Source: Pyropia yezoensis
Taxonomy: Eukaryota; Rhodophyta; Bangiophyceae; Bangiales; Bangiaceae
DNA: 64,000 nt
Assembly: GCA_009829735.1 (NCBI GenBank)
Contig: CM020618.1
Location: 26,074,788-26,138,787, forward strand
Direction: 5' to 3'
Shown here piece by piece: positions 1 to 64,000 of this stretch. Both the position numbers and the translations under genes were made by a program. How positions within the stretch are numbered: position 1 is the stretch's first letter; each line of letters starts with the position of its first letter. The notes beneath the pieces are model-generated. The model was not told the DNA's origin, made no database searches, and saw only the letters and a program-made list of their open reading frames with translations.

Positions 1-1
1 T

Positions 2-3000
2 CGTCCGAAGCTCACAACGGCAGCCTCGGCCAAGTGGGCCAAGAGGACGAACCAACCGTGTCGGATACTGCGGCGACCTAAGGGAGTCCGCCCACCTCGG
101 GTGGGACTTCCCAAGAACGTAAACCCACGTCGGGTCATCGCGGTGCTGACGGGTGAGAACTTCCAGGTGGCTGGACGGGTGCAACTTGCCCCCGGCCGCG
201 CCTGTTGTGTCCGTATCCTACTTGATACCGGGTCAGGAGCCTCCTTGATACGCAAGTCGCTATTACCAAAGGGGATGAGGCTCCAACGCTGGAAGTCTAA
301 AGCTGACCATCTGATCGATATCAATGGTGGGGTACTTCCCATCGTTGGTGCCGTGACCCTACCAACTCGGTTGGGGACCCATGAGGTCGACGTGACCTAT
401 GGTGTAGTTGAGAATATATCGGTACCCCTGCTTCTGGGTACCCCTTATGTCGTAACACAAGTGCCTTTGATTTGTGGCCCTGAGTACTGGGTCAAGTTGA
501 TGAATGGGGAGACTATCCCCATCCTTGGTAAGGGAAAGTCTGTGGCTCCTGTGACAGTTTCACAGTCGAAGCCTGTTTGTTCTGTGAGGGAAGGGTTTAC
601 TGCTACTCTGCGTTTAGCCCGTAAAGTCATGTTGCCCCCCAACTCGGTGGCGCACGTGGATGTTGTAACTGATTATGCGGGGAACGGGTTGGTGCACCCT
701 AACCCCCGTCTTGCTCGCAAGCACCAAGTGCATGTTGCCCTTGGCACGATGGACTCCAAAGCCGGAGTCCCGTGGAGGATCCAGGTGATGAACCTGAGCT
801 CGTCGCCCAAGTTCTTCAAGTCGGGGGCCAAGTTCGGCTATATCGACCAACACGAGGGACCGGTAGTAGCGGTCACCCTCAGCGCGGGCGCAAGTAGCGA
901 CCCGAAGTCCGGAAAGGAGAAGCATCAAGCCAAGTCGGCCGCCTCTCCTCGGCCCCAGGTAAACATGGAGGGTGTTCCACCCAGGTTGAGGGTTCAAGTT
1001 GAACGCCTCTTGGACCAATATCACAAGTTGTGGGATGGTCAATTGGGACTCATGAGAGCTACCCAACACCGGATCGAGTTGAAACCCGGTGCGCCCCCTA
1101 TACGCCAACAACCGTATAGGGGGGGACCCCGTTCAAGGGCCCTCGTTAAGGAGCAAGTTGCTCGCATGGAGGCCCTCGATGTGATCGAGGCCAGCAACGC
1201 CGAGTGGGCGAGTCCGGTGGTGATCGTCCCCAAAGTTGATGGGACCCCCCGGTTCTGTATCGACTACCGTAAGCTCAACGAGAGCACGGTGAAGGATAGT
1301 TATCCCCTACCTCGGATGGATGACTGTCTGGACTCTCTGGGGGAGGCAAACGTGTTCTCTACCCTGGACTGTAACGCGGGGTACTGGCAAATTCCCATTG
1401 CCCCGGAGGACAGGCATAAAACTACCTTTACCTGTCACTGTGGTACCTACCAGTGCAAGCGTCTACCGTTTGGCCTGTGTAACGCGCCGGCAACTTTCCA
1501 GCGCGCTATGGACATGATTCTGGCCGGAGTACGGTGGCAGATCTGTCTCGTGTACCTAGACGATATCATTGTGTTCTCCCGAAGTCCGGAGGAACACATT
1601 GGCCATCTTGGCCAGGTGTTCAAGCTACTTGCTGACGCCGGAGTGTCACTGAAGGCGAGTAAGTGCCACCTCTTCACTCAAGAGGTGGAGTACTTGGGAC
1701 ATGTTGTCCGTCCGGGGCGTCTCAGTGTCAACGAGAAAAACTTGAGGGCCATCCGCAAGGCTCAGTACCCCCGGACCCAGACCCAGATGAGGAGCTTCCT
1801 CGGGATGTGTAACGTGTACCGACGTTTCACTAAGGGCTTCGCCAAAGTGGCGAAGCCGTTGAATGAGTTAGTGAGCTCAACGCTACCGAAGAACCTGCCT
1901 CCCCCAAGTCGGGTGGAGCAGGAATCCTTTGAGACTCTTCGGGACCTTCTGCTGAAGCCCCCTATCCTGGCTATTCCCAGGTTGCGAGGCCACTACATCC
2001 TGGATGTGGATGCTAGTTACGACCAACTTGGTTGTGTGTTGCTTCAGCAGCAGCCGGACAAGGAATACTTGCCGGTGGGATACTTCAGCAAGGGGCTAAA
2101 CTCGGCCGAGAAGAACTACGGAGTCACCGAGTTGGAAGGACTCGCAGTGGTATGGGCGGTGACGTCACTTCGTCACTACCTAGAGGGTGAGAAGTTCCTC
2201 ATCCGCTGTGACCACCGCGCGTTGCAGTTCATCTTCAAGACGGACTGTACGAACACTCGTCTCAACCGGTGGAGGGTGCGACTTGCACCCTTCAACTTTG
2301 ATATTGAGTACCGACCTGGCAGGCAACATGCCCTTGCCGACGGCCTCTCTCGGGTACCTACCGAGGGACTGGACACCACCCCAGTCGATGAGGACATCCC
2401 CATCGTGGGGGTAGTCACGCGCTCGGGTCAGGCGTTGAATCCCGAGGCGCCAGGGAACAAGAAGTACTTGCCCCTGTCCCTGGACGAAGTAGTGAAGGCC
2501 CAGGCCGAGGATCCCTTCTGCAAGTCGCAGAGGGATACCCTGGATACAGTGGCGGAGACGCGGTTCTTCCTGGGAGACGATGGCCTCCTCATGAGGAGGG
2601 GGGTATTCCAGGGGACCGAACAACTTGTCGTCCCCGCATCCCTCAAGGACAGTATCCTTGAGAGGGAGCATAACGCTCCCACGGGTGGACACCTGGGGTC
2701 TAGTAAACTGTACCAGACCCTGAGGACCAGGTACTACTGGCCGTCCATGGTGGTGGACATCTACAGTTGGGTGGCTGCCTGCACAAGTTGTGCACAGAAC
2801 CGTCTGATGGAACGGCGGCCTACTACGGCTATGCTATTGTTCCCGGCCAAGGAGCCCTTCGCCGCGTTGGCGATGGACATCCTTGGGCCACTGCCAGTGA
2901 CCGAGGAGGGCAACCAGTACCTCCTGGTCATCTGTGACCGCTTCACGAAACTTACGCGAGCGATCCCACTGGCAGAGATCACGGCCATGTCGGTCGTGTC

Positions 3001-3967
3001 AGCCTTCCTAGATCACTGGGTTGCCGCGTATGGCATTCCGGATAGTACACTATCGGACAATGGACCGCAATTTGCGTCTGTACTGTTTCAAGGAGTGCTG
3101 GATATGTTGGGGGTTAAGGCAAACTATGCCACCCCCTACCACCCACAAACTAATGGGCAGGTGGAGCGCTTCAACAAAACTATTGTTAGGCAGCTGCGCC
3201 ATTATGTGAGTGAGCACGTGAAGACGTGGGACCAATACATTTCTATTCTGACCACTGCCTACAATTCGCAGGTTCACTCATCTACCGGGGAAGTACCCCT
3301 CGCTTTTGTGACCCCCCGTCGCGTGCGGTCTATTGCCGTGCGGCGGCCGCTCCCAACTAGGGAGGATGGTGGCAGTACGCCCACTCCTACTGAGAGTAAG
3401 GCGGAGTTCGCTGCTAGGCTTGAAAACCTCATCCCTAAAGTCAGGGCTGAGATGGACAAAGCACAAAAGCGCTACAAGCGTACCTTTGACAAAAAGGTGC
3501 GCAACGCCAAGCATGTCCCCGAGCAGGGTGACTGGGTATTGGTCCACTCACACACCCCAACTGGGGGTAAGTTGGTGTTCCAGACGAAGGGGCCGTACCA
3601 GGTCCTTCGTACTGATGGGCGGCGCTTCACCATCGAAAGTGACGATGGGGTCCGCACAGTGAACGGACAGGACGTGGTCAAAGTTGCACCACCGCCTGCA
3701 GGCGACCCAGCTTGGGCGCGTGCTTTGAAAACGTGGCGCCTGCCCTCGCTGCCTGCAGCCAAACAGGGCCCGCAGGAGTACGTGTTCGACAAGTTCATCG
3801 ACCACGGCTGGGATGAGGATACTGACCGCCTCATGTTGAGGGTGCGTTGGTTTGGCTACAAAGCCAAGGATGATACGTGGGAGTATGTGGAGGACCTTCC
3901 TGCTGAGAAGGTCCGGGCGTACTGTGCCCGGAACGAGATAGACCCTAACAGCCCTCCCTCAACGTGA
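2..3967 (+). CDS. pol: Pol polyprotein of family A copy A1 (PR-RT-RNase H-IN-chromodomain), 5' partial
   Basis: The frame is open from base 2 to a TGA at 3965-3967, so the start lies upstream; in copy C the homologous ORF starts at an ATG overlapping the gag stop. Visible in order: aspartic protease with DTGSGAS (Asp codon about 224); reverse transcriptase with YLDD at 1553-1564; RNase H (DVDASYDQLGC about 1995, ADGLSR about 2335); integrase HHCC zinc finger about 2669-2805; integrase catalytic Asp about 2875, Asp of DNG at 3056, Glu of GQVERF about 3161; chromodomain about 3778-3940 with its Trp and Tyr residues. No stops or frameshifts. Chromodomains of such integrases are known to guide insertion to heterochromatin. 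All catalytic residues I can check are present, so this copy could encode a working enzyme set; activity is inference. Confidence 0.95.
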   Translation, partial: RPKLTTAASAKWAKRTNQPCRILRRPKGVRPPRVGLPKNVNPRRVIAVLTGENFQVAGRVQLAPGRACCVRILLDTGSGASLIRKSLLPKGMRLQRWKSKADHLIDINGGVLPIVGAVTLPTRLGTHEVDVTYGVVENISVPLLLGTPYVVTQVPLICGPEYWVKLMNGETIPILGKGKSVAPVTVSQSKPVCSVREGFTATLRLARKVMLPPNSVAHVDVVTDYAGNGLVHPNPRLARKHQVHVALGTMDSKAGVPWRIQVMNLSSSPKFFKSGAKFGYIDQHEGPVVAVTLSAGASSDPKSGKEKHQAKSAASPRPQVNMEGVPPRLRVQVERLLDQYHKLWDGQLGLMRATQHRIELKPGAPPIRQQPYRGGPRSRALVKEQVARMEALDVIEASNAEWASPVVIVPKVDGTPRFCIDYRKLNESTVKDSYPLPRMDDCLDSLGEANVFSTLDCNAGYWQIPIAPEDRHKTTFTCHCGTYQCKRLPFGLCNAPATFQRAMDMILAGVRWQICLVYLDDIIVFSRSPEEHIGHLGQVFKLLADAGVSLKASKCHLFTQEVEYLGHVVRPGRLSVNEKNLRAIRKAQYPRTQTQMRSFLGMCNVYRRFTKGFAKVAKPLNELVSSTLPKNLPPPSRVEQESFETLRDLLLKPPILAIPRLRGHYILDVDASYDQLGCVLLQQQPDKEYLPVGYFSKGLNSAEKNYGVTELEGLAVVWAVTSLRHYLEGEKFLIRCDHRALQFIFKTDCTNTRLNRWRVRLAPFNFDIEYRPGRQHALADGLSRVPTEGLDTTPVDEDIPIVGVVTRSGQALNPEAPGNKKYLPLSLDEVVKAQAEDPFCKSQRDTLDTVAETRFFLGDDGLLMRRGVFQGTEQLVVPASLKDSILEREHNAPTGGHLGSSKLYQTLRTRYYWPSMVVDIYSWVAACTSCAQNRLMERRPTTAMLLFPAKEPFAALAMDILGPLPVTEEGNQYLLVICDRFTKLTRAIPLAEITAMSVVSAFLDHWVAAYGIPDSTLSDNGPQFASVLFQGVLDMLGVKANYATPYHPQTNGQVERFNKTIVRQLRHYVSEHVKTWDQYISILTTAYNSQVHSSTGEVPLAFVTPRRVRSIAVRRPLPTREDGGSTPTPTESKAEFAARLENLIPKVRAEMDKAQKRYKRTFDKKVRNAKHVPEQGDWVLVHSHTPTGGKLVFQTKGPYQVLRTDGRRFTIESDDGVRTVNGQDVVKVAPPPAGDPAWARALKTWRLPSLPAAKQGPQEYVFDKFIDHGWDEDTDRLMLRVRWFGYKAKDDTWEYVEDLPAEKVRAYCARNEIDPNSPPST

Positions 3968-4078
3968 GGGAAGGCCGAGCAACAGTGCCAAGAGAGTGCT
4001 TCAAGTCGAAGTGGTACGCAGAGTGGCTTTAAACTACAGCCCTAACCCTCACACTCTCACAACAAAGGCAGCTGCCAA
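3968..4078. terminator. Convergent 3'-end spacer between pol and aORF (family A)
   Basis: Only 111 bp separate the pol stop from the aORF stop on the other strand. Clearly related spacers lie between the same genes in copies C (about 25848-25958) and D (38096-38206). Both transcripts must end in or run past this spacer, so it should hold 3'-end signals for both strands or allow overlapping transcripts. No canonical AATAAA is visible on either strand, so a terminator role is inferred from position. Confidence 0.35.
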
Positions 4079-6022
4079 CTAGGCACGCATGCTAGACTCT
4101 CCCACTCCACGGCCCTCGCCCTCACGTGGAGGCGAGCGGCGAGACCCACGCCGATAACGGTCTCCACTCGTTGGAAGGGGCGGCGGCTCCAAGTCGGAAC
4201 CGTCGCGCCCCTCACGGTCGCGCAAGTGGCGCCGACCGTGGCTACTCTTCTGCCTGGTCTTGCGCGCAAGTTTGCGACGCAGACGCTGGACAGACTCCGT
4301 CTCCGATGGGGTAGAGGACTCCGAGACGGAGTAAGACAACTCGTCTTCCGACACGGAGGGAGAGCGCCGCGAGTGACGGCGACGACGGCGAGGAGGCGAG
4401 TATGCCCGGCTCGCACGACGCTTGCCACGCCCAAGTGGGGTTGGCTGGGGCATAATAGCCCCAATGCGAGCCAACTCGGCCGTCATAAACTCCGCCACCG
4501 ACTCGCAACTCGCGGTCGCCACTGCAGTACGAACGCGCTCCTCAAGTTGAGGAGTCTCGGAACTTTGGAGGGTTGCGGTCGACGCGGCCAACCAGGAAAT
4601 GGTGCGCACCAACGTGGTGATCATCATCTCTGAGGTTAGAGGCGTGGGCGGTAACACCAACTTGGGGTATACCGTCAGGAGGGTGGCCCCCAAGTTGGGA
4701 GACACCGGTGTGGATGACTCCACGGCCACGCTGATCGGGATGTTCCCGTGAGGCTGGAAAGGAACAGGAGGAAGCGGAGGGGCACGCCGAGGTGGCGGTA
4801 CCCGGGTGTAACTGCGACCCCGACTTGGGGCCCCCGCAGTAGGTTGAGTCATATGGTCATCATATGAGGGCACAGCCATAACTATGGGCTTGTCCGGGGG
4901 TGGCGCAGTGTGACGATCCACCCCCGGGGCATACGGGTAGTCCCCGATGCCCAACCCCTCTCGTAGGACCACACGGCCGTCGTGAAGTTCACGAGCGACC
5001 CACACGAACTGGCGAAGTGCGCCATCGTCCTTGGGCCCCCGAGTGGGGCGGCGCAACTTGTGCTCAATGCTCTCCCACTCGATAAACTTGTGGAGGCGGA
5101 GCATCTCCTCAAGTAGAGTGAGTTGTCCTGACGAGCACCCCTCAGCAACTAGCTGAGGGGTGAGCTGTTCCAAACCCTGGATGAGCCGGAGGGGGAGATG
5201 CCAGAGCATCCCCCGCCGCTGAACACATGACACCCAGGTCGACATGACCTCGAGGAGCCACTGGGTGGCCAACATGGCCCACACCAGATGATCAGGGCCA
5301 GCCGTCAACATGACGGAGCCGAAGTGGTCAAGCAACCGTGGCAACAATGCCGGGAACCCGTAGGGGACCTCAACTTGAGGCCACCACTCGGGCTTCTTCG
5401 GGTAGTATTGCTCCTTACTGGCAGCAGACTGCTGAGGAAACTCAAGTTGAGCCGAGGTCACCAAGTAGGGACCTCGCCGGAAGTCCTTCTCCATCCGCAC
5501 ATCAAAGTGATGAGTGTGCGGATCGGCCTCGTGAAGGTACGGGGGGCGAGTTGCCACCGCGTCCCAAGTGAAGGTCGGCAAGTCGCCGGGACCCGGGATA
5601 GTTCCCCCGCGGTCCACCATGGCCTTGGCCCGCTGCACGTCCTCGACCTCCTCGTCGTCCAGGAAGGCAAACTGGTCCGTCCTGAAGCCGGCAGGGAACC
5701 CGACCCTACGGGGATACTTCTCCCGTAGGCGGTCCCATACCCGACCCATCGCTGCGCCGAGTCGGCCACAGCGAAGAACAGTCAACCCCTCCTCATACAG
5801 AGGCCAAGCGGGGTAAAACCACCGCCCCAAGGCCTCACGCGGGACAACTTGTCCCGCCTCCGGGGGAGATCCTGCCGTCAACCCAAAGCCGGGTGACGCG
5901 GGAGTCCCACCCCCCGGAGCGATCGCGGAGCCCCCGCCGGAAGTCCCGGCAGGCGCTGCACCGTAGGAGGTGTCCTCCATACGCTCATCGAGAGAGTCCG
6001 TCTCCACTCCCGGAGTCGCCAT
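4079..6022 (-). CDS. Antisense ORF protein (aORF-A), copy A1, 647 residues, family unknown
   Basis: The ORF lies on the strand opposite pol, between pol and the 3' LTR. The start is chosen at the ATG at 6020-6022, in a GCCATGG context that is the same in copies A2, C and D; the frame is open about 170 bp further upstream without another ATG. Seen in order: acidic/Gly-rich N-terminus; a globular middle (about residues 50-330) rich in Trp, Tyr and Pro; a predicted helical block FGSV...HLP...IEW encoded at about 5070-5335; a Pro-rich linker; and a basic Arg/Ser tail about 4110-4420 that looks like a nuclear-localisation or RS-like segment. No zinc knuckle, transmembrane segment or catalytic motif is recognised. 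Copy D encodes the same length with many conservative substitutions, which suggests selection on the protein. Function unknown; an Env role is unlikely without a signal peptide or membrane anchor. Confidence 0.8.
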   Translation of the reverse strand: MATPGVETDSLDERMEDTSYGAAPAGTSGGGSAIAPGGGTPASPGFGLTAGSPPEAGQVVPREALGRWFYPAWPLYEEGLTVLRCGRLGAAMGRVWDRLREKYPRRVGFPAGFRTDQFAFLDDEEVEDVQRAKAMVDRGGTIPGPGDLPTFTWDAVATRPPYLHEADPHTHHFDVRMEKDFRRGPYLVTSAQLEFPQQSAASKEQYYPKKPEWWPQVEVPYGFPALLPRLLDHFGSVMLTAGPDHLVWAMLATQWLLEVMSTWVSCVQRRGMLWHLPLRLIQGLEQLTPQLVAEGCSSGQLTLLEEMLRLHKFIEWESIEHKLRRPTRGPKDDGALRQFVWVARELHDGRVVLREGLGIGDYPYAPGVDRHTAPPPDKPIVMAVPSYDDHMTQPTAGAPSRGRSYTRVPPPRRAPPLPPVPFQPHGNIPISVAVESSTPVSPNLGATLLTVYPKLVLPPTPLTSEMMITTLVRTISWLAASTATLQSSETPQLEERVRTAVATASCESVAEFMTAELARIGAIMPQPTPLGRGKRRASRAYSPPRRRRRHSRRSPSVSEDELSYSVSESSTPSETESVQRLRRKLARKTRQKSSHGRRHLRDREGRDGSDLEPPPLPTSGDRYRRGSRRSPPREGEGRGVGESSMRA

Positions 6023-6351
6023 GGCTCTCCCCAAGTTGGGGAGAGACGTCCTGGCTATCGCGGCACGAGACCCGCCTCGAGTTGAGGGGGACTCGGATCG
6101 TGGGTAAACGGGTGGCCTCCCCAGCGTGGGGTGGCCCCGTGTAAGGTGAAGGAGAAGTGGTGGTGGTGGTGAGGTGTGAACCGAGGAGAGCAAGCTGCCA
6201 AGTGGGCAAGCTTGAGGAGAGGGGCGGCCAACGTGACCGCCTCCACACCCGCGTTACGTACTCAAGGGGGGACAGCAAGTCGCGTCCCCCCCCAACGCCG
6301 AGACGTGCGTTTACGCACCCCCTCACAGGGCCGACCGGGTCGGTCGGAACT

Positions 6352-6364
6352 GAGGAGAGGGGAG
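6352..6364 (+). other. Polypurine tract, copy A1
   Basis: A 13-base purine run GAGGAGAGGGGAG lies directly against the TG that opens the 3' LTR. This is the expected plus-strand primer for reverse transcription. The same run precedes the 3' LTR in copies A2, C (inverted) and D. Confidence 0.85.
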
Positions 6365-6802
6365 TGTGGCAGTATTGACCCCCAGGTAGGGGGCAACACG
6401 TGCCATGCAAGGGGCGGCAGGCCACTAGCCTGATCCGTTCCTCCCCCTGCATTTGGGTCCATATTCCCTAAGTTCGGGATAGTTAGCTTAGTAGTAAATC
6501 CAACTTGGATTTGAGGGTTTTCTGCATTTATCGTCTTGAATTTTCGTGTGGCCCGGTGGGCAGGTGCTGGGGTGGGAGATTCTGAGTGGCGAGATTCTGA
6601 GTGGACCCTGGGGGGATAAGGGGAGGGACAGCGGGGCTTGGCCCTGCGTCCCCCGTCCCGACCAAGAAACTGTTGGACCACACACCATCTTCTTGTTTGT
6701 CCGTGGGGGATTGCCCCACAACAGGGATAGAGTGTGTGCGACTTGCACTTCTTCCGGTTCCCCCGACACGGGAGGCAGCCCTCGCACACCGCCCCAACTT
6801 GG
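6365..6802 (+). repeat. 3' LTR of family A copy A1, cut by the gap
   Basis: Starts TGTGGCAGTATTGA after the polypurine tract and matches the complete 469-bp family A LTR for 438 bp before the N run, so only about 30 bases are missing. It holds the family's perfect 17-nt palindrome (AAATCCAA, 1-nt spacer, TTGGATTT). Confidence 0.9.
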
Positions 6803-7302
6803 NNNNNNNNNNNNNNNNNNNNNNNNNNNNNNNNNNNNNNNNNNNNNNNNNNNNNNNNNNNNNNNNNNNNNNNNNNNNNNNNNNNNNNNNNNNNNNNNNN
6901 NNNNNNNNNNNNNNNNNNNNNNNNNNNNNNNNNNNNNNNNNNNNNNNNNNNNNNNNNNNNNNNNNNNNNNNNNNNNNNNNNNNNNNNNNNNNNNNNNNNN
7001 NNNNNNNNNNNNNNNNNNNNNNNNNNNNNNNNNNNNNNNNNNNNNNNNNNNNNNNNNNNNNNNNNNNNNNNNNNNNNNNNNNNNNNNNNNNNNNNNNNNN
7101 NNNNNNNNNNNNNNNNNNNNNNNNNNNNNNNNNNNNNNNNNNNNNNNNNNNNNNNNNNNNNNNNNNNNNNNNNNNNNNNNNNNNNNNNNNNNNNNNNNNN
7201 NNNNNNNNNNNNNNNNNNNNNNNNNNNNNNNNNNNNNNNNNNNNNNNNNNNNNNNNNNNNNNNNNNNNNNNNNNNNNNNNNNNNNNNNNNNNNNNNNNNN
7301 NN
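6803..7302. other. Assembly gap of exactly 500 N
   Basis: The round number marks a gap of unknown size. The sequence after it repeats, at near identity, the sequence 3196 bp to its left. Long ORFs reported across it are artefacts. Confidence 0.99.
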
Positions 7303-9218
7303 CCACGGCCCTCGCCCTCACGTGGAGGCGAGCGGCGAGACCCACGCCGATAACGGTCTCCACTCGTTGGAAGGGGCGGCGGCTCCAAGTCGGAACCGTC
7401 GCGCCCCTCACGGTCGCGCAAGTGGCGCCGACCGTGGCTACTCTTCTGCCTGGTCTTGCGCGCAAGTTTGCGACGCAGACGCTGGACAGACTCCGTCTCC
7501 GATGGGGTAGAGGACTCCGAGACGGAGTAAGACAACTCGTCTTCCGACACGGAGGGAGAGCGCCGCGAGTGACGGCGACGACGGCGAGGAGGCGAGTATG
7601 CCCGGCTCGCACGACGCTTGCCACGCCCAAGTGGGGTTGGCTGGGGCATAATAGCCCCAATGCGAGCCAACTCGGCCGTCATAAACTCCGCCACCGACTC
7701 GCAACTCGCGGTCGCCACTGCAGTACGGACGCGCTCCTCAAGTTGAGGAGTCTCGGAACTTTGGAGGGTTGCGGTCGACGCGGCCAACCAGGAAATGGTG
7801 CGCACCAACGTGGTGATCATCATCTCTGAGGTTAGAGGCGTGGGCGGTAACACCAACTTGGGGTATACCGTCAGGAGGGTGGCCCCCAAGTTGGGAGACA
7901 CCGGTGTGGATGACTCCACGGCCACGCTGATCGGGATGTTCCCGTGAGGCTGGAAAGGAACAGGAGGAAGCGGAGGGGCACGCCGAGGTGGCGGTACCCG
8001 GGTGTAACTGCGACCCCGACTTGGGGCCCCCGCAGTAGGTTGAGTCATATGGTCATCATATGAGGGCACAGCCATAACTATGGGCTTGTCCGGGGGTGGC
8101 GCAGTGTGACGATCCACCCCCGGGGCATACGGGTAGTCCCCGATGCCCAACCCCTCTCGTAGGACCACACGGCCGTCGTGAAGTTCACGAGCGACCCACA
8201 CGAACTGGCGAAGTGCGCCATCGTCCTTGGGCCCCCGAGTGGGGCGGCGCAACTTGTGCTCAATGCTCTCCCACTCGATAAACTTGTGGAGGCGGAGCAT
8301 CTCCTCAAGTAGAGTGAGTTGTCCTGACGAGCATCCCTCAGCAACTAGCTGAGGGGTGAGCTGTTCCAAACCCTGGATGAGCCGGAGGGGGAGATGCCAG
8401 AGCATCCCCCGCCGCTGAACACATGACACCCAGGTCGACATGACCTCGAGGAGCCACTGGGTGGCCAACATGGCCCACACCAGATGATCAGGGCCAGCCG
8501 TCAACATGACGGAGCCGAAGTGGTCAAGCAACCGTGGCAACAATGCCGGGAACCCGTAGGGGACCTCAACTTGAGGCCACCACTCGGGCTTCTTCGGGTA
8601 GTATTGCTCCTTACTGGCAGCAGACTGCTGAGGAAACTCAAGTTGAGCCGAGGTCACCAAGTAGGGACCTCGCCGGAAGTCCTTCTCCATCCGCACATCA
8701 AAGTGATGAGTGTGCGGATCGGCCTCGTGAAGGTACGGGGGGCGAGTTGCCACCGCGTCCCAAGTGAAGGTCGGCAAGTCGCCGGGACCCGGGGTAGTTC
8801 CCCCGCGGTCCACCATGGCCTTGGCCCGCTGCACGTCCTCGACCTCCTCGTCGTCCAGGAAGGCAAACTGGTCCGTCCTGAAGCCGGCAGGGAACCCGAC
8901 CCTACGGGGATACTTCTCCCGTAGGCGGTCCCATACCCGACCCATCGCTGCGCCGAGTCGGCCACAGCGAAGAACAGTCAACCCCTCCTCATACAGAGGC
9001 CAAGCGGGGTAAAACCACCGCCCCAAGGCCTCACGCGGGACAACTTGTCCCGCCTCCGGGGGAGATCCTGCCGTCAACCCAAAGCCGGGTGACGCGGGAG
9101 TCCCACCCCCCGGAGCGATCGCGGAGCCCCCGCCGGAAGTCCCGGCAGGCGCTGCACCGTAGGAGGTGTCCTCCATACGCTCATCGAGAGAGTCCGTCTC
9201 CACTCCCGGAGTCGCCAT
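7303..9218 (-). CDS. Antisense ORF protein aORF-A, copy A2, C-terminus lost in gap
   Basis: Nearly base-for-base copy of the aORF of A1 (4107-6022). I see only a handful of differences by eye, such as one substitution in each of the regions near 7735, 8337 and 8795. The start is the same GCCATGG ATG at 9216-9218; the last residues and stop fall in the gap. The frame is open throughout. It may be a real second copy or a false duplication of the same locus (see findings). Product as for the A1 aORF. Confidence 0.7.
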
Positions 9219-9559
9219 GGCTCTCCCCAAGTTGGGGAGAGACGTCCTGGCTATCGCGGCACGAGACCCGCCTCGAGTTGAGGGGGACTCGGATCGTGGG
9301 TAAACGGGTGGCCTCCCCAGCGTGGGGTGGCCCCGTGTAAGGTGAAGGAGAAGTGGTGGTGGTGGTGAGGTGTGAACCGAGGAGAGCAAGCTGCCAAGTG
9401 GGCAAGCTTGAGGAGAGGGGCGGCCAACGTGACCGCCTCCACACCCGCGTTACGTACTCAAGGGGGGACAGCAAGTCGCGTCCCCCCCAACGCCGAGACG
9501 TGCGTTTACGCACCCCCTCACAGGGCCGACCGGGTCGGTCGGAACTGAGGAGAGGGGAG
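9219..9559. other. Leader region between aORF start and 3' LTR, with polypurine tract at its end
   Basis: About 340 bp with no gene. It must hold the aORF 5' leader (read leftward) and the plus-strand primer GAGGAGAGGGGAG at 9547-9559 (read rightward). The equivalent stretch lies at 6023-6364 in A1. The aORF strand is C/T-rich here. No clear TATA box is seen. Confidence 0.5.
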
Positions 9560-10027
9560 TGTGGCAGTATTGACCCCCAGGTAGGGGGCAACACGTGCCA
9601 TGCAAGGGGCGGCAGGCCACTAGCCTGATCCGTTCCTCCCCCTGCATTTGGGTCCATATTCCCTAAGTTCGGGATAGTTAGCTTAGTAGTAAATCCAACT
9701 TGGATTTGAGGGTTTTCTGCATTTATCGTCTTGAATTTTCGTGTGGCCCGGTGGGCAGGTGCTGGGGTGGGAGATTCTGAGTGGCGAGATTCTGAGTGGA
9801 CCCTGGGGGGATAAGGGGAGGGACAGCGGGGCTTGGCCCTGCGTCCCCGTCCCGACCAAGAAACTGTTGGACCACACACCATCTTCTTGTTTGTCCGTGG
9901 GGGGATTGCCCCACAACAGGGATAGAGTGTGTGCGACTTGCACTTCTTCCGGTTCCCCCGACACGGGAGGCAGCCCTCGCACACCGCCCCAACTTGGGTA
10001 CTGTGTGTGCGAGTGGTTTTTGCCACA
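9560..10027 (+). repeat. LTR of family A copy A2, right boundary of an insertion into family B
   Basis: Complete 468-bp LTR from TGTGGCAG to TTTTTGCCACA. Immediately right of it, GACTAGGCTTCCC continues the family B pol sequence, as shown by the intact family B copy near 57340. GACTA is therefore the probable right-hand 5-bp target duplication; its partner is not in the window. Confidence 0.9.
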
Positions 10028-11105
10028 GACTAGGCTTCCCGTCATCGGGTTGCTGTCGCTCGGTGGTCTCGGCGACCGCCAGCACCTCAAGTGGGTCCAC
10101 TTGACCTTCCTTGTCAGGGGTAAGGATATCTCCTTCGTAGAGCTCGGCAATCCCGAGGATAGTTCCCTTCGGGAGGGTGACTGCCTTACGGCGATAGTTC
10201 GCCATCACTAGGAGGGACGACCCTCCTGATGGGAGGTCTATGAGACCGTTGGCCATGGTCAACCCATGGCGCTTGTACGTCCGCAAGTTGGACTTGACTC
10301 TGCAGATGCCTGCGAGGTCACAGCTAACCGGGAGGACTGTCTCCGACAACGGCTCAAAGCGAGTTCGCTTGGCCAACCGAAGTGTCTTCGGCTCGACACT
10401 TGCGTACACCTCAGCCACGTTAACGTGGCTCCCTTGTAGCGTCAGGTCCCTGACGATAGCCGTGTGTCCTCGCTTCGTCCCGTCGGCTTCTTGAAGCTCG
10501 ACGGTCCTCCGGCCTGGCCGGATTGCATCAACGTGAACGTTGATGAAGGTGCACCCCAGTATGCAGGGCACCGATAGGGTCTCACACACCAGGAAGTCGA
10601 CTTCCGTGGTGAGTTCCCCGATGGTAACCCGCAGCGACATCGCTGCTGTCGTACGAATGAGGCGACCATTTGCGTCCTTGATGGTGGGTCCCCGAGTCAC
10701 TCTGACTCTCGGAAGCTACTTGTCCGGGAGGGTATCCTTCCGGATAAGGTTGGGTCCAGCCCCTGTATCCAGTACAGGGTAGTACGATCGTGTCGACTGG
10801 GGGTCAACCCCCAGTGTGGCTGATACCTTGAAGTTCTCCAAGGTAAACAGCACGTGGCCTACACCGATATCCGGTGTAGCTCGGGCATCCTGAACAGGGC
10901 CCTTGTCTGGTTCCATGTGACGGGGCTTCCCGTCCTCTCCTCCCAACCTTGGTGGTTGGTCATCAATCCCCTGACGCCGTGTCGTCGGGGCCGGAAGGTG
11001 TACCCGGGGGTTGATGCGGCGTCGGCTCAACCGCGCTCTCCGTGGGGCTTTCCCCGCGGTACTCCGGGGTGGCTTGCTTGGGTTACCCCAGCGCCCCCCG
11101 GTCAT
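10028..11105 (-). pseudogene. pol: Family B pol fragment, protease region (copy B1)
   Basis: Start ATG at 11105, 8 bp after the gag stop as in the second copy. Aspartic protease motif DTGAGP is encoded near 10760. A nonsense codon (TAG at 10716-10718, Trp in the other copy) splits the reading frame, which then stays open through the post-protease linker until the family A LTR at 10027. Homologous to 56261-57340. Non-functional by both the stop and the truncation. Confidence 0.9.
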
Positions 11106-11113
11106 CCTTCCTC

Positions 11114-13297
11114 TTACTCGTTTCCCGCCCTTGGTAGGGTGCTGTCCGCCGGGACATCCGGCTGCGGAGGTGCCTCCTCGACGGCCAGTACTCCACCTGG
11201 AGCTGGCTGCCTACCCGGTGCGGGTCCGGGTGCTCTGGCGGGATACCCCCCGGTGGATGCCTTGCGGTGCGCCGCTGCCCGCCGAGACTCCTCGGGGATG
11301 AGTGGGCAGGAAGACACCCAGTGCTGGGGATCCCCACACAACATACATCCGGACGTGCCGGTCCCTCCTTGAGTTCGCATCGGGGTAGCCCCGTAGCTGC
11401 CGTTGCCTCCCTCGGGCGCCCGAGTGCCTGCTCCCTGGTAGGCCTTGGGTCCTTGGGTCAACCGGAACATGGACTCCCCCAACCGGTTGGGTCGGCCCGC
11501 AATCTGCGGAGGTGCCTCCGTACGTACTGCCCATGTAGGCAGGGGCTGGTGGGGGTTACCCGTAACCGGGGCATACCCCGTCGTCCGCACATACGGGACG
11601 CGCCGTCCCGCTCCCTCGTTGACCTGGAACTGGGTCCCAGCCGGGGCGATGTACGCTACCGTACCGTGCTCATCAATCACCGGCGTCGCCGGTAGCAACA
11701 GGTGGCCCTGTTGGTCAACTAGTGGTTCATCCTCGCCCGTAGGGGTATGTTCGGTCGCCACCAGTACTGGTGCGGCCTTAAGTTCTACCTTCTCTTGCCT
11801 CGGTACCGGGGTAAGACTCGGCTTGCCTCCCTCACCCTTGGGCTTCGGGGCCAAGGCACACTCCGGGTGTAGAACCCGGTAGGCGTCCCCTAGGGACTTG
11901 CACATATGCATCAGTCGACTGAAGTTCGTCCGGGCCGTATTGGCTCCCCGAGCGGATATCCGCACGTAGTTGGGTACTCCTGCGAACAGGATGGCCCGTA
12001 GCTCCCCTTCTCCGAGGAGCTTCCCCAGCTCGTAGTCGAGCTCTTGGATCCGGCGTCCAAACATCTCCTCATCCTCCCAGCTCTGGGCGGTGGCAGTGCG
12101 CAGGGCCCGGTAGTGGTCCTCGCACTTGTCCTCGCTGAGGTAACTGCTCAGCAGCTCCTTGAGAATCCCACGGTAATCCATGGGAGTGGCCGCGACCCTC
12201 GTTCCCGGCATCGGGGATGCCTGGCGAAGGATGCCTCGCACCCGTTCATCAACAAAGAACGGGAGGATCTCCAGGGCCAGCCCCTCGTTGACGAGCGCCT
12301 TGTCTGCGGCTGCCTTGAAGCTAGTCAAGAAGCCGATGACTGCCAACGGACGTCCGTTGGGGCCCCCGAACATAGGGACTCCCTTCATAAGGGTCTGCAT
12401 AGAGCGGATCGCTCGGTGCGACGTATTACGCATCGATTCCGATACGGTGGTAGATCGGTCTTCCAAACGATAACGTTCGGGAGTCAGTACCGACCTGAAG
12501 ACTTCGTTGACGATCTCCGTGTCAGCATCCTGGATATCCAGTCGCTTAGCCAGTTGATGAGCAAACTCATCGGACTCCATCCGCTTCAGTAGGCTCGCAG
12601 TTACCTGCGCGGTCATAGCTTCCACCACTGAAGATGGTACTTCAGGCATCTGCACTTCGGGAACCCGAGTTGCCTGGCCTCCTTCGTCGTGGGGATACTG
12701 TGAGAGGGTACCCCCTCCGCCAATAACCGACTCTCCACCGGCGTAAGTATCCGCCGGGTCGTGTCCGTGGAGTACGCTTCGGGTGCTCCGAGCGTATCGC
12801 TCCGTGTGGCTCCGTTCCAACTCTGCCGACGAGTCGGATCCATACCCCATTGTGTCCGGGGGCTGTCCAGGAGTAGCAACACCGGGGTTGACCCTGGTGG
12901 ACTCCGAAAGTAGTCCGGCCGGTTCGAACCGTACTGGTGTGGGAGGAACACGACGGGGTCCCGTCGTGTGGCGTGTTGACATCAACACTGCCATCGCGTC
13001 CTCCGTCCGCTCCTGGCGAGCGTCGAGTCCGGAAAACCGGGCCTCGATGCGGGCCAATGATGCCATCAGGGAATCCCCTGGTGAAGGAGGCGGCGGAGTG
13101 AGGTCGGTCGACGACAGTTGAGGCGGGCCCCCGCCTCCTGCCGTCCGAGCCGTGCCAAACGTCGATCCGGCACCTGAGAGCATTGGCGTCTCAATGTTGT
13201 CGATCGGGTTCCCGATCTCGGTTCCCGTAGTCACCTCCGGGGTCGGCGTCGACGCCGATCCGTCATCTTGAACGTTCCCCGTCTCTTGGGTAGACAT
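11114..13297 (-). CDS. gag: Gag of family B copy B1, 727 residues
   Basis: Start at ATG 13295-13297 (the frame has no earlier ATG). The N-terminal third is a Ser/Thr/Pro-rich acidic spacer with a short helical stretch; the middle is a capsid-like retrotransposon gag domain (about 11900-12600); the C-terminus has a zinc knuckle C-x2-C-x4-H-x4-C near 11320. The protein ends AGNE, as does the family A gag. Same length as the gag at 54069-56252, but here without stops. Gag forms the cytoplasmic particle that packages element RNA. Intact although its pol is broken. Confidence 0.92.
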   Translation of the reverse strand: MSTQETGNVQDDGSASTPTPEVTTGTEIGNPIDNIETPMLSGAGSTFGTARTAGGGGPPQLSSTDLTPPPPSPGDSLMASLARIEARFSGLDARQERTEDAMAVLMSTRHTTGPRRVPPTPVRFEPAGLLSESTRVNPGVATPGQPPDTMGYGSDSSAELERSHTERYARSTRSVLHGHDPADTYAGGESVIGGGGTLSQYPHDEGGQATRVPEVQMPEVPSSVVEAMTAQVTASLLKRMESDEFAHQLAKRLDIQDADTEIVNEVFRSVLTPERYRLEDRSTTVSESMRNTSHRAIRSMQTLMKGVPMFGGPNGRPLAVIGFLTSFKAAADKALVNEGLALEILPFFVDERVRGILRQASPMPGTRVAATPMDYRGILKELLSSYLSEDKCEDHYRALRTATAQSWEDEEMFGRRIQELDYELGKLLGEGELRAILFAGVPNYVRISARGANTARTNFSRLMHMCKSLGDAYRVLHPECALAPKPKGEGGKPSLTPVPRQEKVELKAAPVLVATEHTPTGEDEPLVDQQGHLLLPATPVIDEHGTVAYIAPAGTQFQVNEGAGRRVPYVRTTGYAPVTGNPHQPLPTWAVRTEAPPQIAGRPNRLGESMFRLTQGPKAYQGAGTRAPEGGNGSYGATPMRTQGGTGTSGCMLCGDPQHWVSSCPLIPEESRRAAAHRKASTGGYPARAPGPAPGRQPAPGGVLAVEEAPPQPDVPADSTLPRAGNE

Positions 13298-13503
13298 AGT
13301 CACAATCAGTCAACCGACGTAACAATCACCACGAATAAGAGAGCGAGGGGGTAGATTGGGGAGAGTAACAGTAGATCACAGTCAAAGGTAAAAACTCAAC
13401 ACAATCGATCAGGTCACAACACCACGAGTACAAGAAAAGGACCGGATCCCCATCCGTGTGCCAGGGCCGAAGACGGCGTCACCACAAGGGTGACGGAAAC
13501 CCG

Positions 13504-13521
13504 TCCCCTGCTGCTCCACCA
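13504..13521 (-). other. Primer-binding site, family B copy B1
   Basis: On the minus strand TGGTGGAGCAGCAGGGGA follows one base after the LTR end. It starts with TGG, the complement of the tRNA CCA tail, as expected for a tRNA primer site. The same sequence follows the 5' LTRs of B2 and C, and a degenerate form follows that of F. I cannot assign the tRNA. Confidence 0.85.
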
Positions 13522-13522
13522 A

Positions 13523-13885
13523 TGTAGCACAATAGGAATCCGTCGCACGTCCACTCTCAGGGAACACTCACCAAGGGGGATCGGCACCAACGTCACCGGG
13601 AGGCCAAGGTTGCTGTCCTTGGAGCGCAAGCCACGGGACCAAGGTGGGAGCCCAAATGGGAGGGGTTTGTTGTTCTACCTTGGCCGGCGGTGGATTCGCC
13701 GCCGGCCCCCAAGTTATAAACCCTCGGAGACACTACTAACTACCCTCCACCCCAAGATGCAAGTCCCTCTGGTCATACGTAACTTATAGATACCGTGACC
13801 AGTACGAACTATCAAATTGAAAGTTAAGGGTTAGAAGTAGCCCCTCTAATATTAGGGTTACAATACGGCCAACCATATTGCTACA
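13523..13885 (-). repeat. 5' LTR of family B copy B1
   Basis: 363 bp bounded by TGTAGCA/TGCTACA terminal inverted repeats (read on -). It carries the TATA-like TTTATAA followed by a GC-rich hairpin, and the CCCTAATATTAG palindrome arm near its start. Matches 53539-53903. Its outer edge at 13885/13886 is the junction with a helicase coding sequence. Confidence 0.92.
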
Positions 13886-14747
13886 CCGGCGCGCTTACGC
13901 AACCAGGTGCTTGACGAGTGTGGCGCCCCCCTCCGTGGCTGTTGAGCCCGGCGCGGTCGTGCTGTTGACGCGGCCAGTCGATGGGATTCCGTCGGCGACG
14001 CAAGGGGTCATCACAGCATGCAAGGAGGACCATATCTCCTGCCTGTTATCCGGTCGCTCTGTACGGGTGCCGCTGGTCGGCTTTGATGTGATTGACAACT
14101 GTAACGTGCGCTTGGCAACTCGCTTTGCTCTGCCGGTCATCCTCGCTTGGGCCATGAGGATCCATCGTGCCCAAGGCTCCTCCCTCGACTCCCTCGCGGT
14201 GGACTTCACAAATCTTCGCTGGCGTCAGCCTGGCCTCGTGTACACCGGTCTTTCTCGCTGCCGCTCTTTTAATCGCTTGCTTGTGCGTGGGCTGCGGCTG
14301 GACATGGTTTGTGTGTGCGATAGTGCTCTTTCGTTTGAGGCTTCGCACTGGAGGAAAGGGCGACCCACTCAGGCGGCCAGGCGTGCACCACCTCGGGCGG
14401 CCGGGAGTGCCCGGCGGCGGGCGGCCGCCGTCACCGTCTCTTCCCAATCGAGAAAGCCGACGGGCGCCAATGCAGCGGGTGGGCAGGTGTCGCGGGCTCG
14501 GCGAGCGGGCGGGAGAAAGGGCCACCGCCGTGTGCGGCGGGCCGTGCACGGCGGCGAGGAGCCGCCGTCGCAGACCCCACCAGTGCGCCAGCGCGGCAGG
14601 AGCCGACGCGAAGGATGTGCCGTGAGGGTGGGCGACAGTGGTGGCGGCGCGGCCACCGCGCGTGGGCTCGGTGGGCGCGCCTACGGCACTGCTCGGACTG
14701 TCCCATCTCGTTTGCCCGCACTTATAGATGGCCCACCACCAAACTGA
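13886..14747 (+). pseudogene. Pif1-like DNA helicase, C-terminal fragment interrupted by an LTR
   Basis: The open frame continues out of the LTR to a stop at 14745-14747. Encoded residues show a late-Pif1/RecD helicase pattern: a beta-rich segment with VLLTRPVDG, then motif V-like LAWAMRIHRAQGSSLD and motif VI-like VYTGLSRCRSFN, followed by a basic low-complexity tail. The Walker A/B half is absent, so this is the 3' part of a gene split by insertion of B1. Such helicases occur as host genes and inside Helitrons and other large mobile elements; the sequence here does not decide which. Confidence 0.75.
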
Positions 14748-14846
14748 GTTCCGAAATGACGAGCAAGAAGAGCCACGCCAAACATTCCATCGCCAGGTGT
14801 GCCAGTGCGCGCGTGTTTCCCAAAAGGCGTCACGGCCAGCACCAAC

Positions 14847-17422
14847 CTAGGGCGCCAGAAAGCGAGCATCCCAGAGTAGGAGAGACCGCAAACCACGCTC
14901 CGCATCCCCATTAGCGACGTCTGCCATTGTTCCCGGCAGAATAAGGTCGCGGAAGTGTTCCTTCCTGTAGAGAGCAAATGCAGAGCTCTCGTAGAAAGCA
15001 GAGGTGAAGGGATAGTCTGCAGCATCCCTGCCTTCCACGCACTGCACTCCAAAAACTTCCACTGCAGGTATGTGTTCCATGAGGTCCGCGAGCTGCTTTT
15101 CCTGGCTGTTGTTTGGAGTAGGCGGCGCCAACTCGGGCTCAGCCGCACGCCACACCAAACCAGTACCAAGCAGGACAGCATCGTGCTCACGAGTGGGCCT
15201 GTCAAACAGTTTGACCCTCGGCCTGCGCGGCGGAATGAAAAATGACACGCGCGTTAGGATCGGTGCCCACAAGAAGAAACACATTCACCATCTTCACGCT
15301 GCATCTGCGCGTCGATGGGGCGCCATACGCCTGCCACAACGACGCAAGAACGAAAGTGAGCGTCGCACATCAAAAAAGCTTACCCAATGGCATCGATGGG
15401 CCACGCGATCTTGTAGGAGAAGCCAATGGAGGAAAGAGGCACGGGCACGATGGAAGGGTTTCCCTTCTCGAGACACAGTGCGGGGTCCTCTCCAAACGGG
15501 TAAGGTACGTCGGCACAGCCGTCTGCCAATCTCTTGAGGAATACGGCGACAAGAGTGGAAGAAAGAGGGGAGGAGTGAAAGTCAGCAAACTCCGGGTGTA
15601 CGTCCGCTTCCGCCACAACTCGTTCCCCGACCAAAAGGCGACGTGCGGCGTGCAGCCGCACAACATGCGTGATAACTCCTCCATCAGCGGATACCCTGCC
15701 CGTGGCGCCACGATCACCACCGTCTGGTCGTTCCACTGAAGCAGCTGCTCCAGGAGCCGCCGAAAGAGAAGATGCCATGGGAGGGGGAGATGCCAAGTTA
15801 GGAAAAGTTGCAGCCGCACCCCTCGTCACAGGTTGATCAACTGAGGTAACTCCGCCTGGCGTTGCTGGTGGGCTAGAGCTTCGTGTTGCAGACCGTACGC
15901 GCTTCCTGCTGCTCCTCCCCGTACATGCAACACCGTGGGTCGGGCGCGTGCTCATGGATGACACCACCGCTGGAGCACGCGCGCCGCCTGCAAAAATGGC
16001 CAGCAGCCAGAGGAAGAATGCATCGCGCCGCGTCTTCATCAACAGGATCACCGCAAGGGTTTCGTCGTTCTTCATGCCGTGCGAGTTGTTCAGCGTGGGG
16101 CAGCTGATTTTCTGCTTCTTGCCGGGTGCTCAAACGAGATCTCTGCCCCCCGCACAATGTCCGGCGTGAGCTGCCGGTAGGAGTGGTTGACTTTGGCGTA
16201 CGAGCTGTCCTCCTCGTTCGCACGCCTGACCAGCGTGTCGACAACAAACTTGTACAGGCCGCAAAACTCAAGCAGCACTGTCCGCATCGTGGCGTCCGGG
16301 TCCGATCTCATCAGCTCGTCCACGGTCTCTTTCACCACCGCCGGGGAAACAAAAATCTCGAACGGCGCAGCCTCCGGAGGATCCCGCCTGCTTGGACCGC
16401 GTCCAGTGGGAAGTGCCATGCGCTGCGGGGGAATAGTCAGGCCAGGCTTCACAAAGTCGGACGGGAGCTCGTATACACCAGACGGCCGTCCAGGATCTTT
16501 TCGACCGGCGTCAACAATCGGGTTCCCCGCCACTGACGAATCTCGGCTCTGACCCGCCACACCAGGAGGGGGAGTCGGCGAGGGATTCCGATGGTGAGGG
16601 TGACGGAGATGGAGCACGAGGGGGGCGCGCCGTCGATACAGGGGGTGCCTCGGAGGGTGCGCCAGACGCGTTCATGACGCCCGACGCAGGTCCACCTCCT
16701 CCAAGAGCTCTGCTGACATGCTCCTCCAGCTCACGCTCTTGATCAGCGCCGTGTAGAGCTCCACCGCGAACGAGCACGGGTGCAGGAATCTGCTCACCTC
16801 CGTCATCGACGCGTGCAATGTCACCCACTGCATCAGTGTCAACCGCGACGTGTCCTTCCGCGACATCGATGGCGTCCATGGGGTCGTCAAACCGGTCGCC
16901 GCCGTCGCCTGCCAATACGCAGCTAGCCGCACCAGGGAAGCCAGGCAGTCCTGGCGCGCCGTCTGCGCGCTGCACCTCACTGGGATTCTCGAGGCGATCT
17001 GGCCCGCCGCGTGAAGTCCTTTGCCTTTCGGCAGCCAGCTGCTGAATGGCAGTAACGATGCTGTCCACGCCCACAGTTAGCTGCGCTATAGACTGAGCTG
17101 ATGCCTCAGGCCACATCTGCCCGTCCATGCACCCTGAGACGTATAGAAGCATACCATCGCGACCATCCATGCGCGCCACAGTCACTGAGAGAAGCACCTC
17201 TCCATTGGTGCACTCCTGCATCTTGACGCACGTCTCCTGGACGGTGCGGGCAAGGTACCCAAAAGCATGACTCGAGGTGAGGCCGAGCAGCCCGATCGCT
17301 TCGGCAGTAGACCCGATGACGTCCATGGCGCTGAAGAACGCCCGGCACGTCCAATCCGCAAGAGCGACCGAGGCAAAGGACGAAGGGCCACCACAGCCCG
17401 CCGCAGACCCCCACCACCGCAC
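14847..17422 (-). pseudogene. Possible degraded or intron-containing gene, product not recognised
   Basis: Four minus-strand open stretches follow one another in different frames: 17422-16511 (303 codons), 16617-16090, 16075-15380 and 15284-14847. Several parts have protein-like composition (for example segments containing YELPSDFVKPGL, EFCGLYKFVVDTLVRR, FALYRKEHFRDLILP) rather than the Arg/Pro/Ala repeats of random GC-rich ORFs. Frame changes could be introns or indels; I could not set splice sites with confidence. It converges on the helicase fragment. I recognise no domain. Confidence 0.3.
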
Positions 17423-18885
17423 GCCGCAGCAACAATGCCGCCACTTCCTCGCCGGCCGGCAGGGGGCAGGAGGCGGGCGGCCCCGCCAGCTGCGGCGCGG
17501 ACCGCCAAAAACAGCCGGCCGGCCCGGAGCGCCGCGGCCGCCGCAACCCGCCGCGGCACGCCGCCCGGCCTAGCCCCACGCGACCACGCGCGGAAGCACC
17601 AACGGCGCCACGTCTTCGCCAGCCGGTGAGGGGCAGAAGGCGTCTGGTCCCACCACCAGCGGCGCGGACCGCCAAAAGCGGCCGGCCGGCCCGTATCGCC
17701 GCGGCCGCCGCAACCCGCCGCAGATCCACACCACGGCGCGCGGCAACAACAATGCCGGGACGTTCTCGCCAGCCGGCGGGGGGCTAGAGCCGGACCGCCC
17801 CGCCAGCGGAGACGCTGCCACTGGAAAACCGCCGTCCACTGCGGATCGCCGCGCCCGCCGCAACCCGCCGCGGCAAGCCGCCCACCTCAGCCTCAGACTA
17901 CCGTGCGCGGCATCAACCACGCCGCTGCGTCCTCGCCGGCCGGCGGGGGGCAGAAGGCGGGCGGCCCCGCCAGCGGCGCCGTGGACCGCCAAAAACGGCC
18001 GGTCTGCCCGGATCGCCGCGGCCGCCGCAACTCGCGGCAAACTCACACCACCGCGCGCGGCAGCAACAATGCCGCCATTTCCTTGCCGGCCGGCGGGGGA
18101 CAGAACGAGGGCGGCCCCGCCAGCGGCGGCGCGGACCGCCAAAAACAGCCGGCCGGCCCGGATCGCCGCGGCCGCCGCAACCCGCCGCACCACCCCGCCC
18201 GGCAGAGCCCCACACCACCGCGCGCGGCAGCAACAACGCCGCCACGTCCTCGCCGGCCGGCGGGGGGCAGAAGGCGGGCCCCCGCCAGCGGCGGCGCGGA
18301 CCGCCTAAAGCTGTCGGCCGGCGCAGATCGCCGCGGCCGCCGCAACCCGCCACAAATCCACGCCACCGCGCGCGGCAGCAACAACGCCGTCACTTCCTCG
18401 CCGTCCAGCGGGGGCAGAAGGCGGGCGGCCCCGCCAGCGACGGCGCGGACCGCCAAAAACGGCCGGCCGGCCCGGATCGCCGCGGCCGCCGCCACCCACC
18501 GCCACACCACGGAGCGCGGCAGGTCTCCAGGGCCTCGCCGGCCGGTAGAGGGCAGGAGCCAGGCGGGCCCGCGAGTGATGGTGCGGACCGTCAAAAACTG
18601 CAGGCGCGGATCGTCGCGCCCGCCGCCACCCACCGCCGCCCGCCGGAGCCCCACACCACCGCCCACGGCAGCCAAAATGCCGCCACGTCCTCGCCCGCTG
18701 GCGTTGTTCAGGAGGCGGGCGGCCGCGCCGGCGGCGGCGCGGACGGTCAAAAACTGCCGGCCGGCGCGGATCGCCGCGGCCGCCCGCCGCGGATCGCCGC
18801 GGCCGCCGCCACCCACCGCCGCGCGCCGCAGAACCACACCACCACGCACAGCAGAAGCGACGCCGCCACGTCCTTGACAGCTGGG
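17400..18885. repeat. GC-rich satellite array with about 150/166-bp alternating units
   Basis: The core ATCGCCGCGGCCGCCGC (or a close variant) recurs at about 17528 (variant), 17695, 17845, 18012, 18162, 18327, 18476, 18610, 18770 and 18793. The spacings are about 167, 150, 167, 150, 165, 149, 134, 160 and 23, so units alternate between two lengths and form a higher-order dimer of about 316 bp. Every unit also has a GCGGACCGCCAAAAACNGCCGG-type block. All frames on both strands are partly open from composition alone; I do not read them as genes. Confidence 0.85.
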
Positions 18886-19046
18886 CAACAGTGGACTTTT
18901 CTTTTCGCGTTCTAATTCTACCAACTCTCGAGAAGTATTATCTTTTCATATGTTCGTTCCGCGTCGCACGAGGTTCAGTGGCAATTTGATGATACAGTTT
19001 TGGGGCGCGTGTCATGCGATCATAACGCCGTCGGCGGCGGTCGCCT
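18886..19046. other. Unassigned sequence between satellite and family F fragment
   Basis: About 160 bp of lower GC content with no recognisable gene. The family F reverse-transcriptase sequence breaks off at about 19047, so this holds an old rearrangement boundary. Confidence 0.4.
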
Positions 19047-20413
19047 GCCGGCGTTAGCGAGTAGCCCAAAGATCTCTTCCAGGTGTTCCAGATGTTCCGT
19101 AGGGTTCTTCGAGAAAACAATAATATCGTCCAGGTACGCAAGGCACGTCTTCCACTTAACCCCGGACAGGATCATGTCGATGGCCCGTTGAAACGTAGCC
19201 GGAGCGTTCGTAAGACCAAAGGGGAGCCTTATGTACCGGAAGGTTCCTTCGTGACACGTGAACGTCGTCTTATCCTGGTCCTCGGCAGCAACAGGGATCT
19301 GCCAGTAACCACAGTTCGCGTCCAACATCGAAAACACGGTTGCTTCTCCCAGAAAGTCGATACAGTCGTCCATCCTCGGTAACGGGCACGTGTCCTTAAC
19401 CGTCACATCGTTCAGTCTGCGGTAGTCAACACAGAACCGCGAGGTACCATCGGGCTTAGGGACCAAGACAACCGGGAACGACCACTCAGCCTGAGACGGT
19501 TCAATGACCCCAAGCTTGGTCTGCTTTTCCACTTGTTCCTTGATCAGGTCCCGATGATGGAGCCCGGTACGGTACGGTTGGGAACGAATAGCTTGGCCCC
19601 ATCCTTCAAAGTGATCCGGTGGGGTGTCACATCAATACGTCCCAGTTGTCCGTCCCAAAGACCCTTGTAGCGTTCCAAAAGTTCACGTACAGCCTGGTGA
19701 AGTTCAGGCGGGATCAGCTCGTACGCTACCTTGGGCATCATGACCGGGGTTCCGTCTGACGTCTTTCCATTTGTATCCGGCTCGGGTACCGTGGTTCCGT
19801 CGGATGCCTCGGGGGTGTCGCCCCCCGGTGACGACGCTTGACCCGGCGTGTTCCCTCGCTCGGTTCCCAGCGTAGCAATAGGGTCAGCCCCCTCACTAGG
19901 GGCCGGCAAGTAATCAGTGGGGACCTCGAGCACGGGTCCGTCGTACGAAATAGCGAGGCCTACGGCGAAGTTCTTGGGCAAGTTGACCGCCCGGTTCGAG
20001 ATGTTCATGAAATGGATCCGGAAGTCTCGCCGGGTCCGTACGTTAACCAGGGCGTTAAGCAGACGGAGACCTTTCGTAGCCATCTTGTGCGGTCGTTCAT
20101 ACAGTAACAACGTCCGTTTGTTCCGCACTTGACGTAGACCGCTTGCAGGGATCGGGGTGCCAAAGTTACACCCTTAGAGAGAGGTACAGGGCAGAAGGAT
20201 CCTGGCGTACGGGGTAACCCTCAACATGAAAAGCGTTCTGGATCTTTCCGTCCCACGTTCTCTTGGCGTATGTCAGGAAACCCAGGTTCCAAAGCACAGA
20301 CTCAGTTCCAGGGTAGATCGCCTTAACGTGTTCCTTCTGAAAGTCCATCCCGAGGATCAACGGTACCGAGAGGGCCCTGACCACGAGGAACTCGAACTCC
20401 ATGGGCTTCCCGC
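19047..20413 (-). pseudogene. pol: Family F pol fragment: end of protease and N-terminal reverse transcriptase
   Basis: From the right: protease C-terminal part (SVPLILGMDFQKEHV near 20340), a linker, then RT with FCVDYRRLND near 19430, PLPRMDD and YLDDIIVFS near 19121-19135. Broken by frame changes near 20160 and 19540, and the RT thumb is lost at 19047. Clearly Ty3/gypsy and distinct from families A and B at the protein level. Confidence 0.88.
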
Positions 20414-20416
20414 TCA

Positions 20417-21331
20417 GAGCATGTCTATCGGTGGAGCTAAAACCCATGCCCATCCGGCTATTTCTTTTGGCGATAGCTCAGAGCATGTCTATCGGTCCTG
20501 AGCCATATAGGCTTCTCCAGCCCACAAGGGTGCCGCAATGTTAGATAGTTGAAGCGGAGTTGATGTCCATTCCCTAAATCCACAGGGTAGGTGACTGGCG
20601 ATGCAAGAAACGCCGCTCTGCGATCATTCCAGTCCTCCCCACCGGTCTCACCAGTGCGTGAACCATCGCGCATTCCTCCACCAACGCTTTACTACCCGCC
20701 CCCTTTTTTTTTTGCAATGGACGAGCTACTTGAGCACCTCCTGAGTGACGATGAAGAGCAGGATGCTGCGGTCGAAGTGTGCGTAGCAGCGGCAACGGCC
20801 AGCGGAGCTGCAGTTACGTCGGTGCCTGCTACTTGGCGGGGGCGACTGGTAGGGTCAGCAGGAAGGTGCAGGAACAGGATCAGCCGCGTCAGGGGGATTA
20901 GGGCTCTCCGGCGACGATGCCATCACGGCAGGAGTGTGAACGTTTTCGCTGGTGTGGGAAGGGGGGACGTTGATGCTCGCATCACCGACGAACGCACCGA
21001 GTGCCACGGGCTGGACGAAGGCGAACGGCAGGCAAGTGTGGCAACTGTAAGAGCTGTGTGGGACATTCTCGCAGCAATTGTGTCCCTGACCCTGAGCTTA
21101 GTAGCAGGAATCGTGTCACGGCCGCTCATTCTTGAGATGCTGGCACGTGATTGGCTTGGCTATTCTTCTCTGCAGGATAGCTCTGAGCTATCCTCTGAGC
21201 TATCCGAGGCCCGATTTGGCTCAGCGAATAGCTCAGAGCTACTTTTTATGGGTTTTAGGTGCACCGATTGACATGCGCTGAGCTATAAACCCATAAAATA
21301 TGGGTTTTGGGTCTCACCGATAGACATGCTC
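20417..21331. mobile_element. Non-autonomous DNA transposon (915 bp) with TIRs, inserted in family F protease
   Basis: The left end GAGCATGTCTATCGGTG and right end CACCGATAGACATGCTC are inverted copies, flanked by TCA direct repeats at 20414-20416 and 21332-21334. Removing it rejoins the protease reading. A second inner pair of related termini lies at about 20478 and 21262-21284. Inside, an ATG at about 20716 opens an acidic MDELLEHLLSDDEEQ sequence resembling the short acidic start of Harbinger-type transposases, but no transposase core follows. The 3-bp duplication and this start fit a PIF/Harbinger-derived element; classification is tentative. Confidence 0.75.
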
Positions 21332-21334
21332 TCA

Positions 21335-21572
21335 CAACAACCGATAGTTCCACGATCCCTCGGGCCCGTAACAACTGACCCGAGGCGTCACACACATGCG
21401 TCGACTCGGGGGCTCTCGACGCCAGTCGTCGCCACCCGTCAGGGAGGATGTCCTCGCGTACCACGCTTGGCCCAGCACCAGTATCCAGGATAGCAGTGGT
21501 GTCCTCCGGTTCCTCCTTGTCCAATCGAACCAAAGCATTCAAAGAAAAGTTTCTCTTAGGCAGTGCGAGCAA
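21335..21572 (-). pseudogene. Family F protease, N-terminal part
   Basis: Encodes the aspartic protease active site LDTGAGPSVV near 21475 and flanking strands; the reading ends where the TIR element is inserted and resumes at 20413. It lies about 230 bp past the gag stop. Confidence 0.85.
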
Positions 21573-21802
21573 GGTACCCTAAAACCCATAGGGCTTCTTC
21601 ATCCCCATCCGAGGTCGGAGCCCAGACTTGGATCGTCGTGCCAGAGAGGGCAAACAGGAACAAGGGGTGGTCAAAGTATTAAAAGACTCAGAACGTACAG
21701 GTATGACGGGTCCCTTAAATATCTTGGAGAACCCCAACGCTGTTGCAAACGAGCAGGTACTATCCCGGCGATGGGGAGGGGACCGTTTCGATCCGCCCCC
21801 CG

Positions 21803-22617
21803 TTACTCTTTTCCCGGGGATCCCGGCTCCTGGGAACCGTCGTTCACTTGGTACCCTTGGTCCGCCTCGTCATCCGAGAGGTTTATCCCTTCACAAAGTG
21901 CCTGAACCATAGCAACCCGGATCTGACGATGGAACTGGCGGTCCGCGTTCGGCTTTACATCGGTACTCTGACTCCGTCCACGAGTGGCCGTAAGGAACGA
22001 GTCCCGGGCCTGGAGAACCGCTTTCCGTTGGACCTCAGACAACATGGAACATTGATGGGCCATATGACCCGGTTCCCAACAAAGGTAACAACAGTACGGG
22101 CGTCGACTGTCCATGGTACGTACTCCCACGAACAGGGGCGTGGGTCCCTTGAGCCCAAATACTTGACCCGACCCGTTCTTCCCAGTTTCCTTCTCGAGGG
22201 GGACCTTAAGGATCGTAGAGGGGCCCAGAGGATTAACGGCCATCAACGGGTACGAGTCCAACAAACGATTGGGTCTCGGTTCAGTGGGTCTGCGGACGGT
22301 TCCAGAGGGGCCAGCCTTGGTCACAGAGGACCCTTCGGCCATCTTGATAACCTCGTTAGCCGCCTTGTTCTTGCCCGCAGTAAGCATTACCAGCTGCTGT
22401 TACGTACGGTCAGGGATATTGTAAACAAATGCGTCCGTACGTAGGTACTCAGGGAGCCCTTGAATCAGCTGCTGTTTCATGGTACCTTCGGTGTTGATGT
22501 TACCGCATAGTTCCGTCAGACCCCGCAAGCGTACCGCAAAAGCCTCGATACCCTCATCTGGTTCCTTGGCGGACCGACTGAACTTATCCTGCGCCAGTGC
22601 CAACGCATGGGGTTCAG
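21803..22617 (-). pseudogene. gag: Family F gag, C-terminal half with zinc knuckle
   Basis: Continues the capsid-type gag interrupted by element C. Encodes EGTMKQQLIQGLPEYLR near 22480 and a CCHC knuckle C-x2-C-x4-H-x4-C near 22055-22095. An in-frame TAA at 22400-22402 breaks it. Confidence 0.85.
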
Positions 22618-22622
22618 CGTAC
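22618..22622. other. Left target-site duplication of element C (CGTAC)
   Basis: CGTAC directly precedes the terminal TGTG of element C and recurs at 32472-32476 directly after its other end. Five bases is the usual Ty3/gypsy duplication length. Confidence 0.92.
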
Positions 22623-23091
22623 TGTGCCAAAAACCACTTGCACACGCGACACCCAAGTTGGGGCGGTGTACAAGGGCTGCCTCCCGTGTCGGGGGAACCG
22701 GAAGAAGTGCAAGTCGCGCACACTCTATCCCTGTTGTGGGGCAATCCCCCTACTGACAAACAAGAAGATGGTGTGTGGTCCAACAGTTTCTTGGTCGGGA
22801 CGGGGACGCAGGGCCAAGCCCCGCTGTCCCTCCCCTTATCCCCCCAGGGTCCCCTCAGAATCTCGCCACTCAGAATCTCCCACCCCAGCACCCGCCCACC
22901 GGGCCACACGAAAATTCAAGATGATAAATGCAGAAAACCGTCAAATCCAAGTTGGATTTACTACTAAGCTAACTATCCCAAACTTAGGGAATATGGACCC
23001 AAATGCAGGGGGAGGAACGGATCAGGCTAGTGGCCTCCCGCCCCTTGCATGGCACGTGTTGCCCGCCTACGTTGGGGTCAATACTGCCACA
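22623..23091 (-). repeat. 3' LTR of element C
   Basis: 469 bp. By eye it differs from the element's own 5' LTR (32003-32471) at roughly 25 positions (about 95% identity), but is much closer to the solo LTR at 23531-23999. A polypurine tract (CTCCCCTCTCCTC on +, 23092-23104) adjoins it. Confidence 0.92.
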
Positions 23092-23429
23092 CTCCCCTCT
23101 CCTCAGTTCCGACCGACCCGGGCGGCCCTGTGAGGGGGTGCGTAAACGCACGTCTCGGCGTTGGGGGCACGACTTGCTGTCCCCCCTCGAGTGCGTAACG
23201 CGGATGTGGAGGCGGTCACGTTGACCGCCCCTCTCCTCAAGCTTGCCCACTTGGCAGCTTGCTCTCCCCGGTTCTCACTTCACCAACACCACCACATCCA
23301 CTTCACCTTCCCCTGGGCCGGCCTACGCTGGGGAGGCCACCCATCCACCCACTATCCGAGCCCCCCTGAACTCGAGGCGGGTCTCGTGCCGCTGTAGCAA
23401 GGGCGTCTCTCCCCAATTTGGGGAGAGCC

Positions 23430-25847
23430 ATGGCGACCCCGGGGGTGGAGACGGACTCCCTCGATGAACGTATGGAGGACACCTTCTACGGTGCGGCGCC
23501 CGCCGGGACTTCCGGCGGGGGCTCCGCGGCTGTGGCAGTATTGACCCCCACGTAGGCGGGCAACACGTGCCATGCAAGGGGCGGGAGGCCACTAGCCTGA
23601 TCCGTTCCTCCCCCTGCATTTGGGTCCGTATTCCCTAAGTTTGGGATAGTTAGCTTAGTAATAAATCCAACTTGGATTTGACGGTTTTCTGCTTTCATCG
23701 TCTAGAATTTTCGTGTGGCCTGGTGGGCGGGTGCTGGGGTGGGAGATTCTGAGTGGCGAGATTCTGAGGGGACCCTGGGGGGATAAGGGGAGGGACAGCG
23801 GGGCTTGGCCCTGCGTCCCCGTCCCGACCAAGAAACTGTTGGACCACACACCATCTTCTTGTTTGTCAGTAGGGGGATTGCCCCACAACAGGGATAGAGT
23901 GTGCGCGACTTGCACTTCTTCCGGTTCCCCCGACACGGGAGGCAGCCCTTGTACACCGCCCCAACTTGGGTGTCGCGTGTGCAAGTGGTTTTTGCCACAG
24001 CGGCTACTACGGGGGATGGGACTCCCGCGTCACCCGGCTTTGGGTTGACGGTGGGATCTCCCCCGGAGGCGGGACACGTTGTCCCGCGTGAGGCCTTGGG
24101 GCGGTGGATTTACCCCGTTTGGCCTCTGTATGAGGAGGGGCTGACTGTTCTTCGCTGTGGCCGACTCGGCACAGCGATGGGTCGGGTGTGGGACCGCCTA
24201 CGGGAGAAGTATTCCCGTAGGGTCGGGTTCCCTGCCGGCTTCAGGACGGACCAGTTTGCCTTCCTGGACGACGAGGAGGTCGAAGACGTTCAGCGGGCCA
24301 AGACCATGGTGGACCGCGGGGGAACTATCCCGGGTCCCGGCGACTTGCCGACCTTCATTTGGGACGCGGTGGCAACTCGCCACCCGTACCTTCACGAGGC
24401 CGATCCGCACATTCATCACTTTGATGTGCGGATGGAGAAGGACTTCCGGCGAGGTCCCTACTTGGTGACCTTGGCTCAACTTAAGTTTCCGCAGCAGTCC
24501 GCTGCCAGTAAGGAGCAGTACTATCCGAAGAAGCCCGATTGGTGGCCTCAAGTAGAGGTCCCATACGGGTTCCCGGCACAACTACCCCGGTTGATCGACC
24601 ACTTCGGCTCCGTGATGTTGACGGCTAGCCCAGAGCACCTGGTGTGGGCCATGTTGGCCACCCAGTGGCTCCTCGAGGTCATGTCGACCTGGGTGTCCTG
24701 TGTCCAGCGGCGGGGGATGCTCTGGCATCTTTTCCTGCGGCTTATCCAAGGTTTGGAACAGCTCACCCCTCAGCTAGTTGCTGAGAGGTGCTCATCAGGG
24801 CAACTCACTCTACTCGAGGAGATGCTCCGCCTCCACAAGTTTATCGAGTGGGAGAGCATTGAGCACAAGTTGCGCCGCCCCACTCGTGGGCCCAAGGACG
24901 AAGGCGCACTTTGCCAGTTCGTATGGGTCGCTCGCGAGCTTCACGACGGCCGCGTGGTACTCAAGAAGGGGTTGGGCATCGGGGACTACCCGTATGCCCC
25001 GGGGGTGGATCGCCACACTGCACCACCCCCGGACAAGGCCATAGTGATGGCCGTGCCCTCCAATGATGACCATATGACTCAACCCACTGCGGGGGCCACG
25101 AGTAGCGGTCGCAGTTACACCCGGGCACCGCCACCTCGGCGTGCCCCTCCACTTCCTCCTGTCCCCTAACAGCCGCACGGGGACATCCCGATTAGCGTGG
25201 CCGTTGAGTCGTCCACCCCGGTGTCCCCCAACTTGGGGGCCACCCTCCTGACAGTATACCCCAAGTTGGTGTTACCCGCCACGCCTCTGACCTCAGAGAT
25301 GATGATCACCACGTTGGTGCGCACCATCTCCTGGTTGGCTGCGTCGACGGCAACCCTTCAAGTTTCCGAGACTCCTCAACTTGAGGAGCGCGTTCGTACT
25401 GTTGTGGTGACCGCGAGTTGCGAGTCAGTGGCGGAGCTGATGACGGCCGAGTTGGCTCGCATCGGGGCAATTATGCCCCAGCCAGCCCCACTTGGGCGTG
25501 ACAAACGTCGTGCGTGTCGGGCATACTCGCCCCCTCGCCGTCGTCGCCGACGCTCACGACGTTCTCCCTCCGTGTCGGAAGACGAGTTGTCTTACTCCGT
25601 CTCGGAGTCCTCTACTCCGTCAGAGTCGGAGTCGGTCCGGCGTCTGCGTCGCCAACTTGCGCGCAAGACTAAGCAGAAGAGCAGCCGCGGTCGTCGCCAC
25701 TTGCGCGACCGTGAGGTGCGCGACGGTTCCGACTTGGAGCCGCCGGCCCCGCCGACTGGTGGGGAGCGTTGTCGCCGTGGGTCTCGCCGCTCGCCTCCAC
25801 GTGAGGGCGAGGGCCGTGGGGTTGGAGAGTCTAGCATGCATGCCTAG
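23430..25847 (+). pseudogene. aORF-A of element C, broken by a solo LTR and a nonsense codon
   Basis: Starts at the conserved GCCATGG ATG (23430-23432). It is interrupted after about 33 codons by the LTR at 23531-23999 plus 5-bp duplication; the reading resumes in frame at 24005. A TAA at 25167-25169 removes the last third, including the basic Arg/Ser tail; the ancestral stop is at 25845-25847. Between lesions the frame is otherwise open and similar to the A1 and D proteins, including the FGSV...HLP...IEW block (about 24600-24860). Confidence 0.88.
23531..23999 (+). mobile_element. Solo LTR of family A inside the aORF of element C
   Basis: Complete 469-bp LTR, TGTGGCAG...TTGCCACA, in the orientation opposite to its host element. 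Flanked by GCGGC at 23526-23530 and 24000-24004. A matching duplication around a single LTR indicates insertion of a full element followed by LTR-LTR recombination that deleted its interior. Confidence 0.95.
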
Positions 25848-25958
25848 TTGGCAGCTGCCTTTGTTGCGAGAGTGTGAGGGTTAGGGCTGTGGTTAAAAGC
25901 CACTCTGCGTACCACTCCGACTTGAAGCACTCTCTTGGCACTGTTGCTCGGCCTTCCC

Positions 25959-28900
25959 TCACGTTGAGGGAGGGCTGTTAGGGTCTATCTCATTCCGGGC
26001 ACAGTATGCCCGGACCTTCTCAGCGGGAAGGTCCTCCACATATTCCCACGTATCATCCTTGGCTCTGTAGCCGAACCAACGCACCCTCAACATGAGGCGG
26101 TTAGTGTCCTCATCCCAGCCGTGGTCGATGAACTTATCGAACACGTACTCCTGCGGGCCCTGTTCGGCCGCAGGCAGCGAGGGGAGTCGCCACGCTTCCA
26201 CCGCACGTGCCCAAGCTGGGTCGCCTGCAGGCGGTGGTGCCACTTTGACCACGTCCTGTCCGTTCACTGTGCGGACCCCATCGTCACTTTCGATGGTGAA
26301 GCGCCGCCCATCAGTACGAAGGACCTGGAACGGCCCCTTCGTCTGGAATACCAACTCACCCCCAGTTGGGGTGTGGGAGTGTACCAGTACCCAGTCATCC
26401 TGCTCGGGGACATGCTTAGCATTTCGCACCTTTTTGTCAAAGGTATGCTTATAGCGCTTTTGTGCTTTGTCCATCTCAGCCCTTACTTTAGGGATGAGTT
26501 TTTCAAGCCTAGCAGCGAACTCCGCCTTACTCTCAGTAGGAGTAGGCGTACTGCCACCATCCTCTCTAGTTGGGAGCGGCCACCGCACGGCAATAGACCG
26601 CTCGCGACGGGGGGTCACAAAAGCGAGGGGTACTTCCCCGGTAGATGAGTGAACCTGCGAATTGTAGGCGGTTGTAAGAATAGAAATGTATTGGTCCCAC
26701 GTTTTCACGCGCTCACTCACATAGTGGCGCAGCTGCCGAACAATAGTTTTGTTGAAGCGCTCCACCTGCCCATTAGTTTGTGGGTGGTAGGTGGTGGCAT
26801 AGTTTGCCTTCACCCCCAACATATCCAGCACTCCCTGAAACAGTACAGACGCAAACTGCGGTCCATTCTCCGATTGTGTACTATCCGGAATGCCATACGC
26901 GGCAACCCAGTGATCTAGGAAGGCTGACACGACCGACATGGCCGTGATCTCTGCCAGTGGGATCGCTCGCGTAAGTTTCGTGAAGCGGTCACAGATGACC
27001 AGAAGGTACTGGTTGCCCTCCTCGGTCACTGGCAGTGGCCCACGGATGTCCATTGCCAACGCGGCAAAGGGCTCCTTGGCCGGGAACAGTAGCATAGCCG
27101 TAGTAGGCCTCCGTTCCATCTGACGGTTCTGTGCACAACTGGTGCACGCAGCCACCCAACTGTAGATGTCCACCACCATGGACGGCCAGTAGTACCTGGT
27201 CCTCAGGGTCTGGTACAGTTTACTAGACCCCAGGTGTCCACCTGTGGGAGGGTTATGCTCCCTCTTAAGGATACTGTCCTTGAGGGATGCGGAGACGACA
27301 AGTTGTTCAGTCCCCTGAATTACCCCCCTCCTCAAGAGGAGGCCATCGTCTCCGACGAGGAATCGGGTCTGCACCACCGTATCTAGCGTATCCCTTTTCG
27401 ACTTGCAGAAGGAGTCTTTGGTCTGGGTCTTCACCACCTCGTCTATGGACAGGGGCAAGTACTTCTTGTTCCCTTGCGCCTCGGGGTTCAACGCCTGACC
27501 CGAGCGCGTGACTACCCCCACGATGGGGATGTCATCATCGACTGAGTTAGGGTCCAGCCTCTCGGTAGGTACCCGAGAAAGGCCGTCGGCAAGGGCATGT
27601 TGCCTGCCAGGTCGGTACTCAATATCAAAGTTGAAGGGTGCCAGTCGCACCCTCCACCGGTTGAGACTAGTGTTCGTACAATCCGTCTTGAAAATGAACT
27701 GCAACGCGCGGTGGTCACAGCGGATGAGGAACTTCTCACCCTCTAGGTAGTGACGTAGTGACGTCACCGCCCACACCACTGCGAGTCCCTCCAACTCGGT
27801 GACTCCGTAGTTCTTCTCAGCCGAGTTCAGCCCCTTGCTGAAGTATCCCACCGGCAAGTACTCCTTGTCCGGCTGCTGCTGAAGCAACACACAACCAAGT
27901 TGGTCGTAGCTAGCGTCCACATCCAGGATGTAGTGGCCTCCCAACCTGGGAATAGCCAGGATAGGGGGCTTCAGCAGAAGGTCCCGAAGAGTCTCAAAGG
28001 ATTCCTGCTCCACCCGACTTGGGGGAGGCAGGTTCTTCGGTAGCGCTGAGCTAACTAGCTCATCTAGCGGCTTCGCCACCTTGGCGAAGCCCTTGGTGAA
28101 ACGTCGGTACACGTTACACATCCCGAGGAAGCTCCTCATCTGGGTCTGGGTCCGGGGGTACTGAGCCTTCCGGATGGCCCTCAAGTTCTTCTCGTTGACA
28201 CTGAGACGCCCCGGACGGACAACATGTCCCAAGTATTCCACCTCTTGAGTGAAGAGGTGGCACTTACTCGCCTTCAGTGACACACCGGCGTCAGCAAGTA
28301 GCTTGAACACCTGGCCAAGATGGCCAATGTGTTCCTCCGGACTTCGGGAGAACACAATGATATCGTCTAGGTAAACGAGACAGATCTGCCACCGTACTCC
28401 GGCCAGTATCATGTCCACAGCGCGCTGGAAAGTTGCCGGCGCGTCGCGCAGTCCAAACGGTAGGTGCTTGCACTGATAGGTACCACAGTGACAGGTAAAG
28501 GTAGTTTTATGCCTGTCCTCCGGGGCAATGGGAATTGCCGATACCCCGCGTTACAGTCCAGGGTAGAGAGCACGTTTGCCTCCCCCAGACAGTCCAGACA
28601 GTCGTCCATCCTAGGGAGGTGATAACTATCCTTCACCGTGGTCTCGTTGAGCTTACGGTAGTCGATACAGAACTGTGGGGTCCCATCAACTTTGGGGACG
28701 ATAACCACCGGACTCGCCCACTCGGCGTTGCTGGCCTCGATCACATCGAGGGCCTCCATACGAGCGACTTTCTCCTTGACGAGGGCCCTTGAACGGGGTC
28801 CTCCCCTATGCGGTTGTAGGCGTATAGGGGGTGCACCGGGCTTCAACTCGATCCGGTGATGGGTGGCTCTCATGAGTCCCAACTGACCGTCCCACAACTT

Positions 28901-29941
28901 GTGATCTTGGTCCAAGAGGTGTTCAACTTAAACCCTCAACCTGGGTGGAACACCCTCCATGTTCACATGGGGCCGAGGAGAGGCGGCCGACTTGGCTTGG
29001 TGCTTCTCCTTTCCGAGCTTCGGGTCGCGACTTGCGCCCGCGTTGAGGGTGACCGCTACTACCGGTCCCTCATGTTGGTCGATAAAGCCGAACTTGGCTC
29101 CCGACTTGAAGTACTTGGGCGACGAGCTCAGGTTCATAACCTGGATCCTCCACGGGACTCCGGCTTTGGAGTCCATCGTGCCAAGGGCAACATGCACTCG
29201 GTGCTTGCGAGCAAGACGGGGGGTATGGTGTACCAACCCGTTCCCCGTATAATCAGCTACAACGTCAATGTGTGCCACCGAGTTGGGGGGCAACGTCACT
29301 TTACGGGCTTAACGCAGGGTAGCAGTAAACCCTTCTCTCACAGAGCAAGCAGGCTTCGACTGTGAGACTGTCACAGGAGCCACAGACTTTCCGTTTCCAA
29401 GGATGGGGATGGTTTCCCCATTCATCAACTTGACCCAATACTCAGGGCCACAAATCAGAGGCACTTGTGTTACAACATAAAGGGTACCCAGAAGCAGGGG
29501 TACCGATATATTCTCAACTACTCCATAGGTCACGTCGACCTCATGGGTCCCCAACCTAGTTGGTAGGGTCACGGCACCAACGATGGGAAGTACCCCACCA
29601 TTGATATCGATCAGATGGTCAGCTTTGGACCTCCAGCGTTGGATCTTCACCTCCTTTGGTAATAGCGACTTGCGTATCAAGGAGGCTCCTGACCCGGTAT
29701 CAAGTACGATACGGGCACAGCAGGCGCGGATGGGGGCAAGTTGCACCCGTCCAGCCACCTGGAAGTTCTCACCCGTCAGCACCGCGATGACCCGACGTGG
29801 GTTTACGTTCTTGGGGAGTCCTACCCGAGGTGGGCGGACTCCCTTAGGTCGCCGCAGTATCCGGCACGGTTGGTTCGTCCTCTTGACCCACTTGGCCGAG
29901 GCTGCCGTTGTGAGCTTCGGACGGCCAGCTCCAACGGTCAT
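25959..29941 (-). pseudogene. pol: Pol of element C (PR-RT-RNase H-IN-chromodomain), inactivated
   Basis: Starts at ATG 29941, overlapping the gag stop by ATGA. All domains are present: protease DTGSG about 29700, YLDD about 28365-28376, RNase H, integrase zinc finger and core, chromodomain near 26000-26170. Lesions: TAA at 29309-29311 just after the protease, TAA near 28928 (Gln in A1), a one-base deletion in RT near 28538 and the integrase Asp of DNG changed to Glu (codon 26868-26870). The first, third and fourth also occur in copy D. Confidence 0.93.
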
Positions 29942-31506
29942 TCGTTTCCCGCCGACTTGGCGTCCGAATCTGAGGGCGAAGGGGAAGACGACGAGTCCGA
30001 GGACGACGTGTCCGCCTCCTCCGCCGAGGGTGTGGCGACCGCGACGACCGGTCGAGAACCACCCTCGCGGCGTGAACGTACTTCGTTCGTAGCCGACTTC
30101 TTACTCGCATTCCTAACAAGTTGTTGGATGCGTTTACTCAACTTGGGGCAATCATATGCCCAGTGTCCATCGGAGTTGCAGTTCCAAAACCGATTGTCAG
30201 TTCCCGGAGGGGTCTTCCCGACTGAAGAAGACGAAGAGGTACCCTGGGAAGTTCCCACGACAGCTACCACCCTTTCCTTGCGGATTCGGCGTGCCTCTCT
30301 CAACTGTCTGGCCTGGCGCGCCTCCTCGCGTTCCTTGGCCAACTCGGCTTGACGCTCCTGGCGTTGTCCCTCCCGCGACTTGCGGTAGGCCTGACCTCTG
30401 CGGTAGGCGAACCTTGCCAACTCGGCCAGGGTCGCCCGGGCAGTGTTATGCTCCCGGGTCTCCATCCGGACTGACCAATGAAGTCCCTCCACAAACCGAC
30501 TCTTCACCACAGCTTGTGGATGAAGAAACCCACAAAGATTGTTGAGCTTACGAACTCGCTCCGCAAAGGACAACTCGTCCTCGGCGTCTTCCTGATGGGC
30601 TTGCGTAAACTCCTCAACTTGAGAAGCCAACGCCGCTTCATCAACCATGGCTCTCAACAACCAGTTGACGAGCTCCCCATAGGACATCACCTCGCCAGCG
30701 CCTCCACTTGAGGAGCTGGGCATGACGGACAAAGGCTCTGTCCGCTGGTCGCCCTTCGTAAACTCCTGTAGCATATAGAAAGCCATGCCTTCACTTATGG
30801 CATTGTTGTCACAGGCTTTTGTGAAACGACGTAGAAACTCAAAGACACGGAGGGGGGGAGTTCCATTCCACTCCGCTTTGTGCCCAAAAGAGTGAAGTGC
30901 ATTCTTCTTGGCACGGCCCATGGCTCGGGCCTGGACAGGACCATACGCCACCGACTTGTTGTGGAGGGCGTAGGTCTCACAGTCAAAGATCCTCTGGTAG
31001 ACCGGGTCGGCTACCTGGATCTTGGGCGGCACCTCACGTTGAGGGAACAGCCCCTGTGGCACTTGGGTAAGTTGACCCTCAGTGCCTGTAGTCTGGCGCG
31101 GCGAGCTTGGTGTAGCCGCCGGCGTTTCCGATGGAAACTTCCCCGTGAAGGGCGTACGCCCCACCGAGAATGGCGTTGCTCCCTCGTTGGGAGTAACAGG
31201 GGTCGCCCCCTGTTCGGGGCGACCCGGAATAGGCGTCAGGGGGGATTCTTCCAGCGCCTGCGGGCTCGAAAGCCCTAATCCGGTCCGGACATTAAGGCCA
31301 TCTGGCAAACTCGCCACAATCTGATTCAGAATAGTATTCGTCATCGTGACCACCAGGTCCGGCAAAGTCTGCCGCAACACATTCGTCGCCTCCCGACGGA
31401 CAGTTTCCGCGAGGAGTGGATTGACGACTCCAGTTGAGTCTCGGTCCGCCTCCGGGAGTCCACCTGAGGGGTAACCACGTTCCTCAGGGGTCTCAACCGG
31501 GGGCAT
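29938..31506 (-). CDS. gag: Gag of element C (family A), 522 residues
   Basis: ATG at 31504-31506, stop at 29938. Pro/Ser/Thr-rich N-terminus, capsid-like helical region about 30450-31010, basic segment with Glu/Arg/Gln repeats about 30280-30410, then a knuckle-like sequence near 30150-30185 reading F-x2-C-x4-H-x4-C: the first Cys of the CCHC motif is replaced by Phe. Acidic Ser-rich tail ending SAGNE. Stop and pol start overlap as ATGA, a layout compatible with termination-reinitiation. Open although pol is dead; the zinc knuckle may be impaired. Confidence 0.88.
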   Translation of the reverse strand: MPPVETPEERGYPSGGLPEADRDSTGVVNPLLAETVRREATNVLRQTLPDLVVTMTNTILNQIVASLPDGLNVRTGLGLSSPQALEESPLTPIPGRPEQGATPVTPNEGATPFSVGRTPFTGKFPSETPAATPSSPRQTTGTEGQLTQVPQGLFPQREVPPKIQVADPVYQRIFDCETYALHNKSVAYGPVQARAMGRAKKNALHSFGHKAEWNGTPPLRVFEFLRRFTKACDNNAISEGMAFYMLQEFTKGDQRTEPLSVMPSSSSGGAGEVMSYGELVNWLLRAMVDEAALASQVEEFTQAHQEDAEDELSFAERVRKLNNLCGFLHPQAVVKSRFVEGLHWSVRMETREHNTARATLAELARFAYRRGQAYRKSREGQRQERQAELAKEREEARQARQLREARRIRKERVVAVVGTSQGTSSSSSVGKTPPGTDNRFWNCNSDGHWAYDCPKLSKRIQQLVRNASKKSATNEVRSRREGGSRPVVAVATPSAEEADTSSSDSSSSPSPSDSDAKSAGNE

Positions 31507-31982
31507 GGGCGCGAGCCTTCGCCGACCAACGGAAGTCCGCCGTCCTCCGAAAGCCTAGTTGGGGACGGCTCCAAGCCAAAGTTGGTTCCAACCCGAGTGG
31601 AACCCGCGGGGACAGTCCTCACCCCTTGGGACGTTCCCGTTGAGCTTACCACACGGTGGCCAGACTTCGGCCCACCCACATCAGAAGTGTCACCCGAGTG
31701 AACTCCCGACTAAGTCGGAGTGGCCTGTTGCCCGCCCGCACTTCCAGTCCTGCTGGCTTGAGGGACCTCTAGTCCCTCTGCGACCCCAGGTAAACCCACC
31801 TGTGTCTCACCAGTATTCGAAGGCACTGAAGTGCGTGCGTTACCCGTGTACTGCCCGGACGAAGGGGGGTCCGAACTATCCATGTTGGCTAACGATCAGT
31901 ATGACACGGTCCAAGTCCACCTTTCCTCTCAGACAGAGGGCCCCCTACACCCGGGTGCACCCGGACGTAAAGTTTACCTCTG
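31507..31982. other. 5' untranslated leader of element C
   Basis: About 475 bp between primer site and gag start. No conserved coding signal on either strand beyond short low-complexity ORFs; expected to hold packaging signals, which I cannot define. Confidence 0.5.
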
Positions 31983-32000
31983 TCCCCTGCTGCTCCACCA
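31983..32000 (-). other. Primer-binding site of element C
   Basis: On - the sequence TGGTGGAGCAGCAGGGGA starts two bases after the 5' LTR end. Identical to the family B site. Confidence 0.88.
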
Positions 32001-32002
32001 AA

Positions 32003-32471
32003 TGTGGCAAGAACCACTTGCACACGCGACACCGAAGTTGGGGCGGTGTACAAGGGCTGCCTCCCGTGTCGGGGGAACCGGAAGAAGTGCAAGTCGCGCA
32101 CACTCTATCCCTGTTGTGGGGCAATCCCCCTACTGACAAACAAGAAGATGGTGTGTGGTCCAACAGTTTCTTGGTCGGGACGGGGACGCAGGGCCAAGCT
32201 CCGCTGTCCCTCCCCTTTTCCCCTCAGGGTCCCCTCAGAATCTCGCCACTCAGATTCTCCCACCCCAGCACCTGCCCACCGGGCCACACGAAAATTTAAG
32301 ACGATAAATGCAGAAAACCCTCAAATCCAAGTTGGATTTACTACTAAGCTAGCTATCCCAAACTTGGGGAATATGGACCCAAATGTATGGGGAGGAACGG
32401 ATCAGGCTAGTGGCCTGCCGCCCCTTGAAAGGCACGTGTTGCCCCCATACCTGGGGGTCAATACTGCCACA
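32003..32471 (-). repeat. 5' LTR of element C
   Basis: 469 bp, ends TGTGGCA/TGCCACA, followed on the right by the CGTAC target duplication (32472-32476). Contains the 17-nt palindrome near 32325. Resembles the LTR of copy D near its start (GGTATGGGGGC) more than its own partner LTR. Confidence 0.93.
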
Positions 32472-32476
32472 CGTAC

Positions 32477-33363
32477 GTTTCAAGGAACCAGTTGACAGCC
32501 TCGGGGTAACTCGTGGTCGAAGCGCCACCTGACGCGCTTGAGGAGTCCCGAAGGGCCCGAGTGTACCGCAGCTCCGCGTCCCCAGACAGGAAATGAGGGA
32601 TCGCGTACAGGGCCATGCCCTCGGGAACTTCATTTTCGTTACATGCCTTAACCAGTTTGCGGAGCAACGTGAACACCTTGAGGGCGTCTTTCTCAAAGAA
32701 ATTAGGATACCCAGCAAGAGATTGTTTCATGTTACGAGCAACCCGTCCCATCTTGCGTTCTTCTCGCGTTCCATAGGTCGATTTCTTGTTCCGTAGGCGA
32801 TACGTACGCTAGTCCAGGACCCGAGCAAAACGATCATCGGAACACCTGATTACCTGGGGCTCGGTTCGTGCGTTCCGAATGGGCTCCAGGTCCTCCTCGT
32901 CAAAAACGGATGAAAATGTGGTACCAGAGGAAGAAGAGGAACAGGAGCCACTCGAATGGTGACGGCGCCGACGACGGCGGGAACGAGAACGATCGGAACG
33001 ACTGGTATGACGGGACCCATCCTGGCCAGCAGGACTCTGGCTCAGGGCCTGGGAAACAGTAGCCAAAATCTCATCTCGAAACGTTTCCAGTGTGGACACA
33101 ATGTCCGGGGACCCAGTAACAGTAGCCGTAGGTGGAACTCGGGTCCCTGACTCGGAACCCGCGTCCCCCCGTAAATCCTGACCCATTGTAGCCCGGATCC
33201 CACCCGGGGGCGCTGTCCCCCGACGAGGAATCGCTGCCTGCCCGCCTCCACCACGGTTCGACGGACCCGAGGGACCGCCGCGGCCACGGCCAGCGGGAGT
33301 AACCATCGAAACGTCCGACGGCGCATCACGGCCCCGACCGCCCGAAGGGACAGGGTCCGTCAT
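32477..33363 (-). pseudogene. gag: Family F gag, N-terminal half
   Basis: ATG at 33361-33363. Gly/Arg/Pro-rich start, a strongly basic Arg/Ser/His stretch (about 32950-33010), then a capsid-like segment (MALYAIPHFLSGDAELRY near 32600) up to element C. An in-frame TAG at about 32811 interrupts it. The reading continues at 22617 on the far side of element C. Confidence 0.85.
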
Positions 33364-33483
33364 GTTGGCCGTGCGGCACTCGACCAGAACCAAACGATCT
33401 TGTTACCAGAAACGGGAACCAAGGAACCAAATGCCAAAAAGAAAGAAGAGGGCTGTCCCGATACGGGAGAAGAGTGAAGCCCT

Positions 33484-33500
33484 CCCCTGCTGCTCCACCC
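33484..33500 (-). other. Primer-binding site of family F (degenerate)
   Basis: On - GGGTGGAGCAGCAGGGG follows the F LTR end (CGCTACA) by four bases. It matches the A and B sites except at the first bases. Confidence 0.7.
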
Positions 33501-33504
33501 TAAA

Positions 33505-34134
33505 TGTAGCGTCATGGGACCCAAATTCCCGGACCCAGAACAACCACACACACAGAGACCACAGTCCGAAGCCCAGGAAGGAACAGGTAAGAGCCCTTGC
33601 TGATCCACTCGCCCGCCACGATACGAGGCAAAGGTAAACAGGACAAAAGCCCGAGGGAGAAGGAACCCAAAGTACTGTTGATTTTACAAGATGGCCCCGG
33701 GGAGAACCCCGGAGCACCCCTCAAGAACCTCCCCCCCTGGCCCCACCAGGGGCCCTGAGCGAGGCTCCCAGAGGGCGCCCCCAGCGGGCCAAGTGCCAGC
33801 AAGGCACCGAGCGCTCACCGGGCCAACACACAAAGAGCAAGCGAAATCCCCCCACACACAAATGTCAATCCCCGAAAAAAACCCAGTGGGAAAAACAGGA
33901 AAGACACGAAATCCCGCAAGGAAAACAAATGCGAAAAATGGAACAAATAATCCGAAGGTCAGTATGCCCCAACCCGGCAAGTCCACCGCTCCGGGTGACC
34001 AATCAGGGCACCGGGCGTGTGGCCACTGCCCCGGACCACCGATGCAGGGATCCTCGGCCAGCGCGTGGTTCCACGTCACGCTGTCAGCCGGGTCCCAAGT
34101 CAGTCTCCCGGGTTCCAACGGTCCCAGGGGCTCA
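33505..34134 (-). repeat. 5' LTR of family F, truncated at its outer end
   Basis: Ends in GCTACA (read on -) next to the primer site and extends at least 630 bp. Its outer part is joined to the protease of copy D at about 34134, so the LTR start is lost. A diverged copy in the opposite orientation lies at about 41264-42460. Confidence 0.75.
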
Positions 34135-37100
34135 GAACGCCACAGTATCGTACTTGACACTGGTTCAGGTGCCTCTTTCATACGCAAGTCGCTATTACCC
34201 GAGGAGGTGAAGCTCCAACGCTGGAGGTCCAAGACCGACCATATGATCGACATCAATGGTGGGGTTCTTCCCATTGTTGGTGCCGTAACCCTACCAACTA
34301 GAATGGGGTCCCATGAGGTCGACGTGACCAATGGAGTAGTTGAGAATGTATCGGTACCCCTGCTTCTGGGTACCCTTTATGTTGTAACACAAGTGCCTCT
34401 GATTTGTGGCCCTGAGTATTGGGTCAAGTTGATGAATGGGGAAACCATCCCCATCCTTGGTAACGGAAAGTCTGTGGCTCCTGTGACAGTCTCACAGTCG
34501 AAGCCTGCTTGCTCTGTGGGAGAAGGGTTTACTGCTACCCTGCGTTAAGCCCGTAAAGTCACGTTGCCTCCCAACTCGGTGGCACACATTGACGTTGTAG
34601 CTGATTATACGGGGAACGGGTTGGTACACCATACCCCCCGTCTTTCTCGGAGGCACCGAGTGCATGTTGCCCTTGGCACGATGGACTCCAAAGCCGGAGT
34701 CCCGTGGAGGATCCAGGTTATGAACCTGAGCTCTTCACCCAAGCACTTCAAATCGGGAGCCGATTTCGGCTATATCGACCAACATGAGGGACCAGTAGTA
34801 GCGGTCACCCTCAATGCGGGCACGAGTAGCGACCCGAAGTCTGGAAAGGAGAAGCACCAAGCCAAGCCGGCCGCCTCTCCTCGACCCCATGTGAACATGG
34901 AGAATATTTTACCCAGGTTGAGGGTTCTGTGGAATAACGAAAAAGTAGATATTGGGGAGTTGGAATCGATCCCGGGCCCTTGAGAAGTAAGCGGAATGGC
35001 GCGCTCAAACCACTAGGGAACCGGGCGAAATCCCTGACACCGCGAGCCAGATTTGGGCCTTTGTCCCCATCACATTACGAGTACCTACCTTTTTAGGTAA
35101 GCCGATCGGTGATTGTGTATTATGCTACAGGATCGAGTTGAACGCCTCCTGGACCAATATCACAAGTTGTGGGATGGTCAATTGGGACTCATGAGGGCCA
35201 CCGAACACAGGATCGAGTTGAAACCCGGTGCACCCCCTATACGTCAACAACCGTACAGGGGAGGGCCCCGTTCAAGGGCCCTCGGCAAGGAGCAAGTTGA
35301 TCGCATGGAGGCCCTCGATGTGATTGGGGCTAGCAACGCGGAGTAGGCGAGTCCGGTGGTCATTGTCCCCAAAGTTGATGGGACCCCACAGTTCTGTATC
35401 GACTACTGTAAGCTCAAGGAGAGCACGGTGAAGGATAGTTATCCCCTCCCTAGGATGGACGACTGTCTGGACTCTCTCGGGAAGGCGAATGTGTTCTCTA
35501 CCCTAGACTGTAACGCGGGGTATTGGCAATTCCCATTGCCCCGGAGGACAGGCATAAAACTACCTTTACCTGTCACTGTGGTACCTACCAGTGCAAACGA
35601 CTATCGTTTGGACTGTGCGACGCGCCGGCAACTTTCCAGCGCGCCATGAACATGATTCTGGCCGGAGTTCGGTGGCAGATCTGTCTTGTGTACCTAGACG
35701 ATATCATTGTGTTTTCCCAAAGTCCGGAGGAACACATTGGCCATCTTGGCCAGGTGTTCAAGCTACTTGCTGACGCCGGTGTGTCACTGAAGGCGAGTAA
35801 GTGCCACCTCTTCACTCAAGAGGTGGAATACTTGGGACATGTTGTCCGTCCGGGGCGTCTCAGTGTCAACGAGAAGAACTTGAGGGCCATCCGGAAGGCT
35901 CAGTACCCCCGGACCCAGACCCAGATGAGGAGCTTCCTCGGGATGTGTAACGTGTACCGACGTTTCACCAAGGGCTTCGCCAAGGTGGCGAAGCCGCTAG
36001 ATGAGCTAGTTAGCTCAGCGCTACCGAAGAACCTGCCTCCCCCAAGTCGGGTGGAGCAGGAATCCTTTGAGACTCTTCGGGACCTTCTGCTGAAGCCCCC
36101 TATCCTGGCTATTCCCAGGTTGGGAGGCCACTACATCCTGGATGTGGACGCTAGCTACGACCAACTTGGTTGTGTGTTGCTTCAGCAGCAGCCGGACAAG
36201 GAGTACTTGCCGGTGGGATACTTCAGCAAGGGGCTGAACTCGGCTGAGAAGAACTACGGAGTCACCGAGTTGGAGGGACTCGCAGTGGTGTGGGCGGTGA
36301 CGTCACTACGTCACTACCTAGAGGGTGAGAAGTTCCTCATCCGCTGTGACCACCGCGCGTTGCAGTTCATTTTCAAGACGGATTGTACGAACACTAGTCT
36401 CAACCGGTGGAGGGTGCGACTGGCACCCTTCAACTTTGATATTGAGTACCGACCTGGCAGGCAACATGCCCTTGCCGACGGCCTTTCTCGGGTACCTACC
36501 GAGAGGCTGGACCCTAACTCAGTCGATGATGACATCCCCATCGTGGGGGTAGTCACGCGCTCGGGTCAGGCGTTGAACCCCGAGGCGCAAGGGAACAAGA
36601 AGTACTTGCCCCTGTCCATAGACGAGGTGGTGAAGACCCAGACCAAAGACTCCTTCTGCAAGTCGAAAAGGGATACGCTAGATACGGTGGTGCAGACCCG
36701 ATTCCTCGTCGGAGACGATGGCCTCCTCTTGAGGAGGGGGGTAATTCAGGGGACTGAACAACTTGTCGTCTCCGCATCCCTCAAGGACAGTATCCTTGAG
36801 AGGGAGCATAACCCTCCCACAGGTGGACACCTGGGGTCTAGTAAACTGTACCAGACCCTGAGGACCAGGTACTACTGGCCGTCCATGGTGGTGGACATCT
36901 ACAGTTGGGTGGCTGCCTGCACCAGTTGTTCACAGAACCGTCAGATGGAACGGAGGCCTACTACGGCTATGTTGCTGTTCCCGGCCAAGGAGCCCTTTGC
37001 CGCGTTGGCAATGGACATCCTTGGGCCCCTGCCCGTGACCGAGGATGGCAACCAGTACCTCCTGGTCATCTGCGGTCGCTTCAAAAATCTTACGCGAGCA

Positions 37101-38095
37101 ATCCCACTGGCAGAGATCAAGGCCATGTCGGTCGTGTCAGCCTTCCTAGATCACTGGGTTGCCGCCTATGGCATCCCGGACAGTACTACTCGGAGAATGG
37201 AACGCAGTTTGCGTCCGTACTGGTTCAGGGAGTGCTGGATATGTTGGGGGTGAAGGCAAACTATGCCCCCCCCTACCACTCACAAACTAATGGGCAGGTG
37301 GAGCGCTTTAACAAGACTATTGTTCGACAGCTGCGCCACTATGTGAGTGAGCAGGTGAAAACGTGGGACCAATACATTTCTATTCTTACAACCGCCTACA
37401 ATTCGCAGGTTCACTCATCTACCGGGGAAGTACCCCTCGCTTTTGTGACCCCCCGTCGCGAGCGGTCTATTGCCGTACGGCGGCCGCTCCCAACTAGGGG
37501 GGCCGATGGCAGTACACCTGCTCCCACTTAGAGTAAGTTGGAGTTCGCTGCTAGGCTTGAAAAACTCATCCCTAAAGTCAGGGCTGAGATGGACAAAGCG
37601 CAAAAGCGCTACAAACGTACCTTTGACAAGAAGGTGCGGAATGCCAAGCACGTCCCCGAGCAGGGTGACTGGGTACTGGCGCACTCACACACCCCAACTG
37701 GGAGAAAGTTGGTGTTCCAGACGACGGGGCCATACCAGGTCCTTCGTACGGATGGGCGACGGTTTACCATCGAAAGGGTCCGCACAGTAAACGGACAGGA
37801 CGTGGTCAAAGTTGCACCACCTCCGGCAGGCGACCCGGCTTGGGCCCGTGCGCTGAAGGCGTGGCGCCTGCTTTCGCTACCTGAGACCAAGCAGGGCCCG
37901 CAGGAGTACGTGTTCGATAAGTTCATCGAGCACGGATGGGATAAGGACACTAACCGCCTCAGGTTGAGGGTGCGTTGGTTCGGCTATAAGGCCGAAGACG
38001 ATACTTGGGAATACGTGAAGGATCTTCCCGCTGAGACGGTCCGGGCGTACTGCGCCGGGAGTGATATCGACCGTAACTGCCTTCCCTCAACGTAA
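34135..38095 (+). pseudogene. pol: Pol of copy D, multiply inactivated
   Basis: All domains from protease (DTGSGAS about 34160) through YLDD about 35693, RNase H, integrase and chromodomain (about 37905-38060) are recognisable. Lesions: TAA 34546-34548, a roughly 206-bp insertion at 34927-35132, TAG 35344-35346 (Trp in A1), one-base deletion near 35529, integrase DNG changed to ENG (Glu codon 37193-37195) with a frame change just before it, TAG 37529-37531, and a small in-frame deletion near 37777. The protein is most similar to element C. Confidence 0.93.
34927..35132 (-). mobile_element. Candidate tRNA-derived SINE inserted in pol of copy D
   Basis: This stretch is absent from A1 and C. 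On - it reads a tRNA-like D-arm/A box TAGTGGTTTGAGCGCG (35000-35014 region) and, about 42 bases downstream, a B box GGGATCGATTCC (34962-34973), the spacing of a pol III internal promoter. No full tRNA fold is claimed; acceptor pairing is not seen. Exact ends and target duplication are uncertain. It might instead be a tRNA pseudogene fragment. Confidence 0.55.
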
Positions 38096-38206
38096 GGGAA
38101 GGCCAAGTTACGGTGCCAAGAGAGTGCTTCAAGTCGGAGTGGTACGCAGAGTTGCTTTTAACCACAGCCCTAACCCTCACACTCTCGCAACAAAGGCAGC
38201 TGCCAA

Positions 38207-40150
38207 CTAGGCACGCATGCTACACTCCCCCACACCACGGCCCTCGCCGTCACGCGGAGGCGAGCGGCGAGACCCACGCCGATGACGTTCCCCACCCGTC
38301 GGCGGGGGCGGCGGCTCCAAGTCGGAGCGGTCGCGCCCCTCACGGTCGCGCAAGCGGCGACGACCGCGGCTATAAACCCGCTTGGTCTTGCGTGCAGGTT
38401 GGCGACGCAGACGCCGGACAGACTTCGTCTCCGACGGGGTAGAGGACTCCGAGACGGAATAAGACAACTCGTCTTCCGATACGGAGGGAGACCGCCGCGA
38501 GTGACGGCGACGACGGCGAGGAGGCGAGTATGCCCGGCTTGCCCGACGCTTGCCGCGCCCAAGTGGGGCCAACTGGGGCACAATCGACCTAGTACGAGCC
38601 AACTCGGTCGTCATGAACCCCGCTACCGACTCGCAACTCGCGGTCGCCACAACAGTACGAACGCGCTCCTCAAGTTGAGGAGTCTTGGCTATTTGAAGTG
38701 TTGCAGCCGACGCGGCCAACCACGAAATGGTGCGCACCAGCGTGGTGATCATCATCTCGGAAGTCAAGGGCGTGGCCGGCAGTACCAACTTCGGGTGAAC
38801 CGTGGGGAGGGTGGCCCCCAAATTGGGGGATACCGGGGTGGATGTCTCAACAGCAACGCTTATCGGGATGTCCCCGTGCGGCTGGAATGGGACAGGAGGG
38901 AGCGGAGGGGCTCGCCGAGTAGGCGGTGCCCGAGAGTAACTGCGACCCTTACTCGGGGCCCCCGCAGTGGGTTGAGTCATGTAGTCGTCGTGGGAGGCCA
39001 CGGCGACCACGATTGCCTTGTCCGGGGGAGGCGCAGTGTGTCGTTCCACCCCCGGGGCACACGGGTAGTCCCCGATGCCCAACCCCTTCTTGAGTACCAC
39101 GCGGCCGTCGTGAAGTTCACGAGCGACCCATACGATCTGGCGAAGTGCGCCATCGTCCTTGGGCCCGCGGGAAGATCGGCGCAACTTATGCTCGATGCTC
39201 TCCCACTCGATGAGCTTGTGGAGACGCAGCATCTCCTCGAGTAGAGTGAGTTGCCCTGATGAGCACCCCTCAGCAACTAGCTGAGGGGTGAGCTGCTCCA
39301 AACCTTGGATAAGCCGGGGGGATAGATGCCAGAGCATCCCCCGCCGCTGGACACAAGACACCCAGGTCGACATGAACTCAAGGAGCCACTGGGTTGCCAA
39401 CATGGCGAGCACCAGGGGGTCCGGGCTAGCCGTCAACATGACGGAGCCGAAGTGGTCGATCAACCGGGGTAGTTGTGCCGGGAACCCGTGTGGGACCTCG
39501 ACTTGAGGCCACCACTTGGGCTTCTTGGGATAGTACTGTTTTTTGCTAGCAGGTGAGTGCTGCGGAAACTCGAGTTGAGACGAGGTCACCAAGTAGGGAC
39601 CTCGCCGGTAGTCCTTCTCCATACGCACGTCGAAGTGATGACTGTGCGGATCGAGGTCACGTAGGTACGGGTGGCGAGTTGCCACCGCGTCTCGAGTGAA
39701 GGTCGGCGCGTCGCCGGTGCCTGCGGTAGTACCCCCGCGGTCCAACAAGTTCTTGGCCCGCTGCACGTCTTCGACCTCATCCTCATCCAAGAAGGCAATC
39801 TGGTCCGTCTTGAAGTCGGCAGGAAGCCCGAACCTACGGGGGAGCAGCTCCCGTAGGCGGTCCCAGACGCGACTTCTCGCTGTGCCGAGTCGGCCACTGC
39901 GGATCTCCGTCAACCCCTCCTCATACAGGGGCCCAGCGGGGTAGAACCACCTCCTCAAGGCCTCCCGTGGAACAACGCAGCGTACCTCCGGGGGAGATCC
40001 CGCCGCCAACCCAAAGCTGGGTGACGCGGGCATCCCATCCCCCGGAGCGACCGCGGAGCCCCCGCCGGAAGTCCCGGCGGGCGCTGCATCGTAGGACGTA
40101 TTCTCCATCCGTTCGTCCAAGGAGTCAGTCTCCACCCCCGGGGTCACCAT
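38207..40150 (-). CDS. Antisense ORF protein (aORF-A) of copy D, 647 residues, intact
   Basis: ATG at 40148-40150 in the conserved GCCATGG context, stop at 38207. Identical length to A1 with no indel-disrupted frame, although pol of the same copy carries at least six lesions. Differences from A1 are scattered and mostly conservative; the FGSV...VQRRGMLWHLP...IEW block (about 39190-39465) is almost unchanged. The basic Arg/Ser tail is kept (about 38230-38550). This pattern points to selection on the protein before, or independently of, pol decay. Function unknown. Confidence 0.8.
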   Translation of the reverse strand: MVTPGVETDSLDERMENTSYDAAPAGTSGGGSAVAPGDGMPASPSFGLAAGSPPEVRCVVPREALRRWFYPAGPLYEEGLTEIRSGRLGTARSRVWDRLRELLPRRFGLPADFKTDQIAFLDEDEVEDVQRAKNLLDRGGTTAGTGDAPTFTRDAVATRHPYLRDLDPHSHHFDVRMEKDYRRGPYLVTSSQLEFPQHSPASKKQYYPKKPKWWPQVEVPHGFPAQLPRLIDHFGSVMLTASPDPLVLAMLATQWLLEFMSTWVSCVQRRGMLWHLSPRLIQGLEQLTPQLVAEGCSSGQLTLLEEMLRLHKLIEWESIEHKLRRSSRGPKDDGALRQIVWVARELHDGRVVLKKGLGIGDYPCAPGVERHTAPPPDKAIVVAVASHDDYMTQPTAGAPSKGRSYSRAPPTRRAPPLPPVPFQPHGDIPISVAVETSTPVSPNLGATLPTVHPKLVLPATPLTSEMMITTLVRTISWLAASAATLQIAKTPQLEERVRTVVATASCESVAGFMTTELARTRSIVPQLAPLGRGKRRASRAYSPPRRRRRHSRRSPSVSEDELSYSVSESSTPSETKSVRRLRRQPARKTKRVYSRGRRRLRDREGRDRSDLEPPPPPTGGERHRRGSRRSPPRDGEGRGVGECSMRA

Positions 40151-40474
40151 GGCTCTCCCCAATTTAGGGAGAAACGACTTGGTTGCAGCTGCCCGAGACC
40201 CACCTCGAGTTGAGGGGGGCTCGGATCGCGGGTAGATGGGTGGCCTCCCCAGCGTGGGGTGGCCCAGGGTAAGGTGAAGGGGATGTGTTGGTGGTGGTGA
40301 GGTGAGTACCGATAAGAGCAAGCTGCCAAGTGGGCAAGCTTGAGGAGAGGGGCGGTCGACGTGACCGCATCCACGACCGCGTGACGTATCTGGGGGGGAC
40401 AGCAAGTCGCGCCCCCGACGCCGCGATGTGCGTTTCTACACCCCCTCGCAGGGCCGACCGGGTCGGTCGGAACT

Positions 40475-40487
40475 GAGGAGAGGGGAG
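40475..40487 (+). other. Polypurine tract of copy D
   Basis: GAGGAGAGGGGAG directly before the LTR, as in A1. Confidence 0.85.
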
Positions 40488-40956
40488 TGTGGCAGTGTTG
40501 ACCCCCAGGTATGGGGGCAACACGTGCCATGCAAGGAGCGGCAGACCACTAGCCTGACCCGTTCCTCCCCATACATTTGGGTCCCTATTCCCTAAGTTAG
40601 GGATAGTTAGCTTAGTAGTAAATCCAACTTGGATTTGAGGGTTTTCTGCATTTATCGTCTTGAATTTTCGTGTGGCCCGGTGGGCAGGTGCTGGGGTGGG
40701 AGATTTCGAGTGGCGAGATTCTGAGGGGACCCTGGGGGGATAAGGGGAGGGGCAGCGGGGCTTGGCCTCGCTTCCCCGTCCCGACCAAGAAACTGTTGGC
40801 CTACACACCTTCTTCTTGTTTGTTAGTGGGGGGATTGACCCACAACAGGGACAGCGTGTGTGCGACTTGCACTTCTTCCGGATCCCCCAACACGGGAGGC
40901 AGCCCTTGCGCACCGCCCCAACTTCGTTGCCGCGTGTGCGAGTGGTTTTTGCCACA
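40488..40956 (+). repeat. 3' LTR of copy D
   Basis: 469 bp, TGTGGCAGTG to TTTTTGCCACA, with the 17-nt palindrome near 40620. The next bases, ATAAC, would be the right target duplication; no partner exists because the 5' end is lost. Confidence 0.92.
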
Positions 40957-41263
40957 ATAACCCCATTCCTGTCGCTGTTACCCCGGGCATTCTCAGACAT
41001 CTCTGAGATGCCCCGGGGAAGCGTCCGCAGGTGTACTATGAGGGTCGAAACGCCCCCGAGACGCAGAGGACCGTACTTTCGCAACAGGTAGTAGAGTCAC
41101 AGTCATGGGGGGACCCCACCCCCCCCGAGACGTGAAGAAACGCCCCCTGCGCCGGGCTCACCCCTGGTTGACCTCGCCAACCCCGGGTGTGACGGGTAGT
41201 GAGCCTGTTGGGGGCGCGCCGGACGGCGGTCGGGGGCTGTGGGCGCTTGGAAAGTGGATGATG
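40957..41263. other. Unassigned sequence right of copy D
   Basis: About 300 bp, GC-rich. A short + frame ends in GPYFRNR then a stop near 41091, which could be the tail of another polyprotein, but this is too short to call. It leads into the F-type LTR relic. Confidence 0.3.
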
Positions 41264-42460
41264 AGTGTGGCCTACTGACCTTTGGGGACAGGCGGGCCTT
41301 CGGTAAGGTGACTTGTTACCCGGTCAGCAGTGTAACGTGGAGCCGTGAGCTCGCCAGGGATCCCGGGACAGGTGGCCCGGTGTTGCGGTGACACACCCGG
41401 ATCCCTGATTGGCCCCCCCGCTTGGAGGACTTGCCCGGGCTGTGGGCGTATTGACCCCCTTATTATTCGTTTTCTTTTTCTGTATTCGTCTTCCTTGCGT
41501 GATTTCGTGTATTTTCCCTTTCTTCCCAATGGGTTCTGTTCAGGGGATTGACGTTTGTGTGGGGTGGGATTTTCGATTGCTTTTCGATCGTTGGCCCGGT
41601 GAGTGGCAGCTGCCTTGATGGCGCCTGGTCCGCTGGGCGCGCCCTCTGGAGGCCCCCCTCCAGGCTCCCGGAGGGGCCAGAGGCAGGGTTGAGAAGTAAT
41701 AATTATCATGTCAAAATTATTGAGTAAATGATCGCGAAAAGAAACGATCACGAGGCTGCGTGTTCATAATTATCAAACGGTCGACTACGTGTACCTGGAT
41801 CCGTGTGAGCCCTCCGTTGAGCCATCGTGCTCGACGGGAAAGACGCGATAGCCATGAACGCGACCACTGTGGCGGCGACAGTCACCTGTGACAATCCTGT
41901 CCCGCACTCGAAGGCACTTCGCAGCGAAGGCGAGGAGGTGCCTCTCAGCTATATGGTCGCCACCGATGTTGGCGTCCTTTCCACCGCCGACGTTGTCCCG
42001 CGCATCGACGGCCACATCGGCGAACAGGCTGCACTCCGCGCGAGGGCGGCGAGGCCCGACGCCGTGCGCGTGGCAACCTCCCTGGAGGCGATGCGCCATT
42101 CATGGGCTGGGAAAAAGGGCGGTACGTTGGTGCGAATTTCGGGTGGGCGGTCGCAGTCACCATCAGGCGGATCATCCTCGTCACAGCGGACAAGGTCAGC
42201 CATCTCCAGTCGGCCAGTGCTTCAATTTTGGAACCCGTTTCAAGAAACGTGGCGATAGTTATCATTTGATAATTTTGATCATTATCGCATAGTTCTACTA
42301 ACGATCGATGGTTTCTTGAAAAATAACAACCCTGGCCAGATGGAGGTTCTTGAGAGCAGCTCCGGGGTCTGCCCGGGGCCGTTTCATAAAATCAACAGTG
42401 CTTTGGGTTCCTGCTTCCTCGGGCTTAGGTCCTGGCAATCTCTGCCTCTGAGGGCGTGCC
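41264..42460 (+). repeat. Relic of a family F-type LTR, interrupted by an insertion
   Basis: 41270-41690 and about 42325-42450 match, in inverted orientation and with substantial divergence, successive parts of the F LTR at 33505-34134. Landmarks: GATTTCGTGT, GGGATTGACNTTTGTGTG, GGCCCGGTGAG, and then CTCCGGGGT...AAAATCAACAGT. The two halves are separated by about 630 bp of unrelated sequence. Confidence 0.65.
41690..42328. mobile_element. AT-ended insertion in the F-type LTR relic, possible DNA transposon
   Basis: The ends are AT-rich in a GC-rich context and roughly inverted: left TAATAATTATCATGTCAAAA, right ...TTTTGATCATTATCGCATAG. No transposase is seen; the interior ORFs on both strands look spurious. 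The flanks GGCCAGAGGCAGGG and GGCCAGATGGAGG resemble each other and could be an altered target duplication. Boundaries are approximate. Confidence 0.4.
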
Positions 42461-44383
42461 CACCAACGTGAGACTAAAGGTCTGAAATGGTCATTTTAGA
42501 ACGCCACGTGTGCCACGTGCGAGCATCTCATTGGTGCGGCTATCGCGATAGTACCTGGACTATCGGGGGTGCTCTTGACCGCAATGTACTTGAGGTCGAG
42601 ACATGGGCGACATGCCCAAAACACGACAGCTTCGCCTTCAAGCGGTCTCGTCCGCGCTTCGTGGCCCTCAACGCAGAAGCAATGAAGCGACGACCAAAAC
42701 TCTGTCTTTCGACCGAAACTCAACCGGCCAGGCACTGAGAGACGCCCAAATCCGTCCCACAGGCTTCTCCGATGCCCACTTGTATCGCTCCAACAGCACA
42801 GCCATGACTTGGATTATCGGACGGCTCTCACAGAATCAACAATAATCTGAAGGTTATGCACCGAGTGCAGCCTTTTGCGGGCTGCGTATAACTCGCATAT
42901 CTGTTGCCTTCCTGGGACACGTGCACACAACGCCTTGTGGTCGCCAATGGAGGGCTCAACGTTGTCGGCATGACATCGATGCACATGACACCTGCAAAGT
43001 TTCCAGTGTATGGGCCTGGTGGAGTGTCTCTGAGATCGCCAGAGGTCGTGCGGTGTGGGCCACACGATGGAGTGGTGGTGCATTCGAGGTCCATCAAAGG
43101 CGAACTGGTTAAATTGGGAGCTGTTTTTGAGCAGAACTGTACATTTCGAAGACAGTTTGCGGCAGATCCTGAGAGTTATCGGTCGATGGGAGCTTGCCAT
43201 TGCAATTTGGGCGCGTTGAGTTTGATATTTTTGGTGTTTTTTTTTGTGCTTGCGGTGTAGGCGGTGGTGGACCAACCCGTCTAGGCTGTTGAGGTGCTAC
43301 CCGCCGTACCCCTCCGTGCGAGATTTTCGTGGAGCATGCCGCGGCATGCAGCCCCATTGTTGCAAGAAGACTGCAGAGGGACCTACGTTCATCATCTACA
43401 CACGCGCACCCCCTCGCACGAGGTGCCACCGGGGTGCCACCGTGAGAGGCAGACGCGTCGCGGCTGCCATGGTTCGCTTCTCTCTTCACCCCCGACTCCC
43501 CCGCCGCATGCACCGGGCGGCAGCATGGGCTTTGCCGGCGCCCGCCGTTCGGATTCTCATCCACGCGCGTGACTTGGCCCGCGTCACTAGTCTGCGAGTC
43601 GCCAGATCATTTTTTCTAAAAAAGGACACCCGTCGCAGGACCCTCGGCCGCCCCCTCCCCAGCGAGCACCCGCCCACCCAATCACTTGGGCCGCCGAGAT
43701 AGACTTCTCACCACCCGTTCCCCTCCCGTCCTCCCATGCCATCCGATGCCGGCGCGAGTACGTTCCGCGGCGGGCCGGCGTGGAGAGAGGCGCCTCGAGC
43801 GAAAGGTGTCCTCTCCTCCACCCCCTCTTTTCATCCGGCGCACCTCGTCTCTTTGCAGTCATCTGCCTGCAAGGCCACAAAAACATCTTGGGCCAGCGCG
43901 AGTGGTGAGGGGCGTCTGTCCAGTTGCGGCCGCGCCCGCCTGCCCAGCGCGCCCACGAATTTGGGGGCTCGTCGACAGTGTACGGGTCGGCAGCGTTGTT
44001 GCCCCCTTTCCCCCCCCCCCCCCCCCCCCCCGGGTGACTCTTTCTTTGACTCTTTGCGAAGAGGTCGCGCATACAGTACGCAGTGGGGTCACGCGCGCCG
44101 TTGAGGAGCCCGCCGGCCTGTCCACTCGCAGCAAGTCCGAGTCGACACCCTCGTCGATAGCCCACGGCGCCCTGCAGCAACGTCGCAAAAACTCTACCAG
44201 ACTTTTTCTGTGTCGCGGAACCCCCTTGCTGCCGACCTCTCCCCCGCGCACGAGCTCCGTACTTCCTGTGCGCTGGTCTAGTGAGTCTCCACTTCGACCT
44301 CCCCTCCCCATCGTTCAGAACGTCATCTATCCTGTGAGTGCCATCGAGTCTGTACGCGGGTTCACCCCGCGGGACCGACATAT
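42461..44383. other. No supported gene; poly-C tract near 44011-44030
   Basis: Several medium ORFs exist on both strands but none shows a domain or non-random composition I trust. A run of about 20 C lies near 44011-44030. Confidence 0.4.
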
Positions 44384-45955
44384 ATGCTGTCAGACGATGG
44401 GCGGTCGTCGCCAGCGGGAGGAGGACAACCCGCGCGGCAGCAACTACCCGACGACTCGACCACACTCCCGGAGACGGCCTTCGTCGCCCCCGCCCCCGCC
44501 CCCGCGCCCATTTCCTCCCCAACATCCACGACCTCCCCGCTCCCCCCCCCTGGCCATCCGCAAGACCGCGTTCCGGCGCCTGGACCGCCACCTCCTCGGG
44601 GCGGCCCTCCTCCGCCATCCCCACGGTGGAGGGAGCCGCCCCCCCCTCCCGGGCGGAACGGCCCGCCATCGCCACCACCGCTGTATCGCGGCGCGCAGCC
44701 GCCACCGCGGAGCTGGACCTCCCCTCAACCACGGCTGGGAAACTGGACCCCCGTGCCACAACCACCTGGGCACTGGAATCCGCCGCCACAGGCGGCGAGC
44801 TGGACGTCCCCGTCACCCCCAGTCGCGGGCTGGACGCCACCCGCGGTGACGCGGCCGGCGTTGGACGATATCCTGAGCTTCCGTTTGTCCGAGCTGGAGC
44901 ACGAGGCGCGGCGCTATCGACGAGCCGCTCGGGCGCTCGAGGACGGGCTGGGGGACCGGTCGCCGTCGCAGTTCGGCCACCGGGCTCGCCGCTGCGGCTG
45001 TGGCTCGCGCAGCGTAGCAAGAAGTTCCAGCCGGTCGCCGCCGCCGAGGCGGCGCTTGAGCACGAACGACGACACTACGTCGCCTGTGTCGCGCGCAACA
45101 GAGCCGAGGAGGCAGTCGCGGCCGCCTGCAAAGCGGCCGACGCCCACTCCGCCGGCGAGTCCGGAGCGTCCTCAGCGGAGGAGGACGCATTTACCAGCCG
45201 CCGGTCCATCAACCCCTCTGGACCTGAGGGCGGCGGCGGCGCCTCCCCACCAGACGACACCACCCCTCTTGGTAGCGGCGCCAACCCCGACGACGGCAGG
45301 ACCTCTGCGGTCTCATCCTGCCACTACGCTGAGCCCTACCAGCAACCCAGGCCTACCTCTGTCTGGACTACCGCCTGCGCTGAGCCTCGCATCTTTAATC
45401 CCTCAAACCTGCGGCAACTGCAGCAGCAGCTGGTCTGAGCGTTCAAGCCGGGGCGGCGCCGCCCGGATTTCATTGGGCGCTGCTGCCCAGCGTGGCGGGA
45501 CCCCCTCCCTTGCCCCCTCCGCTGGTGCAGCCTTTTTTTGGAGGGCACCCCGCAACCCACCCGGCGGCATGGAATCTCCCACCAAGAGCTACGCAGCCAT
45601 CATTGCGGCTGCTGCCGCAAGGGCCAGCGCCTCATCTGGTGGCGCCACCCCCTCCGCCGCCCCCGCCCCCGCCGTCACCCACGCCGCCACCTCAGCTCGT
45701 GCACGAGCCCCCCCCGGCTCCCCTGCTACGCCAGCAAGCCCGTCACTCGCCCAAGCACCAGTGACTGGCCGAGGTCGTGCTCGTGGTCGCGGATGTGGGC
45801 GCGGAGGCGGCGCGCGCGGCGATACACGCGGTGGTGGGAGCAGCGGCTCACGCAGTGGCGCCCCTTTGGCTGCTGGCACGTCGCAGGACCCGGTGCGACG
45901 AGGTGGAGGACAAAGCCCGCGCGGCGGCCGCCAAGCGAGTCGCCCAAGACGCTAG
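44384..45955 (+). CDS. Hypothetical Pro-rich protein, 523 residues
   Basis: ATG at 44384, stop at 45955. The N-terminal half is Pro/Ser/Thr-rich with repeated PPP and WTSP-type units (WTSPQP, WTPVPQ, WNPPPQ, WTSPSP). A short charged helix ILSFRLSELEHEARRYRRAARALEDGL lies near 44870-44950 and could form a coiled coil. The rest is Arg/Ser/Pro then Ala/Gly/Arg-rich. It precedes the Harbinger ORF1 and may be cargo, a leader exon or chance; high GC makes long ORFs likely by chance, so confidence is low. Confidence 0.35.
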   Translation: MLSDDGRSSPAGGGQPARQQLPDDSTTLPETAFVAPAPAPAPISSPTSTTSPLPPPGHPQDRVPAPGPPPPRGGPPPPSPRWREPPPPPGRNGPPSPPPLYRGAQPPPRSWTSPQPRLGNWTPVPQPPGHWNPPPQAASWTSPSPPVAGWTPPAVTRPALDDILSFRLSELEHEARRYRRAARALEDGLGDRSPSQFGHRARRCGCGSRSVARSSSRSPPPRRRLSTNDDTTSPVSRATEPRRQSRPPAKRPTPTPPASPERPQRRRTHLPAAGPSTPLDLRAAAAPPHQTTPPLLVAAPTPTTAGPLRSHPATTLSPTSNPGLPLSGLPPALSLASLIPQTCGNCSSSWSERSSRGGAARISLGAAAQRGGTPSLAPSAGAAFFWRAPRNPPGGMESPTKSYAAIIAAAAARASASSGGATPSAAPAPAVTHAATSARARAPPGSPATPASPSLAQAPVTGRGRARGRGCGRGGGARGDTRGGGSSGSRSGAPLAAGTSQDPVRRGGGQSPRGGRQASRPRR

Positions 45956-46427
45956 CGCTGCGAGGGCGAGGCGGGCTGTCACTGATGATGCCATTGCGCG
46001 CAGTGGGAGAGCTGGCGCAGCCGCGGCGCGGGCTGCTATCATCAAGCAGATCAAAGACACGGAACGGGCCCGAGAGGTCTCTGCGGCGGCAGCGGCGCGA
46101 CGCGCAAGCGCGGTGGCTGGACCTGCTAATTCTCCCCGCTGTGTTGGGGGGTCCCGGCGTGGTGGCGGGGCAGGACGTCCAGCTCCGTCGCCCCCTGTTG
46201 ATGGTGGGGTCGGGCCTGCGGCTCCGTCTCCCCGTGCTGCTGGGCGGGAAGGGACTGCCCGTCCGTCGCCCCCTTCAGCTGGTGGAGCAGGGCGTGTGAG
46301 TGCCTCACCTTCTGCGGCTGGCGAGGCAAGGCATGAAGGTCCGCCACCCTCCGGTGCTGCGCAGACGCCTGACAACGCCTCTGTGCAGGAGGTGATGGCT
46401 GGTGGTGGTGGGCCCGGGATAAGCTAG

Positions 46428-47921
46428 AATGGCAAGAAGGCTGGCAAGGGCAGGGTCTGGACTACCCTTGAGCGCGTCGTGCTTTGTGAGGCGTACAAGC
46501 AGTGCACGCAAGATGCTGGCGTGGGGACGAGCCAGCAGGCGCCCACTCTGTGGTCTAGCATCTGGGTCGCGTTTGTTCGCCGCACGCCACCCAAGCTGAC
46601 ATCGTTTGAAATGCGCGGTTGGTGGAGTAATCGCCCCCCAACGTCGGCCAAGAACGAGTTTCAGCGCAACATTGGTCCTTGCTGCCAGCGCTTTGCGCAT
46701 TTCTACCATGTTGCTAGCACGCGCCTGACGGGGAATATGAACGAGGAGTCTGTGCTGCGCGCGGCGCGGTGTTTGTACACGGCCACGAGTGCCTACTCTG
46801 CCGAGCAGAAGGACGTTGACTACGAGAAGGTGCTGAAGGAGCAGGGCAAGAGTGCGCCGGTGCGCCGTGCGCGCCTCGTGCCAGAGAATTGGCAACCGTG
46901 CTGGCAGGTGTTGCGTGGTTTGTACAAGTGGAGCGGCGCGTCCGCCAGCCCTGAGATGGAACGCCTGTTCATTGACGATGCTGAGGACGAGGACGAGTCG
47001 GACTACGACACTGAGTCTCAGAGTGCACCCGCCGACGGCGGCCAAGACAAAGGCAAAGGAAAAGGCAAGCGCAAGCGGGAGGAGTACGATGGGCTCCAAG
47101 GCCGGCCCTTGGGGCGGCAAGCTGCGAAGCGCGCAGCGCACGTGGAGAAGAAGGAGAATGCATTTGAGGCCTCCCTGAACACATCAAACAAGGCCATGCT
47201 GAGCGTAGCGGACTCCATGGCAAAGGAGGCAGCCCTGGCCGAGGCAGCGTACCGTCTGGAGAGCCGTAAGGTGGCCATCGACGTCTTCTCGCGCCCTGAG
47301 AACAGGGGCACGCCGGAGGGGATTGAGTTCCGCTCGATGATGCTGAAGTTGGCGGTGGACCTGGGGAGGGCGTCGGCGGAGACCGTCCTCGCCGAGCGCG
47401 CTGAGAGTCAGGGAGCTGGTGTCGTCGCGCCGTCGTCAGACAGCACGCCGGCGCGTACCGGCACGGGGAGTGCAACCGCGGCTGGCAGTTCTGGCCCCAG
47501 ACGGGGCGAGCGGCCACCTTCACGGGGGACGCGCTCAATGGCCACTAACGTGGCCAAAGCCCAGGACGCCATCGACGCCCTGGATGTGGACCTGCCTGTG
47601 ACAACCCCTCGCACTGCTGCAGCGAGAGCTGCTTCTGGAACCGCCCCTGTACCTGCAGCGAATGCTGGAGGACGTGCTGAGGGCGCACGCATTGGGAGTG
47701 GGCGGTCGGTAGAGGGTGATGTAGCTGAGGACGACGAGGTGGACTTCGACGTCGTCATTTTCGACGCTTCAGACGTCGATGGTGAGGACAGTGTTGAGCG
47801 CGCTGCGATCGTCCTGAGTGGCCACCCTGATGATGATGAGGGCGACGACGGCGACGACGACGATGACGAAGAGGAAGGGGACGGGGATGGGGTCGCGGAC
47901 GTGGACGGGGAGGAGTCGTAG
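46428..47921 (+). CDS. Harbinger ORF1: Myb/SANT-like DNA-binding protein with NAM-associated C-terminal region
   Basis: The frame runs from just after a TAG at 46425-46427 to the stop at 47921. The N-terminus GKGRVWTTLERVVLCEAY...W..V (about 46440-46620) fits a trihelix/Myb-like domain; the middle has an acidic DEDESDYD stretch, a Lys-rich KGKGKRKREE segment and RPLGRQAAK, matching the RPxGxKxAK hallmark of plant Harbinger partner proteins; then a long helical region and a very acidic tail. Known role: binds the element ends and brings the transposase into the nucleus. No ATG precedes the Myb-like region in this frame, so an upstream exon spliced near 46427, or loss of the start, is likely. 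Confidence 0.75.
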   Translation, partial: NGKKAGKGRVWTTLERVVLCEAYKQCTQDAGVGTSQQAPTLWSSIWVAFVRRTPPKLTSFEMRGWWSNRPPTSAKNEFQRNIGPCCQRFAHFYHVASTRLTGNMNEESVLRAARCLYTATSAYSAEQKDVDYEKVLKEQGKSAPVRRARLVPENWQPCWQVLRGLYKWSGASASPEMERLFIDDAEDEDESDYDTESQSAPADGGQDKGKGKGKRKREEYDGLQGRPLGRQAAKRAAHVEKKENAFEASLNTSNKAMLSVADSMAKEAALAEAAYRLESRKVAIDVFSRPENRGTPEGIEFRSMMLKLAVDLGRASAETVLAERAESQGAGVVAPSSDSTPARTGTGSATAAGSSGPRRGERPPSRGTRSMATNVAKAQDAIDALDVDLPVTTPRTAAARAASGTAPVPAANAGGRAEGARIGSGRSVEGDVAEDDEVDFDVVIFDASDVDGEDSVERAAIVLSGHPDDDEGDDGDDDDDEEEGDGDGVADVDGEES

Positions 47922-48235
47922 CGCGCTATTGCACGGTCTGAGCTGGCGGCCTCGTTTGCGTACGTGCTGTAGTAGCAGTAGATGTAGTGGTAGTAGTAGT
48001 TGCTTAAGTGGTTGCCTAAGCTGCGTCGTAGTGTAGGGTAGGCGTACGTCATGCTTTTTTTTTTCCCGGGCTTCATCGCCGGGTTTTTTTTTTCCCACTG
48101 GAACAACGTGTCTGTGCACTCCGATGATGCAGCCATCGGCACTCACAAACACCCATCCAAACCGCCAAGTCGTTGTCCTCCACTCTCCCTGTCGTTGTGA
48201 TCGCCTCCATCCCATCACAGCCTCCCCGGCGCCGC

Positions 48236-48945
48236 GCAGGCTAACGCCACCACAAGAGCGGCGACCAGGTCCTTGTTGCCCCCCCCCTGCGCCGCACAGA
48301 CAATCTTCACCGCAATCGCGGGGGCCAGGTCCTTGTCCTCCCCCCCCACCAGCTCCGCGCAGAAAAATCGTCACGGAAAAAGCGGGGTGCAGGTGCTTGC
48401 CCCCCCCCCCTTCAGCACGGGGCAGGAAAACGCCCAGGCAAAAGCGGCGTCCAGGTCCTTGTCCCCCCACCCAGCCCAGCGCAGACAAACGGCGCGGCAA
48501 AACCGGCGGCCAGGTCCTTGTCCCCCCCCCCCAGCACGGCGCGGGAAAGCGCCGCGGAAAAAGCGGCGGGCACGCCTTTGCCCCCCCCCCCCATCCCGGC
48601 GCAGAAAACCGCCCAGGCAAAAGCGGCGGCCAGGTCCTTGTCCCCTCCTCCCAAGCACGGGGCAGGAAAACACAAAGGCAAAAGCGGCGGCCACGCCGTT
48701 GCCCCCCCCCCCAAGCACTGCGCAGAAAGACGCCACCACAAGAGCGGCGACCAGGTCCTTGTTCCCCCGCCCCTGCGCCGCACAGACAAACGTCACCGCA
48801 ATCGCGGCGGCCAGGTCCTGGTCCCCCGCCCCCCAGCGCCGCTCAGGCAAGCGCCACGGAAAAAGCGGGGTCCAGGTCCTTGTCTTCCTCCCTTGCCGGC
48901 GCCGCACCGACAAACGCCACCGCAATCGCGGCGGCCACGTCCTTC
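48236..48945. repeat. 60-61-bp minisatellite between the convergent Harbinger genes
   Basis: Units with the core AAAGCGGCGGCCAGGTCCTTG recur about every 60-61 bp; the AGGTCC core or its variant lies near 48267, 48327, 48391, 48453, 48512, 48571, 48632, 48692, 48753, 48813, 48874 and 48936. Each unit includes a C7-C10 run. The long + ORF through it (Pro-rich) is a product of the repeat. Confidence 0.88.
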
Positions 48946-49060
48946 TCCCCCCCCCCCCCCCCCCCCCCCCCCCCACCCCCGCCCCCCCCACCGCGCCCGC
49001 CCCCCCCCAGCCCCCCGCCCCCCCCCCCCCCCCACACCTCCAACGCCGCGGCAAACCCGG
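48946..49060. repeat. C-rich low-complexity tract
   Basis: Over 100 bp of almost pure C with few interruptions, at the end of the minisatellite. Prone to replication and sequencing error. Confidence 0.9.
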
Positions 49061-49326
49061 CGGCCAGGACGTTGTCCCCCCCCCACGTAGCGCCACCGAC
49101 AGGTCCTTGTCCCCCTCTCCGGTGGTTCGAACCAGAACCGCGGCTGCCACCACAGCCGCGCTGTCGTCACCGCCGCGCCTCGCCAACAGGCGCCGCCGCA
49201 AAAACCGACACCACGTCTTCCCCCCCCGCACCGACGTGGGCTCAAGGAGTCCTCAAATTTTGTTGCGCTGCAGTGATGGAAGTGAATAGGAGGAACACGC
49301 AAACAAAACAAGGGCGTAGGGTTTAT

Positions 49327-51102
49327 CTACTGATAGGGATCGAGGAAGCGGTCGCTGTGCTGCCAGACGTGCTCGGTGAGGCAGCCCTTCAGCGCCGCAT
49401 GCACGTCCCTGTCCGTTGCGTTGGACCAGGACATGAGCACCTGGAACAACAACCCCTCCGCCGGATCGCCGGCCGGGGTGTGCGCTGGACCCGGTCCGGC
49501 TCCGACCCCGAGTGCCCCAGCACCGCCGACCCCGCCCCCTCCCCCTCCATCAGCTGCCCCTCCACCTCCAGGGGCACCCCCGGCGCTGCTACCCATTCCC
49601 CCCCCACCTCCAGGTGCACCCCCACCACCTTCACCGCTGCCACCCCCTCTCCCACCACCTCCAGTTGCAACCCCACCTCCACCACCCCCTCCCACTTCAT
49701 CCGCTCCCCCTGCCACGCCACCCACTCCCTCTTCCACTCCACCCGGTTCTTCCCCAACTCCACCCGGCGCACCTGCAATTACAGCTGCACCTCTATCGCC
49801 ACCGTCTGCACGTCCTCCACCGCGTTGAGACTGTGGGGCGGCTCCGTCATGTCGGCCACCTCCAGAGCCGCTTCCACCGCCGTCTGCTCCATCAGCGCTT
49901 CCGCCGCCATCTCCTTCATCGCCGCTCTCCGTGCCCTCACCTTCCCCCACATCTGGTCCTCCCTGTCCATACCCTGGGCGAGAGCTCGACACGTACCTAT
50001 CACGGCGCTGCTCAGTAACCATGTTGTGCAAAATGGCAATCGCCTTGGCGGTACAGGTTAGGTTAGACACAGAGTGGGCACGGGCAGGGTACAGAGCGGC
50101 ATTAAAGCGGCGCGTCAGTACAGCGTAGAGACGCTCAACGTCCTTCCGTAACGCCTCTTGCAGGCGGTTAAAAGCACGCTCTTTGTCAGTGGAGGGCTCT
50201 GCATGCGGCGACATGAGGAAAGCACAGCGCGGGAATATCCCGTGCACGAGGATATAAGGCATGCGAAAGCGGGTCCCATTCACAGAAAAAGACAGCCCAG
50301 ACGGGGGCCAACGCCCCTGGGTCACCTTGGTCATGAGCGGGCTGTGCGCAAGCACATTGAGATCATTATTGCTGCCAGCTGCCCCGGCGTAGATGTGCCA
50401 GATCCACATGTCTTCATCACAGACGGTCTCCAGCACGACCGTGCGCTTCCCGTGCCGGTCCTGGTACATGCCGGCGTGTGCAGTGGGGCATGTGCTCCAC
50501 TCCCAGTGGGAGCAGTCCAGACTGCCAATACATCCTGGCAGGCCCCTCTCAGCGTCGCGACGCATGATGCGCCTCAGGTCCTCCAAGGTCGTCGCCCGCA
50601 AGTACTCGTCCTGGTATGTGCGCAGAATAAAGGCCACCAGCCGATTGGTTGCCAAGGAGATCGTCGTCTTGCTCAACGCGACATACTCGTCGCCGCGGTC
50701 CATGCACTCCCCATATGCAAGAACACGAAAGGCGCCAATAAGCTTTTGCAGGGGGTGGGCTTGTGGCCCGCCGGTGGCGTTTGGTCGCTGCTGCCACCAG
50801 GGCTCAGTCTTGATGGCGTTGTAGATACGGGAGAAGACAATACGCGGCACACGGAAGCGCCGCTCGAAGTCCTTCTCATCGTACACGGGCTCCTGCCCGT
50901 CCAATCCAAAGTAATGCTCGCGTATGCGCCGCACCGCATCAGAAAAGTCGCGACGTTTGTTGCCGCGCCGGCCGGGGATGGAGCCCCGGCGCCTGCGATA
51001 AATGCGCGACCTCAAGACGCGCAGATGTAGCAAGCGCAGTGTGGTCATGTGTCGGTGGGTGGCGAGGGCGACGATAGCGTCCTCGTCATCGTCTGAGTCC
51101 AT
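49327..51102 (-). CDS. PIF/Harbinger transposase (plant-type), 591 residues
   Basis: Start at ATG 51100-51102 (the open frame reaches 51252 but that part lacks transposase features). Seen in order: acidic MDSDDDED start; RGSIPGRRGNKRRD; DFERRFRVPRIVFSRIYNAI; ALGAFRVLAYG-type helix; GSLDCSHWEW with the first catalytic Asp (50515-50517); AGSNNDLNVL; PYILVHGIFPRCAF; and KDVERLYAVLTRRF with the catalytic Glu. In the family the PYILV..G position is normally LxDGIYP, so the second catalytic Asp is His here (50242-50244). The last 180 or so residues are Gly/Ala-rich low complexity, not a family feature. Cut-and-paste transposase by homology, probably inactive. Confidence 0.85.
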   Translation of the reverse strand: MDSDDDEDAIVALATHRHMTTLRLLHLRVLRSRIYRRRRGSIPGRRGNKRRDFSDAVRRIREHYFGLDGQEPVYDEKDFERRFRVPRIVFSRIYNAIKTEPWWQQRPNATGGPQAHPLQKLIGAFRVLAYGECMDRGDEYVALSKTTISLATNRLVAFILRTYQDEYLRATTLEDLRRIMRRDAERGLPGCIGSLDCSHWEWSTCPTAHAGMYQDRHGKRTVVLETVCDEDMWIWHIYAGAAGSNNDLNVLAHSPLMTKVTQGRWPPSGLSFSVNGTRFRMPYILVHGIFPRCAFLMSPHAEPSTDKERAFNRLQEALRKDVERLYAVLTRRFNAALYPARAHSVSNLTCTAKAIAILHNMVTEQRRDRYVSSSRPGYGQGGPDVGEGEGTESGDEGDGGGSADGADGGGSGSGGGRHDGAAPQSQRGGGRADGGDRGAAVIAGAPGGVGEEPGGVEEGVGGVAGGADEVGGGGGGGVATGGGGRGGGSGEGGGGAPGGGGGMGSSAGGAPGGGGAADGGGGGGVGGAGALGVGAGPGPAHTPAGDPAEGLLFQVLMSWSNATDRDVHAALKGCLTEHVWQHSDRFLDPYQ

Positions 51103-52623
51103 GGGCGCTCCCTGCCTAAGAGGTCTAGGAAAAAATACAGTCAACACACAAACAATCAAAACGCAACACAGACCGGAAAGACATCGGAAAAAAGATGGGC
51201 ACGACGCTAAAAGAGGCACAGACGTGTCAGTACCCAGCGCGCAAGGACACACTGCTGCACAGCCGCCTCATCAACCAGGAAGAATAAAAGCGCACTCGCA
51301 CGGCCCACGCGCGGCAGAGGGAGGCGGTGCACGTACAGGCGTGGCGCGACGGAAGAGGAGGGAAGGACAGCGCTGGACGCCACCACGGCGACGACCCCTG
51401 GCCAGGGGTCCCCGTCAGAGTGGTAGGTCGCGGTGGCGCAGGCTGTGTTGCCTGACCGGTCGGGCCCACGGGGCGTGTGGCGAGGGGGGGACAGCCGTGC
51501 TCGGCCATCGGAGGGGGCGGGGGGCTGCGCGAGGGGCACACGCCCCAGAACGGCTCCAGGTGGGGGGTGTGGCGGGGGGGGGACCGCCGCGCGCGGCCCT
51601 GGGAGGCGGGCGGGGGGCTGCTGGTGGGGCACACGCCCCATAACGGCTCCAGGTGGGGGGTGAGGCGGGTAGGGAACCTCCGTGCGAGGCACTGCGAGTG
51701 GGGCGGGGGGCGGTCGGACGGGGGGGTGCCCCAGAACGCAGCAGGGCCGCCGGGTGCGGCCGTTGAGTGTCGGGGTCGCGCGGCCAATAGCAGGAGAGTA
51801 CATGCACCTTGGAATTTTGCGGGGAACGCCTGTGGGCCGTACAATCTTTGCTGGTGGGGAAGGTCAACCTGAAGGGTTGCACGGACTGGGGAATGGGGGG
51901 GGTCTGGCGCCACCGGGCGGGAACTACGGAGTGCGTGCCTCGGTGTTCTTGTGGATGCCACACGAGACCAGCAATGAGGCTACCGAGGCAGAAGAACGTT
52001 GCAGCGTCGTCAGGCAAGGGAGCACCACTGAGTGCCGTTGTTAAACAGATTCTCACGTGTGGCTGGCACAGCGCTGGCGCTTGAAGGAGGTGCCTGGCGA
52101 AGTCGCCATGTGACAGTACATTGCGAGTGCAACGACGCGTGCCTCCGAGCGCGTCCTCGCCCGAAGGCGCTGGGATCCGGGGTGTCCAGAAACGCCACCT
52201 TGGGCGCATATTTCTTGCCACACGGTTGCTTCGAATTTATCTTAGTCGAAACAAACATGCGACTTTGTGCAGAGAGTACAGTGCGACCCCTCACTTGGCC
52301 GCCCCGCAGTTCTGCCGATCGGCACAACTGAGGGGGGGGGTACGCATTGAGTGGCCCTCCATGGAGCAGAGAATGCGACATATACTTCCTCTCCTCAGAA
52401 GCGATATTGGAAAACTTGTCGTGTCACTTGTTCTGGGAGTAATGGTTCATGGCGACATTATTTTGTGGTATTTTGTGGATGACCACCAGTCGCCGTCGCT
52501 CGCCGTCACTCGCCCGCCCCCGACGGAGCACGCTACTGTCCACTGATCGCCCATCCTCACGCCTATGAATCGCACCTCATCCCTCCCCGCACCCCTGCCG
52601 CTCTCCAACCGTCTTTGATTGCT
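51103..52623. other. Upstream region of the transposase and of the pogo-like gene
   Basis: Holds a G-rich tandem repeat (51476-51755, listed separately) and an imperfect 24-nt palindrome at 52307-52330 with one mismatched pair. No gene is supported. Promoters for the two divergent transposase genes must lie here. Confidence 0.45.
51476..51755. repeat. G-rich tandem repeat, about 93-bp unit, nearly three copies
   Basis: Each unit has a GGCGGGGGGCTGC-like block, then GGGGCACACGCCCCA, then ACGGCTCCAGGTGGGG. Units start near 51476, 51569 and 51662; the third is diverged. Confidence 0.75.
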
Positions 52624-53538
52624 ATGGCGGACGATACTCAAGAACGTCCTTCCCCCCCGCCAACCCTTCTTGCAGCTCCTTTGACAGCCGCCGCCCTGAT
52701 CCCACAGGCGTCAGCGGCACTCTCGGCCCGACCAGAGGCGGCCGAAGCGGTCAACAATGCGGCAAGCGCTGCTCTCGATGCCGTTCGCCAAGCACTGCAA
52801 GACAACTCCATCCCCCCAGCTCTACCCGCACCCTCAGCTCCCGGGACGTCTGGAATCGTTGCTTCAGGCGCCCCACGCGGCGAGCGACCAACCAGCGCCG
52901 CCCTCCACGCCGTCGGACAAGCAATACAAGACCCGCCTCCCTCACCAGCTCTACCCGCACCCCCAGCTCCCGAGGTGCCTGGGGCTGCTGCTCACGGCGC
53001 CCCACGCGGAGATCGACCGTGGAGGGCAAGCCTCACCATCCAGCAGAAGCAGCTGCTCATAACGCAAGTTGACGACAAGATCCCTCGCGCCGTGTTGGCG
53101 CAGATGTATGGAATCTCCAAGCGGACCATCCACAGCGTTTCTGCGCGGCGGCGAGAGGTGTGGGCCGCTGCTGCAGCGGGCGCCCCCTCCTTTGCGCGGG
53201 GCGTCCAACCATGTCGTTTTCCGCTGGTACACTCCATCCTTTTCGAATGGTTTATGCACATTCGCAACATGGGGCGCAAGACGATGCCCCTCTCTCGGCT
53301 GGCCTTGTCTGTTAAGGCCCGCGAGCTGGCGCAACGCCATTATCCAGTGCAGGACTTCTCGGCGTCGAATGGGTTCGTCGACCGCTGGGCAAGGCGCCAC
53401 AGAGTTCGGAGCGTCCACCTCCACGGCTCCGGTGGCGGCGCGGATGTTGTGGAAGAGGAAGCAAGAATGGCGGAACTAAGGGCAAAAATGGTTGGCCTCC
53501 ACCCAGACTGTATTCTGAACATGGACGAGGCGGCGCTG
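52624..53538 (+). pseudogene. pogo/Tigger-like transposase, N-terminal part, cut by family B LTR
   Basis: ATG at 52624. After a Pro/Ala-rich leader with two repeated LPAP..PRG(E/D)RP modules comes a psq-type helix-turn-helix (TIQQKQLL...AQMYGISKRTIHSV, about 53035-53140), a CENP-B-like second DNA-binding domain (about 53225-53420), and the start of the DDE domain with DCILNMDEAAL, whose Asp is the first catalytic residue. The reading is cut 3-5 codons later by the LTR at 53539. A Tc1/mariner-superfamily transposase of the pogo group, or a domesticated CENP-B/jerky-like gene; the rest lies beyond the inserted element. Confidence 0.8.
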
Positions 53539-53903
53539 TGTAGCAATATGGTTGGCCGTATTGTAACCCTAATATTAGGGGGGGGCTACTTCTAACCCAT
53601 AACCCTCAATATGATAGTTCGTACTGGTTACGGTATCTATATGTTACGTATGACCAGAGGGACTTGCATCTTGGGGTGGGGGGTAGTTAGTAGTGTCTCC
53701 GAGGGTTTATAACGTGGGGGCCGGCGGCGAATCCACCGCCGGCCAAGGTAGAACAACAAACCCCTCCCATTTGGGCTCCCATCTTGGTCCCGTGGCTTGC
53801 GCTCCAAGGACAGCAACCTTGGCCTCCCGGTGACGTTGGTGCCGATCCCCCTTGGTGAGTGTTCCCTGAGAGTGGACGTGCGACGGATTCCTATTGTGCT
53901 ACA
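53539..53903 (+). repeat. 5' LTR of family B copy B2
   Basis: 365 bp, TGTAGCAATATGG to ATTGTGCTACA. Holds a perfect 14-nt palindrome CCCTAATATTAGGG at 53567-53580, a TATA-like box and a strong hairpin (listed separately). The left flank is the pogo-like transposase. Confidence 0.94.
53706..53744 (+). promoter_or_regulatory. LTR TATA-like box followed by GC hairpin
   Basis: TTTATAA at 53706-53712, then an inverted repeat with 9-bp arms GGCCGGCGG (53719-53727) and CCGCCGGCC (53736-53744) around an 8-nt loop. Both features are kept in the B1 LTR (near 13685-13722). Transcription would start at or just past the hairpin, so it may fold at the RNA 5' end. Promoter role is inferred. Confidence 0.5.
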
Positions 53904-53904
53904 T

Positions 53905-53922
53905 TGGTGGAGCAGCAGGGGA
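53905..53922 (+). other. Primer-binding site of family B copy B2
   Basis: TGGTGGAGCAGCAGGGGA one base after the LTR end; same as in B1 and element C. Confidence 0.88.
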
Positions 53923-54068
53923 CGGGTTTCCGTCACCCTTGTGGTGACGCCGTCTTCGGCCCTGGCACACGGATAGGGATCCGGTCCTTTTCTTGTACTC
54001 GTGGTGTTGCGACCTGATCGATTGTGTTGAGTTTTTACCTTTGACTGTGATCTACTGTTATTGTGACT

Positions 54069-56252
54069 ATGTCTACCCAAGAGACGGGGACCGTTCAAGA
54101 TGACGGATCGGCGTCGACGCCGACCCCTGAGGTGACTACGGGAACCGAGATCGGGAACCCGATCGACAACATTGAGACGCCAATGCTTTCCGGTGCCGGA
54201 TCGACGTTTGGCACGGCTCGGACGGCAGGAGGCGGGGGCCCGCCTCAACTGTCGTCGACCGACCTCACTCCGCCGCCTCCTTCACCAGGGGATTCCCTGA
54301 TGGCATCATTGGCCCGCATCGAGGCCCGGTTTTCCGGACTCGACGCTCGCCAGGAGCGGACGGAGGACGCGATGGCAGTGTTGATGTCAACACGCCACAC
54401 GACGGGACCCCGTCGTGTTCCTCCCACACCAGTACGGTTCGAACCGGCCGGACTACTTTCGGAGTCCACCAGGGTCAACCCCGGTGTTGCTACTCCTGGA
54501 CAACCCCCGGACACAGTGGGGTATGGATCCGACTCGTCGGCAGAGTTGGAACGGAGTCACACGGAGCGATACGCTCGGAGCACCCGAAGCGGACTCCGCG
54601 GACACGACCCGGCGGATACTTACGCCGGTGGAGAGTCGGTTATTGGGGGAGGGGGTACCCTCTCACAGTATCCCCACGACGAAGGAGGCCAGGCAGCTCG
54701 GGTTCCCGAGGTGCCGACGCCTGAAGTACCACCGTCAGTGGTGGAAGCTAAGACCGCGCAGGTACCTGCGAGCCTACTGAAGCGGATGGAGTCCGATGAG
54801 TTTGCTCATCAACTGGCTAAGCGACTGGATACCCAGGACGCTGACACGGAGATCATCAACGAAGTCTTCAGGTCGGTACTGACTCCCGAACGTTATCGTT
54901 TGGAAGACCGATCTACCACCGTATCGGAATCGATGCGTAATACGTCGCACCGAGCGATCCGCTCTATGCAGACCCTTATGAAGAGAGTCCCTATGTTCGG
55001 GGGCCCCAACGGACGTCCGTTGGCAGTCATCGGCTTCTTGACAAGCTTCAAGGCAGCCGCAGACAAGGCGCTCGTCAACGAGGGGCTGGCCCTGGAGATC
55101 CTCCCGTTCTTTGTTGAAGAACTGGTGCGAGGCATCCTTCGCCAGGCATCCCCGATGCCGGGAATGAGGGTCGCGGCCACCCCCATGGATTACCGTGGGA
55201 TCCTCAAGGAGCTGCTGAGCAGTTAACTCAGTGAGGACAAGTGCGAGGACCACTACCGGGCCCTGCGCACTGCCACCGCCCAGAGCTGGGAGGATGAGGA
55301 GATGTTCGGACGACGGATTCAAGAGCTCGACTACGAGCTGGGGAAGCTCCTCGGAGAAGGGGAACTACGGGCCATCCTGTTCGCAGGAGTACCCAACTAC
55401 GTGCGGATATCCGCACGGGGAGCCAATACGGCCCGGACGAACTTCAGTCGACTGATGCATATGTGCAAGTCCCTAGGGGACGCCTACCGGGTTCTACACC
55501 CGGAATGTGCCTTGGCCCCGAAGCCCAAGGGTGAGGGAGGCAAGCCCAGTCTTACCCCGGTACCGAGGCAAGAGAAGGTGGAACGTAAGGCCGCACCAGT
55601 ACTGGTGGCGACCGAACATACCCCTACGGGCGAGGATGAACCTCTAGTTGACCAACAGGGCCACCTGTTGCTACCGGCGACGCCGGTGATTGATGAGCAC
55701 GGTACGGTAGCGTACATCGCCCCGGCTGGGACCCAGTTCCAGGTCAACGAGGGAGCAGGACGGCGCGTCCCGTATGTGCGGACGATGGGGTATGCCCCGG
55801 TTACGGGTAACCCCCACCAGCCCCTGCCTACATGGGCAGTACGTACGGAGGCACCTCCGCAGATTGCGGGCCGACCCAACCGGTTGGGAGAGTCCATGTT
55901 CCGCTTGACCCAAGGACCCAAGGCCTACCAGGGAGCAGGCACTCAAGCGCCCGAGGGAGGCAACGGCAGCTACGGGGCTACCCCGATGCGAACTCAAGGA
56001 GGGACCGGCACGTCCGGATGTATGTTGTGTGGGGATCCCCAGCACTGGGTGTCTTCCTGCCCACTCATCCCCGAGAAGTCTCGGCGGGCAGCGGCGCAAC
56101 GCAAGGCATCCACCGGGGGGTATCCCGCCAGAGCACCCGGACCCGCACCGGGTAGGCAGCCAGCTCCAGGTGGAGTACTGGCCGTCGAGGAGGCACCTCC
56201 GCAGCCGGATGTCCCGGCGGACAGCACCCTACCAAGGGCGGGAAACGAGTAA
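54069..56252 (+). pseudogene. gag: Gag of family B copy B2, single nonsense codon
   Basis: ATG 54069, ancestral stop at 56250-56252. Same length and domain order as the B1 gag: acidic Ser/Thr/Pro-rich start, capsid-like middle, CCHC knuckle near 56015-56060. TAA at 55224-55226 replaces a Tyr codon of B1; otherwise one open frame. Confidence 0.92.
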
Positions 56253-56260
56253 GAGGAAGG

Positions 56261-59200
56261 ATGACCGGGGGGCGCTGGGGTAACCCAAGCAAGCCACCCC
56301 GGAGTACCGCGGGGAAAGCCCCACGGAGAGCGCGGTTGAGCCGACGCCGCATCAACCCCCGGGTACACCTTCCGGCCCCGACGACACGGCGTCAGAAGGT
56401 TGATGACCAACCACCGAGGTTGGGAGGAGAGGACGGGAAGCCCCGTCACATGGAACCAGACAAGGGCCCTGTTCAGGATGCCCGAGCTACACCGGATATC
56501 GGTGTAGGCCACGTGCTGTTTACCTTGGAGAACTTCAAGGTATCAGCCACACTGGGGGTTGACCCCCAGTCGACACGATCGTACTACCCTGTACTGGATA
56601 CAGGGGCTGGACCCAACCTTATCCGGAAGGATACCCTCCCGGACAAGTGGCTTCCGCGAGTCAGAGTGACTCGGGGACCCACCATCAAGGACGCAAATGG
56701 TCGCCTCATTCGTACGACAGCAGCGATGTCGCTGCGGGTTACCATCGGGGAACTCACCACGGAAGTCGACTTCCTGGTGTGTGAGACCCTATCGGTGCCC
56801 TGCATACTGGGGTGCACCTTCATCAACGTTCACGTTGATGCAATCCGGCCAGGCCGGAGGACCGTCGAGCTTCAAGAAGCCGACGGGACGAAGCGAGGAC
56901 ACACGGCTATCGTCAGGGACCTGACGCTACAAGGGAGCCACGTTAACGTGGCTGAGGTGTACGCAAGTGTCGAGCCGAAGACACTTCGGTTGGCCAAGCG
57001 AACTCGCTTTGAGCCGTTGTCGGAGACAGTCCTCCCGGTTAACTGTGACCTCGCAGGCATCTGCAGAGTCAAGTCCAACTTGCGGACGTACAAGCGCCAT
57101 GGGTTGACCATGGCCAACGGTCTCATAGACCTCCCATCAGGAGAGTCGTCCCTCCTAGTGATGGCGAACTATCGCCGTAAGGCAGTCACCCTCCCGAAGG
57201 GAACTATCCTCGGGATTGCCGAGCTCTACGAAGGAGATATCCTTACCCCTGACAAGGAAGGTCAAGTGGAACCACTTGAGGTGCTGGCGGTCGCCGAGAC
57301 CACCGAGCGACAGCAACCCGATGACGGGAAGCCTAGTCGACCATCATTACGGGCGGATATTCCGCCGAAGGACCAAGAAGCATTGAAGGCACTGGCCGAG
57401 GCTGACCTCGACCACCTTCCCCCTTCCGTAGCCGAAGGGGTACGACGGATGTTAAGAAAGCATGACGTCATGTGGACAGGCGGAGCCCTGGGTACCATTG
57501 GGGCAACCCAACATCGTATTGACCTGGTACCAGGCGCACGCCCCGCCCGGTCATAACCGCACCGAGCGGGACCTATGCAACGAGAGATCGTTGATGGAGA
57601 AGTGAAGAGGATGAGTGAAGCGAAGGTGATACGACCTTCGATGTCGGAGTGGGGTACCCCAGTCGTTGTCGTACCGAAGAAGGATCAAACCCCTCGGTTT
57701 TGCATCGATTATCGACGCCTCAACTTGGTTACCAAGAAGGACTCCTACCCTTTACCAAGGATGGATGAATGCATCGACTCCCTGGGGGAAGCTACGGTGT
57801 TTACCACCGTCGACTGCAATGCCGGATACTGGCAGATCCCGGTGGCGGACGAGGATATCCCCAAGACGGCATTCATCTGTCATAGTGGAGTGTACGAGTT
57901 CCTAAGGATGCCCTTCGGATTGTCCAACGCCCCCGCTACATTCCAGCGGGCTATCGACATTATACTGTCGGGGGTGAAGTGGCGTAACTGCCTAGTGTAC
58001 CTCGATGACGTCATCGTCTTCTCGCGTAACATGGATGACCATGTGCAACATGTTGACGAGGTACTCACCCTCTTGAGGAACGCCGGGGTAACCCTGCGTC
58101 TGAAGAAGTGCGCCTTCTTCCAACAGACGGTCGAGTATCTGGGCCACCAGATAACCCCTGGTAAACTAGAGGTACTCGAAGCCAATACCCGGGCACTCCG
58201 GGATGCCCGGTTTCCTAACACCCAGACGCAGCTCAAGAGCTTCCTGGGAATGTGCAATGTATACCGACGGTTCGTCAAGGACTTCGCTCGGATAGCTAAA
58301 CCGTTAACGGTTCTTACGAGCAGTACCCTGCCCAAGGTACTCCAACCCCCTTCGCCTAGCGAAGAGGAGGCATTCGAGTCGCTGAAGCGAGCCCTACTAT
58401 CCCCACCCGTCCTTGCGTTACCGCACCGACGGGGTACCTTCGTCATCGATGTCGATGCGTGCGACACCCAAGTGGGATGCACCCTGCTACAGGGGGAGAC
58501 GTTGATCGGTACCGATAACGTTATCCCGGACCTACGTCCGGTAGGCTACTTCAGCCGGACACTCAACCCGGCTGAGCGTAACTATAGTGCCACCGAGCGT
58601 GAATGCCTCGGAGTTATATGGGCAGTGCAACTGCTCCGTCCATACCTGGAGGGCTCCAGGTTCATCGTGAGGTCCGACCACGAACCCCTACGATGGCTCC
58701 TCAACCTTGGTGACAAGGATTCCGATAGCCATGGGAGGCTAGCCCGATGGAGGCTAAAAATGGCCGAGCACGACTACCGTACCGTGTATAAGTCTGGGTC
58801 AACCCACCATCTCGGAGAAGCATTGTCTCGACTCGACACCCCGAGCGGGGATACCCGCCCGGTGGACGAGGACATCCCGGTGGTACCGGTCTGCATGGTG
58901 GGTAATGCTACCCAGGGTATGGTTGACCATACCATGGCACACCTTGCGTGCCCATTGACCCTCGCGGACTTCCGCGAGGCACAAGCCAATGACGACGACT
59001 GTAGACGTCATCGCGCTAACCTCCTGGCCGGCACGGCCGGAATCTTCTCCGAGAATGAAGACGGACTCATATACCGGCGGGCACCCGCCGATGGACGACA
59101 TCAAGTCGTGGTTCCCGTGTCCTTACGGCAAGCCGTCATGGAACGAGAACACGAGAACCCCACAGCCGGACACCCGGGGGGTTCACGTATGTTCGCAGCA

Positions 59201-60427
59201 ATGCGAAGGTTCTTCTATTGGCCAGCAATGGCCGTCGACGTGGTCGACCACGTAAGGGGATGCCACCCCTGTGCGCGCAGCCGCATGAGTCTACATAGGC
59301 AGGCGTCTGCCATGAAGCTATTCCCACCCGATGGGCCCAACGAGCAAGTCGCTATCGACATACTCGGGCCACTTCCGGTAACGGAAGAAGGGAACAGGTA
59401 CATCCTAGTCATGTCTGACCGTTTCACTAAGCTGTCACGAGCGGCAGCCATCCCGAATGATACGGCATACACGATTATGAACGCAGTGGTTGACCACTGG
59501 ATCAGTGCATACGGAGTCATGAAGCAACTCCTCTCCGATAACGGAGCAAACCTTACGTCAGCATTCTGCACTAAGGTCCTGGGCATGTTCGGCATCGAAC
59601 CACGTCGGGCATCCGACTACCACCCGCAAACCAACGGGCAGGTGGAGCGGTTCAACCGCACCATCGTCAAGATGCTACAGTGCTACGTGGCAGAGCACAC
59701 GAACACTTGGGACAGGCTTCTGTCCGTACTCACCCTGGCATACAATGCCAGGCCACATCGGAGCACAAACATCGCTCCGCTGGAGTGGGTCATGCCACTA
59801 GGCGTCGGTAACCTGACGCTGCCGCCAGGCAGGTGCACTCGGTATGATACACCGAAAGGCCGACCGGCCGAACGTATACACCTAGCTTGGTTGTCCAAGC
59901 TATCATGGATGATACCGAAGCTCAAGGGTGCCCTTGACAGAACACAACTTCGATACAAGAAGAACTTTGACACCCGGCTACGGGTGCGCAACGCAACCCT
60001 GGTAACAGGTGACTGGGTCTACATCAGACACCAGAAGTTCCGGGGGAACAAGCTCATGCAACCGGTCAAGGGACCGTACCAGATTCTCCACAGAGATGAC
60101 CACTCTGTTATCTTACACTCTGACACGGAGATCCAACGCATCAGTGTGAATGATGTCACACCTGCTCCGAAGCCGGAACAGCCTCAGCCGGTACCGGCTG
60201 GGTTGCTACATGAAGCTCTTACAACCCACCGGTCAGATGACCCGGTGGGACCGGATGGGATTCCATACCAAGTAGAGAGCGTGGTCGGACACACCGACCC
60301 GGACCTACCAGGACCCTGGTACGTCAAGGTTATGTGGGTCGGATACGACTCACCCACCTGGGAACAGGCGGCGAATATACCCCGCCAACTCCTCATGCTT
60401 TACATGAGGCGACGACGCCTACTGTAA
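56261..60427 (+). pseudogene. pol: Pol of family B copy B2 (PR-RT-RNase H-IN-chromodomain), one in-frame stop
   Basis: ATG 56261, 8 bp after the gag stop, ends at 60427. Protease DTGAGP about 56600, YLDD at 57998-58009, RNase H from about 58440, integrase HHCC about 59142-59280, catalytic core with DNG about 59538 and GQVERF about 59640, chromodomain about 60270-60400. TAA at 57554-57556 lies between protease and RT; the frame is unchanged either side, so it is a point mutation or a readthrough stop. The RNase H motif usually ADALSR is GEALSR here, an Asp-to-Glu change. Confidence 0.93.
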
Positions 60428-60881
60428 CAACCCAACCGACACCGACTTCGGCGGTTGGGGGGTGAGGCTTATACCTACTAAGTAGGGTGTGACATGGTTA
60501 CGGCAGACTTAAGTTTCTAAGTCGAACCAAGCTTAGGCAACTAAGTAGAGTCAAGCTTAGGTAACTAAGTAAAACCTGAACCTTAATAAGTTAACTTGAA
60601 GGTAAAGGCTAACTTCGATAATATCGAAGTAACTAGGGGGCTTACACGGGAGGATGACCTCCCCAAGCCAAGACACAAAGTGAGGGAGGATGACCTCCCC
60701 AAGCATGAACCAACCGGAAGAAGTTGGACGGGAGGCAAGGCACCACTGAGCCAGAAGGGGTACTCCCCAGGGCAGCAAACAGAGGCAAGCAATGCCCCCA
60801 AAGGGGATGAGTTTATACTCACTACTACCCGGCTACCATAAGGGCCACCGGGTCCCTCTCCCGTACAAACAATAACACTCC
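60428..60881. terminator. Convergent spacer with repeats and hairpins (family B)
   Basis: 450 bp between pol and the aORF stop. AT-richer than its surroundings. It has imperfect repeats of AAGCTTAGG..AACTAAGTA (60500-60570), a hairpin ACTTCGATAATATCGAAGT near 60611-60629, and two direct copies of GGGAGGATGACCTCCCCAAG (about 60648 and 60684), each itself an inverted repeat. Position suggests 3'-end formation for both transcripts. Confidence 0.45.
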
Positions 60882-63254
60882 TCAGTGGGTAGACCCACTG
60901 CCCGAGGGAGGCCACTCACGCGTAAGCGCGTATACCTCCGTGCTCCACCGGTCGGCAATCTCACGACGGTCAATCACCCGAGTTACCTCGGTGCATAGCT
61001 GGACGAGGGTGCTGCAGCCAGCCTCCACGTCCTCCAGAGCTTTCTGGAGGCGGTCAAGCACACCACCGAAGCAACGCGCTGACCCAACCAGCGCAGCACC
61101 TGGGGGGATATCCCCCCAGCTAACAGAGAGACCCTCCCGCATTGCGCGGGCAACAAGGGCGTCAACGCCCTCATACCAGAGACGGGGACCCCCCGTCATG
61201 TAGGACAGGGGCGGGAGGTGACACTGGCGCGGCCAGAGGAGCCACAGGAGCCGACACGGCTACCACCGGAGCCGGTGGCACCTGATACGAGGCTCGGTAG
61301 GACCCTACCGAAGGGTCTCCACCGTAACCCCGGCGGGGCTCCGCCCGACGACGGGACACCTCACGCTCCCCACCCGCAGAGCCCCACTCTCGGGGACGAC
61401 GGCCAACCGCCGCCGGTATCGGGTTACCGAACGACGGGGCAAGGACCTGAAGAGGGTCATGGATAACCATGGGAATACCCAGGTCAGGAACGGCCTCGGT
61501 GGACGCCCACCCATGGCAACTAGGCTCACCCGGCTGAGTACGCCGGATACGCAACGAGTGACGAGGCAAGGGGGAAGCCCCAGCCTGCGGGTCCCGATAC
61601 GGGGGAAGGGCCAACACCCCAGCCCAGTTCACGGCATCGTGAACAGCCAGCAGAGCCTCGAACTCCCGGGCCAACCCGGTCTTGGCAGCTATCAGGTCCA
61701 CGCCCAACTGCGCGATGTGCCGACGGACACCCGTCGGAAGATGAAACAGGCGCCCCTGCCGGCGGACGGACAGCAAGAAGGAGGACGCCTGCCCGAGGGT
61801 AACCTCAAGGGTGAAGGTACCCTGCAACGGGTGGACCGGCCGGGAGGCCAACACACTCCCGAAGTATCGGAGACAGGAGCCGGTGTCAAACCGGAAAGCA
61901 GGGGCGGGTTCCCACCCCTCCTGCCATAGCGGCGGGCGCACGGGAGTGTATACCGGCGCACGACCGTTGCCGGTCTGCAACGCACACGTTATATCCGTGC
62001 GAAACGCATCCGCCATGACACCATGGTTACGTCGCCAGCTCGACGCCGACTTCAACCCCGCCATAGGCGGGTAGGGAGCCGTCAACGACAGATACGGGGA
62101 TACCCCCGGGTAGTAATCAAAGTCGGGATACCGACCGGTACTGCCCACCGTCTCCCCAAACGCAACCGGCTCCGCCGCCGCCGCAATCCCCCGAGCACTA
62201 GCCGGGTAGTCAATCTCCCGCGGCAACGCGGGGGCAATCAGGTCGCATACCCCGAAGGCGGGGTCGAGGTAGACCTCACCCCGTCCCACCCGGGTGCGCC
62301 AGAGCTGCGCATGCCGGTCGTCCGGCTGACTCAGGATCCAATGGTGTTCCACTCGCACCGCGTTCGGCTGGTTGACCAGCCGCACCAACTCCCGCTTCCA
62401 ACTCGGGTCCACCTTGACGCGCCGGGAGGACTCTCCACGGGGATGGGGCAGGTGGAAGTCCACCCGCATCCGCCCATCGGACTCCATTGACTCTTGCAAA
62501 GTCAGGCCTCGGACCCGAGCCACCAAGTCGAACATCGACATGGCGGGTTGACCCGCCGCCACGGCGACGCCGCCACCCAACGGGGCAACCCGGGCAAGAC
62601 CAGGAAGAATAGGGGGCGCCGGGGGGATGCCCCACCGGAAGAGGGGCCGGCGCCGGAGTCGCACGCGGCCGAGGAGAAAGAAGAAGGACGGGCGCCCGCC
62701 CGGAGTAACTACCGGAGTCCACTGCCATCGGTGTAGACCCACCTTGACCACCAGACGCCCGCGGCACCGCGGGCAGAGCATCGCCGCCACCCAGACCCGA
62801 CGTGGGGTACCACGGGGGCAGCACGGGTAGACCCGCTATCCGCCGCAGCGGACACACCAACCGGGCGGGCACCCGCGCCGTCTTGACCCGCCGGACTGGA
62901 CGGGGTGCCAACACCACCATCCGCCACGCCGGCGACACCGTCATGGGGTAGAGCCACGCCGGTACCGGCGACAGAAGCCATCCGGGCCGCCGGAGGAGAA
63001 GCGGTAGAAGCCACCGCTGCACGCGGTTGTCCGCCACCCGAAGGAGCCGTCGTGCCGCTACACACGGACGACAACCCGCCCGGCGCGCCGTCCGGGGCCA
63101 CACGAACGGTCACCCGGTCGTCCTCGTCCTCCGACGAGCTCGCTAGGAAGCACTCGGCGGCGGTGGCGGAGACGGGAACGTCGTCCACCATCACCTCTTC
63201 CCCCTCTTCAGGCAGGAGGTCGTCCTCGCCCCCGGGTACCTGGGGGTCCGACAT
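60882..63254 (-). pseudogene. Antisense ORF of family B (aORF-B), frame broken or spliced
   Basis: Opposite strand to pol, between pol and 3' LTR, as in family A. ATG at 63252-63254 opens an acidic Ser/Glu/Asp-rich N-terminus (to about 62709, another frame); the main part is 62781-61171 with no stop, and the last 105 codons (61199-60882) are in a third frame, the switch falling at a G6 run near 61190. The main part includes a CPRC pair at its start, a basic stretch, then a block YFGSV...VRRQGRLFHLP...VNW (about 61615-61875) that aligns with the aORF-A block. Frame changes may be indels or an intron near 62720-62800. Function unknown. Confidence 0.65.
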
Positions 63255-63830
63255 GGTGCAACCGGGGTGGCAGGGGCGCCCCTTGCAGAAAAGCCGAGGC
63301 CGGCTCGACCCGGTACGAGGAACGCTCGCGCGGACGAGCCAAGGAAGCGCGGGCGCCCGCGCTTATGACCACAAACGGCCACGAGAAGCGCCGCAGGCGC
63401 GCGGGTCGACCCGCGCTCCACGAGGCTACGAACGAGCTCCACCCAGGCTCCTGGGCGGGCCGGGCCACACCCCCGTACGGGGCAACCAAGAGGGGTTCAC
63501 CCCGAAACCGCCCCCGCGAAAGCGGGAGCGGCCGCCCCCATTCACTCGGTAACACGAGAGGGGCTCCCCTACCACCAGACACCTGGTGGCGGATCCGCTT
63601 GCACCACCCCTCGGAAAGGGGGGTCGTAAACAGAACCCGCATCGGGAAATTAACGGTCCGGAAAACGGATCGTGTGTGTACCACACAAAGGGGGCACCCC
63701 CCTCAGACAACCTCGAAAAGGGGTGTCTGTCGCGACGGGGCGCAAAGCCCCACCCGACGGGTAAACGGTCACGCGACCCACTTACATTCGGTAACCCGAA
63801 TGCAACTCGACCCGAGGACGGGCCGAATCT
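63255..63830. other. Leader of aORF-B, no gene
   Basis: About 575 bp between the aORF-B start and the polypurine tract. Short ORFs on both strands look incidental. The equivalent stretch in family A is about 340 bp. Confidence 0.45.
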
Positions 63831-63841
63831 AAGGGGGGATA
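63831..63841 (+). other. Polypurine tract of family B copy B2
   Basis: AAGGGGGGATA directly before the TG of the 3' LTR; mostly purine with one T, weaker than the family A tract. Confidence 0.75.
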
Positions 63842-64000
63842 TGTAGCAATATGGTTGGCCGTATTGTAACCCTAATATTGGGGGGGCTACTTCTAACCCT
63901 TAACTTTCAATTGAGAGTCCGTACTGGTCACGGTATCTATAAGTTACGTATGACCAGAGGGACTTGCATCTTGGGGTGGGGGGGGTAGTTAGTAGTGTCT
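63842..64000 (+). repeat. 3' LTR of family B copy B2, cut by window end
   Basis: Matches the 5' LTR from TGTAGCAATATGG on, with several differences (for example the palindrome reads CCCTAATATTGGGG here), so the element is not very recent. Confidence 0.93.

Follow-up and report, generated by a model that had tools for sequence, protein, structure and literature searches.

A conserved protein encoded antisense to gag-pol in related Ty3/gypsy retrotransposon families of the red alga Pyropia yezoensis

Open reading frames on the strand opposite to gag-pol, located between pol and the 3' LTR and known as aORF-3R, occur in the plant Ty3/gypsy elements Grande (gene23), RIRE2, Retand (ORF4) and PvRetro13, and in the fungal element Boty (PMC7264820). 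Some of the plant products are nuclear, and they have been suggested to act as regulators of retrotransposition (PMC7264820, PMC11963269). Since most of the proteins are without matches and their function has not been determined, the function of the plant antisense genes is treated as an open question in the two papers (PMC7264820, PMC11963269). TRP28 (PF04195) of Retand, which is confined to flowering plants, is also encoded by an antisense gene between pol and the 3' LTR; this gene marks a gypsy lineage, and a nucleic-acid role has been proposed for its product (PMC11963269). Antisense genes of HTLV are mentioned alongside the plant genes (PMC7264820, PMC11963269).

The antisense gene described here, from Ty3/gypsy elements of the red alga Pyropia yezoensis, has the placement that defines aORF-3R, between pol and the 3' LTR and antisense to gag-pol. 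Like the plant and fungal frames it is as conserved as the other element proteins and is carried by many copies, but the copies were collected by searching with the antisense frame itself; its product is, in the searches made here, without similarity to known proteins, as are most aORF-3R proteins (PMC7264820). It differs from them in belonging to a red algal clade, and no described family was matched in those searches. It shares with TRP28 the antisense position, the marking of a gypsy lineage and a proposed nucleic-acid role (PMC11963269), but PF04195 was not found in the algal antisense proteins tested. The env-like ORFs of plant LTR elements occupy the same element region (PMC7264820), but in the sense orientation, whereas the algal frame runs in the opposite orientation and has no transmembrane stretch. 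The resemblance to HTLV, another reverse-transcribing element with a regulator-encoding antisense gene near its 3' LTR, is one of how the gene may work. The HTLV antisense gene is named HBZ.

The window is a stretch of 64,000 nucleotides of the P. yezoensis genome (contig CM020618.1, positions 26,074,788 to 26,138,787). This genome has been described as three chromosome scaffolds in which LTR elements are the predominant repeats (PMC7423979); the sequence surveyed here comprises 107.5 Mb in 11 contigs. The closest named proteins for the window are from Pyropia vietnamensis, a bangialean red alga. Two element families, A and B, show the same order of genes. In family A, pol (protease to integrase, 2..3967, plus strand) ends at 3967, the antisense frame aORF-A occupies 4079-6022 and the 3' LTR begins at 6365. 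In family B, pol (RT to integrase, 57557..60427, plus strand) ends at 60427, aORF-B occupies 60882-63254 and the LTR begins at 63842. The stop codons of pol and aORF-A are separated by 111 nt, while the distance from the antisense ATG to the 3' LTR is 342 nt in A and 587 nt in B. Each LTR is preceded by a purine tract; that of family A (6365..6802, plus strand, starting TGTGGCAG...) is cut by an N gap, and that of family B (63842..64000, plus strand, starting TGTAGC...) continues past the end of the window. The gag region of family B, in two frames (54051..56249, plus strand), is homologous to the gag of family A at 29941-31506 on the minus strand.

aORF-A has 647 codons from an ATG at 6022 (4079..6022, minus strand), within a stop-to-stop frame of 724 codons (4079-6253), and a database protein of 576 aa starts at the same Met. 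The window's aORF-B (60882..63254, minus strand) is spread over three overlapping frames, at 60882-61259, 61171-62835 and 62709-63362, the last with an ATG at 63254. Since many B copies elsewhere in the genome have a single frame of 825-1021 codons (it is shorter in others), the copy in the window is frame-broken. Copy D, an A-type aORF at 38207..40150 on the minus strand, is 83% identical to aORF-A. In copy C, also A-type, the element lies on the minus strand and the antisense region, at 23901..25847 on the plus strand, is broken into 23901-25169 and 25197-25847. A further A-type aORF (7303..9218, minus strand, approximate ends) sits beside the 500-N gap, in DNA 99.8% identical to 4107-6802. 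The copy B2 (10028-13886), which the earlier note had counted among the aORF-bearing copies, matches B solely at 53538-57338, on the LTR and gag side, so B2 is without an aORF and aORF-B occurs once in the window. In the genome at large no stop interrupts any of the best 68 of 3674 candidate A copies (40 tie for the top score, at 100% identity) or 70 of the best 78 of 3315 candidate B copies; because the best candidates alone were scored, both samples lean towards intact copies. The 2.7-kb stretch that holds the family A aORF and 3' LTR is present twice in the window, at 4107-6802 and 7303-9997, with 99.8% identity between the two copies, which are separated by precisely 500 N (6803-7302); either a tandem insertion or duplication in the assembly could account for this.

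The most conserved parts of the two proteins are at 5075..5323 in aORF-A (FGSV ... WHLP ... LH..IEW) and at 61624..61863 in aORF-B (FGSV ... FHLP ... VHD.VNW), both on the minus strand. The earlier note, made from the letters alone, had matched the two proteins by eye over these blocks, and its motifs are found where it had placed them, FGSV at 5323-5312 and IEW at 5083-5075 in A, FGSV at 61863-61852 and VNW at 61632-61624 in B. The relationship that it had proposed is borne out by BLASTP (47/189 identities, E=2e-8) and by the profile-profile comparison that it had suggested (hhalign, E=5.6e-6, probability 86%, from shallow profiles). aORF-A also matches the open B copy L012 (BLASTP, E=4.8e-9) and L045, a member of a third family, F3 (E=1.2e-8). 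In local alignment the A and B cores score 120; 500 shuffles average 33.5 and never exceed 67 (z=16.8), and the reversed B core behaves against A as a shuffle does (z=-0.1).

A bridging family, E, was found through the sampling of other integrases. The antisense protein of its member L068 shares 36% of 287 aligned residues with A (E=2e-45), and the identity of E to three B copies is 24-25% (E 2e-5 to 4e-5); the match between E and F3 is weaker (E 1e-4 to 3e-3). The corresponding core z-scores are 52.9 for E-A, 10.1 for E-B and 7.8 for E-F3. The columns invariant in a nine-row alignment are the G, L, L, L, H and W of R.G.L(W/F)HLP ... LH..(I/V/L).W, all of them inside the block first picked out by eye. 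The C-terminal parts of A, B and E look alike by eye, and a common C-terminal region was considered and rejected on shuffle z-scores of 1.0, -0.3 and 1.9; since the downstream parts have no significant similarity, the core alone is common to A, B and E. Proteins of B, of E and of P. vietnamensis (L012, L023, L068, P0004 and P0013 among them) have an LLL[PS].RP motif ahead of the core. It is present in 46 of 81 sequences, near-copies counted, and is absent from L001 (an A copy), P0001 and L044/L045.

The position beside pol is nearly constant. Tblastn on 58 loci, which represent 52 distinct places (six occur twice) and include the A and B copies of the window itself, finds pol opposite and adjoining the antisense frame in 51 of the 52 places, in families A, B and F3 and their relatives. 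The exception is L046, in which pol was not found in 3.7 kb. In family E, all six loci have the frame antisense to pol, with two retaining just the C-terminal part of the ORF. Among the fetched E copies, L068, L069 and L070 have the core, L067 has part of the frame and L066 is without the core; L063 has an antisense gene without the core at 1542-3157, with GC-rich repeats upstream of it.

Families A and B, which the earlier note describes as differing in LTR, gag and pol, are not unrelated, being 46% identical in pol and 25% identical in gag (E=1e-14). Since gag and pol are homologous too, the antisense ORF has the appearance of a third gene that one Ty3/gypsy clade has inherited together with these two. 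The idea that the protein has been kept across lineages therefore stands for element families, but not for independent lineages, as the gene is inherited within a single gypsy clade whose gag and pol are also related. The comparison outside this clade used six integrase-bearing stretches among 150 matches listed, one of which is family E. The other five loci represent about two families, four being 82-98% alike and L061 about 67% alike to these. In L059, L060 and L061, the pol stop is followed within 12 nt by a purine tract and a TGTAAGG start like that of an LTR; L062 has the same sequence behind a shifted frame, and L064 aligns with L060 at 98% through this sequence. The TGTAAGG sequence is probably the LTR, to judge by its initial TG and the purine tract before it. 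All five sampled loci outside the clade thus have an LTR-like sequence directly after pol and no aORF. A profile of the antisense protein gave nothing convincing against the six integrase-bearing stretches (best E 0.13).

In an integrase tree of 13 rows, which are short (119-231 residues) and include several near-copies, the eight rows from aORF families are split from the five without the frame with support 100/100. The simplest reading is a single origin at the base of the clade, followed by vertical inheritance. At least four aORF families, diverged from each other and with many near-identical copies, are present in one genome; since gypsy families without the frame are present in the same genome, the role of the antisense protein is testable by comparison.

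Selection on the antisense frame was estimated as dN/dS by the Nei-Gojobori method with our own script, all six frames being compared. aORF-A gives a dN/dS of 0.228 when compared with copy D over 647 codons and of 0.19 with copy C over 611 codons, close to the values for the family A pol, 0.147 and 0.205, respectively. One opposite-strand frame has its wobble position in common with the antisense frame and is low for that reason, at 0.33 (copy D) and 0.26 (copy C), while the remaining four frames are near or above 1. Between B subfamilies the antisense frame gives 0.37-0.50 and the wobble-sharing frame slightly more, 0.45-0.54 (0.495 vs 0.536, for example). Two E copies give 0.30 vs 0.33, and the E pair L063-L068 gives 0.50 vs 0.59 over 261 codons. 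The core of B compared with F3 has a dN/dS of 0.25, with synonymous sites near saturation. L044 and L045 give 0.82, with another frame lower (0.58), and are too young a pair to tell. The antisense frame is under purifying selection, by a margin over the wobble-sharing frame that is small in B and E. It is also as conserved as the other proteins of the elements, given that dN/dS in family A is near that of pol and that A and B are about 25% identical in both gag and the aORF.

Homology, purifying selection and the position opposite pol together support the earlier proposal of an undescribed antisense-encoded retrotransposon protein that extends across element families, and the maintenance of the gene suggests an inherited accessory protein and not a chance reading frame. 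The GC content of the window is 61%, which makes stops rarer, and most of its 268 ORFs of at least 80 aa are surely spurious. Nevertheless, open frames produced by chance in GC-rich DNA and by shared nucleotide ancestry, without function, are barely credible here, because dN/dS values far under 1 are found for the antisense frame and, to a lesser degree, for its wobble-sharing partner but not for the other four, and because the A and B proteins retain 25% similarity without a DNA match of at least 150 nt at E<=1e-10. The same evidence bears on the antisense transcript. A role of the RNA itself, in self-limitation through dsRNA or siRNA or in interference, with the protein being secondary, has been raised as a possibility for the plant antisense ORFs (PMC7264820). 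For the algal gene it is very unlikely, since the amino-acid sequence is under selection and the core protein is conserved across families whose DNA has diverged.

Given that the interval between pol and the 3' LTR is the site of env-like genes (PMC7264820), the product might instead be a structural protein of the particle or envelope, encoded by a second capsid-like or an Env-like gene in antisense. The antisense orientation and the lack of a transmembrane stretch do not fit an envelope protein, the lack of similarity to the elements' own gag (z -1.0 to 0.5 in four comparisons) does not fit a capsid, and the absence of a Pfam match speaks against either, which makes a structural protein distinctly improbable. 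A host gene or a nested mobile element captured by the elements is unlikely, even though the presence of the gene in one clade and its absence at the five sampled loci outside fit one acquisition. No homologue was recognised outside the elements among the at least 18 matches listed, which are known from protein entries alone, and 51 of the 52 fetched places adjoin pol. Such a capture concerns the origin of the gene and is compatible with the explanation that we favour, namely a co-inherited third gene, in antisense, of a Bangiales gypsy clade that encodes a soluble accessory regulator, which on balance is probably correct.

The antisense proteins have a low-complexity N-terminus, a core of about 190-270 residues (PYL ... 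FGSV ... R.G.L(W/F)HLP ... LH..(I/V/L).W), an Arg-rich linker and a variable C-terminus. The first 50 residues have a net charge of -5 in A, -15 in B, -7 in F3 and -1 in E, and are acidic in three of the four families. A block of 50 residues with a net charge of +4 follows the core in all four families tested, which have other positive blocks as well, and an Arg/Ser-rich tail is found at the end of A alone. No transmembrane stretch is predicted in four proteins, in which the maximum 19-residue Kyte-Doolittle mean is 1.23-1.51. The usual threshold for a transmembrane stretch is 1.6. AlphaFold2 gave unreliable models for parts of B (384 residues, mean pLDDT 41.4) and A (361 residues, 35.3).

Homology, position and selection, all observed in one genome, point to a common ancestor that already had the gene. 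According to the favoured explanation, the ancestor of the Bangiales Ty3/gypsy clade would have had a third gene opposite gag-pol, in the interval between pol and the 3' LTR, which would since have been passed down with gag and pol. Its product would be a soluble protein, presumably expressed from an antisense transcript that starts in or just inside the 3' LTR, and may regulate the element as an accessory factor, acting in trans on chromatin or nucleic acid. A nuclear or nucleic-acid role is suggested by the composition of the proteins and by analogy with the plant Grande/Retand and HTLV proteins. A bolder version, about which we are rather doubtful, is that the gene arose independently of the antisense genes of flowering plants and fungi and is now required in the element cycle, where it might serve as a trans-acting antagonist of host silencing or as a switch between sense and antisense transcription. 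If that were true, LTR retrotransposons across the eukaryotes would have arrived at antisense accessory genes repeatedly, by convergence, and the core would be a new fold.

The earlier impression that no recognised family is involved agrees with the searches, in which the antisense proteins tested have no match in Pfam, PHROGs or NCBIfam, and none was found in IMG/VR, phage records or, by sequence, the PDB. A profile search of about 5.8 billion proteins (E<=0.1), which lists only proteins that share short words with the query, gave at least 18 relatives, while P0010 is absent among the matches listed although it belongs to the query alignment, so that true relatives are missed. A single-sequence search with aORF-A gave at least one protein, from its own family. 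Two weak matches of profile A3 to PsbX-type photosystem II proteins in the PDB (E 0.047 and 1.2), which cover profile positions 453-537, behind the core, were taken as chance. A relationship of the core to TRP28 was also rejected: neither the genome (E<=10) nor the antisense proteins tested contain a match to PF04195 (Transposase_28), and the conserved positions given for it in PMC11963269 do not align with the core by eye.

No antisense ORF in red algal elements was found in the titles and opening lines of abstracts of the open-licence papers listed, and the word 'antisense' is absent from the main text of the genome papers of P. yezoensis (PMC7423979) and Neoporphyra haitanensis (PMC8752119). 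Antisense additional ORFs are already known, but as far as the searchable literature and databases go, both the protein family and the red algal clade that carries it appear to be new. The named relatives among the matches listed are eight 'hypothetical proteins' of Pyropia vietnamensis (P0004-P0009, P0013 and P0014), which can now be annotated as relatives of a retrotransposon gene. Internal pieces are skipped in some of them, perhaps as introns of the gene models.

The window and the fetched loci have several further features. A 645-codon ORF on the plus strand (48124-50061) has no match in a Pfam search and contains repeats of about 60 bases at 48221-49041. Direct repeats of about 317 bases, several of them in tandem and 71-77% alike, are located at 17386-18884. 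Elements are nested or adjacent in two of the loci, a fragment of a B-type aORF adjoining an A copy at L005:2-754 and sequence resembling the gag side of family B lying on the other strand, beyond the LTR-like region, at L064:2645-4501.
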